A DNA stretch of 64,000 nt from Candidatus Binatus sp. (lineage in GTDB: Bacteria > Desulfobacterota > Binatia > Binatales > Binataceae). The stretch is taken from the NCBI RefSeq assembly GCF_030646925.1, contig NZ_JAUSKL010000062.1, positions 1-64,000 on the forward strand. Reading direction: 5' to 3'. The position numbers and the translations under genes are program-made. Each line of letters starts with the position of its first letter. Positions within the stretch are counted from its first letter, which is position 1. Below, in pieces: positions 1-64,000 of this stretch. The notes under the pieces were generated by a model. That model was not told the origin of the DNA. It was given only the letters and a program-made list of their open reading frames with translations, and ran no database searches.

Positions 1-686
1 TTCGACCAGCGCCGATAAAGTTCGCCGCATCCCACCGACGTTCCGATCAGCAGCACCGCCAGCACGAACTTCGCCGACAGCGGATGCCACAGTGCGTCGC
101 CCAGAAACGCGAACAGGATCGTCCCCGGGATCATCCCGATCACGCTCGCCCAAAAATAATCGCGAAACGCAATCGGCGACGCGCCAGCCAGCAGATTCAG
201 CGCGTTGTACGGTATTACCGGCACAACTCGCAGATAGAAAATGATCTGAAAGCCGTGCCGCGCGATCTTTTGCATCATCGTCTGGAAACGTTCGCCGACA
301 ATTCCCTGTACAAACGACTTGCCGAGAAAGCGGCCCGCGCCGAACGCCACCAACGCTCCGATGTCCGCACCGATCAGCGAATATATCGCCCCCCAAAATG
401 TGCCGAATGCCAGCCCGCCTGCGATCGTCATCACCGCGCCGGGAATCAGAAACGACGGCCCGACCGCGTACAGCAGCACAAATATCGCCGGCCCCCACAC
501 GCCCCACGCCAGCACCTCGACCTTGACCATCTTCGGGTCGCGGAACCATTCCGAATGCGCGAGCAAGAGCCAGATCGAGCCGCCGACCAGGACCACGATG
601 ATCGCGATCTTCAGAAAATTGGTGAGTCTCGATCCGCGGCCGGTGGTCTTCCCCGCGGCGCTTCCAAATGGTTTGACGGCGGCCAT
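1..686 (-). CDS. TVP38/TMEM64 (VTT domain) membrane protein, C-terminus cut by window edge
   Basis: The minus-strand frame is open from an ATG at 684-686 to the first base of the window, so about 228 residues are seen and the C-terminus is missing. After a short basic N-terminus there is a membrane segment (IAIIVVLVGGSIWLLL), then the VTT/SNARE-associated core: FLIPGAVMTIAGGLAFG, GADIGALVAFGAGRFLG and the conserved VVPVIPYNALNLLAG. The family is thought to act in lipid scrambling or membrane homeostasis; the substrate here is unknown. It is divergent from the SDR gene that starts 128 bases away. The assignment rests on these family motifs. Confidence 0.85.
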   Translation of the reverse strand, partial: MAAVKPFGSAAGKTTGRGSRLTNFLKIAIIVVLVGGSIWLLLAHSEWFRDPKMVKVEVLAWGVWGPAIFVLLYAVGPSFLIPGAVMTIAGGLAFGTFWGAIYSLIGADIGALVAFGAGRFLGKSFVQGIVGERFQTMMQKIARHGFQIIFYLRVVPVIPYNALNLLAGASPIAFRDYFWASVIGMIPGTILFAFLGDALWHPLSAKFVLAVLLIGTSVGCGELYRRWS

Positions 687-813
687 GAAAATCGCCTTAT
701 GATATTTGTCGGTCGCGGAGTGAAACAAGGTTCCAGCCTCGTTATCACCGGCCGCCAATGATACTACGTCGCTACCATCTGATCCCGCAGCGCGGAAAGG
801 AAGAGATTCATCC

Positions 814-1596
814 ATGAACGAACTCGCGGATAAAGTCGCGATCATCACCGGCGGTGGCTACGGAATCGGCAAACAGATTGCCCTGCTCTACGGCGACGCC
901 GGCGCCAAAATCGTAATCGCGGCGCGCTCGCTCGAGCCGATGAAGCAAGCGTGCGCCGAACTCGAACGCAATGGCGCGAAAGCGATTTACGTCGCCACCG
1001 ACGTCTCCAAGGAAGCCGACTGCGCAAAGATGGCCGCCGAAACGCTCAGCGCCTTCGGCCGCATCGACATCCTCGTGAACAACGCTGGAATCTCCGGACC
1101 CACCAAGCGCATCACCGAGATGTCGCTCGCCGAATGGCAGGAAACCATCGACATCGACCTGACCGGCGCCTGGCTCGCCACTCGCGCCGTGCTGCCCACG
1201 ATGGACAAGCAGCGCTCAGGCAACATCCTGAATATTTCGTCGGGTGCCGGCCGCCGCGGATATCCGATGCGCTCGCCGTACGCCGCCGCCAAGTGGGCAA
1301 TGATCGGCCTCACCCAGACGGTCGCCGGCGAATGGGGCCAGCGCGGCATCCGATGCAACTGTATCTGCCCCGGCGCGATCGAAGGCGATCGCATCGAGCG
1401 TGTGATGCGCGCGCGCGCCGAAGCCCTGAAGCAACCGTACGAGCAGATTCGAGCGGGATTTCTGTCGACCGCCGCAATGAACCGCATGGCGACCGAGGAA
1501 GAAGTCGCGCGCGTCGCGCTCGCCGTCGTTTCGGATGCCTATCGCGGAGTGACTGGCCAGACGATCAACGTCGATTGCGGCAGCATCATGAATTGA
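814..1596 (+). CDS. SDR-family NAD(P)-dependent oxidoreductase
   Basis: A 260-residue classical short-chain dehydrogenase. The cofactor-binding TGGGYGIG lies near residues 12-19, NNAG near 90 and the catalytic Ser/Tyr/Lys at ISSGAG and YAAAK (about residues 141-160). The C-terminal part ends in a TGQTINVDCG strand, typical of FabG-like enzymes. A purine-rich GGAAAGGAAG lies about 10 bases before the ATG. It stands alone between a divergent membrane protein and the convergent rapZ end, so its substrate cannot be inferred from context. Confidence 0.88.
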   Translation: MNELADKVAIITGGGYGIGKQIALLYGDAGAKIVIAARSLEPMKQACAELERNGAKAIYVATDVSKEADCAKMAAETLSAFGRIDILVNNAGISGPTKRITEMSLAEWQETIDIDLTGAWLATRAVLPTMDKQRSGNILNISSGAGRRGYPMRSPYAAAKWAMIGLTQTVAGEWGQRGIRCNCICPGAIEGDRIERVMRARAEALKQPYEQIRAGFLSTAAMNRMATEEEVARVALAVVSDAYRGVTGQTINVDCGSIMN

Positions 1597-1633
1597 TCGC
1601 CTACCGGTGACCTCGCGAGCCGCTCGCGACGAT

Positions 1634-2509
1634 TCAATGCGCGATGTCGTGATCGCGGACCGAGCCCTCGAAGCCCGCCGCTCTCAGCCGCTCGATCAAC
1701 TCGCGCGCCAGCACTGGCGATCTATGCCTTCCGCCGGTGCATCCGAGCCCGATCGTCAGGTAGCTTTTGCCCTCGCGTTGATACAGCGGGATCAGAAACG
1801 CGAGCAGGTCGCTGACTTCGTCCACGAAGCGGCGCGCCTCCGGCTGTTCAAGCACATATTCGCGCACCCGCGGGTCGAGTCCCGTCAGCGGCTTCAACTC
1901 GGGCACAAAAAACGGATTCGGAATGAACCGCACGTCGAGCACCAAGTCCATCCCGACCGGCAAGCCATACTTGTAGCCGAACGAAATTATCGACAGCACC
2001 ATCCGCGATCCCGTGCCCGACCCGAGCACCGCCGCCGTGACGACTTCGCGCAGTTCATGCACCGTCAGCGCAGTCGTGTCGATCAGCCGATTCGCCCGCT
2101 CGCGGATTTCGGCGAGCGCGAGCCGTTCAATCCGGATACTCTCCGCGACGGTGGCGCCCGTCTGGGCCATCGGATGCGGCCGGCGAGTCTCCGAGTAGCG
2201 CCGCGTGAGCACGTCGTCAGCCGCGTCGAGGAAAATGACTTCGGGCCGAATCCCGCTCGCTTCGAGCTCGGCAAAGATCCGCGGCCAATGCGGAAAGAAG
2301 AGGCGCTCCCGCGCGTCGATTCCGAGCGCCACCCCCTTCAGCGCCGGATCGCTGCCCGCCGCCAGCTCGAGCACGTTGGGCGCCAGCGCCACCGGCAGAT
2401 TATCGACGCAGTAGAAGCCCAAATCTTCGAGCACGCGCATCGCGGACAAGCGCCCGGAGCCGGAAACGCCGGTTACGATTATCAGCCGGGGGGTTGCGGG
2501 CACGCTCAT
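1634..2509 (-). CDS. rapZ: RapZ/YvcJ-family RNase adapter / nucleotide-binding protein with altered P-loop
   Basis: A 291-residue protein of normal RapZ length. Family hallmarks are LEDLGFYCVDNLP near residues 26-38, the central VIFLDA strand and the C-terminal IGLGCTGGRHRS near residues 262-273, which in RapZ lies in the RNA- and metabolite-binding half. In Enterobacteria RapZ controls the GlmZ/GlmY circuit and thus amino-sugar synthesis; outside that group its role is less clear. The Walker A region reads GVSGSGRL, so the usual Lys-Ser pair is Arg-Leu, which could weaken nucleotide binding. It is the last gene of the kdsB-to-rapZ operon, 55 bases after ptsN, as in many Proteobacteria. Confidence 0.92.
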   Translation of the reverse strand: MSVPATPRLIIVTGVSGSGRLSAMRVLEDLGFYCVDNLPVALAPNVLELAAGSDPALKGVALGIDARERLFFPHWPRIFAELEASGIRPEVIFLDAADDVLTRRYSETRRPHPMAQTGATVAESIRIERLALAEIRERANRLIDTTALTVHELREVVTAAVLGSGTGSRMVLSIISFGYKYGLPVGMDLVLDVRFIPNPFFVPELKPLTGLDPRVREYVLEQPEARRFVDEVSDLLAFLIPLYQREGKSYLTIGLGCTGGRHRSPVLARELIERLRAAGFEGSVRDHDIAH

Positions 2510-2564
2510 GAGATCGTGATTTTCGCTGCGCGGAGCAGCAACTCTGGCGACGCCCTCGATGCGG

Positions 2565-3026
2565 TTAGAACTTGCCGTCTTCTTCCTTGATCAATCCAAA
2601 AATCTCGGCGTCGTCGGTCGCCGCGATCAACCGATCGCGAAAGCCGCCGTCCTTCAGCAATCGCGATACGTGCGCGAGCGCCTTCAGATGCAGGCTGGCG
2701 GAATCCTCCGGCGCGACCAGCACGAAAAACAGATGCGTCGCGCCGCCGTCGAGCGAATCGAAATCGACGCCCTCGCGATGCCGCCCGAACGCGCCGATGA
2801 TCTTCTTCACCCCGCGCAACTTGCCGTGCGGAATCGCGATCCCGTCGCCGATCGCCGTCGATCCCAGCCGCTCCCGTTCGGCCAGCACTGCGGTCAATTC
2901 GCCGATCGGTATCTCCTTGTATTTCGCCGCCAGCGCCTGCGCGAGTTCGTTCAAAACGTCGGGCTTGGTGGTGCCCTTCAAGTCCGCCACCACCATGTCC
3001 GGGCTTAAGATTTCAGTAATTTTCAT
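2565..3026 (-). CDS. ptsN: Nitrogen-type PTS EIIA component (PtsN)
   Basis: A 153-residue single EIIA-Ntr/fructose-type domain. The phospho-accepting histidine is in GDGIAIPHGKLRGVK, His about residue 67. The protein accepts phosphate from NPr and regulates potassium transport and stress responses in known systems. It follows hpf and precedes rapZ, the usual order behind rpoN. No NPr (ptsO) gene is seen next to it in the window. The reading frame and start (ATG at 3024-3026) look normal. Confidence 0.93.
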   Translation of the reverse strand: MKITEILSPDMVVADLKGTTKPDVLNELAQALAAKYKEIPIGELTAVLAERERLGSTAIGDGIAIPHGKLRGVKKIIGAFGRHREGVDFDSLDGGATHLFFVLVAPEDSASLHLKALAHVSRLLKDGGFRDRLIAATDDAEIFGLIKEEDGKF

Positions 3027-3143
3027 TTCGATGTCCCGGTCAATTGAAGATCAGGTGCGGATGCCAAGGCAATCGCAGTCGGCCGCCGGCGACCAAATCG
3101 ATCGACGGCGACATCGCTCGATTTCGCCTCGGCCGCCGCGATT

Positions 3144-3566
3144 TCAGCTCTCTTCGCTGGCAGCCAGGACCTCGCCGGTCGATGGCGCCCTGACCTTTTT
3201 CGCCGTGAATTTCTCCAGATGCTTTGTCAGTTGGCGGCCAACCTTGTCCGCCAGCAGATCGATCACTGAATAAAGATCCTTGGTCTCTTCCGCCGCCGTC
3301 ACCGACAGCCGCCCCGACTTCACCGTAACTTCGCCGTGATGCCGATACTTGTCAACCGACAGTATCAGATGAACCTCGCAGGCCCGCTTGATCAGCTTGC
3401 CCGCGTGCGCGAATTTCCGCTCCGCGTATTGCCGGATCGCGTCGGTCGGCTCGACGTGCCGAAACGTCACCGCCACCTTGCAATCTTCCGCCGCGCCGAG
3501 GCGCGCCTTGCGGCGTATTTTGCGTGTGGCTGCGCGGGCGCTTTTTCCCTTGCTGCCGTCTTTCAT
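3144..3566 (-). CDS. hpf: Ribosome hibernation-promoting factor, HPF/RaiA family (short form)
   Basis: A 140-residue protein with a basic N-terminal tail of about 25 residues, then the HPF/YfiA fold (VAVTFRHVEPTDAIRQYAE through LYSVIDLLADKVGRQLTKH). It has no long-form C-terminal dimerisation domain. HPF binds the 30S decoding centre and silences ribosomes in stationary phase. It lies 15 bases downstream of rpoN, the classical position. The lysine/arginine-rich extension at the start is longer than in E. coli HPF; a later start is possible but no better start codon is obvious. Confidence 0.9.
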   Translation of the reverse strand: MKDGSKGKSARAATRKIRRKARLGAAEDCKVAVTFRHVEPTDAIRQYAERKFAHAGKLIKRACEVHLILSVDKYRHHGEVTVKSGRLSVTAAEETKDLYSVIDLLADKVGRQLTKHLEKFTAKKVRAPSTGEVLAASEES

Positions 3567-3581
3567 GGTCGTCGCCTCTTT

Positions 3582-5144
3582 TCATCCGACCTGTTTTCGA
3601 TTCGCCGACGGCAGGATTCCCATCGCCTGCCGATACTTCGCCACCGTGCGCCGCGCGATATTGATCTGCCGCGCTTTCAGCATCTCCGCGATCGCCTGAT
3701 CCGACAGCGGACTGTTAGGCCGCTCGCCACCGACTAATACCCGAATGTGCTCCTTGACCGTCTCGGCGCTGACGTCCTCGCCACCCGCCCCTTTCACGCC
3801 CGAAGTAAAGAAAAACTTGAGCTCGTAAATTCCCTGCGGCGTATGCGCGTACTTGTTCGCCGTCGCACGGCTGATCGTCGACTCGTGCATCCCGATATCT
3901 TCCGCCACGTCCTTCAGCACCAGCGGCCGCAGCACGCTGATACCATGATCGAAGAACGCCCGCTGGAACTTCACGATCGAGGTCGCAACTTTGAAGATCG
4001 TCTGCTGGCGCTGGTAGATCGATTTCACCAGCCATCGCGCCGAGCGCAGCCGCTCCTGCAGATATTCGCGCGTCTCCGCCGCCACGTCCACGTCGTTGAG
4101 CACGCGCTGATAGTACCCCGCGAGGCGCAAGCGCGGCACCGCGTCGCGATTGAGCGTCACGACGTACTCCTCGCCCACCTTGTGGATGTACACGTCCGGC
4201 ACCACGTAGGTCGGCTGTTCGCCGCCGTAGTCGCGGCCCGGCTTGGGCTCCAGTTCCGAAATAATCTTGGCCGCCTGCCCGACCGTTTCGATCGTGACGC
4301 CCAGCACCTTGGCGATCTCGCCGTAGCGATGCTTCTCCAGCAGATCGAGATGGTTCTTCACGATTCGCGCCGCCAGCGATTCTTCCATCCCGAGATTCTG
4401 CAACTGCGCGATCAGGCATTCGCGCAGATCGCGCGCCGCCACCCCCGGCGGATCGAATCGCTGCACGGCCTTCAGCACCGGCTCGACTTCCGCCGGCTCG
4501 ACCTCGAGCTGCGCCGCCAACTCTTCGAGCGGCGTTTCGAGATAACCGTCGTCGTTCAGATTGTAGATGATCGTCGCACCGATTCGCTGATCGGCCTCGG
4601 GCAGGCTCGACATCCTGAGCTGCCACATCACGTGGTCTTCGAGCGAGCTCCGCCGAATCGGCGTGTTCTCGAGCGCGCTGCGATGATCATCGTCGGGATC
4701 CGACGGCGCGCTCTCCTGCCAGTTGTTCGAATACGTTTCGAGATATTCGCGCCAATCGAGCTTCTCGAGGTTGTTCAGCTCCTTGATCTCGAGTGCCGCG
4801 TCGCGCGCCTCGACCTCGACCGCCGGCGTGGTGATTTTCTCCTCGCGCGCGCCGGTTTCCCAGTCGTCATCCGAATCGGCGACCGTGCTGCCATCGGTCT
4901 CGGGCGGCAGTGGCTCGCCGTTGCTCTCGGCCATCTCGCGGTCCGGCTCGGATTCACCCGCGGCTTCGGCGGGACTTTGGTCGAGTGGCTCGAGCATCGG
5001 ATTTTGCTCGAGTTCGGTCTGCACTATCGATTCCAGCTCCGGCAGCGAAAGCTGCAGGATCTTGATCGCCTGCTGCAACTGCGGCGTCATCACCAGTTGC
5101 TGGCGAAGCCGCAAGTCCTGTCCGAGTTTTATTTCCAACGCCAT
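3582..5144 (-). CDS. rpoN: RNA polymerase sigma-54 factor
   Basis: A 520-residue sigma-54. Region I is canonical (LRLRQQLVMTPQLQQAIKIL, residues about 11-30). It is followed by an acidic, low-complexity region II (residues about 55-120), the core-binding domain (region around PPGVAARDLRECL) and the C-terminal RpoN box ARRTVAKYR that contacts the -24 element. It starts 6 bases after the lptA stop codon. Sigma-54 needs an AAA activator; none is encoded in the window. Confidence 0.96.
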   Translation of the reverse strand: MALEIKLGQDLRLRQQLVMTPQLQQAIKILQLSLPELESIVQTELEQNPMLEPLDQSPAEAAGESEPDREMAESNGEPLPPETDGSTVADSDDDWETGAREEKITTPAVEVEARDAALEIKELNNLEKLDWREYLETYSNNWQESAPSDPDDDHRSALENTPIRRSSLEDHVMWQLRMSSLPEADQRIGATIIYNLNDDGYLETPLEELAAQLEVEPAEVEPVLKAVQRFDPPGVAARDLRECLIAQLQNLGMEESLAARIVKNHLDLLEKHRYGEIAKVLGVTIETVGQAAKIISELEPKPGRDYGGEQPTYVVPDVYIHKVGEEYVVTLNRDAVPRLRLAGYYQRVLNDVDVAAETREYLQERLRSARWLVKSIYQRQQTIFKVATSIVKFQRAFFDHGISVLRPLVLKDVAEDIGMHESTISRATANKYAHTPQGIYELKFFFTSGVKGAGGEDVSAETVKEHIRVLVGGERPNSPLSDQAIAEMLKARQINIARRTVAKYRQAMGILPSANRKQVG

Positions 5145-5150
5145 CGCTGA

Positions 5151-6785
5151 TTACTGATCGCCCGGCGCGCTCTTGGTCGCCGAATTATCCGCCTCGTCGC
5201 CCTGATGCGGAAAGATTACCGCGTGCGCGCCCTCGACGACACTTCTGCCCGTGTCCATATACACGGTGATCTTCGAGCCCGTGATCTGATCGTTGCCGTC
5301 GTGCACCACCGGGCTGCCAGTCAGCACCATCGTATGCTTGGTCTGATCCATCACCCCGTGATCGCCGGTGGCCCATCGCGTGCCCTGGCTCATCCTTACG
5401 TTGCCCTCGGCCACGATGTCCTTCATTTGTTTGAAATCTTTGTCGAGGTAGTTCACGTGCAGCTTGTCGGCCGTGAGCTGCGCGTTGGCCTGGTTGGCGT
5501 GCACGTGCCCGGTCCACACAATCGCATGATTCTCGTAGTCGAGTGACATCGACTCAGACTTGATATCGATCGGGCTCTTGCTATTGCCAAATTGAAGGCC
5601 CGCGAATGCGCCGTCGGTCGGCGGATTCGACGCAACCTTGGTGTTGCCGTCGGCGTCTGATTTCGATTTCTTGTTTTTCTTCGATGCTGCCTTCACGGGC
5701 TCCGCCGATGCCGTCTCCGGCGCGCTGGCCGGCTGTTCCGATGCGGACACAGCCGGCGCCTCGGTCGCGGGCGACGCGAACGTCACCGGCGGCGCGATCG
5801 ACGCTGCCGTGATCGGCGCATTCGCGGAATCCGATCCCGCGGATGCCGACGCGGGCGCGGCGGGTGCGTTGGCTCGCGCGACATCAGCCGCTGTGATCGG
5901 CGTGAAATCTTTCGGCGCCGGCGCACGCGGCGCTTCCGATTCGCTCGCCGCTGCGGGCATAGGCGCGGCGCTTGGAGCACTCGCCACGACTGGTGGCGCA
6001 GGTTCGCTTGCGGCGATCGGCGCGCTTGCCGATGGAGCACTCGCAACTGGCGCACTCGCCATTGGCGGCGCGGCTTCGATTGTCGCCGGCGGCAAACTCG
6101 CTACCGATGGACTCGCGGCCGGAGCGCTCTCCGCTGGTTGCATCGGCATCGCCGTGCTCGACGCCGCGATCGGCGCCTCCGGCGTCGATGTCACAGCCGT
6201 CGAAGCGGTGGGAGTCGTCGCATCCGTAGATGATGCCGCAGTCGTTGGCGACGGCGGAGGCGTCTCCGGCTGCGGCGCTAGACTCACGTCGGGTGGCGGC
6301 GCGCCCGGCACGAGCACCGGTGCGCTCGCGACCGGCGGCGGTGCCGAGGATGGCGCCGTCTCGGCGCTTGTCGATGGTATCGGCGCAGTTTCGGCGCTCG
6401 CCGATGGCATCGCAGCCGGTGAAGTTGCCGGCTCGATTGGTTCCGCTGCCGCCGCGCCACTCGACGGCGCTGCCTCGGCCGGCACATTCGCGGTATCGAT
6501 CGGCGTCGAATTTGCCGAGTTCGCCGAACTCGGCACGCCGCCCGTCACCGTGATCGAGTCGCCGGAAAAATCGTCGTCGGTCTTGACCTTCGATCCTGTG
6601 GGCGGCGGGCTCGTCGTCTGCTCATTGCGGATCGTACTGCCGATCGTCCCGGGAGTGAGCCCCGCCGAAAACGACGGCGCCGATACCCCCGGCGTGATCG
6701 GCGTATTCACACCGTCCTGCGCCCTCGCGGGCGGCGCCAGCGCGATCGCGAACGCCGCCATCGCAATCAATCGCGGAGCGCGCAT
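5151..6785 (-). CDS. lptA: LptA/OstA-domain LPS transport protein with a very long Ala/Pro/Ser-rich linker
   Basis: The C-terminal part (about residues 405-530) is an OstA/LptA beta-jellyroll: KSESMSLDYENHAIVWTGHV, LTADKLHVNYL, EGNVRMSQG and VLTGSPVVHDG. LptA bridges the periplasm in LPS export. Before it lies roughly 300 residues of low-complexity Ala/Pro/Ser sequence, while most LptA proteins are about 180 residues in total. The start at 6785 is chosen because it gives a clean signal peptide (MRAPRLIAMAAFAIALAPPA) behind a GAGAG stretch; upstream in-frame starts at 6839 (ATG) and 6845 (GTG) would overlap lptC. lptC lies directly upstream and rpoN directly downstream, with no lptB between. 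Confidence 0.88.
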   Translation of the reverse strand: MRAPRLIAMAAFAIALAPPARAQDGVNTPITPGVSAPSFSAGLTPGTIGSTIRNEQTTSPPPTGSKVKTDDDFSGDSITVTGGVPSSANSANSTPIDTANVPAEAAPSSGAAAAEPIEPATSPAAMPSASAETAPIPSTSAETAPSSAPPPVASAPVLVPGAPPPDVSLAPQPETPPPSPTTAASSTDATTPTASTAVTSTPEAPIAASSTAMPMQPAESAPAASPSVASLPPATIEAAPPMASAPVASAPSASAPIAASEPAPPVVASAPSAAPMPAAASESEAPRAPAPKDFTPITAADVARANAPAAPASASAGSDSANAPITAASIAPPVTFASPATEAPAVSASEQPASAPETASAEPVKAASKKNKKSKSDADGNTKVASNPPTDGAFAGLQFGNSKSPIDIKSESMSLDYENHAIVWTGHVHANQANAQLTADKLHVNYLDKDFKQMKDIVAEGNVRMSQGTRWATGDHGVMDQTKHTMVLTGSPVVHDGNDQITGSKITVYMDTGRSVVEGAHAVIFPHQGDEADNSATKSAPGDQ

Positions 6786-6822
6786 CCGCTCTCTCGATCC
6801 GGCCGCGCGCGCGATCCGCTTA

Positions 6823-7422
6823 TCAACCTGCTTTGGCATGTTCACGGTCGCTCTTAGGAATAAACTGCGTATTCACCTGATCGCGGAGCTGGAACACGCG
6901 GGCCCTCGGATGCCCCGTGAGTCCCATCCCGGTTACCTTCATTCCGTCTCCGATCACCGTCACCAATCCAGCCGCCTGGACTTCATCCTCATCTGGTTTA
7001 AAGGTGGCAGAGTCGGTGGTGAGAACAAAATCGCCGTAGCGAATCGTCGTCCCGCCGCTCAGCGTCGCAAGGTTCACGTGATTGCCGTCGAGACTCATCA
7101 CCGCCAGCGGCGCGGTTGCCGCGACCGATTTGCCATCAGTCGAAGTCATCTCGACTTTTGCGTCCTTCAGCGTGAGCGAACGCCGATCGTTCGAGTAGCT
7201 CGCTTCGGCCGCGGTCAACACCCACTGGCGGTCGCCGGCTTTCATCTGCGTCCAGTGAAAATTGTGCGCGTGCAGCAGCGCGCCCGGCACTACGTCGGCG
7301 ACCGTCTGCAATACCCGCGCGTCGCTGCGATGGCGCACGACCCATACGGTGACCGCGATCAATGCCGCCACCGCGACCAGGCCGAATCCCGCCAGCGCTT
7401 TCGCAACCCGCCTGGGACTCAA
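6823..7422 (-). CDS. lptC: LptC-like LPS export protein
   Basis: A 199-residue protein with one N-terminal membrane anchor (ALAGFGLVAVAALIAVTVWVV) and a beta-rich LptC/OstA-like periplasmic domain (WVLTAAEASYSNDRRSLTLK, YGDFVLTTDSATFKPD). LptC links the LptBFG transporter to LptA. The start appears to be TTG at 7422, supported by CAGGAGAG about 7 bases upstream. The spacing to kdsA is about 195 bases, so an internal promoter here is possible. Assignment is by fold, length and operon position. Confidence 0.85.
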   Translation of the reverse strand: MSPRRVAKALAGFGLVAVAALIAVTVWVVRHRSDARVLQTVADVVPGALLHAHNFHWTQMKAGDRQWVLTAAEASYSNDRRSLTLKDAKVEMTSTDGKSVAATAPLAVMSLDGNHVNLATLSGGTTIRYGDFVLTTDSATFKPDEDEVQAAGLVTVIGDGMKVTGMGLTGHPRARVFQLRDQVNTQFIPKSDREHAKAG

Positions 7423-7617
7423 ATGATCTCTCCTGATAGCTCACCGTAACAACTGAATTTTTTCATGTAAACCAGGCTCCCGGCAACGCCGCTCCTCATC
7501 CCGAAACGAGCGTCACCGGATACCGGCCGTCCCGCACCCCGCCAGTTCGCTTAAAACTATACGCTTTTGCCGATGACCGCGCTTCGCCGCCGGCGCGATC
7601 GGTGTGCCGCGCCTGAC

Positions 7618-10891
<3,274 letters not shown>

Positions 10892-11023
10892 TGCTCGCGC
10901 GGGCAGCTTGCGTCAGAGATTTTCGATTTGAGGGGCACATTCATAGGTAGCCGACCGCCGCACCCTTTGTCAATTTCACCCGCCGAAAGAACGCAACTCT
11001 TTCTTTGTCGCAGCGCTTTCTTT

Positions 11024-11130
11024 GCCTCGCCCGCTTCTTTGCGGGAGAGGTCGCGGCGGCGCGCGTCAGCCGCGAAGCCGACTTCGGGCCGAAGGGCCGA
11101 ATCGCTCTACGATAGAGACGCGGGTGAGGG
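11024..11130. repeat. REP-like cluster of short hairpins in the kdsB / fur intergenic gap
   Basis: The 551-base gap between kdsB and the Fur-like gene contains no convincing gene. It holds several short dyads: CCTCGCCCGC and GCGGGAGAGG around a TTCTTT loop (11025-11050, 9 of 10 pairs), CTTCG/CGAAG near 11082-11094 and CTCTA/TAGAG at 11105-11117. On the minus strand the block runs from CCTCACCCGC to GCGGGCGAGG, the look of common intergenic REP-type elements. It could also serve as a terminator. Genome-wide copies cannot be checked here. Confidence 0.45.
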
Positions 11131-11420
11131 TGCAGTCGGCTCATGAACAAGACCCAGAAAGCAAATCCGGGATTCTTCGCTTGCACTCAGAGTTTATAAA
11201 TTGTTCAAAATCGCAAAAAAGTCTGCCCGAAATTGCTCGATTACTTTCGCCATTTCGACGCGTTTCCCCAAAAAATTCACAAACTCTCAGGATGACGGAG
11301 GGCTTGGCTGGTGTCCCCAAAAATGGCGGCCGCCAATTCTTAGTCTGCGTAATCTGTGAAATCTGCGGTTATCGCTTTTCTTTTCGTTCTTCTTACCCAT
11401 TGACAGCAGCGATAATCAGA

Positions 11421-11435
11421 TGATAATTACTATCA
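11421..11435 (+). promoter_or_regulatory. Fur/PerR-type palindromic operator
   Basis: TGATAATTACTATCA is a near-perfect 7-1-7 dyad in an AT-rich stretch directly before the Fur-like gene, resembling Fur and PerR boxes. Its last base is only 7 bases before the ATG, which points to autoregulation and possibly to a leaderless or very short 5' end. Confidence 0.6.
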
Positions 11436-11442
11436 CTTAGTA

Positions 11443-11973
11443 ATGGAACTAACGCTGGTTAATGAGCGACGACGCCCGGCCTACGCCGCGCATCGCCTCG
11501 CCGAGTTCGCCGCACGATGCCGCGCGGGCGGCCTCGCCGTGACCCCGCAGCGCCTCGCGATTATCAAAGTGCTGCTCGATTCGAGCGAGCATCCCCGCGC
11601 CGACGCGGTCTGCGCCGCCGTCCGCAAGCAGCATCCCCACATCTCGCTCGCCACCGTTCATCGCACGCTCGAAACGCTCTGCGAGATCGGCGAGGCGCGC
11701 AAGGTGACGATGCTGCACGACAGCGCGCGCTACGACGGCAACTTGACGCCGCATCATCACGTCGTATGCATCAAATGCCGCCGCATCCGCGATATCGAGA
11801 TTCCCGAGCTCGATCGAATCCTTGCCGGACGCGGTGAGCTGGGCGAGTTCACCGTGATCGGTTCGTCACTCGAGATTCACGCGCTCTGCGAACGATGCGG
11901 AGCACAAAGCGCGAAGCGCGCGAAAGCCCGTATCGCTGCTCACGGCCAGCGCATCAAACGATCGCACAATTGA
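11443..11973 (+). CDS. Fur-family transcriptional regulator, PerR-like
   Basis: A 176-residue Fur-family protein. The winged helix lies at about residues 25-95 (LAVTPQRLAIIKVLLDS, ISLATVHRTLETLCEIGEAR), followed by the metal-binding dimerisation domain with HHHVVCIKC and a second CxxC, ALCERCG, forming the structural zinc site. It sits 26 bases upstream of rubrerythrin, and that pairing plus the module downstream favours a peroxide-sensing (PerR) role over iron uptake control. This is inference from context. No clear ribosome site precedes the ATG. Confidence 0.88.
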   Translation: MELTLVNERRRPAYAAHRLAEFAARCRAGGLAVTPQRLAIIKVLLDSSEHPRADAVCAAVRKQHPHISLATVHRTLETLCEIGEARKVTMLHDSARYDGNLTPHHHVVCIKCRRIRDIEIPELDRILAGRGELGEFTVIGSSLEIHALCERCGAQSAKRAKARIAAHGQRIKRSHN

Positions 11974-11999
11974 ACAATCCTCGGAGGGAGAATAAGAAA

Positions 12000-12416
12000 A
12001 TGCCAGGTCTAAAAGGAACCAAAACCCATCAGAATCTCAAGGATGCGTTTGCCGGCGAAAGCCAGGCCAATCGCCGCTACCTCTATTTCGCCAAGATCGC
12101 CGACATCGAAGGCCAGCCGGAAATCGCGGGCCTCTTCCGCGACACCGCCGAAGGCGAAACCGGCCACGCTCACGGTCATCTCGACTATCTGAAGCAGGTC
12201 GGCGACCCCGCCACCGATTTGCCGATCGGTGACTCGTCACTCAACCTGAAGTCGGCCGTTCATGGCGAGACACACGAGTACACCGATATGTATCCCGGGA
12301 TGGCGAAATCGGCGCGCGACGAAGGCTTTCCGGAAATCGCGGATTGGTTCGAAACGCTCGCCAAGGCCGAAAAGTCCCACGCCGGACGTTTCGCCAAGGC
12401 CGCGACCACGCTCTAA
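12000..12416 (+). CDS. Rubrerythrin (ferritin-like diiron domain only)
   Basis: A 138-residue ferritin-like four-helix bundle. Diiron ligands are visible as [16 protein letters not shown] (E about residue 18), [13 protein letters not shown] (ExxxH-type, about residue 50) and [12 protein letters not shown] at the C-terminus. It lacks the usual C-terminal rubredoxin domain, so an external electron donor is needed; the Fe-S protein downstream is a candidate. Rubrerythrins reduce peroxide in microaerobic or anaerobic metabolism. A strong GGAGGGAG ribosome site precedes the ATG. Confidence 0.92.
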
Positions 12417-12435
12417 ATTTCAGTCTGAAACGACG

Positions 12436-12467
12436 CCGTCCCGGACATCCCATGATGCCCGGGGCGG
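12436..12467 (+). terminator. Hairpin after rubrerythrin, possible attenuator
   Basis: CCGTCCCGGACATC and GATGCCCGGGGCGG form a 14-base imperfect stem around a four-base loop, followed by TGCTCTTGT rather than a long T run. It could partly terminate transcription so that rubrerythrin is made in excess over the downstream Fe-S gene. Confidence 0.5.
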
Positions 12468-12569
12468 TGCTCTTGTCGCGCCGAGTTCGCTGCGATCTTT
12501 TAGAATTTCCCGGCTTGCGCGCGGCCCTGACTCCGTGTCGCTCCAATTTCATCCGGCCAGGTTTATCCG

Positions 12570-13922
12570 ATGAGTGATCGTATCCAAGCCAAGCCTAGCG
12601 ACGGGCTTTCCTACAACATGACGGAGCCCAGGTATTGGGATCGCGCCGGCCTCAATAAGGAAATCGAGCGCGTCTTCGACATCTGCCACGGATGCCGCCT
12701 CTGCTTCAATTTGTGTCCCTCGTTCCCCGCACTGTTCGACGCCACCGATCGCAACAATGGCGACGTTCGCGGCCTGACCGCCGCCGAAACCCATCGCGTG
12801 ATCGAGCTGTGCTACGGATGCAAGCTCTGCGAAATCAAATGCCCGTACACGCCGCGCGACGGCCACGAGTTCCAGCTTGATTTCCCGCGCCTGATGCTCC
12901 GCGCGAAGGCGGTCGGCGCGAAGGAAAACGGCGTCGCGATGCGCGAAAAACTGCTCGGTAATCCCGACCTCGTCGGCAAGCTCGGCTCGATGACGCCCGG
13001 CCTCGCCAACTGGGGATGCCATCGGAAATTCCAGCGCGTGATAATGGAAAAGATGATCGGGATTCATCGCGATAAAATTCTTCCCGACTTCGCAAAAGAG
13101 ACTTTCGAGAAATGGCTCGCGCGCACCGGGCTCCCGCCGGCGCCTGCCGAACCAGCCGCCAAGGTCGCACTGTTCCCGACCTGTTTCGTGAATTACTACA
13201 ACCCCGGCCCGGGCAAAGCGGCGGTCGAAGTCTTCGCAAAAAACCGATGCGCGATCAAATGCCCCAAGCAGAACTGCTGCGGGATGCCCGCGCTCGACGG
13301 CGGCGACACCGACTTTGCGCGCAAGGAAGCGCGCGCCAACGTCGATTCGATGCTCCCGCTGGTGCGCGCCGGCTACAAAATCGCCGCCATCAATCCGACC
13401 TGCTCGCTCATGATGCGCAAGGAATATCTCAACCTGCTGCCCGGCGACGACGTCAAGGAGTTTGCCGCTGCCGTCGTCGATCCCGGCGAACTGCTGTATC
13501 AAATCCGGCGCGCCGGCAAGTTCAACATTGATTTTCAATCGACGCCGGTGAGCGTCGCCTATCACGTGCCGTGTCATTTGAAAGCGCAGGGAATCGGCCT
13601 TCGCTCGCGCGACCTGATGCGCCAGATTCCCGGCGTTCAGATCGCCACCGTCGATGCATGCTCGGCGCACGACGGCTCGTGGGCGATGAAGAAAGAATTC
13701 TTCGAGCTATCGATGAAGTGGGGAAAAAAAGCGTTCTCCGGGATGCGCGATGCCGATGCGCGCGTGATGGCCAGCGATTGTCCGCTCGCCGCGGTTCAAA
13801 TCGAGCAAGCCACCGGCGCCCGTCCGATCAATCCGCTCGAGGTGCTCGCGCGCGCCTATCGCGCCGACGGATTCCCCGACCCCGTGCCGCCAAAACCATC
13901 GACCGAGGCAACTGAAGCATGA
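12570..13922 (+). CDS. Heterodisulfide-reductase/GlpC-like Fe-S protein (two 4Fe-4S motifs plus CCG domains)
   Basis: A 450-residue soluble iron-sulfur protein. The N-terminal ferredoxin part has CHGCRLCFNLCP (about residues 39-50) and CYGCKLCEIKCP (about 82-93). The C-terminal half carries CCG-type cysteine motifs: QNCCGMPALDGG and a diverged copy ending near DACSAHDG. Related proteins pass electrons between quinones or flavoproteins and soluble partners. The order rubrerythrin, CCG Fe-S protein, DUF3501 recurs in diverse bacteria and suggests this protein feeds electrons to rubrerythrin; that role is inferred. Its end overlaps the next start by four bases. Confidence 0.87.
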   Translation: MSDRIQAKPSDGLSYNMTEPRYWDRAGLNKEIERVFDICHGCRLCFNLCPSFPALFDATDRNNGDVRGLTAAETHRVIELCYGCKLCEIKCPYTPRDGHEFQLDFPRLMLRAKAVGAKENGVAMREKLLGNPDLVGKLGSMTPGLANWGCHRKFQRVIMEKMIGIHRDKILPDFAKETFEKWLARTGLPPAPAEPAAKVALFPTCFVNYYNPGPGKAAVEVFAKNRCAIKCPKQNCCGMPALDGGDTDFARKEARANVDSMLPLVRAGYKIAAINPTCSLMMRKEYLNLLPGDDVKEFAAAVVDPGELLYQIRRAGKFNIDFQSTPVSVAYHVPCHLKAQGIGLRSRDLMRQIPGVQIATVDACSAHDGSWAMKKEFFELSMKWGKKAFSGMRDADARVMASDCPLAAVQIEQATGARPINPLEVLARAYRADGFPDPVPPKPSTEATEA

Positions 13923-14506
13923 AACCGATCAAGTTCGACCAGGTTCTCGCGCTCGCCGATTACGAACGCGTGCGCGACATTTTGCGTCCGCTGCTGATTC
14001 ACGCCAAGGAACGGCGCCGGCTCCACGTCGGTACCCACCTGACTCTTTTGTTCGAAAATAATCAGACCGTCTGGTACCAGATCCAGGAGATGATCCGCAC
14101 CGAAAAAATGTCCACGCGCGAGGCGATTCAGCACGAAATCGACACCTACAACGAAATCCTGCCCGGCGCCGGCGAACTGGTCGCCACGATGCTGATCGAG
14201 TATCCCGAAGCGCGCGAGCGCGACTCCGCGTTGCGGCGCCTGGTCGGCCTCGAGCGGCACCTGTGGCTGTTCGTCGCGGGCAACAGAATCCCGGTGAAGT
14301 TCGACGATCGCCAAATCTCGGAAGATCGCTTGAGCGCCGTCCAGTTCGTGCGCTTTTCGTTAAATGGTCTCGATTCGGCGCGGATGCTCGAATTGGCCGC
14401 CAATGGCGAAATTGCGATCGAAGCCGATCATCCTGCGATGGCGGTGCGCGGCGCGATCAGTCCGGCTATCGCGGCGGCGCTGGCCGAGGATTTACGCCAA
14501 TCGTGA
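13919..14506 (+). CDS. DUF3501 family protein
   Basis: A 195-residue soluble protein with the DUF3501 features: IKFDQVLALADYERVR at the start, HLTLLFENNQTVWYQIQEMI in the middle and a C-terminal LVGLERHLWLFV segment. Function is unknown. The family is almost always coupled to the CCG Fe-S protein and rubrerythrin, as here (ATGA overlap with the upstream stop), so it is probably an accessory subunit or assembly factor of that module. Confidence 0.85.
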   Translation: MKPIKFDQVLALADYERVRDILRPLLIHAKERRRLHVGTHLTLLFENNQTVWYQIQEMIRTEKMSTREAIQHEIDTYNEILPGAGELVATMLIEYPEARERDSALRRLVGLERHLWLFVAGNRIPVKFDDRQISEDRLSAVQFVRFSLNGLDSARMLELAANGEIAIEADHPAMAVRGAISPAIAAALAEDLRQS

Positions 14507-14543
14507 TGCGCTAGATTACTCACCTCGCTACTCTCAAAAACAC

Positions 14544-14577
14544 GAACGCCGAACCCGGTTGCCCGGATTCGGCGTTC
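14544..14577. terminator. Bidirectional terminator between convergent genes
   Basis: GAACGCCGAA and TTCGGCGTTC form a perfect 10-base stem, extended inside by CCGG/CCGG around TTGC after one mismatch. CAAAAA on the left gives a T tract for the minus strand, so it best terminates the beta-propeller gene and can also stop the DUF3501 transcript. Confidence 0.85.
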
Positions 14578-14610
14578 TCGATTGCTCTTTCGCTTTAGAC
14601 CGCTGCGCGG

Positions 14611-15768
14611 CTACGGATGCGGCACCGCAAGACCGGTCGGCAGGTTCATATTGGTGTGCTTGCCGCGCACGATTACATTGGGCCGTATGTTTCCGCCCAA
14701 ATCCAGTTCCCCTGCGTCATCGTCGAACATGACGAAGTTGTTGGCTTCGTTGTTCGCCACGTACAGGTCATCGCCGACAAAATCGATACCCATCGGACTG
14801 TTGAACTTGGTTCGCTTTCCGCTGATAACCCCGAGCAGCTTTCCGCCAAATGTGGTCGCGTCGAAGATCTTGACCGAGTTGTCGCCGAGATCGGTGACGT
14901 AAATCTCGGTTCCAGCGGCGCCGACCGCCACAAATGCGGGCGCGATCGCGCCCGCGATGATGTTATCAGGAAATGCATCGCCGCTGGCGCCTGCGGCATA
15001 CGAAGTGATGAATCCGCCGAAGCTGTTAGCTGCCCACAGTTTGCCACTCGGTTCGGACGCCAGCCCGGTTGGTCCGAGCAGGAAGGTGGCGCATCCGCCA
15101 ATCGTCGCATTGCGAGTGCCACCGTTGACCGGCGAATTGTTGAGCGGAGTCACGTCTCCGTTCGAGCCTGCAGCGAACTCACTGATCACTCCCAAGCTGA
15201 ATCCGACGACCGCTGGGTCGCAGATCCCGGTCGGAGGAGGACCGCCACCCGGATCGACAACCGCACCCAGCGTGCTCGCGACTGCTATGTCGTTGCCCGG
15301 CAAGAATGCCACCCCGGCGGGATTTTCAAGGCCCGTCGTGGGGCCGCCAATTCTCGCCGACGGTGCCGAATTTCCTGTCGCGCCAGAACCGAACACCAGC
15401 ACGTTGCCACCCAGTTGATTCGCGATCGCGATCGTCTGTGCATCGGGGGTGATCGCGACTCCGGAGGGGCTCGCCAGCCCGGTCTGATTGCCTTTTACTT
15501 CGTGCGTCGCCTTGGTGTTCTTCCTGGCGCCGGCAGCAAACACTTCGTAACTGCTGCCCAGGATCGCTCCGTTATTGCCAAGAACAACGGTGTCTTCTGT
15601 GCATGAATCGTCTTTGTCGCACTTGGCCGCATAGCTGTTACTCGCTGTCACCGCCAGGAATGCCGCGGAGAACACCACCGCCGCAACCGAGAGCGGACGT
15701 ACGATCTCAGCGATCCTTAGCGCGGCTCTGTGCGCCAATGAGATCCCAACTCTTACCTGCGTCATCAT
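14611..15768 (-). CDS. Secreted NHL/YncE-like beta-propeller protein
   Basis: About 385 residues. The start at 15768 is chosen because GGAAGG lies 6 bases upstream; it yields a signal peptide ending near VTASNSYAAKC. The body has repeated blade-like units with GLASPSGVAITPDAQTIAIA, GLENPAGVAFLPGNDIAVAS, GLASEPSGKLWAANSFG and FNSPMGIDFVGDDLYVANN, typical of NHL-type propellers. Each unit pairs a hydrophobic strand with an Asn/Gly turn. Substrate and partner are unknown. It is transcribed away from the DUF1302 gene across a 718-base gap. Confidence 0.75.
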   Translation of the reverse strand: MMTQVRVGISLAHRAALRIAEIVRPLSVAAVVFSAAFLAVTASNSYAAKCDKDDSCTEDTVVLGNNGAILGSSYEVFAAGARKNTKATHEVKGNQTGLASPSGVAITPDAQTIAIANQLGGNVLVFGSGATGNSAPSARIGGPTTGLENPAGVAFLPGNDIAVASTLGAVVDPGGGPPPTGICDPAVVGFSLGVISEFAAGSNGDVTPLNNSPVNGGTRNATIGGCATFLLGPTGLASEPSGKLWAANSFGGFITSYAAGASGDAFPDNIIAGAIAPAFVAVGAAGTEIYVTDLGDNSVKIFDATTFGGKLLGVISGKRTKFNSPMGIDFVGDDLYVANNEANNFVMFDDDAGELDLGGNIRPNVIVRGKHTNMNLPTGLAVPHP

Positions 15769-16486
15769 CTGCATCCTTCCGTGCGTCATTGTGTCTAACC
15801 CCCGCCGAGTCGATCGGTGTCCCACCTGCTGGCCAAATCGGTCTAGAAAACCAACGCGGACCCTGTTCCTCCCCCAGCCTCGGCCGCGAATCGAGACTGG
15901 CAGCGTTCCGGAAATTACTCCGGATAAGCGCTCGGTGGTCGTACCTACACTGATCGGATGACAAATTCAAGTGCGTCGTAATCTGCCGTTAACCTGCCTC
16001 CCGTAGCGCGCCAAACCCGATTGTTTGAGGCTGCCGCTCTTGCAACAAAAAGGGGACGGCCGATTGCGCAGCCGTTGTCCCGACCAAATCCACTGCTGAC
16101 TAATTGGGGCGCTGCCGCCGCTTTGAGCATCGCCGCCCAGGTGAGATGCCGCCCGTCAATTTCGATTGTGAGAATTGCAGCGGCCCGAAGCGTTCGGCGC
16201 CCGGGCCGCGACGGGGCGCTGGCGTCGCGCCGCTCATGTGTCTCGCGTGATGGCGCTTCAGCCCGTCAAATCCGATCGTTCGCAACGCAGGCCCGCTGCC
16301 ATGTTGCGGGCGTGTGACGATTATGTGTCAGCGCAGTTGGGCCGTCTTGACAAGATGCACCGTGGAATGGTACCTAAGCGCCGTTCGTAGGTTCCTGACG
16401 AGCGATCGGGAAAAGAGCGTCCCGATTGCGTGGCGTTTAGAGGATTCGACGAAACCACGAGGGGCTCCAACGGCTTGGGGGTGCTT
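15769..16486. other. 718-base divergent intergenic region, no gene seen
   Basis: No frame here shows a recognisable domain, a signal peptide or a good ribosome site. The sequence is GC-rich and must hold the promoters of both the beta-propeller gene (minus) and the DUF1302 gene (plus), but I could not identify convincing -35/-10 pairs. Confidence 0.5.
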
Positions 16487-18352
16487 ATGCAGAACGGGAA
16501 TATGGGTTTTGGCGGTACGCGGTGGCGGAGTCTTCTGGTGGTCACCGTGGCAACGATCGCCACGCTGTGGTCGTCAGCGGCCATGGCAACGATCACACAG
16601 GGCGACTTTTCGATTTTCGGTTTTTTCGAAAGCCGCGAGGCAGGCAGATTCGGCGAAGGCGGCTCCCGTAATAACGGCACGCCGACCACGTACTCGCATC
16701 CGCTGCCGACCTTGACCACGATCGCGACGCCGGGCACGGCGGCGACTGAGTCGGGCGGTACCTTCGAATTCAATCGGTGGGATCTGGTTGAAATGCGCCA
16801 GCTCGCCGACATCCGGCCGGACTATCATTTTGTAAAGAACTACAAACTGCTCGGCCGCTTCGACACATATATCTTGAAGGATGCGGATTTCTTCGCGTTC
16901 TATCGGCCGTGGTACGACGCCTTCGGCACGTTGAAGAACAAGGGTGCCTGCCAACCGAATCGCGATTGCATTAACTACAGTCACCAGGACTTGCAGCAGC
17001 AGTATTTCCGCAACGATCTGCACGAATACTACGGGCAGTTGAACTTTACCGATAACTTCTCGGTTCGAATCGGTAAACAGCAAGTCATCTGGTCGGAAGC
17101 GGACGCGCTGTCAGGAACGGAAGTCACCAACACTGTCGACTCAACCTATCATTGGATTCACTTCGAGTCGGCGGAAAATCTTCGCAAGAATGTCCGGATG
17201 ATAAAACTAAACTACATCCTGCCGGACTATTTCAGGACCGCTAACAACGAACTCGAAGCCTTCATTATCCCCGGCGATTACCAGGGCAACGGCTTCAAAG
17301 TTCAGACCGGTGATCCGCGTAACCCGTGGATTTTCCCCTCAGCAACGCAACTCGGCGCCTTCAACCAGAACGGCCAGGCCTTCCGCGAAGTTACTTTCAG
17401 GGACCAAGGGCAGAAGCCGATGATCAACATCGGCGGTATCTTCGCCGATTTCGCGGTGCGCAATAACACCAAGCCGCCGACCAACTCGCTCCAGAACAGC
17501 GAATTCGGTATTCGTTACTCGAGTCTGCTGCCAATCGGTAATGGTCTTCAGGCGAGCTTCATCTATCTTTACGAAGCCCGCGACTCGCGTCTCGGGCTCT
17601 GCACGGCTTGCTCCGCGCTCGATGCGGCCTTTGGTACTTCAAAAATCATGGGTTCCGGCGGCGCGGCGTCGAACTGGACGCATATCGCTCCCGGACAGTT
17701 CCTCAACAACGGCAACTTCATCTATGGCAAGCCGCGTCCGGGCGTGCCGAAGGCCGGCACCTTCCTGGTCATGATTGATCAGGACATCCGGCGCAATCAT
17801 TTCTTCGGCTTGACCGGCACCTACTACGACAAAGATCTGACCGACGTCGTTTACCGATACGACATTCTCTATGAGCCGACTTTCGGTGGCGCGTGCGTCG
17901 GATGCTCCGTCAGCGGATCGGACTGGACCACACGTACCCGGTGGATCCTCGCCGGCGACCGTCCGACCTACATCCCGTGGCTGTCGAAGCAGCATACCTT
18001 CCTCGTCGCGCAGAACGTCGTGACCTGGTTCCCGAATCGCCCGAGCAATTCGATTCCCTACTTTGGCAATTCCGCGGGTAAACTGCGCGAGTTCAGTGAT
18101 TTCGCTATCCTGGCGGCGGTCAACTGGATGATGAACGGTCAATTGGTCACGACCAACTCGGTCGCGTGGGATATCGACGACAACACCGGCGGACTCAGCT
18201 CCACCAACGTCTATCGCTATTCGCGCAACATCCTGTTCGGCGTGAACGCCCAGATGTATATCGGCCGCAGCGGACGCAATACCGACCCGTTCGTAGAAAG
18301 CCGCGCACAGCGTATTCAGGAACTCGAATTTACGCTGACTTACGAGATCTGA
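16487..18352 (+). CDS. DUF1302-like outer-membrane beta-barrel protein
   Basis: About 621 residues from the ATG at 16487, which gives a signal peptide (WRSLLVVTVATIATLWSSAA). The mature part is rich in alternating aromatic strands and contains the DUF1302-type motif NFSVRIGKQQVIWSEADALS, and it ends in an aromatic-rich strand, as expected for a barrel. DUF1302 proteins are large outer-membrane proteins linked to hydrophobic substrates in several bacteria; function is not settled. An in-frame ATG at 16430 would add 19 residues before the signal peptide. A strong terminator follows. Confidence 0.78.
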   Translation: MQNGNMGFGGTRWRSLLVVTVATIATLWSSAAMATITQGDFSIFGFFESREAGRFGEGGSRNNGTPTTYSHPLPTLTTIATPGTAATESGGTFEFNRWDLVEMRQLADIRPDYHFVKNYKLLGRFDTYILKDADFFAFYRPWYDAFGTLKNKGACQPNRDCINYSHQDLQQQYFRNDLHEYYGQLNFTDNFSVRIGKQQVIWSEADALSGTEVTNTVDSTYHWIHFESAENLRKNVRMIKLNYILPDYFRTANNELEAFIIPGDYQGNGFKVQTGDPRNPWIFPSATQLGAFNQNGQAFREVTFRDQGQKPMINIGGIFADFAVRNNTKPPTNSLQNSEFGIRYSSLLPIGNGLQASFIYLYEARDSRLGLCTACSALDAAFGTSKIMGSGGAASNWTHIAPGQFLNNGNFIYGKPRPGVPKAGTFLVMIDQDIRRNHFFGLTGTYYDKDLTDVVYRYDILYEPTFGGACVGCSVSGSDWTTRTRWILAGDRPTYIPWLSKQHTFLVAQNVVTWFPNRPSNSIPYFGNSAGKLREFSDFAILAAVNWMMNGQLVTTNSVAWDIDDNTGGLSSTNVYRYSRNILFGVNAQMYIGRSGRNTDPFVESRAQRIQELEFTLTYEI

Positions 18353-18372
18353 TCTGATTTGCTGACTGACAA

Positions 18373-18407
18373 GGCGGCTGCGGCTCGATACCGCAGCCGC
18401 CTTTCTT
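18373..18407 (+). terminator. Rho-independent terminator after the DUF1302 gene
   Basis: GGCGGCTGCGG and CCGCAGCCGCC form a perfect 11-base stem around a 7-base loop, followed by TTTCTTTT. Confidence 0.93.
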
Positions 18408-18515
18408 TTCGCCTCTGTTTCTTCTATTTTTTAAGCTGCTATGGTGGCAGGAGGTGTCGGCTGCGTTCGTCGTTTGTACGACCGCGCCTCCCAGTCACGA
18501 AACGGGGTGCGCGCG

Positions 18516-19025
18516 ATGGACCAAAGTTCGCATTGGTATTTGATTCGGACCAAAACCGGCAAGGAGCGGTGGGTTCGCGATCAACTCGGCAAGCTGGTGC
18601 CCGAGGTATTTCTCCCGCTGCTGAAAGCCAAGGCGCGGCGCTGGGGACGCCTGGCTGATTCGATCGGTCCGCTCTTCCCCGGCTATCTCTTCGCGCGGTT
18701 CGATTTGCAGCAAAGTTACTTCGACGTCAAATATATGTCGGGCGTTCACGGTATCGTCTCCGCCGGCTCCGATCCTCTCGCGGTGCCGGTCTCGATCATC
18801 ACGGAGATTCGCCGCTGGGGTGTTAATGACATCGTCGAGATCGTCGAGAAGCCGTTCGACACCGGCGAAAAAGTGGTCGTCGTCGAAGGCCCGTTTCGCG
18901 GTTTCGAAGCGATCTTCCAGCACTACTTTTCAGGCGCCGAGCGCGTCGCGATTTTGCTTAGCGCCGTCGAAGCCAGCGGCCTCAGAGTCGTGCTATCAGC
19001 CTCGGCGGTCGCCAAAAACAGCTAG
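18516..19025 (+). CDS. NusG-family antiterminator paralogue (RfaH/UpxY-like)
   Basis: A 169-residue protein from the ATG at 18516. The N-terminal NGN domain starts HWYLIRTKTGKERWVRDQLG and contains GPLFPGYLFARFD; a KOW-type segment, EKVVVVEGPFRGFEAIF, lies near residues 112-128. Housekeeping NusG is normally linked to secE and ribosomal proteins; this copy instead sits before a GDP-mannose dehydratase, like RfaH-type specialised antiterminators that open long polysaccharide operons. Which operon it serves cannot be read from the sequence; the exopolysaccharide region at 35-63 kb is a candidate. Confidence 0.87.
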   Translation: MDQSSHWYLIRTKTGKERWVRDQLGKLVPEVFLPLLKAKARRWGRLADSIGPLFPGYLFARFDLQQSYFDVKYMSGVHGIVSAGSDPLAVPVSIITEIRRWGVNDIVEIVEKPFDTGEKVVVVEGPFRGFEAIFQHYFSGAERVAILLSAVEASGLRVVLSASAVAKNS

Positions 19026-19084
19026 CGTGATGCGAGTCTTCAACGCGATGCAAACATCTTTCGGCTCCCGCGCGCCGAACGCGC

Positions 19085-20113
19085 ATGATTGATCCAGCGA
19101 TGCAGAAAGTTGCCCTGATTACCGGCGTCACTGGACAAGACGGTTCCTATCTTGCCGAGATGCTCCTGCAGAAGGGCTATCAGGTGCATGGTATGGTGCG
19201 CCGGACCTCGAGCTTCGCGACCGGCCGCATCGATCATCTGCGCGAAGGATTCGCTAACTCGAAGGGACTGCAACTTCATTACGGCGATCTCGGCGACGGC
19301 ACCGGCATGCGCCGGATTATCGAGTTGGTGAAGCCCGACGAAGTGTACAATCTGGCGGCGCAATCGCACGTCCGAATTTCATTCGACCAGCCCGAATACA
19401 CCGCCGACGTTGTCGGCCTGGGCGCGCTTCGATTGCTCGAGGCGCTGCGCGATCACAACGCTCGCCGCGGGCGTTCCGCGCGCCTCTATCAGGCCGGCTC
19501 GTCGGAGATGTTCGGCAAGGTCGCCGAAGTTCCGCAGCGCGAAACCACCGCCTTTCATCCGCGCAGTCCCTATGCGTGTGCCAAAGTTTACGCGCACTAT
19601 CAGACGATCAACTATCGCGAGGCCTATGGTCTCTTCGCCTGCAACGGAATTCTGTTCAACCACGAATCCCCGCGCCGTGGCGAGAATTTCGTGACGCGCA
19701 AAATCACCCGCAGCGCGACGCGAATCAAGCTGGGGATGCAGCAGAAGCTCGCGCTCGGCAACCTCGAGGCCCGCCGCGATTGGGGCTTTGCCGGCGACTA
19801 CGTCGAAGCGATGTGGCTGATGCTGCAGCAGGACCACGCCGACGATTACGTCGTCGCGACCGGCGAAACTCATTCGGTGCGCGAGTTTCTCGAGGTCGTG
19901 TTCGACCGGCTTAAACTCAAGGTCGAAGACCATCTGGTGCTCGATCAACGGTTCCTGCGGCCCACGGAAGTCGATCTTTTGATCGGCGATTCGTCCAGGA
20001 CCAGGCGGCTGCTGAACTGGGAACCGAAGGTGAAATTCGAGCGGCTCGCCGAGATGATGGTCGAAGCGGACCTGGAACTCGCCGAGCGCGAACTACGCCA
20101 AGAGACCCAGTAG
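19085..20113 (+). CDS. gmd: GDP-mannose 4,6-dehydratase
   Basis: A 342-residue extended-SDR enzyme: [16 protein letters not shown] cofactor site, [19 protein letters not shown], the catalytic YACAKVYAH and the Gmd signature [17 protein letters not shown]. It converts GDP-mannose to GDP-4-keto-6-deoxymannose, a precursor of GDP-fucose, GDP-rhamnose and related sugars. It follows the NusG-like gene by 59 bases and is probably co-transcribed. No partner reductase is adjacent, so the final sugar is unknown. A second start at 19100 would remove five residues. Confidence 0.93.
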
Positions 20114-20141
20114 CGCGCACGACAGATGCCAGGACTTGCCG

Positions 20142-21482
20142 CTAGCGCAACTTGTAGAGTGCGATCGCATTCTGGCGCAGAACCATCCGTGCAAGTTCGC
20201 TCGCGCGAGTTCGAGTAATTTCGCCGTCGTCGACCATGCCGGTGAGCGCGAGCGCCAAAGCCTGGCGCGCGCTGCGAGTGGCGAGCCATCCGCTCTCCTC
20301 CCATCCTACCTCCGGCCCGAATACGAAAGCGTCGGTTCCAAACAGGACCTTATCGGGCGTCGATTCGAGCCAGCTCCGAATCACCGCGCTCAAAGCTCCT
20401 GGATATGTCAGATAGGTCTGAAACGAGAAATCGGCATAAACGTTCGGTTTCGACATCAATGCCCCAGCTTCGGCGGTGAATGGCCATCCGCCGTGAATCA
20501 TCACGAAGGTGGTGTTCCGCAGCGACGGATCGTTGAAGACAGATTCCAGCAGCAGCGGATTGGCGCCCGCGATTTTGAAATAACTGCCTACGCCGGCTGC
20601 GACATGAATATGGACGGGCATCCCGAGGCGTCCGCACTCGCGCGCGATGTAACGGAAGATGAAATCCTGCAGTGCCTTGTAGTCTTGCGCAGTCGGTTCG
20701 CCGCCGCTTGAGTATCGCGCGTAGATGCCCTCCGCCTCGCTCTTCGAGGGATTGCCGAAATCGAGCGACCGCAGGTACGCCGCCTCGAACTTGATCGCGA
20801 GCGCACCTTCGTTCTTCTGCGCCACGAGCGTGGTGGAAACGACCTGGTCGAGATAGCCTTGCAGAGTTGGTGGCGGCCGCTCGAGTTTGGATGTCGAAAG
20901 ATAGCGCTTCAGCAGCACCTCTTCGCTGGCATAGAAAGCGTTCAGATCGGGATTCTCGTTGCGCATCGAGGTGTTGTCGAGTGGAAACATCAGAGCGTCG
21001 TCGAACGCGACCCATCGAAAGCGCGGCCTGACCAGCCCGGGACCCATCGCCACGCGATTCGCCAGCATCGTCTCGATGCCCAGTTGATCGAGCACCCAGG
21101 TGGGGTAGCCATCGCCATGCTGGCGCATCGCGCGGCGTTTGAGTTCCGGCAACTCGGCAAGGTGGGTCCGGCTTTGATCGGCAAATGGATATCCGTACAA
21201 GGCGCGCCACGCCGCGATGAACTCCGGATTGTCGGCACGAATTCTTGGCGATAGCGGAAACGCCGGCATCGGCAGGATGTCGAGCGCGTCCTCTTCGTTG
21301 TCGCGCTGATCGGTCTCAGTCGTAACGCGCAGCGGATGCGCGTGATTGTCGATCGCCTTGATTCGATCGATTTCAGCCGCCAGCGCTGGATCGGGTTTAT
21401 CCTGGGCGATTGCGCGCGAAACTATCTGAAGGATCGCGCCAGCCAGCAAAATCAGTGCGAAAAACCATTTCTTCGATTTCAT
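20142..21482 (-). CDS. Secreted amidohydrolase-family (COG2159-like) protein
   Basis: 446 residues from the ATG at 21482, with GAGGGA in front and a signal peptide (KWFFALILLAGAILQIVSRA). Metal-site candidates are DNHAHP near the N-terminus, MPVHIHVAAG, FVMIHGGWPF and LFGTDAFVFG, in the order expected for a TIM-barrel amidohydrolase. The substrate is unknown. Being exported is less common for this family. It converges with gmd and is followed upstream by the phosphatidyltransferase gene on the same strand. Confidence 0.8.
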   Translation of the reverse strand: MKSKKWFFALILLAGAILQIVSRAIAQDKPDPALAAEIDRIKAIDNHAHPLRVTTETDQRDNEEDALDILPMPAFPLSPRIRADNPEFIAAWRALYGYPFADQSRTHLAELPELKRRAMRQHGDGYPTWVLDQLGIETMLANRVAMGPGLVRPRFRWVAFDDALMFPLDNTSMRNENPDLNAFYASEEVLLKRYLSTSKLERPPPTLQGYLDQVVSTTLVAQKNEGALAIKFEAAYLRSLDFGNPSKSEAEGIYARYSSGGEPTAQDYKALQDFIFRYIARECGRLGMPVHIHVAAGVGSYFKIAGANPLLLESVFNDPSLRNTTFVMIHGGWPFTAEAGALMSKPNVYADFSFQTYLTYPGALSAVIRSWLESTPDKVLFGTDAFVFGPEVGWEESGWLATRSARQALALALTGMVDDGEITRTRASELARMVLRQNAIALYKLR

Positions 21483-21504
21483 ATTCCCTCGCGTCTCGCA
21501 CAGA

Positions 21505-22029
21505 TCAGGAACGATAGAAGAGCCAGGCACGTTCAACGATCGCGGCGATATAGAAAATCGCTACGAGCGGCGACATCGCGCGGACCGCGGCGGCGATCAT
21601 CGCGCGCGGCGGCGAAAATGCCAGCGCGATCACGATCGCGTAGTTCACGATTCCGCCCCAATGCCCCAGCCGGCTCTTGATCGGACCGGCCGACGCTCTC
21701 GCGATCACGATCGAATCGAGCGCGTACTGGCTGAACGAAATCGCAATCAGGATTGGAATGTAGCGCTCGATTGCGCCCGCGACCGCCTCGCACCACAGCG
21801 CCGCGAGGATGAAGGTGACGTCGGCGACGCCGTCGAGCCATCGCCCGCGATCGCTCGCGACGCCGAGGCGCCGTGCGATGCGCCCGTCGATGAAATCGCT
21901 GCCCGCCGCGACGATCGCGATGATCACGTACGCAGCGCGGCCGGTATGTCCATTCGCCGCAAGCTCGACCCATATCGCCGCCAGCGCGAATCTAAGCGCG
22001 CTCAGTCCGTTGGGAATCTGCGAGCGCAT
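21505..22029 (-). CDS. CDP-alcohol phosphatidyltransferase family membrane protein
   Basis: 174 residues from the ATG at 22029, chosen because longer starts would run into the divergent DHH gene. The active-site signature is exact: DG-x2-AR-x8-G-x3-D-x3-D in DGRIARRLGVASDRGRWLDG and the following VAD. Several hydrophobic helices follow. Members join CDP-diacylglycerol to an alcohol in phospholipid synthesis. The alcohol cannot be told. It lies 22 bases upstream of the amidohydrolase start, so the two may be co-transcribed. Confidence 0.87.
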   Translation of the reverse strand: MRSQIPNGLSALRFALAAIWVELAANGHTGRAAYVIIAIVAAGSDFIDGRIARRLGVASDRGRWLDGVADVTFILAALWCEAVAGAIERYIPILIAISFSQYALDSIVIARASAGPIKSRLGHWGGIVNYAIVIALAFSPPRAMIAAAVRAMSPLVAIFYIAAIVERAWLFYRS

Positions 22030-22098
22030 CGCGAAGTTTGCGATTCTTCGATCAGCCGTTTCGTTCGCGGCGGCGGTCTGGTCTAGTATCGTGCTCTT

Positions 22099-23073
22099 AT
22101 GGCGGGCAAAAACGTGTCCACGATCCAGGTCGTCAGCCACGGGCCGTCATGCCTCGACGGGGTGATGGCAGCCGCTGCCGTCGCTCGCTTTTACGAAGGC
22201 CATAAAGTGTACGCGACGCTGGCCGGCAACAGCGACGCCGACCGCGTGATCCAGGCACTTGATATCAAGTCCGACGACGGCGGCGAGATCTGGATCACCG
22301 ACTTGTCCTGGAACTCAACCGCGAGCGCGGATCGGCTGGCCGAGCTTTCTGCCCGCGGTGCACGTGTTTTCTGGATCGATCATCATCGAACCGCAGTCTC
22401 GCGCGCCGATGCGCCCGAGTTCAAGGTGCCGTTCGCAGGCAAGGTGCTCGACGAGGAGTATTCGGCCGCGCGGCTGACCTTCAACTATTTGAGAAGCCGG
22501 GCGGGCGAACTTTCCGACGAGCGCCGCGCCGCTTTCGAGGCCTTCGAGCCATTCGTGTTGATAGCCGACGACCACGATCGATGGATTCATCGAATCCCGG
22601 AGTCGCCCGATTGGGCGCTGGCGGTGCAGACGCTCGGCGGAATCACTTCGTATCGCGAGATCCTGAAGCTGCAGGAGCCCACGATGAGCCGCAAGCTGCG
22701 CTCCGCGTTCGAGTCGGGCGAGGATGCGATGCGCCGCAGCCTCGAACTCGCCAACGCGACGCTGGTCGATCGCAAGCTCGACAATGGAATCACGCTGCGT
22801 ACCGCATGCTGCTTCGGCTACAGCAGCGAAGTCGCGTCGCATTTGTACAAGGGGCAGCATCAGATGGTCGTCGCGCTGTTTGATCTGCGGAGCCAGGGGG
22901 TGAGCCTCCGGCGCAGCGCCGATTCCGACGTCGATCTGTCGGTACTGGCGCAGACTTACGGCGGGGGCGGACACGTGGCCGCGTCGGGCTTCGCGATCCC
23001 CGATTTGAGGCGGCTTCCGGCTGAGCGACTGGCGGAGATTTTGAGCGAACAGCTCGAAAAATCAGGCAGTTAG
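22099..23073 (+). CDS. DHH/DHHA1 phosphoesterase family protein
   Basis: A 324-residue protein with DHH domain motifs SHGPSCLDGVMAAAAVAR (metal aspartate near residue 17), ITDLSWN and WIDHHRTAVS, and a C-terminal DHHA1 domain with YGGGGHVAASGFA. Relatives include oligoribonucleases (NrnA), cyclic-di-AMP phosphodiesterases and RecJ-like proteins. The layout fits a small-oligonucleotide or cyclic-dinucleotide phosphoesterase but does not decide the substrate. No obvious operon partner. Confidence 0.82.
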   Translation: MAGKNVSTIQVVSHGPSCLDGVMAAAAVARFYEGHKVYATLAGNSDADRVIQALDIKSDDGGEIWITDLSWNSTASADRLAELSARGARVFWIDHHRTAVSRADAPEFKVPFAGKVLDEEYSAARLTFNYLRSRAGELSDERRAAFEAFEPFVLIADDHDRWIHRIPESPDWALAVQTLGGITSYREILKLQEPTMSRKLRSAFESGEDAMRRSLELANATLVDRKLDNGITLRTACCFGYSSEVASHLYKGQHQMVVALFDLRSQGVSLRRSADSDVDLSVLAQTYGGGGHVAASGFAIPDLRRLPAERLAEILSEQLEKSGS

Positions 23074-23129
23074 GCCTCTCAGAATTATTTAAAGTATCCC
23101 TTGCCTCATTTTCGTCGAGGACTTAGACT

Positions 23130-23161
23130 GACTGTACGTTCAGTTGACTGAACGACCAGTC
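23130..23161 (+). promoter_or_regulatory. TetR-type palindromic operator
   Basis: CGTTCAG-TTGA-CTGAACG is a perfect 7-base dyad (23137-23154) inside longer arms GACTG and CCAGTC. It lies just before the TetR coding start and has the look of AcrR/TtgR-type operators, so the repressor probably controls itself and the pump genes. Confidence 0.75.
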
Positions 23162-23163
23162 GG

Positions 23164-23775
23164 CTGACCAAAGAAGAAGTAATCAAGGAATACCGCCTGC
23201 GGGAGATTCTCGCAGCGGCGCGGCGCGTGATGGGCCGTTACGCGATGCAGGGCACCACTATCGACCGCGTTGCGGAAGAAGCCGGTGTCGCCAAGGGCAC
23301 GATTTATCTCTACTTCAACAGCAAGGACGACTTGGTCCATGCCGCGGTGCTCGAGGGTCTCAGGGAGATCATGGAGGAGACGGTTCGCTCCGACGATCCG
23401 GCAAAGCCGCCGATCGAGCGAATTCGCGATCTGATTCTTAGTCAATATCGAATCGAGGCGTCTAACCAGGACTTTCTAAAAACGCTGATCATCGGGAACT
23501 CGCTCGATGTCGAGGTTGAGTCAGCCTCTGGACGGGAATTCATGCGTGTTTACGCTGAGTTTCTTAACTTCAGCGCGTCGATTTTTCAAGCTGCAATCGA
23601 CCACGGCGCGATTCGGCCGATCGATCCGCAGTTCGCGGCCTTCATGCTCGGCGAAATGATCACCGGGTCGCTGCGCCGCCGCCTGCTGAAACTGGCATCA
23701 AGTCCGCTCGAAGCCGATGCTGATGCGGTGGTCGAGCTATTTCTCAAAGGTATCCAAGTTATTCCATGCGCCTGA
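23164..23775 (+). CDS. TetR-family repressor of the RND efflux operon (non-canonical start)
   Basis: About 203 residues if counted from 23164. The HTH is GTTIDRVAEEAGVAKGTIYLYFNSKDDL, split here as TTIDRVAEEAGV and AKGTIYLYFNSKDD. The first usual start, GTG at 23227, would remove helix 1; the same frame upstream encodes KEEVIKEYRLREILAAARRV, a proper TetR helix 1, but offers no ATG, GTG or TTG before the in-frame stop at 23149. The real start is therefore a rare codon (CTG at 23164 or ATC at 23182) or there is a base error. Its 3' end overlaps the adaptor gene by 10 bases. Confidence 0.8.
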   Translation: MTKEEVIKEYRLREILAAARRVMGRYAMQGTTIDRVAEEAGVAKGTIYLYFNSKDDLVHAAVLEGLREIMEETVRSDDPAKPPIERIRDLILSQYRIEASNQDFLKTLIIGNSLDVEVESASGREFMRVYAEFLNFSASIFQAAIDHGAIRPIDPQFAAFMLGEMITGSLRRRLLKLASSPLEADADAVVELFLKGIQVIPCA

Positions 23776-24869
23776 AACGCACTCCTCTTCAGCTTCTTGC
23801 AACGCTCGCGCTGGTAGTCGGCGGATTTTCGCTCGCGGGATGTCATTCGCCGGCCGCCGCCGACGTCGAAAAGGACAAGATGCCGCGCGCGATCACGATT
23901 TCGGTCGCCGCGGCTCATCCACAAGATCTTGATCGCACCGCCGAAGTCCAGGGAGCGCTCTTTCCGCGCGAACGCGCGGTGCTGTCGTCGGAAGTCGAAG
24001 GTCCGGTCGTCACCGTCTCTGCCGACTTCGGCGACATGGTGAACGCGGGACAAGTGATGCTCAAGATCAACCCGCGCGAGTACCAACTCAGAGTTGAAAC
24101 TGCGCAAGCCGCGCTCAACCAGACGCAGGCGAAGCTCGCCAACTCGAAGGGACGCTACGATCGCGCGCAACGATTGAAGGCCGAGGGCACCATCTAGAAC
24201 GAGCAGTTCGATCAGATCGTATCGACATTGCGGATCGACGAGGCCGACGCGGAATCCGCGGCGAAAGCGGTGTCGCTCGCGCGCAAGAAACTCGGCGACA
24301 CGGAGATCAAGGCGCCGTTTATCGGCTCGGTGCAGAAACGGATGGTCTCGCTCGGCGAATACGTTGCGCCGGGCAAGCAACTCTACGAATTGATCGCGAT
24401 CGATCCGATCAAGCTGCGGTGTCCGATGCCGGAGCGCTTCGTGCCGATGGCGCAGGTCGGGCTGAAGGTGAATCTCACGATCGACGCGAAGCCGGGCATG
24501 ACCTACAGCGGCACCATCACGAGAATCGCGCCGGCGCTCGACGAAAGCAGCCGCACGCTGCTGATCGAGGCGGAAGTCGCCAATCCCGAGCACGTGCTGA
24601 AGCCGGGATTTTTCGCGCACGTCACGATGAATCTGGGCCACGATCGGGCGTTGTTCGTTCCTACCAGCGCGGTGCTGCGATACGCGGGCGTCGCGCGCGT
24701 GTTCACTATCGAGAATGGCGTCGTGCATGCGCGCGAAGTAACCACCGGCAGCGTGGTTGGCGATCAAATCGAAATCAGCAAGGGGCTCAAGGAAGGCGAG
24801 CATGTCGCGGTGAGCGACGTGGATCGGCTGGCCGACGGAACCGCCGTCGTCGCGAAGGAGCAGTCGTGA
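23766..24869 (+). pseudogene. RND efflux periplasmic adaptor (MFP/HlyD-like lipoprotein) interrupted by an amber codon
   Basis: The first half (23766-24194) has a lipobox LAGC (Cys 26), then AVLSSEVEGPVVTVSADFGD and an alpha-hairpin. An in-frame TAG at 24195-24197, in the context GTI-stop-NEQFDQ, splits it. The second half continues in the same frame without shift: lipoyl-like KLGDTEIKAPFIGSVQKRM, beta-barrel and membrane-proximal domain, to the stop at 24869. All domains of a 367-residue adaptor are otherwise intact. It may be a recent nonsense mutation, a sequence error, or suppressed in vivo. It overlaps TetR at the start and the pump gene at the end. Confidence 0.85.
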
Positions 24870-27800
24870 TTCTCGCCGACCTATGCGTCCGACGGCCGGT
24901 CTTCGCTACGATGTTCGTGGGCGTGCTGGTCGTGCTGGGATGGTTCTCCTACATGCGCCTCGGCGTCGATCTTTTTCCGAAGGTCGACGTGCCGATGGTC
25001 ATGATCACGACGTTCCTGCCCGGCGCCGCGCCCGAGGAGACCGAAGCGCGCGTCACCAAGCCGCTCGAAGAGGCGATCAACACCGTCAGCGGAATCGACG
25101 AGCTGCGCTCGAACACGCTCGAGGGCGTCTCGCGAATCATGCTCCAGTTCAAGCTCGATCGCGAACTCGACGCGGGCGTGCAGGACGTGCGCGACAAGAT
25201 TTCGACCGTGCTCGATCGGCTGCCCGACGGCACCAAGCCGCCGCTGGTGCAGAAGTTCGACGTCGGCGCGACGCCGGTCCTGACCATCACTGTTACCGGC
25301 TATCAGAATCTCAAGGAGCTGACTGAACTTGCGCGGCGGCGCCTGAAGGAGCCGCTCGAATCGACCGACGGCGTCGGTTCGATCGACATCGTGGGCGGAC
25401 GCGAACGCGAAATCCACATCGCCGTCGATGCGGACAAGCTGCATGCTACCGGCGTGACGATTCAGCAGGTAGGGACGGCGCTCGCGCGGCAAAACGTCGA
25501 GTTCCCCGGCGGCCGCATGAAGCAGGGCATGTCCGAGGAGATGCTGCGGACGCTGGGGCGCATCACCGAGGTGCCGGATTTCGCCAAAGTGATCGTCACC
25601 GCAATCGAAGGCAAGCCAGTGACGGTCGGCGATGTCGCGGCGGTCGAGGATTCGGTGAAGGAACCGCGCTCGCTCTCGCGATGGGACGGAAAGAACGCGG
25701 TGTCGCTGATCGTGCGCAAGCAGTCGGGCGCCAACTCGATCGAGGTGGTCGATCGAATCAAGGAGCGGTTCAAGGATCTCAAGGGCACGCTGCCGCCGGG
25801 CGTGGACGTGATCTTCACGCGCGATTCCTCGAAATTCGTGCGCGAGGCGGTCCACACGGTGCAGGAGCATCTGGTGATGGGCGGCATCTGCGCCGCGATC
25901 GTGGTGTTCTTTTTCCTGGGCTCGATTCGCTCGACGATTATCGCGGCAGTGGCGATTCCCGTATCGATCATCTCGACCTATTCGCTGATTCTCTGGATGG
26001 GCTTCACGCTCAACCGGATGACGCTGCTCGCGCTCACGCTCTCAGTCGGCATAGTCATCGACGATGCGATCGTCGTGCTCGAAAATATCTGGCGGTTCAT
26101 CGAAGAGAAGCACATGGATCCGATGGCGGCGGCCAAGGCCGCCACCGCCGAGGTCGGTCTTGCCGTCAGCGCGACGACGCTTTCGCTGGCGGTTATCTTC
26201 GTGCCGGTCGCGTTCATTCATGGCGTGATGGGCCGCTTCCTTAATTCCTTCGGACTCACGATGGCGTTCTCGATCATGGTGTCGCTGCTGGTAGCGTTTA
26301 CGCTGACGCCGATGCTCTGCTCGCGCTATCTGAAGGCGACCGGAAAAGGTGGAGCAAAGCACAGCACGAAGGACTGGAAAATATTCCGGCTGATCGAGGA
26401 CAACTACGATCTCGCGCTGCGCTGGTCGCTCGACCATCGATGGGTGCTCGTAGTCATCTCGATCGCGCTGATGATTTCGATTCCGTTCCTCGGCAAGATG
26501 GTCGGCGCTACCTTCATGCCCGACGACGATTCGGGCGAGTTCGCGGTAAACGTGCGCACGCCGCCGGGATATTCGCTGGCGCACACCGATGGAATCGTCG
26601 CGCAGATCGAAGATCGCCTGCGGACGATTCCCGAAGTTCGCGATCTGTTCACGACGGTTGGCGCCACCAACGGCGAGGATCGCGTGACCGTCGCGCAAGT
26701 CGTCGCGAAACTGTTCCCGCTCGACCAGCGCAAACGCAGCCAGGAAGACATCATGGCGAGCGCGCGCAAGCTGCTCAACGATTTTCCGGCGCTGCGCATC
26801 AGCGTCGATCCGATCAAGCCGTGGGAGCAGGGCGGCTATCGCGAGGTCGCGGTCGAGTATGACATGCGGGGCCCCGACCTCGAGACGCTGAAGACCTACG
26901 CCAGCACGCTGATGGCGCGGCTGCGCAAAATCCCGGGCATCGTCGATCTCGATTCGAGCTACGAAGGCGGCCTGCCCGAGTTGCAGGTGAATATCGATCG
27001 CACCAAGTCGGCGGACCTCGGCGTTTCCGTCGATGACATCGCGCTGACGATGCGCACGATGGTGCAGGGCGACGTGATCACGCGTTTCCGCGAAGGCCAG
27101 GATACTTACGACGTGCGGCTGCAACTGGCGGAGAAAGATCGCAACAATCCGGTGGTGGTCGCGGGGCTGACAATTCCCTCGTCGAAGGTCGGGCAGGTGC
27201 GGCTCGACAACGTCGCGACGCTCACGCATGGCACCGGGCCGGTGCAAATCGATCGGCAGGATCGGCAGCGCAACATCTCGATTGTGTTCAACTTGGCGCC
27301 CGGGTTCGCGATGAACAAGGTGATGGACACGGTGACGCGCGAGGTCGAGTCGATGCATCTGCCGGCCGGTTACATCGCAGCGTTTGGCGGCCAGAGCAAG
27401 ATTTACGGCGAGATGGTGACCGGCTTCGTGGTCGCGTTTCTGCTCTCGATCATATTTATGTACATGGTGCTGGCTGCGCAGTTCGAGAGTTTTGTGCATC
27501 CGATTACGATCATGTTATCGCTGCCGCTGGCGGTTCCATTTGCGCTGATCTCGCTGCTCGTTTTCCGCGAGCATCTGATGCTGTTCTCGACGCTCGGCAT
27601 CCTGTTGCTGTTCGGAATCGTGAAAAAGAATTCGATTCTCCAACTCGATCAGACGCTCAACCTGCTGCGCTCGGGGATGCCGCGGCGCCAGGCGATCCTC
27701 ACTGCGAATCGCGATCGGCTGCGCCCGATCCTGATGACGACGGCGGCGCTGGTCGCGGGCATGATTCCGGTCGCACTCGGCCAGGGCGCGGGTGACAGCT

Positions 27801-28000
27801 CGATTCGCGCGATCGCGCTGGTCGTGATCGGCGGGCAGACGCTGTGTCTTTTGATCACGCTGCTGATCACACCGGTCGCGTTCTCGCTGTTCGACGATAT
27901 GGAGCACTGGTTCCGCGCATGGCGCAAACCGGCGGCGGCGCGGCTCAAGCTGGTCGAACCGGCGTACGATCTCGAGCCCGAGCGCTCCGCGATCGATTAG
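24866..28000 (+). CDS. RND multidrug efflux permease (HAE1/AcrB-like)
   Basis: 1044 residues from GTG at 24866, with AAGGAG 5 bases upstream and a GTGA overlap with the adaptor stop. Standard RND features: first helix VFATMFVGVLVVLGWFSY, DLFPKVDVPMVMITT, periplasmic porter domains and the proton-relay region in helix 4, TLSVGIVIDDAIVVLENIWR, with the Asp-Asp pair. A second set of helices ends at SLFDDMEHWFR. It exports hydrophobic compounds across both membranes with the adaptor and a TolC-type channel; no TolC gene is present here. Confidence 0.95.
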   Translation: MILADLCVRRPVFATMFVGVLVVLGWFSYMRLGVDLFPKVDVPMVMITTFLPGAAPEETEARVTKPLEEAINTVSGIDELRSNTLEGVSRIMLQFKLDRELDAGVQDVRDKISTVLDRLPDGTKPPLVQKFDVGATPVLTITVTGYQNLKELTELARRRLKEPLESTDGVGSIDIVGGREREIHIAVDADKLHATGVTIQQVGTALARQNVEFPGGRMKQGMSEEMLRTLGRITEVPDFAKVIVTAIEGKPVTVGDVAAVEDSVKEPRSLSRWDGKNAVSLIVRKQSGANSIEVVDRIKERFKDLKGTLPPGVDVIFTRDSSKFVREAVHTVQEHLVMGGICAAIVVFFFLGSIRSTIIAAVAIPVSIISTYSLILWMGFTLNRMTLLALTLSVGIVIDDAIVVLENIWRFIEEKHMDPMAAAKAATAEVGLAVSATTLSLAVIFVPVAFIHGVMGRFLNSFGLTMAFSIMVSLLVAFTLTPMLCSRYLKATGKGGAKHSTKDWKIFRLIEDNYDLALRWSLDHRWVLVVISIALMISIPFLGKMVGATFMPDDDSGEFAVNVRTPPGYSLAHTDGIVAQIEDRLRTIPEVRDLFTTVGATNGEDRVTVAQVVAKLFPLDQRKRSQEDIMASARKLLNDFPALRISVDPIKPWEQGGYREVAVEYDMRGPDLETLKTYASTLMARLRKIPGIVDLDSSYEGGLPELQVNIDRTKSADLGVSVDDIALTMRTMVQGDVITRFREGQDTYDVRLQLAEKDRNNPVVVAGLTIPSSKVGQVRLDNVATLTHGTGPVQIDRQDRQRNISIVFNLAPGFAMNKVMDTVTREVESMHLPAGYIAAFGGQSKIYGEMVTGFVVAFLLSIIFMYMVLAAQFESFVHPITIMLSLPLAVPFALISLLVFREHLMLFSTLGILLLFGIVKKNSILQLDQTLNLLRSGMPRRQAILTANRDRLRPILMTTAALVAGMIPVALGQGAGDSSIRAIALVVIGGQTLCLLITLLITPVAFSLFDDMEHWFRAWRKPAAARLKLVEPAYDLEPERSAID

Positions 28001-28013
28001 CCGAACAAGCTTA

Positions 28014-28075
28014 ACCACCAAGACACCAAGGCACTAAGGAAAAATCTTTCCTTGGTCTCTTTGTGCCTTGGTGGT
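28014..28075. repeat. Long inverted repeat of CACCAAG type after the pump gene
   Basis: Two 29-base arms (28014-28042 and 28047-28075) pair at 24 of 29 positions around a 4-base loop; the left arm begins ACCACCAAGACACCAAGG. Such CCACCAAGACACCAAG sequences are widespread intergenic elements in environmental bacteria (from memory, not checked). It may act as a terminator for the pump operon. Confidence 0.7.
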
Positions 28076-28118
28076 GCCTTTCCGTTCCTGATAGCGTCCT
28101 TCGATGCGGAGGGAATCG

Positions 28119-28478
28119 ATGGGACAAATCGCGATCGTTCTGGTACTCGGATTGGCGGCCGGCATCCTGGGCGGCTTCGTCGGGGTCGGCGGAGGCGTGC
28201 TGATCGTGCCGGTGCTGGTGCTGATGCTCGGCTTCGATCAGCATCTCGCGGTCGGGACGTCGCTCGGCGCCTTGCTGCCGCCAGTCGGAATTCTCGGCGC
28301 GTACGAGTACTACAAGCACGGCCATTTGAACATCACGTATGCGCTGCTGCTCGGACTCGGCCTGTTGATTGGCGGATATATCGGCGCGGTTTACGCAGTG
28401 CGGATGTCTGGCGCGACACTCAGAAAAGTCTTCGCGGTTTTTCTGCTGATCACTTCGCTCAGAATGCTCTGGAAATAG
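28119..28478 (+). CDS. TauE/SafE-family permease, half-size
   Basis: 119 residues from the ATG at 28119, which has GGAGGGA just upstream. It has the TauE/SafE start motif LAAGILGGFVGVGGGVLIVPVL and AVGTSLGALLPP, with three to four membrane helices. Complete family members have two such halves (about 250 residues), so this one would act as a homodimer. Family members move sulfoacetate, sulfite or other organic anions; the substrate is unknown here. Confidence 0.85.
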   Translation: MGQIAIVLVLGLAAGILGGFVGVGGGVLIVPVLVLMLGFDQHLAVGTSLGALLPPVGILGAYEYYKHGHLNITYALLLGLGLLIGGYIGAVYAVRMSGATLRKVFAVFLLITSLRMLWK

Positions 28479-28543
28479 CCGACAGCGCGATGCGCGACCC
28501 AATCGAACTTGCAGAGCCCCGTCGCGCTTACTAGCATCCGCAC

Positions 28544-28981
28544 GTGGATCAGCGACTCGATCAGCGTCTCAATGACGCGCTCAATCTGCTGCTCGAAGCC
28601 GAGCGGGCGGGCGTGATTGCGCTCGACAAGTTGATCGCGGAAGTCGAGCAGGACGAGTTGCGGAATTTTCTCCGCGGCTCGCGCGACATGGAACAGCGCA
28701 ACGCCGAAGAACTCGAGGCGTTGATTCGCGACAATGGTGGAGCGCCTTCGAGCAAGACCGGTCCGTTCGCGGACAAAGTCGCGGCACTCGGCACGATTCG
28801 CGAGCGGCTCGCGCTGATGTCGCACGGACAGGAGTGGGCGGCGCGCAAGACCGAAGTGGCGTTGGCGCTCGCTCCGGAGAGCGGCGCGATTCACGACTAT
28901 CTCACCGCGATGGCGAATCGGCATCGCGCGGAAGTCGAATGGGGCCGCGCCGAAGTGATCAGATTGATGAACGCGAGCTGA
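28544..28981 (+). CDS. DUF6306-like ferritin-type helical protein
   Basis: 145 residues starting with GTG at 28544. The sequence is fully helical, with LNLLLEAERAGVIALDKLI, DNGGAPSSKTGPFADKV and IRERLALMSHGQEWAARKT, which match my memory of the DUF6306 pattern (GGTPSRKTG...RERLAFLNRGQGW). Members look like ferritin-like bundles without proven function. It lies 65 bases after the TauE-like gene. Confidence 0.7.
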   Translation: MDQRLDQRLNDALNLLLEAERAGVIALDKLIAEVEQDELRNFLRGSRDMEQRNAEELEALIRDNGGAPSSKTGPFADKVAALGTIRERLALMSHGQEWAARKTEVALALAPESGAIHDYLTAMANRHRAEVEWGRAEVIRLMNAS

Positions 28982-28985
28982 ATCG

Positions 28986-30056
28986 TTACGCGCTCATGTT
29001 CGTTAAGGGCGCGGTCGGCTGCAATCCCGCCTGCGCCGCGGCGTCGAGTCGCTCCGTCGCCTGAAAGCCCGCGAGATCCTGATACAGCCGGAGCCCCGCT
29101 GCGACAAAGAATGCCGCGGTGGCAAAGCTTACTCCGATCGCGGCGAGATCCACGACGAAGATCGTCGTTCCAATCGATCCCGTGACGACGCCGACCGGTC
29201 CGAACAGCAGGCTCACGATCACGAATGCGCCGGCGGCCCACGAGTTGTAGCCGGACCAGACCGCGAGGAAGACCGCGATACGGATTGCCGCCTTGAAAAA
29301 TCGCTTGCGCATCAGATCGCGCGAATAGAGCAGCGCGTGGAAGCTATGCTTGTCGTCGAAGATCAAGGCGTATTGAGCGAAATACAGCCACACGTACACC
29401 AGTCCGCCGACGATCATCATCGCGAAGAGGATGATGTAGAGCGCGACGTTCATCGAGTCGGCGACGTAACCGGCAGCGGCCTGGAACAGCAGAATCGCTG
29501 CGACCGGCGCTAGTAATTGAAGGAACGTCACCCAGATGAATCCGGGCGCGAGCCGGATCGCTCTTTTGTAAATTTCGAGCGCTTCAGCCAGCACGCCCGG
29601 CGCGCGCATCCCGGACTGGACGCGATAGAGCGTGCAGAGCGTCAGCAGCGTCGCGATCAGAGTGAGCAATCCAAAGATTATATGCAGCGTCGTCGTAAAC
29701 CACGGCGAGAATGGCTGCGGCTCGCGGAGCGGCGGCGCCGGCGGCTTCGACGGCTTTTCGCTGGGCGGTGTCGGCTCCGGCGTCGCGGCGATCTGCGAGT
29801 AGCTTATCGTGTGCGAGTGATAGCTAATGTTCTGCGTTCCGGGCGCGAATGTATTTGCGAGGCGCGACTGTAGATTCAGCGCGTCGGGCAGCAGGCATAG
29901 CGCGGCGGCAAATGTCAGCGGCGCCAACACCACAGCCAGCGCCGTCCAGTTGCCGCGCAAATCGTTCACTGCGTTGGCGAGATAAATGAAACTGCTTTTG
30001 AGGCGCAACTGATTCACGGCGCGTAAGAGGTTGGCATCATGGCTATCGCGAGACAA
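28986..30056 (-). CDS. Multi-pass membrane protein of unknown function
   Basis: 356 residues. I do not recognise a family. The N-terminus is soluble, followed by one helix (ALAVVLAPLTFAAALCLLP), a Pro-rich extracytoplasmic loop (residues about 92-116) and five or six further helices (FGLLTLIATLLTLCTLY, LLAPVAAILLFQAAAGYV, YIILFAMMIVGGLVYVWLYF, GAFVIVSLLFGPVGVVTG, FATAAFFVAAGLRLY). The layout is reminiscent of membrane domains found beside glycerophosphodiesterases but this is weak. Its stop is only 4 bases from the end of the convergent DUF6306 gene. Confidence 0.65.
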   Translation of the reverse strand: MSRDSHDANLLRAVNQLRLKSSFIYLANAVNDLRGNWTALAVVLAPLTFAAALCLLPDALNLQSRLANTFAPGTQNISYHSHTISYSQIAATPEPTPPSEKPSKPPAPPLREPQPFSPWFTTTLHIIFGLLTLIATLLTLCTLYRVQSGMRAPGVLAEALEIYKRAIRLAPGFIWVTFLQLLAPVAAILLFQAAAGYVADSMNVALYIILFAMMIVGGLVYVWLYFAQYALIFDDKHSFHALLYSRDLMRKRFFKAAIRIAVFLAVWSGYNSWAAGAFVIVSLLFGPVGVVTGSIGTTIFVVDLAAIGVSFATAAFFVAAGLRLYQDLAGFQATERLDAAAQAGLQPTAPLTNMSA

Positions 30057-30135
30057 GAGCGGCGGAGCGCCGGTTACCGCGCACCCCTGCGATGGTATAA
30101 TTTTCGGGCAAACGATTCAGTTGGAGAACGCAATC

Positions 30136-30387
30136 ATGGCCGATGACGAGCGCGCATCGAAAATCGAACATGAAAACAGGATGCTTCGCCGGCTCCGATT
30201 TTTGGTCGAGCTGACGTTCGCGACGATTGCGCAGGACGCCGACCTGACGCTCGAAGACGCGTGGGAGCATGTCACCGCGCTCAAGGGCGCAGCGGTCGCG
30301 ATGTTTCCCGGTAAGGAAGATACGTTCGACCTGCTTTACCTGCCACGGTTTTCGCGGCTGCTCGCGGAGCGCTTCGGCGCCAACTGA
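30136..30387 (+). CDS. Small conserved-looking hypothetical protein
   Basis: 83 residues from the ATG at 30136 (TTGGAG 9 bases upstream). It is acidic and helical, with NRMLRRLRFLVELTFATIAQD and FDLLYLPRFSRLLAERFG. Codon use matches the neighbours. It ends 20 bases before the nagA start, so it probably leads that operon. I do not recognise the family. Confidence 0.6.
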   Translation: MADDERASKIEHENRMLRRLRFLVELTFATIAQDADLTLEDAWEHVTALKGAAVAMFPGKEDTFDLLYLPRFSRLLAERFGAN

Positions 30388-30407
30388 GTGCGACGCGGCA
30401 AACCTGG

Positions 30408-31523
30408 ATGACGACGCTCGGCGGCATCATTGCGCTGCCAGACGGTTCGACGGTGAAGGGCAACGTCTCGTTCACCGATCGAATCGCGCGCATCGAGGAA
30501 TCGTCGAGCGCCGGCCACGACTGCATCCTGCCGGGCCTGATCGACCTGCAGGTCAATGGCTCGGACGGTTTCGACGTGATGAGGGCGACGCCCGAGTCGT
30601 TGCTCGAGTTGGGGCGATTGCTCGCGCGCGAGGGCACCACTGCATGGTTGCCGACGGCGGTCACCGCGCCAATCGAGCAAATTGCACGCAGTCACGACGC
30701 GATCGCCGAGGCAACTGAGTTGTCGCGCGCATCGGGCAGTCAGTCCGCGGCGATCCTCGGCATGCATCTCGAAGGCCCGTTCATTTCGCCGCTTCGTCTC
30801 GGTGCGCATCCGAAGCTGAATCTCGAGCCGCGCGGCGATTCGTTCGAGAGCGTGCTAGCGATGCAATCGCTCAAGCTCATCACGCTCGCGCCAGAAATTC
30901 CCGGCGCACTCGACGCGATCGGCCGCCTGGTCGCGCGCGGCGTGATCGTTTCGATCGGGCATACCAACGCAACGCTCGAGGAAGCGAACGCGGGCATCGC
31001 GGCGGGCGCGCGGATGTTTACGCATCTGTACAATGCGATGCGCCCGCTGAATCATCGCGACCCCGGCGTGATCGCGAGCGCTCTCGCACCGTCGCCCGCA
31101 TTTGCGGCGCTGATCCCCGACGGCGTGCATGTGCATCCTGAGATGCTGCGACTCGCGTGGCGTGCGCGCGGAAAAAGCGGGATGCTGATCGTCACCGACA
31201 AAGTCCTGCTGGCGAATGCCGTCGCGAATCCCGGCGGCAGTGTCGGGCGCGGCCGAGCGAGCATCCGCGACGGCGCCGTGCGCCTCGCCGACGGCACTCT
31301 AGCGGGGAGTATCATCTCGATGCTCGATGGAGTGCGACTCATGATCGACAAGGTCGGCGTCACGATCGGCGATGCGGCGATGCTTGCCGCGACCAATCCC
31401 GCAAATCTGCTCGGCGCGATCGATCGGGGGCGCATTCAGCTCGACGCGCGCGCCGATTTGATCGTGCTCAGCCGCGCGTTAGAGTTGAAAGCCGTATTCC
31501 TTGGCGGGCGCGAACTCGCCTGA
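30408..31523 (+). CDS. nagA: N-acetylglucosamine-6-phosphate deacetylase
   Basis: 371 residues. Metal and active-site motifs: GLIDLQVNGSDGFDV, GMHLEGPFISPLRLGAHP, ISIGHTNATLEEANAGIAAG after a SIGH strand, MFTHLYNAMRPLNHRDPG and IVTDKVLLAN, with the catalytic Asp. It deacetylates GlcNAc-6-P in amino-sugar recycling. Its neighbour anmK, three genes down, feeds the same pathway through MurNAc-6-P, supporting a peptidoglycan-recycling operon. Confidence 0.92.
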   Translation: MTTLGGIIALPDGSTVKGNVSFTDRIARIEESSSAGHDCILPGLIDLQVNGSDGFDVMRATPESLLELGRLLAREGTTAWLPTAVTAPIEQIARSHDAIAEATELSRASGSQSAAILGMHLEGPFISPLRLGAHPKLNLEPRGDSFESVLAMQSLKLITLAPEIPGALDAIGRLVARGVIVSIGHTNATLEEANAGIAAGARMFTHLYNAMRPLNHRDPGVIASALAPSPAFAALIPDGVHVHPEMLRLAWRARGKSGMLIVTDKVLLANAVANPGGSVGRGRASIRDGAVRLADGTLAGSIISMLDGVRLMIDKVGVTIGDAAMLAATNPANLLGAIDRGRIQLDARADLIVLSRALELKAVFLGGRELA

Positions 31524-31560
31524 AGCACCCGAGGATTGCGCGAAAATTCGGAGCTCATCG

Positions 31561-32415
31561 ATGCCGCTGAACAAAGACTGCGCTGGCCGCGAATATCCGC
31601 CGATCACCACCGAAGTCACGCTCGAGGCGATGCAGAATTATGCGCGCGCTTACAACGACGACAATCCCGCGTACTTCGATGCGAGCCGGGCGGTCGGAAT
31701 CGTCGCGCCGCCGATGTTCGGCGTCGTCGTGACGTGGAACGCGGTAATGGGCGCCACGATGGATCCGAACGTCGGAGCCGATTTGCTGCGCTCGGTGCAT
31801 GGCGAGCAGGACATGGAATTCCTGCGACCGATTCGGCCCGGCGACGTAATCATTGCGGCCGCAAAAATTGCCTCGATCGAAACCAAGGTCACTGGCGAAA
31901 CGATGACGGTCGAAGTGAACGCGCGCGATCGCGACGGCAAGCCGGTGCAGAAAACGCTGTTCAGCATTTTCGTTCGCGGGCGCAGAAATCGCGACGTCGC
32001 GGCGGCGGAACCGCGCATCGTCGAACCTGATCGCGGCGCGCCGCTGTACACGGTCGCGCAGACGATCGACAAGGACCAGACGTTTCGCTACGCGGCGGCG
32101 TCTGGCGATCGCAATCCGATTCACGTCGATGAAACGGTCGCGAAGATGGCGGGCCTGCCCGGCATCATCGTCCACGGCTTGTGCACGATGGCCTTCACGT
32201 CGAAGGTCATCATCGACAACTGTTGCGCTGGCGATCCGACGCGTCTCAAGCGGCTGCGCGTACGTTTTTCGCGGCCGGTCCTCCCCGGCCAAACGATCAC
32301 GACGAAAGTCTGGAGCGACGGCGAAAGAGACGGACGGCTAGTTTTCGCATACGAGACGTTCAACGCCGAGGGACCAGCCGTGATCAAATCCGGGCTCGCG
32401 GAAGTCACGCCCTGA
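31561..32415 (+). CDS. Tandem hot-dog MaoC-like dehydratase
   Basis: 284 residues from the ATG at 31561. Two hot-dog domains: an N-terminal FAS1/MaoC-N type (NYARAYNDDNPAYFD near residues 24-38) and a C-terminal MaoC domain with the catalytic Asp/His in ASGDRNPIHVDETVAKMAG and GIIVHGLCTMAF. These enzymes hydrate 2-enoyl-CoA or related thioesters. Its place between nagA and anmK-linked genes is unexplained. Confidence 0.85.
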   Translation: MPLNKDCAGREYPPITTEVTLEAMQNYARAYNDDNPAYFDASRAVGIVAPPMFGVVVTWNAVMGATMDPNVGADLLRSVHGEQDMEFLRPIRPGDVIIAAAKIASIETKVTGETMTVEVNARDRDGKPVQKTLFSIFVRGRRNRDVAAAEPRIVEPDRGAPLYTVAQTIDKDQTFRYAAASGDRNPIHVDETVAKMAGLPGIIVHGLCTMAFTSKVIIDNCCAGDPTRLKRLRVRFSRPVLPGQTITTKVWSDGERDGRLVFAYETFNAEGPAVIKSGLAEVTP

Positions 32416-32442
32416 CGCACGATCTTCGGATCGCGTGAGAAC

Positions 32443-33699
32443 GTGAAAATCACGATCGGCCTCTCGCTGTCGCTGACGGGCGAATACGCGCCGCTCGCGC
32501 GTCAAGCTGAGACTGCGCTGCGCCTGTTCGTCGCGGATATCAACGCGGGCGATGCGATCCGTCTCGGCGGCGAGCGCTGCGAATTCGTGCTCGAATGCCA
32601 CGATGATGCGAGCAACTCGTCGCGATGCGCCGGCATCTATCGCGCACTCTGCGCCGATTCGCGCATCGGCATAATCTTCGGCCCCTACTCGAATCGCCTC
32701 GCTCGGATCGCCGCTCCGGTCGCCGCCGAGACGCGCCGCATTTTCATAAATCACGGTGGCGCGGGCGATGAACTGTACGAACGCGGCAATCGAATGATCG
32801 TCGGCGTGCTGAGTCCCGCGAGCGATTACATGCGCGGCTTCATCCGCCTGCTGAGCACGCTGAAGCTGTGGCGCAAGCGCCTCGCGATCATCGCGTCGCC
32901 GACCTCATTCGCGCGCGCAGTCGCGGCGGGAATCGAAAAGGCTGCCGCGGAACGCGCCGCGCGCCTTCGCGGCCTGCGCATTCGGGTGAAGTGGAACGGC
33001 GCGTTCGATCCCGACGCCTCGCCGACGAAACTTTTCCCCGCGCTGCGGCGCAATCGCGTCAACGCGCTAGTCAGCGCCGGCAGCTATGAACACGACGTTG
33101 CGGTGATGGGCGCGGTGGCGGAGTCGCCGCTCGATATTCCTGTGCTCGGATGCGTCGCGGCGGGCGTGCGGCGCTTCGGCGCCGACTTGGGCGAGCACGC
33201 GGAAGGAATCGTCGGACCGTCGCAGTGGGAGGAAATTGCGACAATCGATCCTGAGATTGGGCCGTCGCCCGCGGAGTTCGCGCGACGAATGAACGCCGCT
33301 GGCGTTGACGCTCCCGACTATCCGAGTGCACAGGCGTACGCCGCCGGGTTGCTCACCGCTGCCGCCATCAATGAGGCCGGCAGTCTCGACACCGAAAAAA
33401 TTCGAGCAGCGTTTTCCGATCTGCGCACCACGACGCTGTTCGGCGGCTTCTCGATCGATCGCGTAACCGGCCGCCAGCTTGGTCACGCGATGCTGCTCGT
33501 GCAGTGGCACGCCGGGCGCAAGGTGATTATCCAACCCGAGGCGCACACCGACGTCGGTTCGCTCGATTTTCCATCCGGATGGCGACTGCTGCTTGCGGGC
33601 CTTGACGCGCTCAAGTTAAGTCGTCGTGACGATCGTCCCGAGGAATACGACGACGCGAACGACGAAACGAAGGAAAAAAATGAGCGCAGTCAGGATTAG
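32443..33699 (+). CDS. Periplasmic-binding-protein type I homologue without signal peptide
   Basis: 418 residues from GTG at 32443. The mature Leu/Ile/Val-binding fold starts at once: KITIGLSLSLTGEYAPLARQ, then IGIIFGPYSNRLARIAAPVA and FINHGGAGDELYERGNRM. The nearest upstream in-frame codon is the MaoC stop at 32413-32415, so no signal peptide can be added. The C-terminal 20 residues are charged. No permease or ATPase gene is adjacent. It may be a cytoplasmic ligand sensor, or its export signal is lost. It overlaps anmK by 20 bases. Confidence 0.82.
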   Translation: MKITIGLSLSLTGEYAPLARQAETALRLFVADINAGDAIRLGGERCEFVLECHDDASNSSRCAGIYRALCADSRIGIIFGPYSNRLARIAAPVAAETRRIFINHGGAGDELYERGNRMIVGVLSPASDYMRGFIRLLSTLKLWRKRLAIIASPTSFARAVAAGIEKAAAERAARLRGLRIRVKWNGAFDPDASPTKLFPALRRNRVNALVSAGSYEHDVAVMGAVAESPLDIPVLGCVAAGVRRFGADLGEHAEGIVGPSQWEEIATIDPEIGPSPAEFARRMNAAGVDAPDYPSAQAYAAGLLTAAAINEAGSLDTEKIRAAFSDLRTTTLFGGFSIDRVTGRQLGHAMLLVQWHAGRKVIIQPEAHTDVGSLDFPSGWRLLLAGLDALKLSRRDDRPEEYDDANDETKEKNERSQD

Positions 33700-34894
33700 C
33701 CTCGAGGGCGGCAAGTTGCTGGCGATCGGCCTGATGTCGGGCACGTCGCACGACGGCGTGAGCGCGGCGATGGTCGAGATCGACGAGGGCGCGCGGCCAC
33801 CCGCTAAAGTCGTGGCGTTCCAGACTTTTCCCTATTCATCGCGGATGCGCGGCGAACTGCTCGAAGCGTCGGCGGGAACCGGCGTCGGCAGCGCCGCAAT
33901 CTCGACGCTCAACGTTGCGCTGGGACGCACACTCGGCGCGGCCGCGATCGCGATCGCAAAAGAGGCAGGCGTCGAGATGTCGGAGGTCGCGTTCATCGGC
34001 TCGCACGGTCACACGTTTTTTCACCGGCCGCCGCGCAGTGCGCGACGCGGCCAGCCTGCTTCGACGTTGCAACTCGGCGAGTCGTCGGAGATCGCGGCAA
34101 TCACGGGCGTGCCGGTCGTCGCAGATTTTCGCCCGATGGATATCGCGCTCGGCGGCGAGGGCGCGCCGCTCGCGCCGCTGGCTCATCAATGGATGTTCGC
34201 CGATCGCAAGCTCGGACGCATCGTGCAGAACATCGGCGGCATCGGCAACGCGACCTACATCCCGCCGGGCGCGCGCCTCGGCAATCCGGATTTGATCGCG
34301 TTCGACACCGGACCTGGAATGGGGATGCTCGACGCGCTCACGTCGCGAATCTCCGCCGGGCGGATGCGGATGGATCGCGACGGGCGGATCGCTGCGCGGG
34401 GCCACGTCAACGATCATCTGTTGGCAGAATTGATGCGAAATCCGTACTTCAAACGTCGCCCGCCGAAATCCACCGGCCGCGAGGAATTCGGTCCTCCGTT
34501 GCTCGATCAGATCGTCATCAAAGCGCGGCGCCGGCAAATCGTCGATTTCGATCTGGTCGCCACGATCACTGCGTTAACCGCGCGATCGATTGGCGACGCG
34601 GCGCGCGATTTCATCCTGCCGCGAGGCCGCCTCGATCAATTGATCGCGACCGGCGGCGGTGCTCGCAATCCCACGCTGATGCGGATGCTGGCCGCGGAAC
34701 TTCCGGAGGTTGAAGTTTTGACGGCGGACAAAGTGGGCGTCGATGGCGATTCGCTGGAAGCGGTGGCGTTCGCGATTCTCGGCTACCAGATGTTGCGCGG
34801 ACGCCAGGGCAACCTCCCCACCGTGACCGGCGCGCGCGCGCCCGCGATCCTGGGCAAACTCACGCTCCCGCCAACTCCGATCTCGGAATCCTGA
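33680..34894 (+). CDS. anmK: Anhydro-N-acetylmuramic acid kinase
   Basis: 404 residues from the ATG at 33680 (AAGGA upstream). ASKHA-type kinase: IGLMSGTSHDGVSAAMVEID at the N-terminus, GSHGHTFFHRPP, VVADFRPMDIALGGEGAPL, FDTGPGMGMLDA and IATGGGARNPTLM. It phosphorylates and opens 1,6-anhydroMurNAc from cell-wall turnover; the product is turned to GlcNAc-6-P and then handled by NagA, encoded upstream. MurQ is not seen in the window. Confidence 0.93.
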   Translation: MSAVRISLEGGKLLAIGLMSGTSHDGVSAAMVEIDEGARPPAKVVAFQTFPYSSRMRGELLEASAGTGVGSAAISTLNVALGRTLGAAAIAIAKEAGVEMSEVAFIGSHGHTFFHRPPRSARRGQPASTLQLGESSEIAAITGVPVVADFRPMDIALGGEGAPLAPLAHQWMFADRKLGRIVQNIGGIGNATYIPPGARLGNPDLIAFDTGPGMGMLDALTSRISAGRMRMDRDGRIAARGHVNDHLLAELMRNPYFKRRPPKSTGREEFGPPLLDQIVIKARRRQIVDFDLVATITALTARSIGDAARDFILPRGRLDQLIATGGGARNPTLMRMLAAELPEVEVLTADKVGVDGDSLEAVAFAILGYQMLRGRQGNLPTVTGARAPAILGKLTLPPTPISES

Positions 34895-35436
34895 GAGTTG
34901 TGAATTTCAGTCGCGTGAGAGATTGGGAATTTTCGTTGCTGAACGATTTTGCCTGATGCGAGATACGCACGGATCGGGATCAATGAGGCCACCTGATCCG
35001 CCAAATCGGTCCACCGCGACGGTTGATTTCAAAGATCCTGGGCGCGCCGAGCGACGGGATCACCGCGCCCCGGTCGCGGTCTGCGGACAACTTACGCGCG
35101 CTCGCGAATCGCTCAGGTCCGCAACACGGTCGGCTGCAATGCTACTGAACGTTCCCGCGGTCTTACCAAGGTCGCGGCGCTTTATTCCTTGAGACGGTCG
35201 GATAGACGACTCGTCCTTGCCGTCGGTCCCCGTAGGGCGTCAGCCGCCACGTATTCTATTTATTTGACTAGTCTCTGTCATTCTTTCATATTTAACTTGA
35301 CTTTGATTAACTATGATACTAGATAATTCTTTATAGGCGACCGCCGGTCGCAGTTGCCCGGGGAATCAGGATGCCGCGTTATTCCTCAAATTCCGCGTCT
35401 TTTCGAGGCGTCGCCAAACCGAATGGAAGAACCACA
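34895..35436. other. Non-coding gap upstream of the exopolysaccharide region
   Basis: The first 350 bases are GC-rich with no convincing gene. From about 35250 the sequence becomes AT-rich and holds two promoter-like pairs, listed separately. This marks the left border of the polysaccharide region. Confidence 0.5.
35264..35325 (+). promoter_or_regulatory. Tandem sigma-70-like promoters
   Basis: Two TTGACT boxes each have a 17-base spacer: TTGACT at 35264-35269 with CATATT at 35287-35292, and TTGACT at 35297-35302 with TAGATA at 35320-35325. They point at the small Cys-motif gene, the flavoprotein and the ATP-grasp gene. Confidence 0.6.
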
Positions 35437-35739
35437 ATGGGAACACTAAACAGTTCGCCACGCACCCTGCGCAAGGATGACCAAGTCCCGTGCCGGCCCG
35501 ACGATCCGTGCGCGCGATGCTCGATGATGAAGGTGATTCAGCACCGATTTGCTGAATTTCGGCGCGTGTTCGGCAGGGATCCGGAACCCTTCGAACCCTT
35601 GTTTTTCTTCGAAAATCTGCCGACACCTGTCCTGGCTGACGAGACTCACATGATGCAGCAGTTGTTCGAAGCTGCCCGGTACGCGGCGGTGGATTTCGAT
35701 CGGCTGCTGGACTTCCTGCACCGTCGAACCGGGATCTGA
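35437..35739 (+). CDS. Small Cys-motif protein of unknown function
   Basis: 100 residues from the ATG at 35437 (GGAAGA upstream); an in-frame ATG at 35371 would add 22. It has a compact cysteine motif CRPDDPCARCS near residues 20-30, then a hydrophobic and acidic stretch (EPFEPLFFFENLPTPVLAD) and a helical tail ending LLDFLHRRTG. I do not recognise the family. The Cys spacing could bind a metal or cluster. It is the first gene after the tandem promoters and precedes the flavoprotein by 136 bases. Confidence 0.6.
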   Translation: MGTLNSSPRTLRKDDQVPCRPDDPCARCSMMKVIQHRFAEFRRVFGRDPEPFEPLFFFENLPTPVLADETHMMQQLFEAARYAAVDFDRLLDFLHRRTGI

Positions 35740-35875
35740 TGGCGCCACTCCACACGAAACTTCGCCCAGGTCTCCACGCCGGAGAATTGCGCGCAGGCAT
35801 CGCCCTCGATTTTGCATTCGCCGATGACCGCTTCTTTCGAACCGCACAACTGAGATTTCCGGGAGTCCCAGGAGA

Positions 35876-37069
35876 GTGAGCTCAAGATCCGACGTCGCAA
35901 TAATAGGCGCAGGCCCGTACGGCTTGTCGGCCGCGGCGCATCTCCGTGCAGCCGGTGTCGAGGCGCGGGTCTTCGGCCGCACGATGGACTTCTGGGAAGG
36001 GCACATGCCGGCCGGGATGCGACTGCGCTCCTCCTGGGACGCGAGTCACATCTCCGATCCGCAACGCCGCCTGACACTCGAAAACTATCAGTGCGCCAAT
36101 CGGGTCAAGCTCGATACTCCGCTGCCGCTTAGCGGATTTATCGATTATGGCCGCTGGTTTCAGCGCGAGGCCGCGCCCGACGCCGATCCGCGGCGAGTGC
36201 ATCTCGTCGAGCGCGACGCCAATTGCTTTCGTCTGCGACTCGAGGATGGCGAACTGATCGAAGCAAGGCGAGTGGTGATCGCGACCGGAATCCTGCCGTT
36301 CGCGTATCGCCCGCCGGAGTTCGACGAAATCCCCTGCACGCTCGCGTCCCATTCCTGCAACCATCGCGATCTCGCCGCCTTCGCCGGAAGGAAAGTGACC
36401 GTAGTCGGCGGCGGGCAAAGCGCGCTCGAGTCGGCCGCCCTGCTGGCCGAAGCCGGCGCCCAGGTCGCGGTCGTAACGCGCGCTCCTGGCGTGCGATGGC
36501 TCACGCGCAGCGGCCGCCTTCATCGACTGCCGGCGCGGGTTCGCCGCCTGCTCTACCATCCGACCGACGTCGGCCCGGCGCTCCTGAGTCAACTGGTGGC
36601 TCGCCCCACGCTCTTCAGGCTCCTGCCGCGCGATCTTCAGGAGCATATCGCATGGCGATCGATCCGCCCCGCGGCATCGTCGTGGCTGATGCCGCGCGTC
36701 ACGATGGTTCGATTCACTTACGGCCGCAGAATAACCAACGTGATCCGGGTTCGCGATCGGCTTCGCCTTCATCTCGACGACGGAAGCTCGCGCGAGACTG
36801 AGCACGTGATTCTCGCGACCGGCTATCGCGTGGACATCAGGCGCTACTGCTTTCTGGCGCCGGAACTGCTCTCGGCCATGAGGGTCGTGGACGGTTATCC
36901 GGAACTGAAGACGGGCCTCGAGTCGTCGGTTGCGGGTCTTCACTTCCTCGGTGCGCCAGCGGCGCGCAGCTTCGGTCCGCTGGTGCGCTTCGTCTCCGGC
37001 GCCCACTTCGCATCTTCCGCCCTGACCGCACGAATAACCAATCGGCGCGCCCCGGAATCGGTACCCTGA
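35876..37069 (+). CDS. FAD/NAD(P)-dependent monooxygenase-like protein (lysine N-hydroxylase/FMO type)
   Basis: 397 residues starting with GTG at 35876 (AGGAG close upstream). Two dinucleotide-binding sites: GAGPYGLSAAAHL (residues about 11-23) for FAD and VVGGGQSALESAALLAEAG for NADPH, plus the ATGY motif in VILATGYRVDI. This layout fits N-hydroxylating or flavin monooxygenases and related oxidoreductases. Its TGA overlaps the ATG of the ATP-grasp gene (TGATG), so the two are probably made together. Substrate unknown. Confidence 0.8.
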   Translation: MSSRSDVAIIGAGPYGLSAAAHLRAAGVEARVFGRTMDFWEGHMPAGMRLRSSWDASHISDPQRRLTLENYQCANRVKLDTPLPLSGFIDYGRWFQREAAPDADPRRVHLVERDANCFRLRLEDGELIEARRVVIATGILPFAYRPPEFDEIPCTLASHSCNHRDLAAFAGRKVTVVGGGQSALESAALLAEAGAQVAVVTRAPGVRWLTRSGRLHRLPARVRRLLYHPTDVGPALLSQLVARPTLFRLLPRDLQEHIAWRSIRPAASSWLMPRVTMVRFTYGRRITNVIRVRDRLRLHLDDGSSRETEHVILATGYRVDIRRYCFLAPELLSAMRVVDGYPELKTGLESSVAGLHFLGAPAARSFGPLVRFVSGAHFASSALTARITNRRAPESVP

Positions 37070-38388
37070 TGGAAACACCTGACGGCGGCATCGATCCGGC
37101 CGCACCGACGCGGCAGCGCGGCGCGATAGTAATCGGCGGCGACTATCGCGGCTTGGGCGTGGTGCGGAGTCTCGGCCGGCGCGGAATCCCGCTGTGCGTG
37201 GTCACCGACGAGTACCGTCTCGCGGGACTTTCGCGTTACGTCGATCGCCGTCTCAAGTGGCCCGCAAACGAGTCTGATCAACTTAAATTTCTGCTCGACC
37301 TCGCCGCGCATCGCGGGCTCGCCGGATGGGTACTGTTCCCCACTGGCGACGAGACCGCGTCGCTGATTGCGCGAAACCATGCCTGCCTGGCGAGCCGTTT
37401 CACCCTCACCACTCCGCCGTGGGAGACGCTGCGATGGGCCTACAACAAGCAGTTGACTTACCGCCTCGCGCGCCAACTCGGCATCCCGAGCCCCCTTACC
37501 TGCTACCCGAAGAATCGCGAGGAGCTCGTGCGGCTTGAATGCTCCTTCCCGATCATCCTGAAACCCGCCCACAAGCGGAACCCGAGCCGCTTCACCCGCG
37601 ACAAAGCCTGGCTCGCCGCCGATCGCGACCATATGCTCGCCCTTTACGACGAGGCCTGCACCATGATCGAGCGGGGCGCGATCATGCTCCAGGAATTGAT
37701 CCCGGGCGCGGGCGCCTCGCAGTTCTCATTCGCCGCGCTATGCGCCGAGGGTAAGCCGCTGGCGTCGCTCGTCGCCATCCGGCAGCGCCAGCATCCGCTC
37801 GATTTCGGTCACTCCAGCTCGTACGTCGAGTCGATCGAGCAGCCCGAGGTCGAACGGCTCGGCCGCAGCGTCCTTGGTGCAATCCGGTTCAACGGCCTGG
37901 CGGAGGTCGAGTTCAAACGCGACCCGCGCGACGGCATCTTCAAGCTGCTGGACATCAACCCGCGCGTGTGGGGATGGCATACCCTGGGGGCGCGGGCCGG
38001 CGTCGATTTCTCTTACCTGGCGTGGCAGCTCGCCAACGGTGTCACGCTCAACGAGGCGCGGGGACGCGCGGGCGTGCGCTGGATGCGCGCGATCACCGAC
38101 GTCGCAGCCGCGGTGGAACAGTTTCGCGCCGGCCACTTATCGCTGCGGGGCTACCTGCGCTCGCTGCGCGGCCCGCTCGAGTTCGCGATCTGGGCGCCAG
38201 ACGATCCGCTCCCATCGCTGTGCGAAATTCCGTCGCTGATGCGCACGAACTTCAGCATCCGCCGCACCCTCGCTCGCCCTGATTCCGCGGCAGTCCGCCC
38301 GCGGGGAACTGACCCTCAGGTTTTGCCAAGGGGGGCAGATTTAATCGATGACGCGAGCGGCCTTCATTCAGATTCGCCGGTCGCGTGA
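37069..38388 (+). CDS. ATP-grasp ligase-like protein
   Basis: 439 residues. The N-terminal pre-ATP-grasp fold (AIVIGGDYRGLGVVRSLGRR) is followed by the ATP-grasp fold: NKQLTYRLARQLGIPSPLT, FPIILKPAHKRNP, IMLQELIPGAGAS and the metal-binding LLDINPRVWGW. Such ligases join a carboxylate to an amine or thiol; in polysaccharide loci they may attach amino acids or acids to sugars. Translationally coupled to the flavoprotein. Its 3' end overlaps the end of the convergent HTH gene by 21 bases. Confidence 0.8.
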   Translation: METPDGGIDPAAPTRQRGAIVIGGDYRGLGVVRSLGRRGIPLCVVTDEYRLAGLSRYVDRRLKWPANESDQLKFLLDLAAHRGLAGWVLFPTGDETASLIARNHACLASRFTLTTPPWETLRWAYNKQLTYRLARQLGIPSPLTCYPKNREELVRLECSFPIILKPAHKRNPSRFTRDKAWLAADRDHMLALYDEACTMIERGAIMLQELIPGAGASQFSFAALCAEGKPLASLVAIRQRQHPLDFGHSSSYVESIEQPEVERLGRSVLGAIRFNGLAEVEFKRDPRDGIFKLLDINPRVWGWHTLGARAGVDFSYLAWQLANGVTLNEARGRAGVRWMRAITDVAAAVEQFRAGHLSLRGYLRSLRGPLEFAIWAPDDPLPSLCEIPSLMRTNFSIRRTLARPDSAAVRPRGTDPQVLPRGADLIDDASGLHSDSPVA

Positions 38389-38616
38389 CGGAACGCGGCG
38401 GCGGCGCAAGAATTCTTCGATATCGTCGCTGCGAAAACGCATCATGCGGCCAATCTGATGGTATCGCAGTTGGCCGGTCTTGATGATCCGATAAAGAGTT
38501 CGCTCGTTGATTTGCAAGAGGCCCGATAGCTGAGCCACGGTGTAAAACTCGCGACGAGCCTCGAGCGATCCCGATAGTCTGCTTACCTTGCTGTCGAACT
38601 TGTCTTCCCGCCGCAT
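38368..38616 (-). CDS. Small excisionase/BldC-like HTH protein (copy 1)
   Basis: 82 residues from the ATG at 38616 (CAGGAAA upstream). A single HTH_17/MerR-like domain: FYTVAQLSGLLQINERTLYR, then IIKTGQLRYHQIGRMMRFR and DDIEEFLRRR. It closely resembles the proteins at 44036 and, less so, 63284. Such small proteins are labelled excisionases but many, such as BldC, are regulators. No integrase is nearby, so a regulatory role is more likely. Confidence 0.85.
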   Translation of the reverse strand: MRREDKFDSKVSRLSGSLEARREFYTVAQLSGLLQINERTLYRIIKTGQLRYHQIGRMMRFRSDDIEEFLRRRRVPSRDRRI

Positions 38617-39058
38617 TTTTCCTGCCTTTCGCCGACTGTTCTTACCGTCGGTGGCCGAAGCCGGAAGAACGACGATGTATGTTTCCAATCTTTCTCGACG
38701 CGCTCGGGAAGAACAGCGCATCGTGGAACGATTCAGCAGCGCGTCATCCAGTCGTTCGACTTTTCACTGGTGTCGTTACTTCAAACACTTTGAACTGGTC
38801 ACGCCGCGCCGCGACGCTATACACACAAGGGAGACTTCGCGCCACTTGAGACGAAACCATAAACCGTTAGTGAATCAAGAATCAACGATCACGGTCGCGT
38901 TTATGCCGAGGAACACCGGACGTCTAAAGGGACGACACTGCCGGATAGCATCACATGGTTCCATGCGCCGTGCTTGAAGATGCGGGGACTGGTCGCAACC
39001 GCGAAAGATCGCATCGTTCGACGCGATCGATCGTCGCAGGCTGAAACCGCGTCGAAGA
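38617..39058. other. 442-base gap with no gene seen
   Basis: No frame has recognisable content. It should contain the promoter of HTH copy 1. I see no hairpin or clear -35/-10 pair. Confidence 0.45.
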
Positions 39059-39913
39059 CTAACGCCAGACCGAATCCAGCATCAGGAGGCGGCGAACTTG
39101 CTGGCGGCGTATGAAGTTGATCAATTTCGCGTCATTGACGTTCGGACGCCCTCTAAGCCGGCTGTCGAAATATCCCGCAGCCATGCATATCGCGGAGACG
39201 GGTCGCGTAACCGCCATCCGCGCCGCTCGCGCGACAAGGAAGAATGGCGAATAGCCGACGTAGTAAGCCGTCTGGCCCTTGCCGAAGTGTCCGCGCCACG
39301 CGCCTGCCGCCGCGCCCTGGGGACGATGATGGTAGGCGCGGATGTGGCGAAAGCTTTGCGTCTTGAATCCGTTCATCAACGCGCGCATCTCGTCGATCGT
39401 GTCCCAGCCGGCGCAGCTTTCGAGCGGCTGAATCACCGAGAAGCATCTGGCGGAGTACATCTTGGTGGCGCCGCGGGTATGAAACGAATGGATGCCGCGC
39501 GCTTCATGCCAGCGATCATTAAATCGCTCGTAAAGGGTCGCGCCGGCGATTCCAAGCCGCGGGTTCGCGGCGAATTCGTTGAGCATCAACTGCACGAAGT
39601 CGGGCGCGAAACTCAAGTCCGCGTCGAGCCGGAAGATGAAATCAACGTCCTGCCAGGCCGCGCGCGGAAGGAATTGCATGATCACCGATTCGCCGCCCGC
39701 TTCGCGCGGACGATTGCGCGCGAGATGCACCGGCTCGATCCAGTCGTGCCGCCGCGCCGCCTCGTCGAGGATCCGCGCAGTGGCGTCGGCCGAACCATCG
39801 TCGATCACGATCCAGCGCTGCGGCCGCCGCACCTGACCCGCCATGCTCTCAATCAGCCCGGGCAGGAATCGCTCCTCGTCGCGGGCCGGAGTTATCGCGA
39901 TATATCTGTCCAT
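39059..39913 (-). CDS. Family 2 glycosyltransferase
   Basis: 284 residues from the ATG at 39913. GT-A fold: YIAITPARDEERFLPGLIES, IVIDDGSADATARI and the metal-binding FIFRLDADLSF (DxD). Acceptor region includes HTRGATKMYS and GWDTIDEMRA. It is clearly paralogous to the GT2 at 50732. It follows the MBL-fold gene and is read in the same direction. No membrane helix is obvious beyond a weak hydrophobic patch. Sugar donor unknown. Confidence 0.9.
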   Translation of the reverse strand: MDRYIAITPARDEERFLPGLIESMAGQVRRPQRWIVIDDGSADATARILDEAARRHDWIEPVHLARNRPREAGGESVIMQFLPRAAWQDVDFIFRLDADLSFAPDFVQLMLNEFAANPRLGIAGATLYERFNDRWHEARGIHSFHTRGATKMYSARCFSVIQPLESCAGWDTIDEMRALMNGFKTQSFRHIRAYHHRPQGAAAGAWRGHFGKGQTAYYVGYSPFFLVARAARMAVTRPVSAICMAAGYFDSRLRGRPNVNDAKLINFIRRQQVRRLLMLDSVWR

Positions 39914-39948
39914 TTGAGCACCAAAAATCGATCCTGTTGGCGTCGGCG

Positions 39949-41295
39949 TCAGTTGGCGCGACGCTTTAGCCGGTAGACGTAGGGCAATCGGATCCACGCG
40001 GTCGTCAGATCGGTGTAGCGGACCGCGGCCCGGAGCCGCTTCCCGAAGTATCTCAGGGTATCGCCGCTCAGCAGATACTTGAGCCGGCCATACGCCTGCG
40101 CGTTGTTCAGTGCGAACAGCGCCCGATGGATTCGCCAGTTCGCCCGGTTGCGCACCACCGTATGCTGCGCCGAACTGGATAGCGTCTGCAGTCCGTACGG
40201 CTTGAAGAAACAAAGATGCAGCGGTTGCGAACTCATTATCAGGTCGGGCGGCCGCGAGGATTCGACCTCGCTGAACGAATCGGCCGGAATCGAAAACGCC
40301 ACGGTCTTGTTCAGATCGGGCAACTTCACCACCACCGCGCGCAGCATCCTGAGCAGCGGACTGGGATACTTCTCATGCAGATGCCGCACCATCAGATGGA
40401 ATGCTTCCTTGATCGGCGGCAACGGCATCGCCGCGGGGGTGTCGTAGGGAAGTTGGTCGATCGTCTCGTAAGCCGCGTCGTATTTTGCGAGCGCCGCCGC
40501 CGAATCGCATCGCGCCGATGAATCATAGGTGTCGCCGGGGAACAGGATCGCCACCCCGAGCGCGCGCTTCTGCGCGTAGTCCCAGACGTCGCGCGGATGA
40601 TTGGCAAAGGTGTTCATGTAGCGATTGTCCGCCAGTGAAAAACGCATCAAGCTCGCGAACGGGATGGTGACTTTCGCCCCCAGCGCCTGGTGATTGCGGA
40701 AGATCTTCTCCAGCACCGCCACCGCGCCGCGCCGCAAATGGGATTCGCGCGGCTGGAAGCCGTTATAGACCGCGAGCGAGAACTGGCTGAGCACCGTATC
40801 CACCCGCCCGAGGTCCGATCTCACCCGGCGGCAATCGGTCGCGTTGAGGCGCGAGTCATTGATGTTGAATAGAGTCCCTTCCGGCTCGATCACGCCGAGG
40901 CATGAATCAAGTGTGCCTGCGCTGTAGCAGTACACTGCGCTCCGCCCGCCGAGCGCGATCTGTTGCCGATGGCGCAGCACCTGGAAGTTCTGGTATCCGC
41001 ACTCCTTCAGCACGTGGAACAAGCGCTCCGCGTGATTGTCCTGGAACAGGATGGTGACGCGCCGCTTGAATTCAGCCGGCAACGAATTCAGGCTCGGGAC
41101 GTGAAAATGATCCGGATGAATATGCGAGATCCACAGATAGTCGATTCCGCCGAGCTTTGAGCGGTCAAACGCGGGCGGCGGGAACAGCGACCACGATTCA
41201 TTGAATACCTTCCCCGTAAGCCATGGGTCGGTCCACACTCGCATCCCGTGCGTTTCGATTACGACCGAAGCATGTGAAACCAGGGTGACTTTCAC
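39949..41295 (-). CDS. Metallo-beta-lactamase-fold hydrolase (UlaG-like)
   Basis: 448 residues. The N-terminal MBL domain has VTLVSHASVVIETHGMRVWT, DPWLTGKVF and the metal motif HIHPDH (about residues 58-63), in a layout like UlaG or NAPE-PLD relatives. A C-terminal extension of about 150 residues has no motif I know. It is the upstream gene of a pair with the GT2. In polysaccharide loci such proteins could hydrolyse or hydroxylate a sugar nucleotide or a lipid-linked intermediate; this is inference. Confidence 0.8.
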   Translation of the reverse strand: MKVTLVSHASVVIETHGMRVWTDPWLTGKVFNESWSLFPPPAFDRSKLGGIDYLWISHIHPDHFHVPSLNSLPAEFKRRVTILFQDNHAERLFHVLKECGYQNFQVLRHRQQIALGGRSAVYCYSAGTLDSCLGVIEPEGTLFNINDSRLNATDCRRVRSDLGRVDTVLSQFSLAVYNGFQPRESHLRRGAVAVLEKIFRNHQALGAKVTIPFASLMRFSLADNRYMNTFANHPRDVWDYAQKRALGVAILFPGDTYDSSARCDSAAALAKYDAAYETIDQLPYDTPAAMPLPPIKEAFHLMVRHLHEKYPSPLLRMLRAVVVKLPDLNKTVAFSIPADSFSEVESSRPPDLIMSSQPLHLCFFKPYGLQTLSSSAQHTVVRNRANWRIHRALFALNNAQAYGRLKYLLSGDTLRYFGKRLRAAVRYTDLTTAWIRLPYVYRLKRRAN

Positions 41296-41884
41296 GGGTT
41301 AACCCGCTTCTCTACTGAGTGCGATCTTTAGCATCCGCCGCTTTTATCCCTCGGCGTTGGCTGCCCGACGATTGTTTTGCATTTTTTTTTGGCCGCGACA
41401 CGACCCATCTAGCATGCATGAATTGATTTATTACTACTTAATTTGCAGCCTAACTGACCTAGCAAGCCAGAGCAAGAAAAATTAGCTCCAGCCTGATTAC
41501 AATGGCTAAAACATAAGAAAGGATAGTTCCAGTTCACGGGCGAGATCGTCAGTTTTGCCGCTCGACGGGTAGACACAAGCCGCTCTGGCGATTTCAGTCG
41601 GTGGGGAGTGACAGGGATATACCGGCATATCCTTCGATGGATACCGATAGACCCTGATAGTCTTGCAGCTCTAAAGAATGTTATAGATGAATTAGGGCTT
41701 GAAAAGACCATCTCGATCCGTTACTCCTTTCACCGTCGCCTGGTATAGAACGTCTGCCTGTCGCCTTCTCCGGTTGGCACCCTCTGACCGATTTCCGATG
41801 GCTGACTGTGTCGTTCTGGGCTCGCTAATCTGATTCGGTTTGCCTGGCTGCGTAGGAGACTCCTGCGGGGCAGGTGGAGGAGTT
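41296..41884. other. 589-base AT-richer gap, no gene seen
   Basis: Between the MBL gene start and the beta-helix remnant. It contains the MBL promoter region and T-rich tracts (CATTTTTTTT near 41380). A minus-strand frame here has no recognisable domain. Confidence 0.45.
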
Positions 41885-42180
41885 ATGCAAACAGCAAAGA
41901 TGTTGCGAAGGTGCAGAGTCTCGCTGCTGGTTGCCCTGAGCTTTTCGATAGCCGCCTTTGGCGCGGTGCCGGCTGCTGCCGATTGGTGCAGTTCGGGCCC
42001 CGACCCCGACCGTGACAACGACGCCGACGCCGGCCGCAACTCCGGTCCCGGCGCAGGCATTCTACGTCTCACCCACCGGCAGCGACGCCAATTCGGGCTA
42101 TTCGCGCACCGCGCCTGTGCGAGACCTCCATATCAACATCAACCGATCGCCTTCTCGCAGAGCGCTTGCGCGATTGTAAA
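41885..42180 (+). pseudogene. N-terminal remnant of a secreted parallel beta-helix protein (frameshifted, truncated)
   Basis: An ATG at 41885 with GGAGGAG upstream opens a good signal peptide (VSLLVALSFSIAAFGAVPAA). Soon after, near 41985-42000, the meaning moves to another frame: a Thr/Pro linker (PTPTVTTTPTPAATPVPA) and FYVSPTGSDANSGYS, the usual opening of right-handed beta-helix surface proteins. It then stops at 42179. A matching C-terminal end is found at 43664-43855 beyond an intact gene. Confidence 0.65.
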
Positions 42181-42444
42181 TGTTACATCCCATAGAGCAA
42201 CGGCCGGAATTCAGATGCCAAGATTTGACAATGATTGACGACCAAAAGTCATTTAAGGTCATATTTAGTCATGATGAGCGCTATGTAATATATTCAAATC
42301 GCTTTAGCACACCATCGCGACAAAACTGTTTGCTACTAAAACAAACTTTTTATAATCACATGCAGAGAGTTCAGGTCTTTGCGGATTGCAAGTTAGCTGA
42401 TCTGAGTGTCGGGCCTGGGCGAGGCGGTCACTTAACTCGCAAAC

Positions 42445-42466
42445 CTTTGAGTTGAACAACTCAAAG
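42445..42466 (+). promoter_or_regulatory. Perfect palindrome before the Ig/lysozyme-like gene
   Basis: CTTTGAGTTG and CAACTCAAAG are perfect arms around AA, ending 5 bases before the GAGGAGG ribosome site. It may be an operator or an mRNA hairpin that controls translation. Confidence 0.6.
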
Positions 42467-42487
42467 CCATCGAGGAGGCATATCTTA

Positions 42488-43612
42488 GTGGTTTCGAACA
42501 AAGCATGGTTTATTTCTGCAATCATGGCGTTGGTTCTTGTCCGTGGAGGCACCTCGTTCGCGCTGGTGTCGATCAACTCGCCATCCAGTGGCGCCACAGT
42601 GAGCGGCGTGGTGACGGTCAAAGCCCAGGTGGATCAGGCCTGGTGGTCCAAACTCTGGGTCGATTCAAGCGGGGTCGCCACGGCGCCAGTCGGCAATGTC
42701 ACATTTACTTGGGATACCACCAAAATTGCGGACGGCACTCATACGATGACGGTCAAAAGCTATGCCAAGAATAGTTCCACTCCTAACGCGTCATCGTCGA
42801 TTACCGTCACTGTCAAGAACCAGTCACCGATTGTGAGCGGAGACTATTTCACTACCTTGCGCGAAGGCGACCCGTTGCCCAGCGGGGCATGGTGCGCCTC
42901 ACACATTCCCTGGGAACCTGAGGTGGTGTCGCAGAACGCAGGGGCGAATAGTACCATGCCGACCGCGAGCCAGCTCGCCGCCTACGCGGCCAACGGTTAT
43001 ACCGCCAACTACTATAATGGCAAGTGGGCATATGCCCGAGTGGATGGAAACTATACGGGCACCACGGACATGATAATACGGTGGGCCGCCTGCAAGTGGG
43101 GAATCGATGAAGACATAGTGCGGACACAGTCGTCGGCAGAGCACTGGAACTGGCATCAGACCGACAGCGGCGGCGACAAGCGATACTCATATTCGCAATG
43201 CGTGAATGGCGACTTTACCAGTCTGTGGAATTTCATGTGTCCCAACTGTTGCTTTCAAACCTGGAGCATCTGGCAGACCAAGGTGTACTACAGCTGGCAG
43301 ACCTGGCCGATGATACGGGATTCCACGGCGTTCGCGGCGGATTTTCGTTATGCGGACCAGCGTGCATGCATGAACGGCGATCTGGCCGGCTATTTCGACC
43401 GCCGTCCGGGTCACAATGGCCACAGCTATGCAACTGACATCGCCAATGGCGATTTGAACACGATTCTTTGGGGCTGTATCGGCATGCATTTTTCCGGCGA
43501 TTGGTATGATGGAGATTCCAATAGCGGAGCGATTTGGTACATTGCCTCACTAAAGGGCACTCTCGCGGAAAAACCTTGGCACAGGTGGACCCAGGTAAAT
43601 TGGCCGGATTGA
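42488..43612 (+). CDS. Secreted Ig-like domain plus lysozyme/transglycosylase-like protein
   Basis: 374 residues from GTG at 42488, with GAGGAGG 9 bases upstream; TTG at 42452 is an alternative. Signal peptide (AWFISAIMALVLVRGGTSFA), then a bacterial Ig-like domain (INSPSSGATVSGVVTVKAQV to ITVTVK, residues about 30-110). The C-terminal half has IIRWAACKWGIDEDIVRTQ followed by SSAEHWNWHQ, resembling lysozyme-like SLT domains of actinobacterial proteins, with a Glu in the expected place, and WGCIGMHFSGDWYDGD near the end. It may cut peptidoglycan or the locus polysaccharide. It lies between the two ends of a broken beta-helix gene. Confidence 0.72.
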   Translation: MVSNKAWFISAIMALVLVRGGTSFALVSINSPSSGATVSGVVTVKAQVDQAWWSKLWVDSSGVATAPVGNVTFTWDTTKIADGTHTMTVKSYAKNSSTPNASSSITVTVKNQSPIVSGDYFTTLREGDPLPSGAWCASHIPWEPEVVSQNAGANSTMPTASQLAAYAANGYTANYYNGKWAYARVDGNYTGTTDMIIRWAACKWGIDEDIVRTQSSAEHWNWHQTDSGGDKRYSYSQCVNGDFTSLWNFMCPNCCFQTWSIWQTKVYYSWQTWPMIRDSTAFAADFRYADQRACMNGDLAGYFDRRPGHNGHSYATDIANGDLNTILWGCIGMHFSGDWYDGDSNSGAIWYIASLKGTLAEKPWHRWTQVNWPD

Positions 43613-43663
43613 GTGCAAGCTACTTAGCCAGCAATTCTGCCGATTGAACTCTGGGGCCAGTGA

Positions 43664-43855
43664 AGCGAGTTCAAAGGCCTATCGGTTCCGGCGATGTTCG
43701 CGTTGCTCAGTGCGGCATCGCCGGATTTTCACCTGCAATTGGGCTCGCCGTTGATCGATTCGGGGGCGCCGCTCGATTCCGTGACGACTGACTACGACGG
43801 AATGACGCGTCCCTACGGCAGGGGCTACGACGTCGGAGCGTTCGAGCGTCATTAG
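43664..43855 (+). pseudogene. C-terminal remnant of a secreted parallel beta-helix protein
   Basis: The frame encodes SPDFHLQLGSPLIDSGAPLD, then VTTDYDGMTRPYGRGYDVGA and FERH-stop. This is the standard last turn of right-handed beta-helix (choice-of-anchor Q-like) proteins. The frame has no start and is closed by a stop at 43661. It is most simply the other end of the remnant at 41885-42180, with the centre lost. Confidence 0.7.
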
Positions 43856-44035
43856 CGGAGGCGACGGCGGCCGAAAATCCGCTCCGCGTCACTTTCCGGT
43901 GGGAAATTGCGCGGGGCGGGCAATTTGAATCGTCCAAGGCAGATCCGGATGCCGGCGCTTAACGCAGCATCGCGTCGAATCGAGTCAAATGGCGAGTCCG
44001 ATTCGTCGATCGGCAATGAAGGGTCGGGGCTGGAT

Positions 44036-44308
44036 TCAGGCTTTCCGCAGACTCGCGGGAACGCGATGCTTCTGTAGGAAGCCCTCGACGTCGTCATGCC
44101 GGAAACGCATCATCCGGCCTATCTGATGGTACGGTAGCTGGCCGGTCTTCACCATGCGGTAGATCGTCATCTGGTTGAGCTGCAGGAGGTCCGCGAGCTG
44201 ACCGACTGTGTAAAACTCGCGCGAGCCGAAAGGACTGATCTCCGCGTCTTCGGAATAATCCGCATGCCGCATCTTTGGCGCCATTGGGCGAAGGTTATGG
44301 AAAGTCAT
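44036..44308 (-). CDS. Small excisionase/BldC-like HTH protein (copy 2)
   Basis: 90 residues if begun at 44308; in-frame ATGs nearer the domain exist at 44284 and 44272. HTH_17 domain: FYTVGQLADLLQLNQMTIYR, MVKTGQLPYHQIGRMMRFR and DDVEGFLQKHRVP. The recognition segment YHQIGRMMRFR is identical to copy 1, so both may bind the same site. It lies between the beta-helix remnant and the polymerase gene. The gap to the polymerase is 186 bases and AT-richer. Confidence 0.85.
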   Translation of the reverse strand: MTFHNLRPMAPKMRHADYSEDAEISPFGSREFYTVGQLADLLQLNQMTIYRMVKTGQLPYHQIGRMMRFRHDDVEGFLQKHRVPASLRKA

Positions 44309-44494
44309 GTTTTGCGGGGGCTACCGGAACAGACGATACTCTGCTTGAGCTCGGTGATCAATACTTAGTGCGACGCTTATGTACTATTTTATCCTACTGT
44401 TCTGTCGGTTATTCCACGATCGGAGACCCATGCAAGCCGCGAATCCACGTCTGACCAGCGATCTGGGCTTCGACGCGTCACGAGATGCGGCCCG

Positions 44495-45961
44495 CTACAA
44501 GGCGCCGAAGGTCCGCTGGATGGGTGTTGGAGCTGGGCTGATCGATCGCAGGCGGCCGGCGAGGTCGATGCTGACGGCGTCCTCGGCGGAATCGCTTTCG
44601 ATCGACAACAGGCGATTTTTCTCGCTCAGCGCCCAGATGAGCGCCAGCAACAAGCCCACGCTGTAGCGGCAGTCTCCCGCAGTGCTTTCGACCATGTTCA
44701 GCACCAGCACCGGCGCCGCGCCAATCAGGACGGCGTCTCTCAAGACCCGGGGAGCGTGGCGATCGAAGATCGCAAATCGGAGTGCCCGGAGGATGATGAA
44801 TGCCCACAGCAAGGTCGCCGGAATGCCCACGCCGACCGCTCGCGACAGGTATCCGTTGTGGAGAGAGCTGCGAGGACCCTCGTTCCAGATCTCTTCCCAG
44901 AGCGGAAAATAGCGGCTCTGAAAGATCTGGCCTTCGACCTCGTAGCCATAGCCAAGTACGGGGCGCTCCTTGATAGCGTGAATCACGTATCGCCAGATCT
45001 CTGTTCGTCCGGTGAGGCTCGCTACGTCACCGCGCATCACATAGTCGCGTCCACCCTCGAGGCGGGGAAGCACGACCGTCGCCGCGATGAAGAGAATCGC
45101 CGCCAGCACGACCGCACGCAGTCCCAGTCTGCTGATGCCGAACAGGATCAGGCCGACGCTGAGCGCGATTAGAGGCGAACGGGAATCTGCCATCACGTCG
45201 AGGACAATCGCGGCCAGGCTCGCGAGGACGATCAGAAATCGAGTACGCCTCGCGGCGGCCGGCCAGCAGATCACCCCGGCAGCCACCGTGGTGAGTGCAA
45301 TCTCGCCAATCTGGTTGGGACCGTTGAAGAGGCCGGCGAATCTGAGCATGCCGTTGTCGTCGAGCTTCCAGGTAATGTCGCTCGGGAGGACGATCAACGC
45401 CACCGCGGACGCGGCGATAATGATGCTCGAACCGATCCAGAAGATTCCAAACAGTTCGTAGATTTGAGCGTCGTCATCCGTGCTGGCCGTGATAGCCACA
45501 ATTGTCATCAGCAGCAGCGCCGCACTGATCATCCGGCCGAACGAATAGAAGGGATAGACGGAAAAGCAAACGGTGACCGCGGCCCAAATGAAATACATCG
45601 CGTAAAGTCTGAAGCCGCCCTTCTTCAGCAGGCCGGTTTTTGCAGCGGTCGAAACATAGGGCGCGCAGAACAGCGCTAGCATCGAGTAGCGCAGAATCGG
45701 GCGCACGGAGTCGTCGATCAGACTGACGGAAGCCATCGCTTCATTCACCAGCAACGGCAGCACCAACCATCGCGTGTGATGACTCGTGAAGTTGATGGCG
45801 CCAAGCAGGCCGAATGCGATCGCGACGGCGCCGGCCGCCGCCAGCGTGGACGGCCACCGCAGGCATACGAGCACGAGAAGCGCCGCGACCGCAAAAAATC
45901 CCGGGACGACCACGCTTGTGCCGAAAATACCGCCTCGCCGATCAATGTAGGTGCTTAGCAT
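44495..45961 (-). CDS. O-antigen ligase/Wzy-like polysaccharide polymerase
   Basis: 488 residues from the ATG at 45961 (or 497 from 45988). About 11 membrane helices with a large late periplasmic loop containing SLTGRTEIWRYVIHAIKERP and VLGYGYEVEGQIF, the O-antigen ligase/Wzy_C signature, and a LHNGYLSRAVGVG motif. It would polymerise lipid-linked repeat units in the periplasm. Last gene of the long minus-strand operon; overlaps the end of the previous gene by about 20 bases. Confidence 0.87.
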   Translation of the reverse strand: MLSTYIDRRGGIFGTSVVVPGFFAVAALLVLVCLRWPSTLAAAGAVAIAFGLLGAINFTSHHTRWLVLPLLVNEAMASVSLIDDSVRPILRYSMLALFCAPYVSTAAKTGLLKKGGFRLYAMYFIWAAVTVCFSVYPFYSFGRMISAALLLMTIVAITASTDDDAQIYELFGIFWIGSSIIIAASAVALIVLPSDITWKLDDNGMLRFAGLFNGPNQIGEIALTTVAAGVICWPAAARRTRFLIVLASLAAIVLDVMADSRSPLIALSVGLILFGISRLGLRAVVLAAILFIAATVVLPRLEGGRDYVMRGDVASLTGRTEIWRYVIHAIKERPVLGYGYEVEGQIFQSRYFPLWEEIWNEGPRSSLHNGYLSRAVGVGIPATLLWAFIILRALRFAIFDRHAPRVLRDAVLIGAAPVLVLNMVESTAGDCRYSVGLLLALIWALSEKNRLLSIESDSAEDAVSIDLAGRLRSISPAPTPIQRTFGAL

Positions 45962-47393
45962 CGGTTCTACACGACTCCCTGAGTTCAAAGGCCTTGGGCC
46001 GCGGACGACTTACTATCTCCTGCGCGATCTCTTCCAGCGACGCTGCTCGCAGGCGCTTGGCCGCGGCAAACGAGAGCACGCTATCGCTGTGAGTTCGCGT
46101 GCCTTTTCTGAGCGGCGGATAAGGCCATCGACGCATCCCGATCTCGTCGGGATGAACCACGACAATGATCGGCAGGTTCAGAGCGGCGTGGCTGAGCATC
46201 AGATCCCGGGAAAGCGACTCGCACGAGTAGCGGCGCAATACCGGAAAAACATTCGCAAACTCTTCTTCCAAAGGAACCGAACGATGCACAAACGAGGGAT
46301 AGTTACTCCACGAATTGCCGGGCGGGAGCGGACCCGCGACTGTCGCCACGAAGCCGGCTTGTTTAAGAAACGATAGCGCCTCCAGGCCGAAAGCTTCGAA
46401 CGGGAAAACCATGATGGGCTGGAAGTTGACGTCGAATCGGCGCGATATCCGTCCGACCATGAGGGCGCCCTGGCGCAGATCGTTCTCGAACTTGAGCGGC
46501 CCGCTATGATTGACGTGTCGTTTGAATCCGTGCCACACGATGCCGGTGTTGAACCGCTTCAGCATTTCGACGAAGCTCCGCGCCGGATAGAGCTGGTCGG
46601 GCGTCCACGCGAAGTCAACGTGCGCGCGATGGAATCGCGACTCGACATGCTCCAGCCATCGGCGAAGGTTACCTGAGTTGAGCAGATCAAAATTGGCGGG
46701 GCGGTCGTCCATGGTCAGGTTGAACGCCGGCCGCGCCGAGGGGCTGACGCCGGCGGCTATCCTGATGCTTGCTAGAGGGCCTAGCTCGCGATAGCGCTTG
46801 GCAGGGTTTGCCAGGCGGTAGAGAATCGGCGTATCCGGCGAGCCAGCCGGCGCATCCGCCAGCAAGTCGCAGATCACGTATCCCGCACCGCACCTGATCG
46901 CGAACAGGAAAGGCGCGCATTCACCGCTTTCGAACTGCGCACTCGCGAGCACCTGCCACTGGTCGGGGATGCCGCGCGCGGACGGCAGCAGGAATTCGCC
47001 ACCGGAGTTCTCGCCGTGCAGAACCTCGGGCATTGGCCATCGAGCCTCGATTCGATAGGCCGTCGCCCTGCGATCCTTCACATAGAGGAAGGTCGCATCG
47101 ATTAGCGGCGACAAGGTGCACTGCTGCGTTCCGTCGAAGCCGCCGCGAATATAGACAACCGCTCCCGCCTTGGCCGTTTCGCGCAATCGCACGAGCTGAT
47201 CGGGGCCTAGGTAGCGCAAGGTTCGGTAGCTTAGCGCCAGCATCGCTTTGCCAGGTTTCGGGCCGGCGAACTCGAGCTGCTCGTCCGGGTCGCATCGTAT
47301 GCAATCGAACCCGAACAGATATGCGTACTGCGTCGCCATCGTGGGCAACTTGCTATCGCTGGAATCGCGAACCAGCCAGCAGGACCTGCTCAT
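45942..47393 (-). CDS. NodB-like polysaccharide deacetylase-related protein (divergent)
   Basis: 483 residues. The first 220 residues form a domain I do not recognise (VVYIRGGFDGTQQ; GAGYVICDLLADAP). From about residue 225 a NodB-like barrel is suggested by FNLTMDDRPANFDLL (Asp pair), IVWHGFKRHVNHSGPL (histidines) and MVFPFEAFGLEALSFLKQAG. This would be a de-N-acetylase of the growing polymer or a relative with lost activity. Placed between the polymerase and the nucleotide-sugar dehydrogenase. No signal peptide is seen. Confidence 0.6.
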   Translation of the reverse strand: MSRSCWLVRDSSDSKLPTMATQYAYLFGFDCIRCDPDEQLEFAGPKPGKAMLALSYRTLRYLGPDQLVRLRETAKAGAVVYIRGGFDGTQQCTLSPLIDATFLYVKDRRATAYRIEARWPMPEVLHGENSGGEFLLPSARGIPDQWQVLASAQFESGECAPFLFAIRCGAGYVICDLLADAPAGSPDTPILYRLANPAKRYRELGPLASIRIAAGVSPSARPAFNLTMDDRPANFDLLNSGNLRRWLEHVESRFHRAHVDFAWTPDQLYPARSFVEMLKRFNTGIVWHGFKRHVNHSGPLKFENDLRQGALMVGRISRRFDVNFQPIMVFPFEAFGLEALSFLKQAGFVATVAGPLPPGNSWSNYPSFVHRSVPLEEEFANVFPVLRRYSCESLSRDLMLSHAALNLPIIVVVHPDEIGMRRWPYPPLRKGTRTHSDSVLSFAAAKRLRAASLEEIAQEIVSRPRPKAFELRESCRTDAKHLH

Positions 47394-47408
47394 ACCGTTG
47401 TCCGGATC

Positions 47409-48251
47409 CTACTCCGCTCGCAGCGCGGGCTGGCTGGCGAGATCAAGCTGCTCGGCCGTGCGCGCGTTGGAAAGCAGGACCGCACTTAGCAGTGGAGAAT
47501 CGGCGACCTTCAGAAGCAGGTTTATGTTCGGGACCACGCAATGACCGCCGATAAAGCCCGGGTAATAGCTCGTGCGCGGCAGGAAGTCGACCTCTTTGAA
47601 GAATTCAGTGATCTCGCGGTAGTCGGCGCCGACACTCGATGCGTAGCGATTCAACTCCTGCGCAAACGCGATCAGCACGCCGAAGTAAGTCGTTTCCGCA
47701 AGCTTTGCGAGTTCCAACTCCTCGGGACTATTCATTCGTTCGGTCTCAAGCCCTGCCTCGTGGAAGTGAGCTTCCGCCTGCTCGAGCGCCCTGATGTCCG
47801 AGCTTGCGACGAACTTTCGATAGTGGCGAAGCGCCGCCGCCATCTCACTATGCTTGCCGCGCACCGGACTGTAGCAGACGCTCCGTCCGGTCATCTGTTC
47901 CACCATCCGGGTGGTGCCCGGAATCACCGTGCTATTGATGATGGTCAACTCCGGCGTGAAGCGGCCTATATAAGCGGCGGCGGCCTCGACAAAGCTTTCG
48001 CGATCGCGAAATGGAAAGCAGATGTGCATGACGCCTATCGAATCGTCAAAGCTAAGAGGCTCGAGATCATGGCGCAGCACGGTTCCTTTGGTATCCAGGG
48101 CCTGAGCCAGCGGCCCGCCTACTTCACCGATGCCGACCACCAAGGTCTTTCTTTCAGTCACTATTGTTTCTCCGTGGTTTGCGGTTCCTTCCACCGGTCT
48201 TACCTTGCGGCGAGAGCTTCCGTTGCTGTCTGAATTGGTTTGCATCGGCAC
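47409..48251 (-). CDS. Short nucleotide-sugar dehydrogenase-like protein lacking the C-terminal domain
   Basis: 280 residues from ATG 48251; GTG at 48161 with GGAG upstream is an alternative giving 250. It has a Rossmann site LVVGIGEVGGPLAQAL, the STVIPGTT turn, the central helix ELAKLAETTYFGVLIAFAQE with the conserved Lys, and the catalytic cysteine in GFIGGHCVVPN. UDP-glucose and UDP-ManNAc/GlcNAc dehydrogenases are about 430 residues and continue with a UDP-binding domain that is missing here. It may make the uronic acid used by the wbp-like genes upstream, or be a diverged oxidoreductase. Confidence 0.75.
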   Translation of the reverse strand: MPMQTNSDSNGSSRRKVRPVEGTANHGETIVTERKTLVVGIGEVGGPLAQALDTKGTVLRHDLEPLSFDDSIGVMHICFPFRDRESFVEAAAAYIGRFTPELTIINSTVIPGTTRMVEQMTGRSVCYSPVRGKHSEMAAALRHYRKFVASSDIRALEQAEAHFHEAGLETERMNSPEELELAKLAETTYFGVLIAFAQELNRYASSVGADYREITEFFKEVDFLPRTSYYPGFIGGHCVVPNINLLLKVADSPLLSAVLLSNARTAEQLDLASQPALRAE

Positions 48252-48288
48252 ACCTTTCCGTCCTCAACCTTGATGGATTCGACATCTC

Positions 48289-49527
48289 TTAGTTCTTTCT
48301 TGCGATCTCTTCGGGATCGAGCCGGAGTAACGAGCTGCTAGCGAGTTTCGAAAGGTCCCGGTTGCGCGCCCGTTCAGGCAGGACCGAGTCGATCGCATCG
48401 AAGAAAACATCGCGCTCGTGATCCCAACTTAGCGTTCGAGCAGCTTGTCGCGCGCGGCGGGCCAGGGCGCTTCGCCGCTCAGGATGGTGATAGAGCAGCT
48501 CGATGGCCGCGGCGAGCTGGCCTACGTTGCCGGCCTCGAAGTACTGCAGAGCATCGCCCGGGAAGTAGTACTCGATGGTGCGGAGCCGCGCGCAGATGAC
48601 CGGAATTCCCAGGATCATGTATTCCAGCAGTTTCACCGGAAGCATCAACTGGGTCGCTTCGGTAGCGCGATTTGGCACTAAGCCGACCGACACCTCGCCG
48701 AGCATCGAAGGCAAAGCTTCAATAGGAACCGGCGGCTTGAATGTTACCAGGCCGTCAAGCTTAAGCCGCTCCGACAGAGCCTTGACCTCGGCTAGATGAT
48801 CCCCTTCACCGATGATGAGCAGCTTGAGGTCGGCCAGGCGCCCGCGCAACAGGTCGATCGCTTGCAGCGCTATGTCCAGCCCCAGGCGGCTGGTAACCGT
48901 GCCATGACAGACGATACTCATCTCCCGCTCCGCCGCTCTGACTCTCGAGCTTTGGAAGATCGCGGGGTCGGGCGAGTTCGGAACTACTCGAATCTTGCGC
49001 TCGGGTATCCCCGCCTGGGCAAGCCGATCGGCGTGCGGCTTGTGTACCGCCAGCACCCTATCGGCAAGGCTGGCGCAGAAGCGTTCTTCCAGCATCAGCA
49101 GGCGCGCTCCCAGCGCACCGCGCCTGCCGCCGAACTTGTCGCGGTATAGTTCCGGCATCGTGTCATGGACGTCCAGCACCAGGCGCGCGCCGAACGCGCG
49201 CAGCGGCAGAGCGCTTAGAATCGCCGCGTCGGGCATCGTGCAGACTATCGCGGCGTCATAGCGGCCTCGCGAATTAAGCCTGAGCGCGGTGGCAATCGCC
49301 CGCATGAAAAATTCGAGGTAGCTGCGCACGTAGCGGCTGCGGCTGTCGCCGCGATAGCGGGCTATCTTCAGGCCAACTACGTTGACTCCGCGGTGCACGC
49401 CACTTTCCGCATCGTCGAGACTGATCACGTCGACTGAGTCGCCGCGCGCCGCCAACGCTTCCGCGTGGCGCCTCACACGCCCATCACGCAGGTAGTGGGT
49501 ATATGCGACTATCAGTATTCTCGACAC
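48289..49527 (-). CDS. GT4-type glycosyltransferase
   Basis: 412 residues from GTG at 49527, chosen for GGAG 6 bases upstream. GT-B fold: ILIVAYTHYLRDGRVRRHAE, LDVHDTMPELYRDK, RVVPNSPDPAIF, SIVCHGTVTSRLGLDIALQA, LKLLIIGEGDHLAEV and VGLVPNRATEATQLMLPVKL with the E-x7-E type nucleotide-sugar region, here EATQLMLPVK-L-LE. Retaining cytosolic transferase adding a sugar to the lipid-linked repeat. Overlaps the deacetylase end by 16 bases. Confidence 0.9.
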   Translation of the reverse strand: MSRILIVAYTHYLRDGRVRRHAEALAARGDSVDVISLDDAESGVHRGVNVVGLKIARYRGDSRSRYVRSYLEFFMRAIATALRLNSRGRYDAAIVCTMPDAAILSALPLRAFGARLVLDVHDTMPELYRDKFGGRRGALGARLLMLEERFCASLADRVLAVHKPHADRLAQAGIPERKIRVVPNSPDPAIFQSSRVRAAEREMSIVCHGTVTSRLGLDIALQAIDLLRGRLADLKLLIIGEGDHLAEVKALSERLKLDGLVTFKPPVPIEALPSMLGEVSVGLVPNRATEATQLMLPVKLLEYMILGIPVICARLRTIEYYFPGDALQYFEAGNVGQLAAAIELLYHHPERRSALARRARQAARTLSWDHERDVFFDAIDSVLPERARNRDLSKLASSSLLRLDPEEIARKN

Positions 49528-50741
49528 TTGGATCTCCATGTAAGGAGGCGCTCGGAGCTTAGACGGCGTACTGCGGCTCCTTCGACATCCGGGCCCGAAA
49601 CGATCGGTCTGCTCGATTTGACCTCGAGTCTCATTCGCGCGCGGCGCTGCCACCAGGCAGCCACCTCGGACGGCAGAGCGCGCCACGAGTTTCGTAGTTC
49701 ACCAAGTTGCTTGAGCAGCTCTTCGTACTCGGCCAGGTAGGGCTGATGACCGTAGTAGTCAGGATGAATAAGCGTGAGGATCATACCGCCGACCGAAGCG
49801 ATCCAGCGCGCCTTGGAGGTCCAGATCGGAAGAGCGTCGCGCCGCAAGAGATGAAGCAGGGTGTGATCCTGCGGAAGCGTGTAGGGCAACTCCACCATCC
49901 GGCCCAGGAAGAAAGGAAAGAGGCTACAGCAGCCGCCAGGTTGTGGTTCATAAGGGTCGGTATCCGAGAACGAGGAGTCAAAGTCGAAGTCCAGTTCCTG
50001 CAGCCATTCCAGCCGGCGCAAGGTCGAGGGCGATCGAAAGCCCCGCAACTCATGCTCGCGGGCAATCGATTCCAGCTTTGGCGCCAACGCCTGAAAATCT
50101 TCGAAGCTGCGGAACAGGCGTCCATCATGACTTAAGCCATGCGCGCCGATCTCGAAACCGCGCCTTCTAAGCTTCTCCATCCGCGGCCAATCGATCTTGT
50201 ACTGAGCCAACGGTAGGTTCCAGGCCGATCTGAAACCGTACTTCTCCTCGATGTCGGCGATAGCTTCGATACGTTCGAAGCCGCGCCTGCTCTCGACGTC
50301 GTGAGTAAGAACGATGCAGCAGTCGTAGTCGTCGGGCCAGAAGCCCAGGTGCCAGCCATCCTTGCTTTGCAGCTCTGCGAGGCCGCTATCGAGCCACTCG
50401 CTCATTAGCCGAAGCAGCGCAGGCTCATATGGCCACCCCGGAAAGTCAGGACGTTCGCTGGACCTGACCAGTATCGAGTGCAGATAGTGGCGCACGCTGG
50501 CCGGCAGCAGGTGCTTGACTGGATAGTACACCTGCAGGCCCGCAGGAGGCCGGCGCATTTCCTCAGGCCGGTACTTTTCGAGCAAGTAGTGCTCGGCCGC
50601 TACCTCGCTCGCATAGTTGTGCGCCGCGAGCGGAAGCCGCCAGTTCTCAGGAAGCTTCCAGAAAGCGAATGCGTCGTTCGCAACGTCTCCGACGCTTTCG
50701 ATCTCGCCGGCAGTAAAGCTCAGTTGCTTGCTCAGCGCCAT
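49512..50741 (-). CDS. Polysaccharide deacetylase family protein (NodB homology)
   Basis: 409 residues. The catalytic set is visible as IVLTHDVESRRG (Asp about residue 148), AHGLSHDGRLF (two His) and GFRSPSTLRR, with the late LTLIHPDYYG His. The N-terminal 125 residues are an extra domain. It likely removes acetyl groups from HexNAc units. It has no signal peptide, so it may work on cytosolic lipid-linked units. Overlaps the upstream GT2 by 10 bases. Confidence 0.85.
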   Translation of the reverse strand: MALSKQLSFTAGEIESVGDVANDAFAFWKLPENWRLPLAAHNYASEVAAEHYLLEKYRPEEMRRPPAGLQVYYPVKHLLPASVRHYLHSILVRSSERPDFPGWPYEPALLRLMSEWLDSGLAELQSKDGWHLGFWPDDYDCCIVLTHDVESRRGFERIEAIADIEEKYGFRSAWNLPLAQYKIDWPRMEKLRRRGFEIGAHGLSHDGRLFRSFEDFQALAPKLESIAREHELRGFRSPSTLRRLEWLQELDFDFDSSFSDTDPYEPQPGGCCSLFPFFLGRMVELPYTLPQDHTLLHLLRRDALPIWTSKARWIASVGGMILTLIHPDYYGHQPYLAEYEELLKQLGELRNSWRALPSEVAAWWQRRARMRLEVKSSRPIVSGPDVEGAAVRRLSSERLLTWRSKCREY

Positions 50742-51595
50742 ATCGTCTGCAACCCCAGCAATCGGCGATGCTGATGTCGCCGGATAAACCTGATCAGGGT
50801 CTTATCGGCAGCGCGCTTCTCGTGATTCAGATAACCGCGCAAGTAACCAGCCATTAGCAGTACCGATTGCAGTACATATGGCCGGTCAGTAATCCGGTAC
50901 GCGGCGCGCGCCAGCATGAACAGCGGCGAGTATCCAGCCTGGTAGGCCGCGATTCCAGGCGCCAGCCCTGCGCGCCAACGTCCACCTGCGGCGCCGGCGG
51001 GGCGATGATGGCGGGCCGTGATATGGGAGAAGCTGCGGGTCGTGAAGCCAAGCATCGACGCGCGAACTTCATCGATAGTATCCCAGCCAAGGCCGCGGGT
51101 AAGTCCACCTATCGCGCGAAAGCATTCTCTCGAATACATCTTGGTCGCGCCGCGAGTATGAAAGCCGGGAGCGCCCGCCATCTGCCATCCATCCGCGCAG
51201 GGCTCGTAAAGAACAGCACTCGCGATACCGAGCGTGGAATCGCGCTCGAATTCCCCCATCATCGATTCCGCCAGTTGCGGGCCGAAACTTAGATCGGCGT
51301 CGAGCCGGAAAATAAAGTCCAGGCTGTTTCGTTCTTCCGCAGAGAGAAACCTCATCACCACGCCTTCGCCGCCGGGTTCGCGCGGCCCTTCACGGTTAGT
51401 GTGATGAACACGAATCCACGAATACTTCGCAGCCGCTTCATCCATGATGCGAGGCGTCGCGTCGGTCGAGCCATCGTCGATCAGGATCCACACCTCGGGA
51501 AGCCTGGTTTGCGCCACCATGCTTTCAATCAGGCCTGGAAGAAATGATTCCTCATCGCGCGCGGGCGTGACCGCCAGATAACTATTCTGTCTCAT
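50732..51595 (-). CDS. Family 2 glycosyltransferase (paralogue of 39059)
   Basis: 287 residues from the ATG at 51595, which overlaps the FemAB stop (ATGA). GT-A motifs YLAVTPARDEESFLPGLIES, ILIDDGSTDATPRI and FIFRLDADLSF. The acceptor part has FHTRGATKMYSRECF and GLGWDTIDEVRASML. By eye about half the positions match the GT2 at 39059, including the C-terminal FIRRxQxRRLL pattern. Confidence 0.92.
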   Translation of the reverse strand: MRQNSYLAVTPARDEESFLPGLIESMVAQTRLPEVWILIDDGSTDATPRIMDEAAAKYSWIRVHHTNREGPREPGGEGVVMRFLSAEERNSLDFIFRLDADLSFGPQLAESMMGEFERDSTLGIASAVLYEPCADGWQMAGAPGFHTRGATKMYSRECFRAIGGLTRGLGWDTIDEVRASMLGFTTRSFSHITARHHRPAGAAGGRWRAGLAPGIAAYQAGYSPLFMLARAAYRITDRPYVLQSVLLMAGYLRGYLNHEKRAADKTLIRFIRRHQHRRLLGLQTIWR

Positions 51596-52671
51596 ACGAT
51601 GTACTGATACAGCATCGAGCCTAGTAGCCGCGTTACTGAAAGCGGAAGACGGCGCCACACCATTGATAACCTTAGTTGAGAGTCGGCAAGCACCTCAGGA
51701 CTTACATGCGCCGGAACCTGCGGCAGATAGGAGTACGGAAGCGGATGCGGCTTCGCACCCATCTCCTTTTTGAAGCGGCTAAGGCCGGTGTTGCGAGTAT
51801 CGGTGCGGCCTAGATGCATGAACCGGCACTGCTGCGCATACTCAGCCAGGACAGCGGCTACCAGCCGATGATTCGCACCCATCGGAGTTGGTTGAATTCT
51901 CGCGGACCATTTGTAGTGGATGTCCTCGCCGTCGCGCAGCAGCACGGTCGCAGCGATCGCCATGCCTCGCTGCGATACGGACCACACCTCAAGGTTGTCG
52001 TTAGGGGCGAACGCATCGTAAACCGCTTGAAAGAAGCGCCACGGCTGCGCAGGTACTCCCAGTCGACGGCGCGTTTCCAGCGCGAGCCGATAAAATCGCA
52101 TGAGACCAGGCAGCCCGCGATCAACCTTGATTGCAAACGATCCTTCGCGGCCGCGATGCAGTTGTCGTCTGAAGTTGGATCCCAATCCGCGCTCGATGAG
52201 GCTAAGCGGCCGGTCAAGGTCAAGCATCCAGTCCGCAAAGCAGGTCGCTTTCCGCCATGGCTCGGGCGCACTCCAACCTCTGATTTCGACCAGGCCCTCG
52301 GCCGCCAGGCGCGATTGAGCGATAGCGGCGAGAAGCTGTTCGCGCGCACCCTCGTCGCGCGCCAGCGGAGGCGACGAATCGGAGCACGGAAGGCTGGTCC
52401 ATTTGCGAACGAACGGATTCTTTCCACGCGCGAAGAGGCATGCGGCTACAAGGCGACCGTTGCTATCGCGCAAAGTGGCTGCAACCATTTTGAATCCATA
52501 AGCGTTAGTGAGAGCCGTAAGCCAGCGGTCACTCTGATAGATTGTCGCCTCCGGACACAAACTGGCCAATCGAGCCCACTCGGGCCGAATCTGCACAAAC
52601 GGTTCGATCGCCAGTTCCAATCCAGACGAATACAGCGCGCCGGAATCGATTCGTTGCGGTAGCGTTGTCAA
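51592..52671 (-). CDS. FemAB-like GNAT acyl/aminoacyltransferase
   Basis: 359 residues from TTG at 52671, which overlaps the Wzx stop and has GGAGG 7 bases upstream; the open frame further upstream is not coding. FemAB/GNAT features: YQSDRWLTALTNAYGFK, RRQLHRGREGSFAIK, VLLRDGEDIHYKWSARIQ and the C-terminal HLGRTDTRNTGLSRFKKEMG. This matches FemAB-related proteins of exosortase-type polysaccharide loci. It probably attaches an acyl or aminoacyl group to the polymer. Confidence 0.85.
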   Translation of the reverse strand: MTTLPQRIDSGALYSSGLELAIEPFVQIRPEWARLASLCPEATIYQSDRWLTALTNAYGFKMVAATLRDSNGRLVAACLFARGKNPFVRKWTSLPCSDSSPPLARDEGAREQLLAAIAQSRLAAEGLVEIRGWSAPEPWRKATCFADWMLDLDRPLSLIERGLGSNFRRQLHRGREGSFAIKVDRGLPGLMRFYRLALETRRRLGVPAQPWRFFQAVYDAFAPNDNLEVWSVSQRGMAIAATVLLRDGEDIHYKWSARIQPTPMGANHRLVAAVLAEYAQQCRFMHLGRTDTRNTGLSRFKKEMGAKPHPLPYSYLPQVPAHVSPEVLADSQLRLSMVWRRLPLSVTRLLGSMLYQYIV

Positions 52672-54125
52672 TTGACCGCCTCCGGAGTTATCGCACCCTG
52701 GATCAAATCCCGCGCAGTGTTCATTCCGAACCACACGAAAGTAAGGAGGCAAATCAGAACGATCAGCGCCAGAGCCATCAGGCCCTGAACCTGGAGAACA
52801 CCTACCAGCAACACGCCCGCGATTGCACCCAGCCCGCACACAAGCGCCAGCTTCATTCCGCCACCGCAGGCCCTCAGCCAATCGAGCAAGCTCATCTCGA
52901 TAAGGCGGCCCGCCAGCAACTGCCCGCCAATACTCACCAACGCTTCGACTGCGCTCATCGCGATGCAGACTCCAATTAGTCCGAACCTGACCGTACTCGT
53001 GACGGCTAGCACGACTAGTACGAGACGCGCGCCGTGAAGGTAGATGTCGAACGAAGGGTGGTCCTTGGTATAGTAGATGGATCCGATGGCAAGCCGCAGT
53101 CCGGCGAGGCTCAGGCCGACCGCTAGAATCCTGAGCGGCGCCGCGGCTCGTATCCATTGATTCCCGTAGAGACCGGCCAGCACGTATGGCGCCGCGATCG
53201 CCGTACACGTCATCATCGGCAAAATCAGCTTTGCAAGGTAGCCCGTAAACTCGCGATAGGCGCGCGCCAGTGCGCGGTTGTCGTGCTGAAGCCGGCAGAA
53301 GGTCGGCAGCGTGACGCGTCCGGCGACGTAGTAAAGGCGGTCAGGTACGAAACGCAGAAGATCCCAGGCTATCACATAGTAGCCGAGGGTTTGACTACCT
53401 AGCAGGCGTCCGACCAGCAGGTAGTCAGCGTTGCCGGATACAACGCCAAGCACTCGGCCACCCCAGACACTGACCGAGAAACGAAACAGCTCGCGAGCTG
53501 CGGAAAGTCTCGGAAGCCGCCTCGGCAGGAATGGCTCGCAGCACCAGACCACCAAGCCGTGAAAGGTGAGTCGTGCGCCCAGCGCCGCTACCAGGCTCCA
53601 GCGCGGAAGCCCGAGCCAGATCATAAGCAGCGCGCCGCACAAAAAGGCCAGCTCGGCCGAGAAATCCGCCGTGGCCAGGGCGCTGAACCTTAGTTGCCGC
53701 CGCAAGCGAGCGTTCGCGATCGATGACGTCGCATCGATTAGCACCGGGATCGCCAGCAGGGTAAGTGAAGTCGTCAGCATCGGCATCGCCATCGCCGACG
53801 CAATCAGTCCCGCAATCGCGCAAAGCAGCGTCGCTGCTCCAGCAGACAGGACAAGATTGAGCCACCACGCCGTGGACTCATGGTCACTGTCGAGTTCCTT
53901 GCGCTGGATAATCGCGTCCGGGATGCCAGCGTTGGCGACCATTCCGACCAGAAGCGTCGAAGTGATCAATATTCTCAAGATGCCGAAATCGGCTGGCTGC
54001 AGAGTTCGCGCCAGGAAGATAAAGCCTCCGATGCGAATTCCCTGTGAAAATACTTCGGCCAGCACGTTGACTCGCACGTTGCGCACGAACGCTGCCCAGA
54101 GAAATTCGTCGGCGGCTTCCGCCAT
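52668..54125 (-). CDS. Wzx/MOP-type polysaccharide flippase
   Basis: 485 residues from the ATG at 54125; a TTG at 54146 overlapping the previous stop would add seven. Twelve to fourteen membrane helices, with the MOP start FSQGIRIGGFIFLARTLQPA and DFGILRIL. It flips undecaprenyl-linked repeat units. Works with the Wzy-like polymerase (44495), copolymerase (60465) and Wza (62018). Confidence 0.92.
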   Translation of the reverse strand: MAEAADEFLWAAFVRNVRVNVLAEVFSQGIRIGGFIFLARTLQPADFGILRILITSTLLVGMVANAGIPDAIIQRKELDSDHESTAWWLNLVLSAGAATLLCAIAGLIASAMAMPMLTTSLTLLAIPVLIDATSSIANARLRRQLRFSALATADFSAELAFLCGALLMIWLGLPRWSLVAALGARLTFHGLVVWCCEPFLPRRLPRLSAARELFRFSVSVWGGRVLGVVSGNADYLLVGRLLGSQTLGYYVIAWDLLRFVPDRLYYVAGRVTLPTFCRLQHDNRALARAYREFTGYLAKLILPMMTCTAIAAPYVLAGLYGNQWIRAAAPLRILAVGLSLAGLRLAIGSIYYTKDHPSFDIYLHGARLVLVVLAVTSTVRFGLIGVCIAMSAVEALVSIGGQLLAGRLIEMSLLDWLRACGGGMKLALVCGLGAIAGVLLVGVLQVQGLMALALIVLICLLTFVWFGMNTARDLIQGAITPEAVN

Positions 54126-54142
54126 TCTCAAGTTCTCTTTGA

Positions 54143-55576
54143 TCAATGGCCACCACCGTTGAACAGCGCAGGAATGGTGCGCATCATGATGCGCAGGTCT
54201 TCACTTAGGGACCACCCTTCCAGGTATTTGATGTCGAGCCGAACCATTTCTTCAAAGGACAGCGAATTGCGCCCGCTGACCTGCCATAGCCCGGTGATTC
54301 CCGGCAAAGCCGCCAGCCTAGAGCGATGCCAGTCCTCGTATAGCTCAAGCTCATAGCTCAGAGCGGGGCGCGGACCGATTAGACTCATCTCGCCGCGTAA
54401 CACGTTGATAAGTTGTGGCAACTCGTCGAGGCTGAAGCGGCGCAGGATGCGACCTACCCGGGTTATCCTCGGATCCGCAGTCAGTTTGTAGACTTTCTGG
54501 TCGCCGTTGTGAGCGGCGGCGGGCGCGCTGTCGCGAATCCAGCGGCGGACATAATCCTGGTGCGGCGCCTCGGAACCGTCAGCGCGCATGGTTCGAAACT
54601 TCAGCAGCTTGAAGGGCTTTCCATAGAGTCCAATCCGCGACTGATGGAACAGCACCGGGCGTCCGTCGAACAGCAGGATAGCCAAGGCCGCGGCCAGCAT
54701 CGCAGGCGCCGCGATTACCAATGCCACCGCGGTCGCCGTGATGTCGCAGGCGCGCTTAATCAGGAAGTTGAGCCCCTGGATGTTGCAGGATCGAGGACCT
54801 ATGAGCGGAATAACACCGACGTTGTCCACCCTGAGCCCGGAAGGAAACGCGCGCGCAAGGGCAGGCATCAGTCGCCAACGCACGTTGTTATGCTCGCAAA
54901 GCTTGACGACCTTCTCGGTGAGTTCGGCCGGGCCGTCAGGAAGGACGATCGCAACTTCGAGGTTGTTGTGCTTTTGGGCCAGCGCCGGGATTTCATCCGA
55001 CCCTCCAAGGACGGAGCGCCCCGCATGACTGCCCGTTTTCACTTCCAGGTCGAGAAAGCCAATTACCTGACACTGCTTGAAGTAGATATCCAGTTGCTCG
55101 CATAGGTATCGGCCGAACGAATTGAAGCCTAGAATTACGATCGGTCTCGCGAAGTTAGGATGGGTGCGGAACTGGCTTAGCAGGCCGCTGACCAGTCCGC
55201 GCGCCGCCAGGATAAAGATGAAGCCGAATCCAACTACCATTCCTGCAAGGACGCGCGGCGGCTCGCCATGCAGTACAAAGCCGATGGAAAGTACCAGCAC
55301 TATCGCGGCCAAGGCGCTCTTGAATACGCAAGCAAAGTGCTCCCAGGTTCCCGGCCGCTGCTCATAGAGGCCTAGCGCGCGACCGCTAACGAACCAGATG
55401 CTTACCAGCGCGAGGGTCGTCAGGATGATCGGCAGATGATTCGCCGGAGACAGGAAGCGCGGCGGCGTTCCGCGCACGTCGTTGACGAAGCCCGCGAGCA
55501 CGATCGCTGCCAGAATCGCCAATGCGTCCGTCGCGGCGAACAGCGCCTTTTCCTTGCGTAGTTCGATTTCAAACAT
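54143..55576 (-). CDS. Polyprenyl glycosylphosphotransferase (WcaJ-like priming enzyme)
   Basis: 477 residues: four or five N-terminal membrane helices, a central nucleotide-binding-like domain ([19 protein letters not shown]), one further helix, and the bacterial sugar transferase domain with [20 protein letters not shown] and RTMRADG, then [18 protein letters not shown] and LIGPRPAL. It moves a sugar-1-phosphate onto undecaprenyl phosphate, starting the repeat unit. The gene is followed 3 bases earlier by the aminotransferase stop. Confidence 0.95.
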
Positions 55577-55579
55577 GGC

Positions 55580-56716
55580 TTAAAGCTCGGCCAGGGCTCC
55601 CTTCACCACGGTTGCCACGCGATGGACTTCCTGCGGCCGCAGGTGCGGATGCATTGGCAGCGAAAGGACACTATCAGCTACGCTCTCGCTGACCGGAAAA
55701 TCGCCCGCCCTGTAGCCCTGGTCGCGGCACGCGGGCTGCAAATGCACCGGCACCGGATAATGGATTCCGCACTGGATCTGATCGGCCAGCATCGCCGTGC
55801 GAAGCGCGTCGCGCTTCGGCGTGCGCACTACGAACAGATGGTAGCTCGATTCGAAACCTTCAGGCTCCAGCGGAAGTCTAAGACCGCTGCGGCCCAGCAG
55901 CTCGCGATAGTGAGCGGCGACTCTGCGGCGCTTCTCGTTCCATTCGTCGAGCCGCTCGAGCTTGGCGCGCAACACTGCCGCCTGCACGGTATCCATGCGT
56001 GAGTTGTAGCCGAAGGCGCTATGCGCGTAATGAGAGATGCGGCCGTGATCGCCCAGGTTAGCTACGGTTCGGGCTAGCGCGTCGTCGTTGGTCGCGATCG
56101 CACCGGCGTCGCCCCACGCGCCCAGGTTCTTGCCGGGATAGAAGCTGAAGCACGCGGCGTCGCCCAGCGCGCCCGCACGCACCCACCTGCCCTCGATATT
56201 GATCTTGGCGCCGTGCGCCTGGCATGCATCCTCGATCAACTTGATGCCGTACTTCGTCGCGATCTCGCGCAACTCGACCATGTGAGCGGGCAGCCCATAA
56301 AGATGCACCGGCAGAATCGCTCGTATTCGCCGACCAGATCGGCGAGCTTCGTCGAGGAATTGCAGCAGCGCCGGGATGCTCATGTTGCAGGTGTCGGGAT
56401 CGATATCGACAAAGGCCGGACGCGCGCCGGTCTGAACTATCGCCGCAACCGTCGCGATGAAGGTCATCGGTACGGTGACGACCTCATCCCCCGGCCCGAT
56501 CCCCATCGCCAGCATGGTAAGCCTAAGTGCGTCGGTTCCGCTGCTGACGCCGACCACGTGACGCACTCCCAGGTAGTCGGCGAATTCCTTTTCGAAGGCG
56601 GCGATCGACGCACCACCCACGTATGCAGTTTTCTCGCGGATCGACGCGAGTTCGGGCGTCAATCGCGCTTCGATCTCTTGATCCTGCGCTGCCAAATCCA
56701 GGAACTTGATCGTCAT
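55580..56716 (-). CDS. DegT/DnrJ/EryC1/StrS sugar aminotransferase (WbpE/WlbC-like)
   Basis: 378 residues. PLP enzyme with FLDLAAQDQEIEARL, VVGVSSGTDALRLTMLAMG, the PMTFIATVAAI segment and the lysine in FSFYPGKNLGAWGD, then GYNSRMDTVQAAVLRAKL. With the adjacent acetyltransferase and Gfo/Idh oxidoreductase it matches the Wbp/Wlb set that makes UDP-2,3-diacetamido-2,3-dideoxy-uronic acids; it would install the 3-amino group. Confidence 0.93.
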   Translation of the reverse strand: MTIKFLDLAAQDQEIEARLTPELASIREKTAYVGGASIAAFEKEFADYLGVRHVVGVSSGTDALRLTMLAMGIGPGDEVVTVPMTFIATVAAIVQTGARPAFVDIDPDTCNMSIPALLQFLDEARRSGRRIRAILPVHLYGLPAHMVELREIATKYGIKLIEDACQAHGAKINIEGRWVRAGALGDAACFSFYPGKNLGAWGDAGAIATNDDALARTVANLGDHGRISHYAHSAFGYNSRMDTVQAAVLRAKLERLDEWNEKRRRVAAHYRELLGRSGLRLPLEPEGFESSYHLFVVRTPKRDALRTAMLADQIQCGIHYPVPVHLQPACRDQGYRAGDFPVSESVADSVLSLPMHPHLRPQEVHRVATVVKGALAEL

Positions 56717-56722
56717 CTGCGC

Positions 56723-57226
56723 TTACCTCGACTGCATGTCTACGGTCTTGTTGAACGATCGGGCGGGGTGGCCAGCCACAAGGGTGCGGGCGGGAACATT
56801 CCTCGTGACCAGCGCACCCGCGCCGATCATTGCTCCTTCCCCGATCTCGATTCCGCAAAGGATGATCGAGCCGCTGCCTATCGACGCGCCGCGGCGAACC
56901 AGGGTTCGCTCCAGCTTCCAGTCCTTCTCGCTTTGAGCCGAGCCATCGGCGTTGGTTGCTCTTGGATAGCGGTCGTTGATGAACACCACTCCGTGCCCGA
57001 TGAAAACTTCGTCCTCGATCGTCACGCCGGAGCAAACAAAGGTGTGACTCGAGATCTTGCATCGTGCACCGATCACCGCGTCGCGCTGCACTTCTACGAA
57101 CGCACCCAGGCGCGAATCGTCGCCGATCGCGCAGCCGTAGAGATTCACGAACGGTGCGAGCTGGACCCGTACGCCGAATCGCACATCGTCCGCGACGCAG
57201 GCGTTGGCTGGCATCATCATTCCCAT
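56723..57226 (-). CDS. Left-handed beta-helix N-acetyltransferase (WbpD/WlbB-like)
   Basis: 167 residues of hexapeptide repeats: GVRVQLAPFVNLYGCAIGDD, ALIGARCKISSHTF-like turns (read here as VIGARCKISSHTFVCSGVTI), FIGHGVVFINDRYPRA and IGEGAMIGAGALVTRNVP. It would acetylate the 3-amino sugar made by the aminotransferase. Lies between those two genes and overlaps the oxidoreductase gene by 10 bases. Confidence 0.92.
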   Translation of the reverse strand: MGMMMPANACVADDVRFGVRVQLAPFVNLYGCAIGDDSRLGAFVEVQRDAVIGARCKISSHTFVCSGVTIEDEVFIGHGVVFINDRYPRATNADGSAQSEKDWKLERTLVRRGASIGSGSIILCGIEIGEGAMIGAGALVTRNVPARTLVAGHPARSFNKTVDMQSR

Positions 57227-58329
57227 CCGAAAGCCTCCTGGCTCACCGGGACGCGCTGCCCGCCGTTGCTCAACGAAATATCCGCCGCCTCGAGCACGCT
57301 AACGACGCGCAGACCACTTACGCCGTCCGACTTAGGCACCTTGCCGGTATGGATGCAGTCGATGAAGTGCTCACATTCGACCTTGAGCGGTTCAGCTTCC
57401 TCGATTCTCGGAATCTGGATGTCGCCGTAGCGATAAGAAAGCTGAAATTCACCATAGGTGTCGTAGTGAGGCTGGAAGGTCACGCCTTTGTCGTAGATCC
57501 GGATCTTTTCCTGCAAGGCGGTATCGTCGTAAACGACCATCTTGTGCGAACCCACGATCGTCGCGCGCCGGATCTTGTTCGGATCGAGCCAGCTAACATG
57601 GATGAACGCGATCACGCCGTTGGGAAAATGGAGCGTCAGCAGCGCGACGTCTTCCACCTTGCTCCGGTAGTGGCTTTGTCCCTGGCATGCGACCGATTCC
57701 GGCATCTGCCCGAGCAGCATCAGAATGATCGAGATATCATGGGTCGCAAGGTCCCACGCCACGTTGATATCGCGTTGAAAGAGACCCAGGTTGGCGCGCA
57801 CCGAACTGATGTAAAGGATCTCGCCCAGCTCGCCGGATTCGATAAGCTCCCGCGCCTTCAGGACCGGCGCGCTGTACTCGAAGGTGTGGCCAACCATCAG
57901 CGTGCGCTGACGCCGGCGCGAGAGGCGCACCAGTTCGGCCGCCTGCTTCAAGGATATCGCGAGCGGCTTTTCGACCAGCACCGCCTTGCCTTCTTCAAGG
58001 AAGCGGCGCGCGATCTCGTAGTGGCTGTTGACCGGCGTCGCTACCACCACCGCTTCGACGTCCGGATCGTTCAGTACGTCGTCTACTGATTCGACCGCCT
58101 TCACCTCGGGGTAAAGCTTCGCGATTTGCTCCCGCCGCGCCGCGCTCAAGTCGCAGCACACGATTTGATCGGCTTGCTGTAGCTGGCTGATTACGCGAAC
58201 CCAGTTAGGCCCCCAATAGCCCAGACCTACAACTGCGATAGCTTTCAGGCGCGCAGGCTTCGCGCTCCTTTCAACGCTTTGCGCAAGGGGCGACCCATTA
58301 CCGTTGGAAACTTGTTCGATCAGGGACAC
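57217..58329 (-). CDS. Gfo/Idh/MocA oxidoreductase (WbpB/WlbA-like)
   Basis: 370 residues. N-terminal Rossmann site AVVGLGYWGPNWVRVISQL, VVVATPVNSHYEIARR and the signature VLVEKPLAISLKQA; a C-terminal sugar-binding domain follows (WDLATHDISIILMLLGQMP). In the WbpB/WlbA route it oxidises C3 of UDP-GlcNAcA so that the aminotransferase can act. Order in the operon: oxidoreductase, acetyltransferase, aminotransferase. Confidence 0.92.
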   Translation of the reverse strand: MSLIEQVSNGNGSPLAQSVERSAKPARLKAIAVVGLGYWGPNWVRVISQLQQADQIVCCDLSAARREQIAKLYPEVKAVESVDDVLNDPDVEAVVVATPVNSHYEIARRFLEEGKAVLVEKPLAISLKQAAELVRLSRRRQRTLMVGHTFEYSAPVLKARELIESGELGEILYISSVRANLGLFQRDINVAWDLATHDISIILMLLGQMPESVACQGQSHYRSKVEDVALLTLHFPNGVIAFIHVSWLDPNKIRRATIVGSHKMVVYDDTALQEKIRIYDKGVTFQPHYDTYGEFQLSYRYGDIQIPRIEEAEPLKVECEHFIDCIHTGKVPKSDGVSGLRVVSVLEAADISLSNGGQRVPVSQEAFGWE

Positions 58330-58330
58330 A

Positions 58331-59056
58331 TCAACCTCCGATTCCGATTATTCGCCGAAGCCATTCGGGGATAGGGTTTTGGACCGCGTTGAAGATCACG
58401 CCGATCGCCGGATGGTTTGCGGCGGTGAATGCCCGCACAGCGCCGAGCAAGTGGCGTCGTTCCGTATGCCCGTAGCGCGCCACCAGCATCACGATGTCCG
58501 CGGGCCTGATCAGCCGGAGCAAGGAGGGATCGAGCCTGGCGACGCCGAGATCGACTACTGCGGCGCGATAGCGCGGCAGCGTCGCGTTCACATCCTGGAT
58601 GAGCTGTTCGGTAGCTTGCCCGAGCGTGTTGAGCATCAGGTCAAGCCGCGGCAATCCGGTGTTCCTGATTAGCGAGCCGCTGCGCTCGCTGATGGCGGTA
58701 TCGTTGCGAGGGAAGACGTTCTGCAGGCCGGGATGCTGCAAGTGGGCATCGACCAGCGCGGTTGGCAATCCCAGCCGCTGACTTAAGTCGAGCGCGATTG
58801 CCGCCGCGACGCTCGAAGCGCCGTCGCCGGGATTGCAGCCGGCGACGAACAATCGAGAACCATCAGTCACGCTGGCGAGGGCGGAGAATTGCTCGGCCAG
58901 GTGATAGAGTCCTTCGTCCCGCGCCAGCTCGGCAGCCACGGCCTGGATGTTCGGCACCAACGACAGCCTCACCGTGCGCACTTGCCCGGAGAGACGCTCG
59001 GTGGACCCGGGCGGCGATGCCGCCCGCTGCTGCAATGCTCCAAAGAACTTGCTCAT
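58331..59056 (-). CDS. BY-kinase-like (CpsD/CapB) protein with degenerate P-loop
   Basis: 241 residues of the bacterial tyrosine kinase/ParA fold. The Walker A region reads CNPGDGASSVAAAIALDL: the invariant Lys of GKS/T is Ala. Walker A' survives as TALVDAHLQHP and Walker B as AAVVDLG. The usual C-terminal tyrosine cluster is absent (the tail is IPEWLRRIIGIGG). It is therefore probably not an active kinase but a regulator or scaffold for the copolymerase. It sits between the LysM-ATPase and sugar genes. Confidence 0.85.
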   Translation of the reverse strand: MSKFFGALQQRAASPPGSTERLSGQVRTVRLSLVPNIQAVAAELARDEGLYHLAEQFSALASVTDGSRLFVAGCNPGDGASSVAAAIALDLSQRLGLPTALVDAHLQHPGLQNVFPRNDTAISERSGSLIRNTGLPRLDLMLNTLGQATEQLIQDVNATLPRYRAAVVDLGVARLDPSLLRLIRPADIVMLVARYGHTERRHLLGAVRAFTAANHPAIGVIFNAVQNPIPEWLRRIIGIGG

Positions 59057-60468
59057 TGTGCACTCTCGCGCCTCCCTTCACTCGTAGTGAGCCGAATCCG
59101 TTCACCCGGATAGATAAGGTTTGCGTCTTTGATTTCTGGATTGGCCGCGACCAGTTGTGCGACGTCGAGTCCTTCCGCCGAATCGCCAAAGCGCTCAGCG
59201 ATTCCGGAAAGCGTGTCGCCCAACTGAACCACCACTTCCCGGGCTCCGCCGGCGTTCAGCGAATTCGGCAAGCTCGTGTCCCGGTGTTTCGCTGCAAGGT
59301 CTTCTTCCGCGTCCGCTCCGATCGGCCCAGGCACTTCGGGAGCCATCGCTTGCGCGCCGAACGGCGCAGGAGTTTTGACGGCTGGGCCAGGTGCGGAAGA
59401 GGTCGCGGCGATTTTAGTCAGCGTCGGCGCGGACAATCCGCTGGCGAAATCCTCTGCAACTGGCTTCGATGCCGCCGCCAGGACTGGCGGGTCGAACAAG
59501 CGATCCAATGGCATCGTTCGAGCCAATCGCTTGGAAGGCGCCCGATACCGCGCCGGTTCACTCGGCGACGCGCCGCGATACAGAACGCCGGATACAACTC
59601 CGGCCGCGAGCAGCATCGCGGGCAGCAGCGCGCGGCGCCAGATCTGGCCGACCGGTTGCGACGGCGGTGCCGCCAACGGCACGCTCGACTGATCGCATTC
59701 CAGCGCGGCCGCCACCGCGTGATTCGGCCGCACCCGCTTCGAGCCAGCGCTGTACGCAAACAGCATCGCGTTGTGCGACAGGATGTTGATCCGGCGCGGG
59801 ATGCCGTGACTGGTGCGAGCGATCGCGCGCAGCGCTCGCCTGGTGAAAATCCGCCGGGCATCGCCGCCCGCCGCCCGTATCCGATGTTGCAGGTAGTCGG
59901 CCGTCTCCGCCGATCCAAACGGAGCCAGCACCGCGCGCACTGCGATCCGCTGATTGAGTTGACGCAGTTCGGGAGAGCTCAGTCGCTCCAGCAACTCGGG
60001 CTGGCCGGCCAGCATCAACTGCAAGCGTTCGGGGTTCGAGTTCGACAGCAGCCGGAATTCCTCCAACCCTTCATCGCTCAACTGCTGAGCTTCATCGATC
60101 ACCACCACCACTCGCTGACGTTCGGCGGCGTGACCCAGCGCTTCCAGCATCCGCGCGCGACCTTCAGGAACAGCCAGCTTGAGCTGCTGCAGGATGCTTC
60201 GCAGCAGTTCGTCGAACGGCAGCCGCGGATGGTCGATCAGAGCGATACGGATGCCGCCGGTTTCGCGCGAGAAGAGTTCGCGAATCACGGTCGTCTTGCC
60301 GGTGCCGACGTCGCCGCTCAGCAGCACCAGCCCGGTCGGATCGGAAAGTCCCCACTGCAGCGCCGCGAGCGCTTCCCGGTGACTGCGGCTGGCGAAGAAG
60401 AACTCCGCGCCGGGCGCCTGCCGAAACGGATTGTCGTGCAGACCAAAGTAGTCGTGATACATGATCAA
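59053..60468 (-). CDS. ExeA-type AAA ATPase fused to a periplasmic LysM domain
   Basis: 471 residues. The N-terminal ATPase has LHDNPFRQAPGAEFFF, Walker A SGDVGTGKTT (about residues 51-60), Walker B VVVVIDEAQQLSDE and ARTSHGIPRRINILSHNAML. A membrane helix (ALLPAMLLAAGVVSGVLY, about 290-307) is followed by a Pro/Ala linker and a C-terminal LysM (VVQLGDTLSGIAERFGDS to NLIYPGERIRL). ExeA-like ATPases occur in exosortase-type polysaccharide loci; the LysM end could anchor the machine to peptidoglycan or glycan. Overlaps the kinase-like gene by 4 bases. Confidence 0.88.
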   Translation of the reverse strand: MIMYHDYFGLHDNPFRQAPGAEFFFASRSHREALAALQWGLSDPTGLVLLSGDVGTGKTTVIRELFSRETGGIRIALIDHPRLPFDELLRSILQQLKLAVPEGRARMLEALGHAAERQRVVVVIDEAQQLSDEGLEEFRLLSNSNPERLQLMLAGQPELLERLSSPELRQLNQRIAVRAVLAPFGSAETADYLQHRIRAAGGDARRIFTRRALRAIARTSHGIPRRINILSHNAMLFAYSAGSKRVRPNHAVAAALECDQSSVPLAAPPSQPVGQIWRRALLPAMLLAAGVVSGVLYRGASPSEPARYRAPSKRLARTMPLDRLFDPPVLAAASKPVAEDFASGLSAPTLTKIAATSSAPGPAVKTPAPFGAQAMAPEVPGPIGADAEEDLAAKHRDTSLPNSLNAGGAREVVVQLGDTLSGIAERFGDSAEGLDVAQLVAANPEIKDANLIYPGERIRLTTSEGRRESAQ

Positions 60469-61982
60469 AGCGCGTCCGAAAGTTGTGCCACCGCTGGCAG
60501 TCCGCTGACCTGTTTGATCGCCCGCGCCGAATACAACTTCGGATCGCGCTGTTCCTCCGCGTAGGCCGCGGCCAACCCAAAGGCCGCCGCGGCGATTAGA
60601 CCGACCAGCAGGTTCAGCATGACGTTGGGAAAATCCGGCCGCAGCGGCAGATTTGCCGGCTGTGCGATACTGACGTTCAGAATCTTGCTCTGGTTGAGCG
60701 CTTGCGCTGCGCGCGCTTCCTCGCCCTTGCGCAGGTAGGAGAGGTAGGCTTCCTTGTTGGAATCGACCTGGCGCTGCTGGCGCTCCACCGCAAGGCCGTC
60801 GCGGCTCATCGTGTTCAGCTCCTCGCGATACTTTTCCACCTGCTTGTTCAGTTCCGCTGCATTGGCGGCCAGCGACGCCGCTGTGGTCCGCGCCTCGACC
60901 AACTGCGAGTCAAGCGTGACCCATACCGGATTGATGTCGGTGGTGGTCTCCTGCACTTCCATCTTGTTTTCGCGATTCAGGATGCCGCGCGCCGAAGCGA
61001 GCTTCGCGTCGATCTCGCGAATCCGGCTGCTGCCCGGCTGGTAGCGGCTCAGCAGCTCGGCCCGCTCCGCCTCGAGCTGCAGCACCTGCGGCTTGATTTG
61101 CTGCAGCGCGAGATTCTGCACAATGCGCGATTCCTTGATGAGCCGCGGCGAAGTGGAATCGAGCTGCCGTTCGAGCGACGCGATCTGTTCGCGCGTCGCG
61201 GCGGCTTGCGCCGTGGTCTTGCGCCGTTCCGCCTCGAAGGTGGAAAGCTGGGTTACCAGCGCCGCCCTTTGCCCGCTCAGATCGCTGATCCCGGTCTGCA
61301 TCTGCATCGCTTGCAGTCCTTGCTCGGACTTGTGCAGGCGCGCTTCGAGGAGCTCGGCCTGGTTGCGAAAGAATTGCTCCGCGTTGGGATCGTGCGAGAC
61401 CAGCGCATGCAGTTCGAGGTAGCGCTCGATCAGATGGCTCAAGAACATCTGACTCCAACGCGCGTCGTTGAACTTGAACGACAGTTCGATGATGTTCGAG
61501 CGCTTGATCACCGAGGCGGACAGCTTGTCGGCGAGCTTGATCGCGAGTTGTTCGCGGGATGTGAGCGGGCGCACCTGGTGCAGCGCGTCATAACTGAAGG
61601 CCGGCAGCGAGATGAGCGATCTCGTCAGATCGACCGCCTTGTGCAGCGCGCCGTTATCCGGAGCGCCGGAAGGCAGGTCGCTCAGCGTTTGCTCGATCAG
61701 GAACTCGCTGGTTAGAAGCTCAACCTCGGAATTCAGGTCCTGCTCGCTCACAGGACTGCTAACGACCGTCGGCTGGTTCGATAGATTTTCCTGCAACCCC
61801 GGCGAGACCAATAGCTGGGCCCGGTTATCCTGCACCAGGATCTTGCTCGTCGAGCGATAGACCGGCGGCCAGATCAGCGTGCCCAGCAACACCAGGCCCA
61901 TCACGATTCCGATCACCTCGAGAAAGATCGTTCGGCGCCGGAAAGGCAGTTCTGTCCAGAATTGAAGTGACTCGTACTTCAT
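60465..61982 (-). CDS. Wzz/GumC-type polysaccharide copolymerase
   Basis: 505 residues. TM1 at FLEVIGIVMGLVLLGTLIW, a periplasmic Wzz domain, a long coiled coil (about residues 190-400) and TM2 at VMLNLLVGLIAAAAFGLAAA. A short cytosolic tail ends with VSGLPAVAQLSDAL and has no kinase domain, so the kinase-like partner is the separate gene at 58331. Sets chain length and couples to Wza. Confidence 0.93.
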   Translation of the reverse strand: MKYESLQFWTELPFRRRTIFLEVIGIVMGLVLLGTLIWPPVYRSTSKILVQDNRAQLLVSPGLQENLSNQPTVVSSPVSEQDLNSEVELLTSEFLIEQTLSDLPSGAPDNGALHKAVDLTRSLISLPAFSYDALHQVRPLTSREQLAIKLADKLSASVIKRSNIIELSFKFNDARWSQMFLSHLIERYLELHALVSHDPNAEQFFRNQAELLEARLHKSEQGLQAMQMQTGISDLSGQRAALVTQLSTFEAERRKTTAQAAATREQIASLERQLDSTSPRLIKESRIVQNLALQQIKPQVLQLEAERAELLSRYQPGSSRIREIDAKLASARGILNRENKMEVQETTTDINPVWVTLDSQLVEARTTAASLAANAAELNKQVEKYREELNTMSRDGLAVERQQRQVDSNKEAYLSYLRKGEEARAAQALNQSKILNVSIAQPANLPLRPDFPNVMLNLLVGLIAAAAFGLAAAYAEEQRDPKLYSARAIKQVSGLPAVAQLSDAL

Positions 61983-62017
61983 GATGCGCTCCCCCCCGAA
62001 AGGGTTAAGTGAAGCCC

Positions 62018-62770
62018 CTAGAGAATCGGCATGAACGGCTGCACCGGCAGCAGATCCTTCACGTATTGCTTCATGAACAAGTCGATGCTCGCGATTTTGC
62101 TGCGCGGAACCACCAGCAGATCGCCGGGCAACAACTGGGCGTCTTCCTCGTTGTCGTGGTCCTTCTTCTGGCTGAGTACCTTGCCGATCTGCAGCCGCAC
62201 GCCGTGCGGCTGGCCGCAGAAGTCGCGCCGGATCAGCACCACGTCGTTGGGATTGGCGCCATCCGAAAAACCACCCGCTTGCGCGATCGCGCCCAGCGCC
62301 GTCATATCCGGCTGCAGCGGGACGGCCGCGGGATGGTCCACCTGTCCTTGCACGAATACCACCCGGCTCGGGCTGTTCTTCACCACCACGCTTACGCCCG
62401 GCTCCAGCAGCTCGCTCGAATAGGCTTTGTTCAGCCGCGCGCTCAGCTCGGTCGGCGAGAGTCCGCGCGCTTCCGGGTCACCCACCACGCGCATGCTGAT
62501 TTTGCCGTCGGGCCGCACGATAACTTCGGTGTCGAACTCGGGATTACGGTAGAAAGTGATCGCCAGGTCGTCGCCGGCCTGGATTCGGTAGTTCTGCCGT
62601 TCATCCGACGGCGACTTATAGTTCGCGCTCATCACGCACCCGGTCTCCGCCGGCTCGCTGGCGGCGATCGAGACATCTCCCTTCATATCGGTGGCGGCGC
62701 ACCCGGCGGCCAGCAGCACGAATGTGGCTAGTAGCGCATTTCTGATCGCGGCCGAGGCTTTCTGCGACAT
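62018..62770 (-). CDS. Wza-like polysaccharide export lipoprotein
   Basis: 250 residues with a lipobox signal (LATFVLLAAGC, Cys about 24). The Poly_export domain has NYRIQAGDDLAITFYRNPEF and VIVRPDGKISMRVVGD, followed by an SLBB-like domain (RVVFVQGQVDHPAAVPLQPD). It is shorter than E. coli Wza (about 380), with fewer SLBB repeats and no long C-terminal helix. First gene of the minus-strand operon; CAGGAG precedes the ATG. Confidence 0.93.
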   Translation of the reverse strand: MSQKASAAIRNALLATFVLLAAGCAATDMKGDVSIAASEPAETGCVMSANYKSPSDERQNYRIQAGDDLAITFYRNPEFDTEVIVRPDGKISMRVVGDPEARGLSPTELSARLNKAYSSELLEPGVSVVVKNSPSRVVFVQGQVDHPAAVPLQPDMTALGAIAQAGGFSDGANPNDVVLIRRDFCGQPHGVRLQIGKVLSQKKDHDNEEDAQLLPGDLLVVPRSKIASIDLFMKQYVKDLLPVQPFMPIL

Positions 62771-62818
62771 GACGTTTCCGCTCCTGAACAGACGTGAAGA
62801 GAGACCGATGATGACTAG

Positions 62819-62847
62819 TTCTTAGTAGGTTATTAAATTAAAGTCAA
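62819..62847 (-). promoter_or_regulatory. Sigma-70-like promoter of the exopolysaccharide operon
   Basis: On the minus strand TTGACT (62847-62842), a 17-base spacer and TAAGAA (62824-62819) lie in an AT-rich stretch about 50 bases before wza. The AATCT/AGATT dyad just upstream could be a regulator site. Confidence 0.6.
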
Positions 62848-63061
62848 TCAAAATCTATTCAAACACAGATTAAGATAGTAGAGCAGTCTCGATTACGGCG
62901 CGCGAGCAGAGCATTCTGCCGCGGCAAAAACTGCTTCAAGGCCGTTGATTCCCGCAATTTCAGCCCGGAAACGAGGTTCGAGAATCGCGCTCGCGCGGTC
63001 GCCAAGTCGGGCGCCCCCGACCCGAGGGAGCCCATCACGCTTTTAATATGTATATTTATCT

Positions 63062-63090
63062 TTGACTTTCTTTTTCTATAATGCTTATAA
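63062..63090 (+). promoter_or_regulatory. Sigma-70-like promoter before HTH copy 3
   Basis: TTGACT (63062-63067), 17-base spacer, TTATAA (63085-63090). It starts with the same TTGACTTT as the promoters at 35297 and 62847. Confidence 0.65.
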
Positions 63091-63283
63091 CTTCAATATC
63101 GTTTGGTTAACCCCAAGGAAAGGGCTTTTTAGGTTCCAGCTAATCGCCACATGACGCGGAAATCGGTTTTGTCGAGCAGGATCTTCCGCGCCATCCAGGC
63201 TCGTAGTTGGTCACAGTCAAATGGGACGTCGTTTGCTCAAGTCCGGCAGCGACCTCAGCCGGAACTCTCGTAGGCACTGGCCG

Positions 63284-63478
63284 ATGGAAAGATACCCGGA
63301 GATCCTTACCGTTACTCAGTTGGCGGAGTATCTGCAGTGCGACAAATCGACGATCTATCGTCTGATCAAAAGCGGTGAGATACCGGCCTTCCGCGTGGGA
63401 TCCAACTGGCGATTCAGGCGCGAGGTAATCGCGCAATGGCTTGAGCAGCGCAGCCGGCCCAAGAAGAACGGCTCGTAG
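63284..63478 (+). CDS. Small excisionase/BldC-like HTH protein (copy 3)
   Basis: 64 residues from the ATG at 63284; an in-frame ATG at 63221 would add 21. HTH_17 domain: ILTVTQLAEYLQCDKSTIYR, LIKSGEIPAFRVGSNWRFRR and EVIAQWLEQRS. It differs from copies 1 and 2 in the wing (FRVGSNWRFR instead of YHQIGRMMRFR), so it may have another target. Divergent from the wza operon, from which it is separated by about 500 bases of partly AT-rich DNA. Confidence 0.85.
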   Translation: MERYPEILTVTQLAEYLQCDKSTIYRLIKSGEIPAFRVGSNWRFRREVIAQWLEQRSRPKKNGS

Positions 63479-63981
63479 ACCCCCCTCCTTCTTCCAGCAA
63501 CGACTCGACTATTCGATCTTTCTTTCTCTCGACGGTCGCGGAAATCCCTGGCTGAAAGCGGTCAAGCCAGGATAATCCGATGGGTTGCGAAAGCGCCCTT
63601 CCATCGATTCGTCCAAGCCGAGCCCCTAATCAATCGGTGAAGTTCGTGGAACCTCGAGTCGATCCGCGGTTGCGGCGTGCGCGAATCTGACAATTTATGC
63701 AGATTTAAAGTTACTTAAGATTAGTTCTAGTTAAAAGAGATAATAAGCATGATTCTTAAACACTCTAAGCTCGCTATAGCGACAAATCAGTTTGATATTA
63801 AAGAAACCATCTTGTATCAACTCCCTCGTCGTCGCGGGTAGATCGAAAATCGTCAAGGCTTCGAAGGTCCTCGACACCATAGCCGTCATTCGACTATGGC
63901 TGAGGCCGGTCGATTTTTCTGCTCGCGAAAAACTGCCGGTCACCGACGATTGCGTCGGCCCGGCCAACGCGAGGAGATTCG
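63479..63981. other. 503-base regulatory-looking gap with dyad
   Basis: No gene seen. An AT-rich stretch at about 63685-63800 may hold a promoter. A dyad CCATAGCCG / CGACTATGG (63877-63899, 8 of 9 pairs) lies about 80 bases before the gene that starts at 63982 and could be an operator or hairpin. Confidence 0.5.
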
Positions 63982-64000
63982 ATGCGAACACAAACATTTT
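63982..64000 (+). CDS. Start of a gene running off the window
   Basis: GAGGAG at 63971-63976 is followed 5 bases later by ATG at 63982, and the frame is open to the edge (MRTQTF). Too short to identify. Confidence 0.45.

Follow-up and report, generated by a model that had tools for sequence, protein, structure and literature searches.

Beta-helix gene pieces within an exopolysaccharide locus

The window, i.e., the whole stretch of 64,000 nucleotides analyzed here, covers bases 1-64000 of a contig of 76,257 bases that belongs to a genome of 4.58 Mb in 126 contigs, and this genome groups with MAGs of Candidatus Binataceae. At positions 41885-43855, two pieces of beta-helix coding sequence lie on either side of an intact gene for a different secreted protein, named LYZ in the following, and this gene site falls within a Wzy-type exopolysaccharide locus. 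Both genes on which the Wzx/Wzy assignment was based scored above cut-off, namely a Wzy_C gene (69.6 bits vs. 31.7) and an initiating gene of the EPS_sugtrans type (353.2 bits vs. 295.55). Flippase models reached up to 153.5 bits against 52671-54146, which is under their equivalog cut-offs, and the models TIGR03007 (109.9 vs. 278.85) and TIGR03015 (206 vs. 324.5) both stayed below cut-off for a locus of the XrtA/PEP-CTERM type. The site is preceded by a gene for a metallo-beta-lactamase-fold protein (PF13483; 39949-41295, reverse strand) with a 78% match in the same-genus genome G002, and it is followed, all on the reverse strand, by a gene for an HTH_17 or excise-family DNA-binding protein (44036-44308), which has a 65% match immediately 3' of LYZ in the relative G023, a gene for a Wzy_C/O-antigen-ligase-like membrane protein (44495-45988; PF04932, 3.2e-19) and the remaining exopolysaccharide genes (45942-62770): nucleotide-sugar dehydrogenase-like, glycosyltransferases, flippase-like, EPS_sugtrans, DegT-like and Wzc/Wza-like. 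The DegT, Wza and some other labels in the latter stretch are assigned by resemblance. Four HTH_17 genes or gene parts, all above the Pfam cut-off, occur on the 76-kb contig near secreted-protein and exopolysaccharide genes (window 38368-38721 and 44036-44308, reverse strand; contig 63299-63460 and 75336-75515, forward strand).

The left piece (41885-42179, forward strand) starts with ATG 41885 behind GGAGG and opens with a signal peptide; the frame changes near 42000 and continues with PTPTVTTTPTPAATPVPAQAFYVSPTGSDANSGYSRTAP to a stop at 42177-42179. A Thr/Pro linker and a first beta-helix turn complete this piece, which reads FYVSPTGSDANSGYSRTAP between the linker and the stop at 42177. The right piece (43664-43855, forward strand) carries the last beta-helix turn, its translation ending in DFHLQLGSPLIDSGAPLDSVTTDYDGMTRPYGRGYDVGAFERH ahead of the stop, and it matches the NCBIfam model choice_anch_Q (NF041518) with 48.2 bits vs. 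a cut-off of 25 (9.3e-13). The first-pass annotation had recognized the signal peptide, the linker and a frameshift on the left as well as the last beta-helix turn on the right, and these features are borne out by the sequence, by paralogue matches and by choice_anch_Q.

An intact homologue, which the same annotation had proposed to seek in relatives, was found by whole-genome search on the same contig, just past the window: a paralogue at contig 63982-65853 encodes 623 residues with a signal peptide, an Ig-like domain, a Thr/Pro linker, a beta-helix and a choice_anch_Q end. Its Ig-like domain has no Pfam match and resembles that of the inner gene (BLAST, 2e-7). Downstream of this paralogue, contig 67112-73937 holds more large secreted-type genes, one of which (68414-71998) has long Thr/Pro-rich stretches and another (72474-73937) is by appearance of a different beta-helix type. 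Comparison with the paralogue gave E values of 4.4e-8 (61%) for the left and 5.0e-13 (56%) for the right piece, and frameshift-tolerant alignment gave scores of 123 and 144 as compared to maxima of 43 and 34 in 12 shuffles each; judged by these alignments, the likeness of both pieces to the paralogue is more than chance. The left core falls on paralogue residues 209-231 and the right piece on residues 577-623, in the same order, about 22 kb from the paralogue; therefore, about 345 middle residues are missing. About 1 kb of beta-helix gene is gone, and about 1.5 kb now separates the pieces. Beta-helix homology ends on the left at about 42128-42146 and begins on the right near 43679-43712, which places the junctions, and it did not rise above shuffles in 42240-42460 and 43600-43690. 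No direct repeat of at least 12 bases pairs both junctions, and shorter duplications were indistinguishable from chance, so that the target-site repeats looked for at the borders are not there at this length.

The flanks of LYZ are the ruins of one or two beta-helix genes of one rare subfamily, which was detected in four of 41 family genomes (E up to 1e-30). More than 25 bits to choice_anch_Q were obtained for the right piece, its own paralogue and the proteins of G023:C28, G023:C9 and the locus L132. The related G002 protein did not match this model, so choice_anch_Q is not found in every member of the subfamily. The right piece does not favour its own paralogue (score 143) over the G023:C9 protein (149), and comparison of each piece with six intact proteins did not separate an origin in one gene from an origin in two. 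A structure model of the G023 beta-helix protein, made from two sequences, reached a pLDDT of 41. The beta-helix proteins of G023:C28 and G002 carry a Big_7 domain, and the paralogue its Ig-like domain, between the signal peptide and the linker. An Ig domain is absent from the left piece, whose frame change sits at this place, so what reads as a frameshift may have been left by an internal deletion.

The inner gene and its predicted lysozyme-like fold

LYZ (42488-43612, forward strand) encodes a signal peptide, a Big_7 Ig domain and a lysozyme-like domain, the last assigned from a structure model. Its start is likely GTG 42488 rather than 42452, because a ribosome site, GAGGAGG, is located at 42472-42478. 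A perfect 9-bp inverted repeat with a 4-nt centre (42445-42466; CTTTGAGTT-GAAC-AACTCAAAG) is present just 5' of this site, in a single copy on the contig. LYZ is the only long frame between the beta-helix pieces. The first-pass annotation had described a different secreted gene with its own ribosome site and no transposase, and no transposase was found in the block: eight short frames on both strands had no Pfam match above cut-off (best an antisense frame with E 0.07, 13.4 bits vs. 21.1). The GC content of LYZ is 0.551 and its GC3 0.668, as compared to a GC3 of 0.727-0.78 in four other genes of the contig. Between LYZ and its copy in the relative G028 the nonsynonymous distance is 0.31 with saturated synonymous sites, which fits a gene under constraint.

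Big_7 (PF17957; residues 39-101) scored 27.2 bits vs. a gathering cut-off of 24.1, and nothing else in Pfam matched the LYZ protein above cut-off; its lysozyme-like domain had no match in Pfam or NCBIfam. The Pfam family SLT (PF01464) was likewise absent from the window protein, and seven of 21 aligned members matched it at E up to 1 (best 3.7e-4); these weak matches also point towards a lysozyme-like fold. For the fragment encoded by 42812-43609, modelled with an alignment of 69 domain sequences (that of the window and 68 from related loci), a pLDDT of 90 and a pTM of 0.90 were obtained. Foldseek gave no significant match in the PDB, the best being a phage endolysin at E 0.12, and a search of solved structures with a sequence profile gave none. 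In a second look with VIA-align, MltE and MltC came out on top at Z 9.5, with goose lysozyme at 8.6; since a best Z of about 14 is common for mostly helical models that lack a clear relative, a Z of 9.5 is not proof, and the lysozyme-like fold of the inner domain is likely, not proven. The MltE match extends over 125 residues at an rmsd of 2.5, and all 50 rows shown were lysozyme, muramidase, lytic transglycosylase, endolysin, chitinase or GH124 chains.

Family-wide, a near-invariant Glu at a helix end and an S-x-G-x-x-Q stretch were observed. The candidate catalytic Glu of the window protein is the near-invariant Glu 110 of the fragment (codon 43139-43141), and it falls on E64 of MltE provided that no gap precedes it in the aligned ranges, which begin at 84 and 38. 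At four of 39 near-invariant columns the window protein has a different residue; these include the position that follows the candidate Glu and the Gly of the S-x-G stretch, and just three of the 69 rows differ at more columns. Therefore, the activity of the window LYZ is putative and perhaps altered. The inner protein would be exported, and it probably cleaves glycan strands.

Leader, relatives and origin of the arrangement

The AT-rich leader ascribed to the inner gene is real: 42181-42451 has a GC content of 0.424 vs. 0.608 for the contig. By alignment, 42215-42365 (forward strand) is homologous to the leader of the beta-helix paralogue at contig 63676-63829. Bases 42223-42354 and 63685-63816, the latter located before the paralogue, are 63% identical over 134 columns with a score of 34, as compared to a null mean of 12; this score was reached in none of 500 and none of 2000 shuffles, and the best of 24 other upstream regions aligned with the leader of the paralogue scored 23. 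By eye, both leaders contain three GTCAT-type repeats spaced 10 bp. A sequence model of the leader, which was built from its own two sites so that only its absence elsewhere is informative, found just these two sites in the window's genome, one weak site in 39 other genomes (E 0.0115, in G022) and none in G028 or G023. A 24-base motif pattern was made from its only two matches and shows only that there is no third.

The possibility that the leader contains a known RNA such as a riboswitch was considered and rejected: at gathering score Rfam matched nothing in the window or in the locus L033, with two chance-level matches in 41200-44500, and the two leaders fold differently (z-scores -2.25 and 0.08), which makes a DNA element likelier than an RNA. 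A sigma-70 scan returned one site, which lies in the leader, vs. a shuffle mean of 2.1 and gave no support. The left piece's own upstream region was compared with that of the paralogue as well (score 22; 1 of 2000 shuffles) and was dropped, since a score of 23 came from an unrelated upstream region on this contig.

A first scan for relatives of LYZ with the single protein found none. The family survey confirmed 170 places, the best 80 of these 170 corresponding to 79 distinct loci (L080-L158), and beyond Binataceae the family occurs in Ktedonobacterales, Thermogemmatispora, Archangium, several actinobacteria, Acidimicrobiales and Woesebacteria, among others. Within the family Binataceae, LYZ was found in 17 of 41 genomes including that of the window, and in none of the six other genomes of the genus (completeness 85-98%, with G002 at 85%). 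In the LYZ tree (28 rows, 244 columns), the window copy groups with that of G028:C191 at 100/99 inside an eight-row clade (100/99). LYZ looks like a newcomer at the window site, because it is absent from the six genomes of the genus, its closest copy belongs to another genus (100/99) and its GC content is lower. The flanks of the G028 copy showed no similarity to the window in the approximately 300 bases upstream and 250 bases downstream that were compared. In G029:C85, LYZ has as its divergent neighbour a homologue of the metallo-beta-lactamase-fold gene flanking the window site.

The locus that resembles that of the window is G023:C28 (L051, the same stretch as L096). There, an intact Ig-beta-helix gene of 608 residues is followed by a separate LYZ of 291 residues without an Ig domain, its first possible start less than 20 bp after the beta-helix gene, so that beta-helix and LYZ are separate neighbouring genes. 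Behind LYZ follow an HTH_17-type gene on the opposite strand, two genes absent at the window place, and then Wzy with another five exopolysaccharide genes, ordered as in the window; 5' of the beta-helix gene the window was not matched and no metallo-beta-lactamase gene was found. The G023:C28 copy of LYZ falls outside a 19-row clade with 97/96 support and is therefore not the orthologue of the window LYZ. Among the relatives examined, none had the same two pieces, an intermediate state or the same junctions.

The first-pass annotation had suggested an insertion or a gene replacement inside a surface-protein gene. A replacement agrees with a LYZ that is complete and newcomer-like; a clean insertion does not agree with the loss of approximately 1 kb, the lack of target-site repeats and a leader homologous to that of the paralogue, whose promoter would stand on the wrong side of the left piece if a single gene gave rise to both pieces. 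The best reading, to which we assign a probability of roughly 0.45, is that a newcomer LYZ frame replaced a resident beta-helix frame behind the resident's leader. The site would then be a slot for gene turnover in the exopolysaccharide locus: a resident gene for a secreted choice-of-anchor Q beta-helix protein, sister of the 63982-65853 copy, would have lost nearly its whole frame, and a newcomer gene coding for signal peptide, Big_7 and lysozyme-like domain would have taken over its AT-rich leader and, presumably, the promoter activity residing there. Of the old gene, the final 50-60 codons would persist behind LYZ. A resident-type leader before the newcomer and a beta-helix tail behind it are the remains expected of a frame replacement. 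The left piece would be what remains of the 5' end of a beta-helix gene, truncated and frameshifted, and this gene could be the same one or a tandem neighbour: as the leader that is homologous to that of the paralogue lies 3' of the left piece, the left piece need not share a gene with the right one. Moreover, the same-genus genome G003 (L039) has two tandem beta-helix-type genes (8857-10437 and 11050-12729), typed by a YYFSPSGSD start and a DxGAY/W end and without a Pfam beta-helix match, so two neighbouring genes are possible, and the left piece may stem from a second beta-helix gene that was truncated. Against the replacement, the leader could have travelled together with LYZ, and the difference in GC content and the patchy presence of LYZ suit loss in relatives as well as gain.

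Travel of the leader with LYZ is what an insertion would involve, in which a block of both entered one beta-helix gene whose middle 1 kb or so was lost in the same event, leaving the pieces as its two ends. This rather unlikely course of events would require the smallest number of gene copies, and it is in line with the agreement of the pieces in order, strand and subfamily and with the resemblance of 42215-43612 to a complete expression unit; however, target-site repeats were not found, and a leader known otherwise only before the paralogue, apart from the one weak G022 site, would be an odd passenger. The neighbouring genes of G023 at the matching place and the tandem pair of G003 speak for a further explanation that requires no insertion at all: LYZ, kept by selection, stood between two beta-helix genes, and deletions consumed both neighbours. 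The lost stretches do end near the LYZ unit on either side, but the G023:C28 LYZ is not orthologous to that of the window, the six other genomes of the genus have no LYZ, and none of the loci examined has this beta-helix subfamily on both sides of LYZ; we consider such an erosion unlikely. Finally, an assembly or binning artefact, i.e., a chimeric contig of unrelated strains, might be suspected in a genome of 126 contigs with an estimated contamination of 3.54%. It is highly improbable: such an artefact would require two false joins within 1.5 kb of each other, the downstream gene order agrees with that of a relative, and LYZ is tied to this genome by the leader that it has in common with the paralogue of the same contig.

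Association with Wzy and comparison with known systems

Sixteen of 28 LYZ copies, including that of the window and five fused ones, lie at most 6 kb from a Wzy homologue (15 of 27 without the window's). Two of the 28 are found at most 6 kb from this beta-helix subfamily, namely the window copy, by its right piece, and that of G023:C28. This tally counts copies above 60 bits in 25 loci, three of its contigs being shorter than 11 kb and showing a limited neighbourhood, and it excludes shorter or split matches (G008:C10, which is beside Wzy, G008:C28, G008:C2, G028:C129, G025:C119, G025:C152, G025:C277, G034:C392, G033:C140, G009:C13 and a second match in G009:C29). In five Binataceae genomes (G030, G017, G033, G009 and G023:C25), Wzy_C and LYZ are encoded in one frame (L055, L059, L067, L069, L012 and L052, of which L055 and L069 are the same gene). 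These fusions sit in two separate parts of the LYZ tree, therefore either two fusions occurred or one that was followed by splits. Furthermore, Wzy_C and a beta-helix share a frame of 948 residues in G003 (L039:5786-8632, reverse strand), and in an Acidimicrobiales MAG (L132:969-4145, forward strand) a beta-helix with a choice_anch_Q end, a Thr/Pro linker and LYZ are combined in one frame. A hydrophobic, signal-peptide-like stretch was recognized by eye before the second domain in two fusion proteins, so the fusion products might split apart after export.

The likely function predicted for LYZ is glycan cleavage on the envelope side coupled to Wzy, given that five relatives have the two fused. 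Its target would be the polymer of the locus itself or peptidoglycan along the export path, with LYZ acting together with Wzy in a glycan-cutting role formerly shared with the beta-helix protein. The fusions of Wzy with LYZ, of Wzy with a beta-helix and of a beta-helix with LYZ lead us to propose a shared glycan task at this side of the envelope. Possible, though doubtful, is the broader idea that in Binataceae Wzy-type polymerases or ligases are partnered by a glycan-cutting module on the envelope side that can be exchanged, a LYZ domain or a beta-helix supplied in trans or fused, and that the window is a snapshot of exopolysaccharide retailoring in which one such module took the place of the other while the promoter was kept. 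If true, this would point to a coupling between the cutting of these polymers and their polymerisation or ligation. In the titles and abstract openings of mostly open-access literature, no Wzy fused to a lysozyme-like or glycosidase domain is described, and the part of PMC12419801 consulted contains nothing on a Wzy-LYZ fusion.

In comparison with known systems, the broken gene belongs with the choice-of-anchor Q proteins (NF041518), which are right-handed beta-helix proteins, and keeps their first and last turn only. LYZ resembles the lytic transglycosylases of the lysozyme superfamily, MltE and MltC, and goose-type lysozyme in its predicted fold, the candidate Glu and the S-x-G-x-x-Q stretch; unlike SLT lytic transglycosylases, the window protein has no SLT match, and the copies of its family are linked to Wzy and exopolysaccharide genes. 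The comparison thus reveals a lysozyme-like family in several phyla that in Binataceae is often located beside Wzy and sometimes fused to it. Gene loss and replacement within polysaccharide loci are common, and the event in the window is ordinary gene turnover; the triangle of Wzy, LYZ and beta-helix is the part worth pursuing. For the beta-helix side of this triangle, an analogy is offered by RbmB of Vibrio cholerae, described as a polysaccharide lyase of predicted beta-helix fold that is a product of the biofilm gene cluster and cuts the polymer of that cluster (PMC11637428). The likeness is one of predicted fold and of setting with a polysaccharide locus, and the window copy is broken. Wzy_C or O-antigen ligase-like proteins (PF04932) adjoin LYZ in the window, and in relatives some form fusions with LYZ or a beta-helix; unlike in those fusions, Wzy_C, LYZ and beta-helix are three separate genes in the window.
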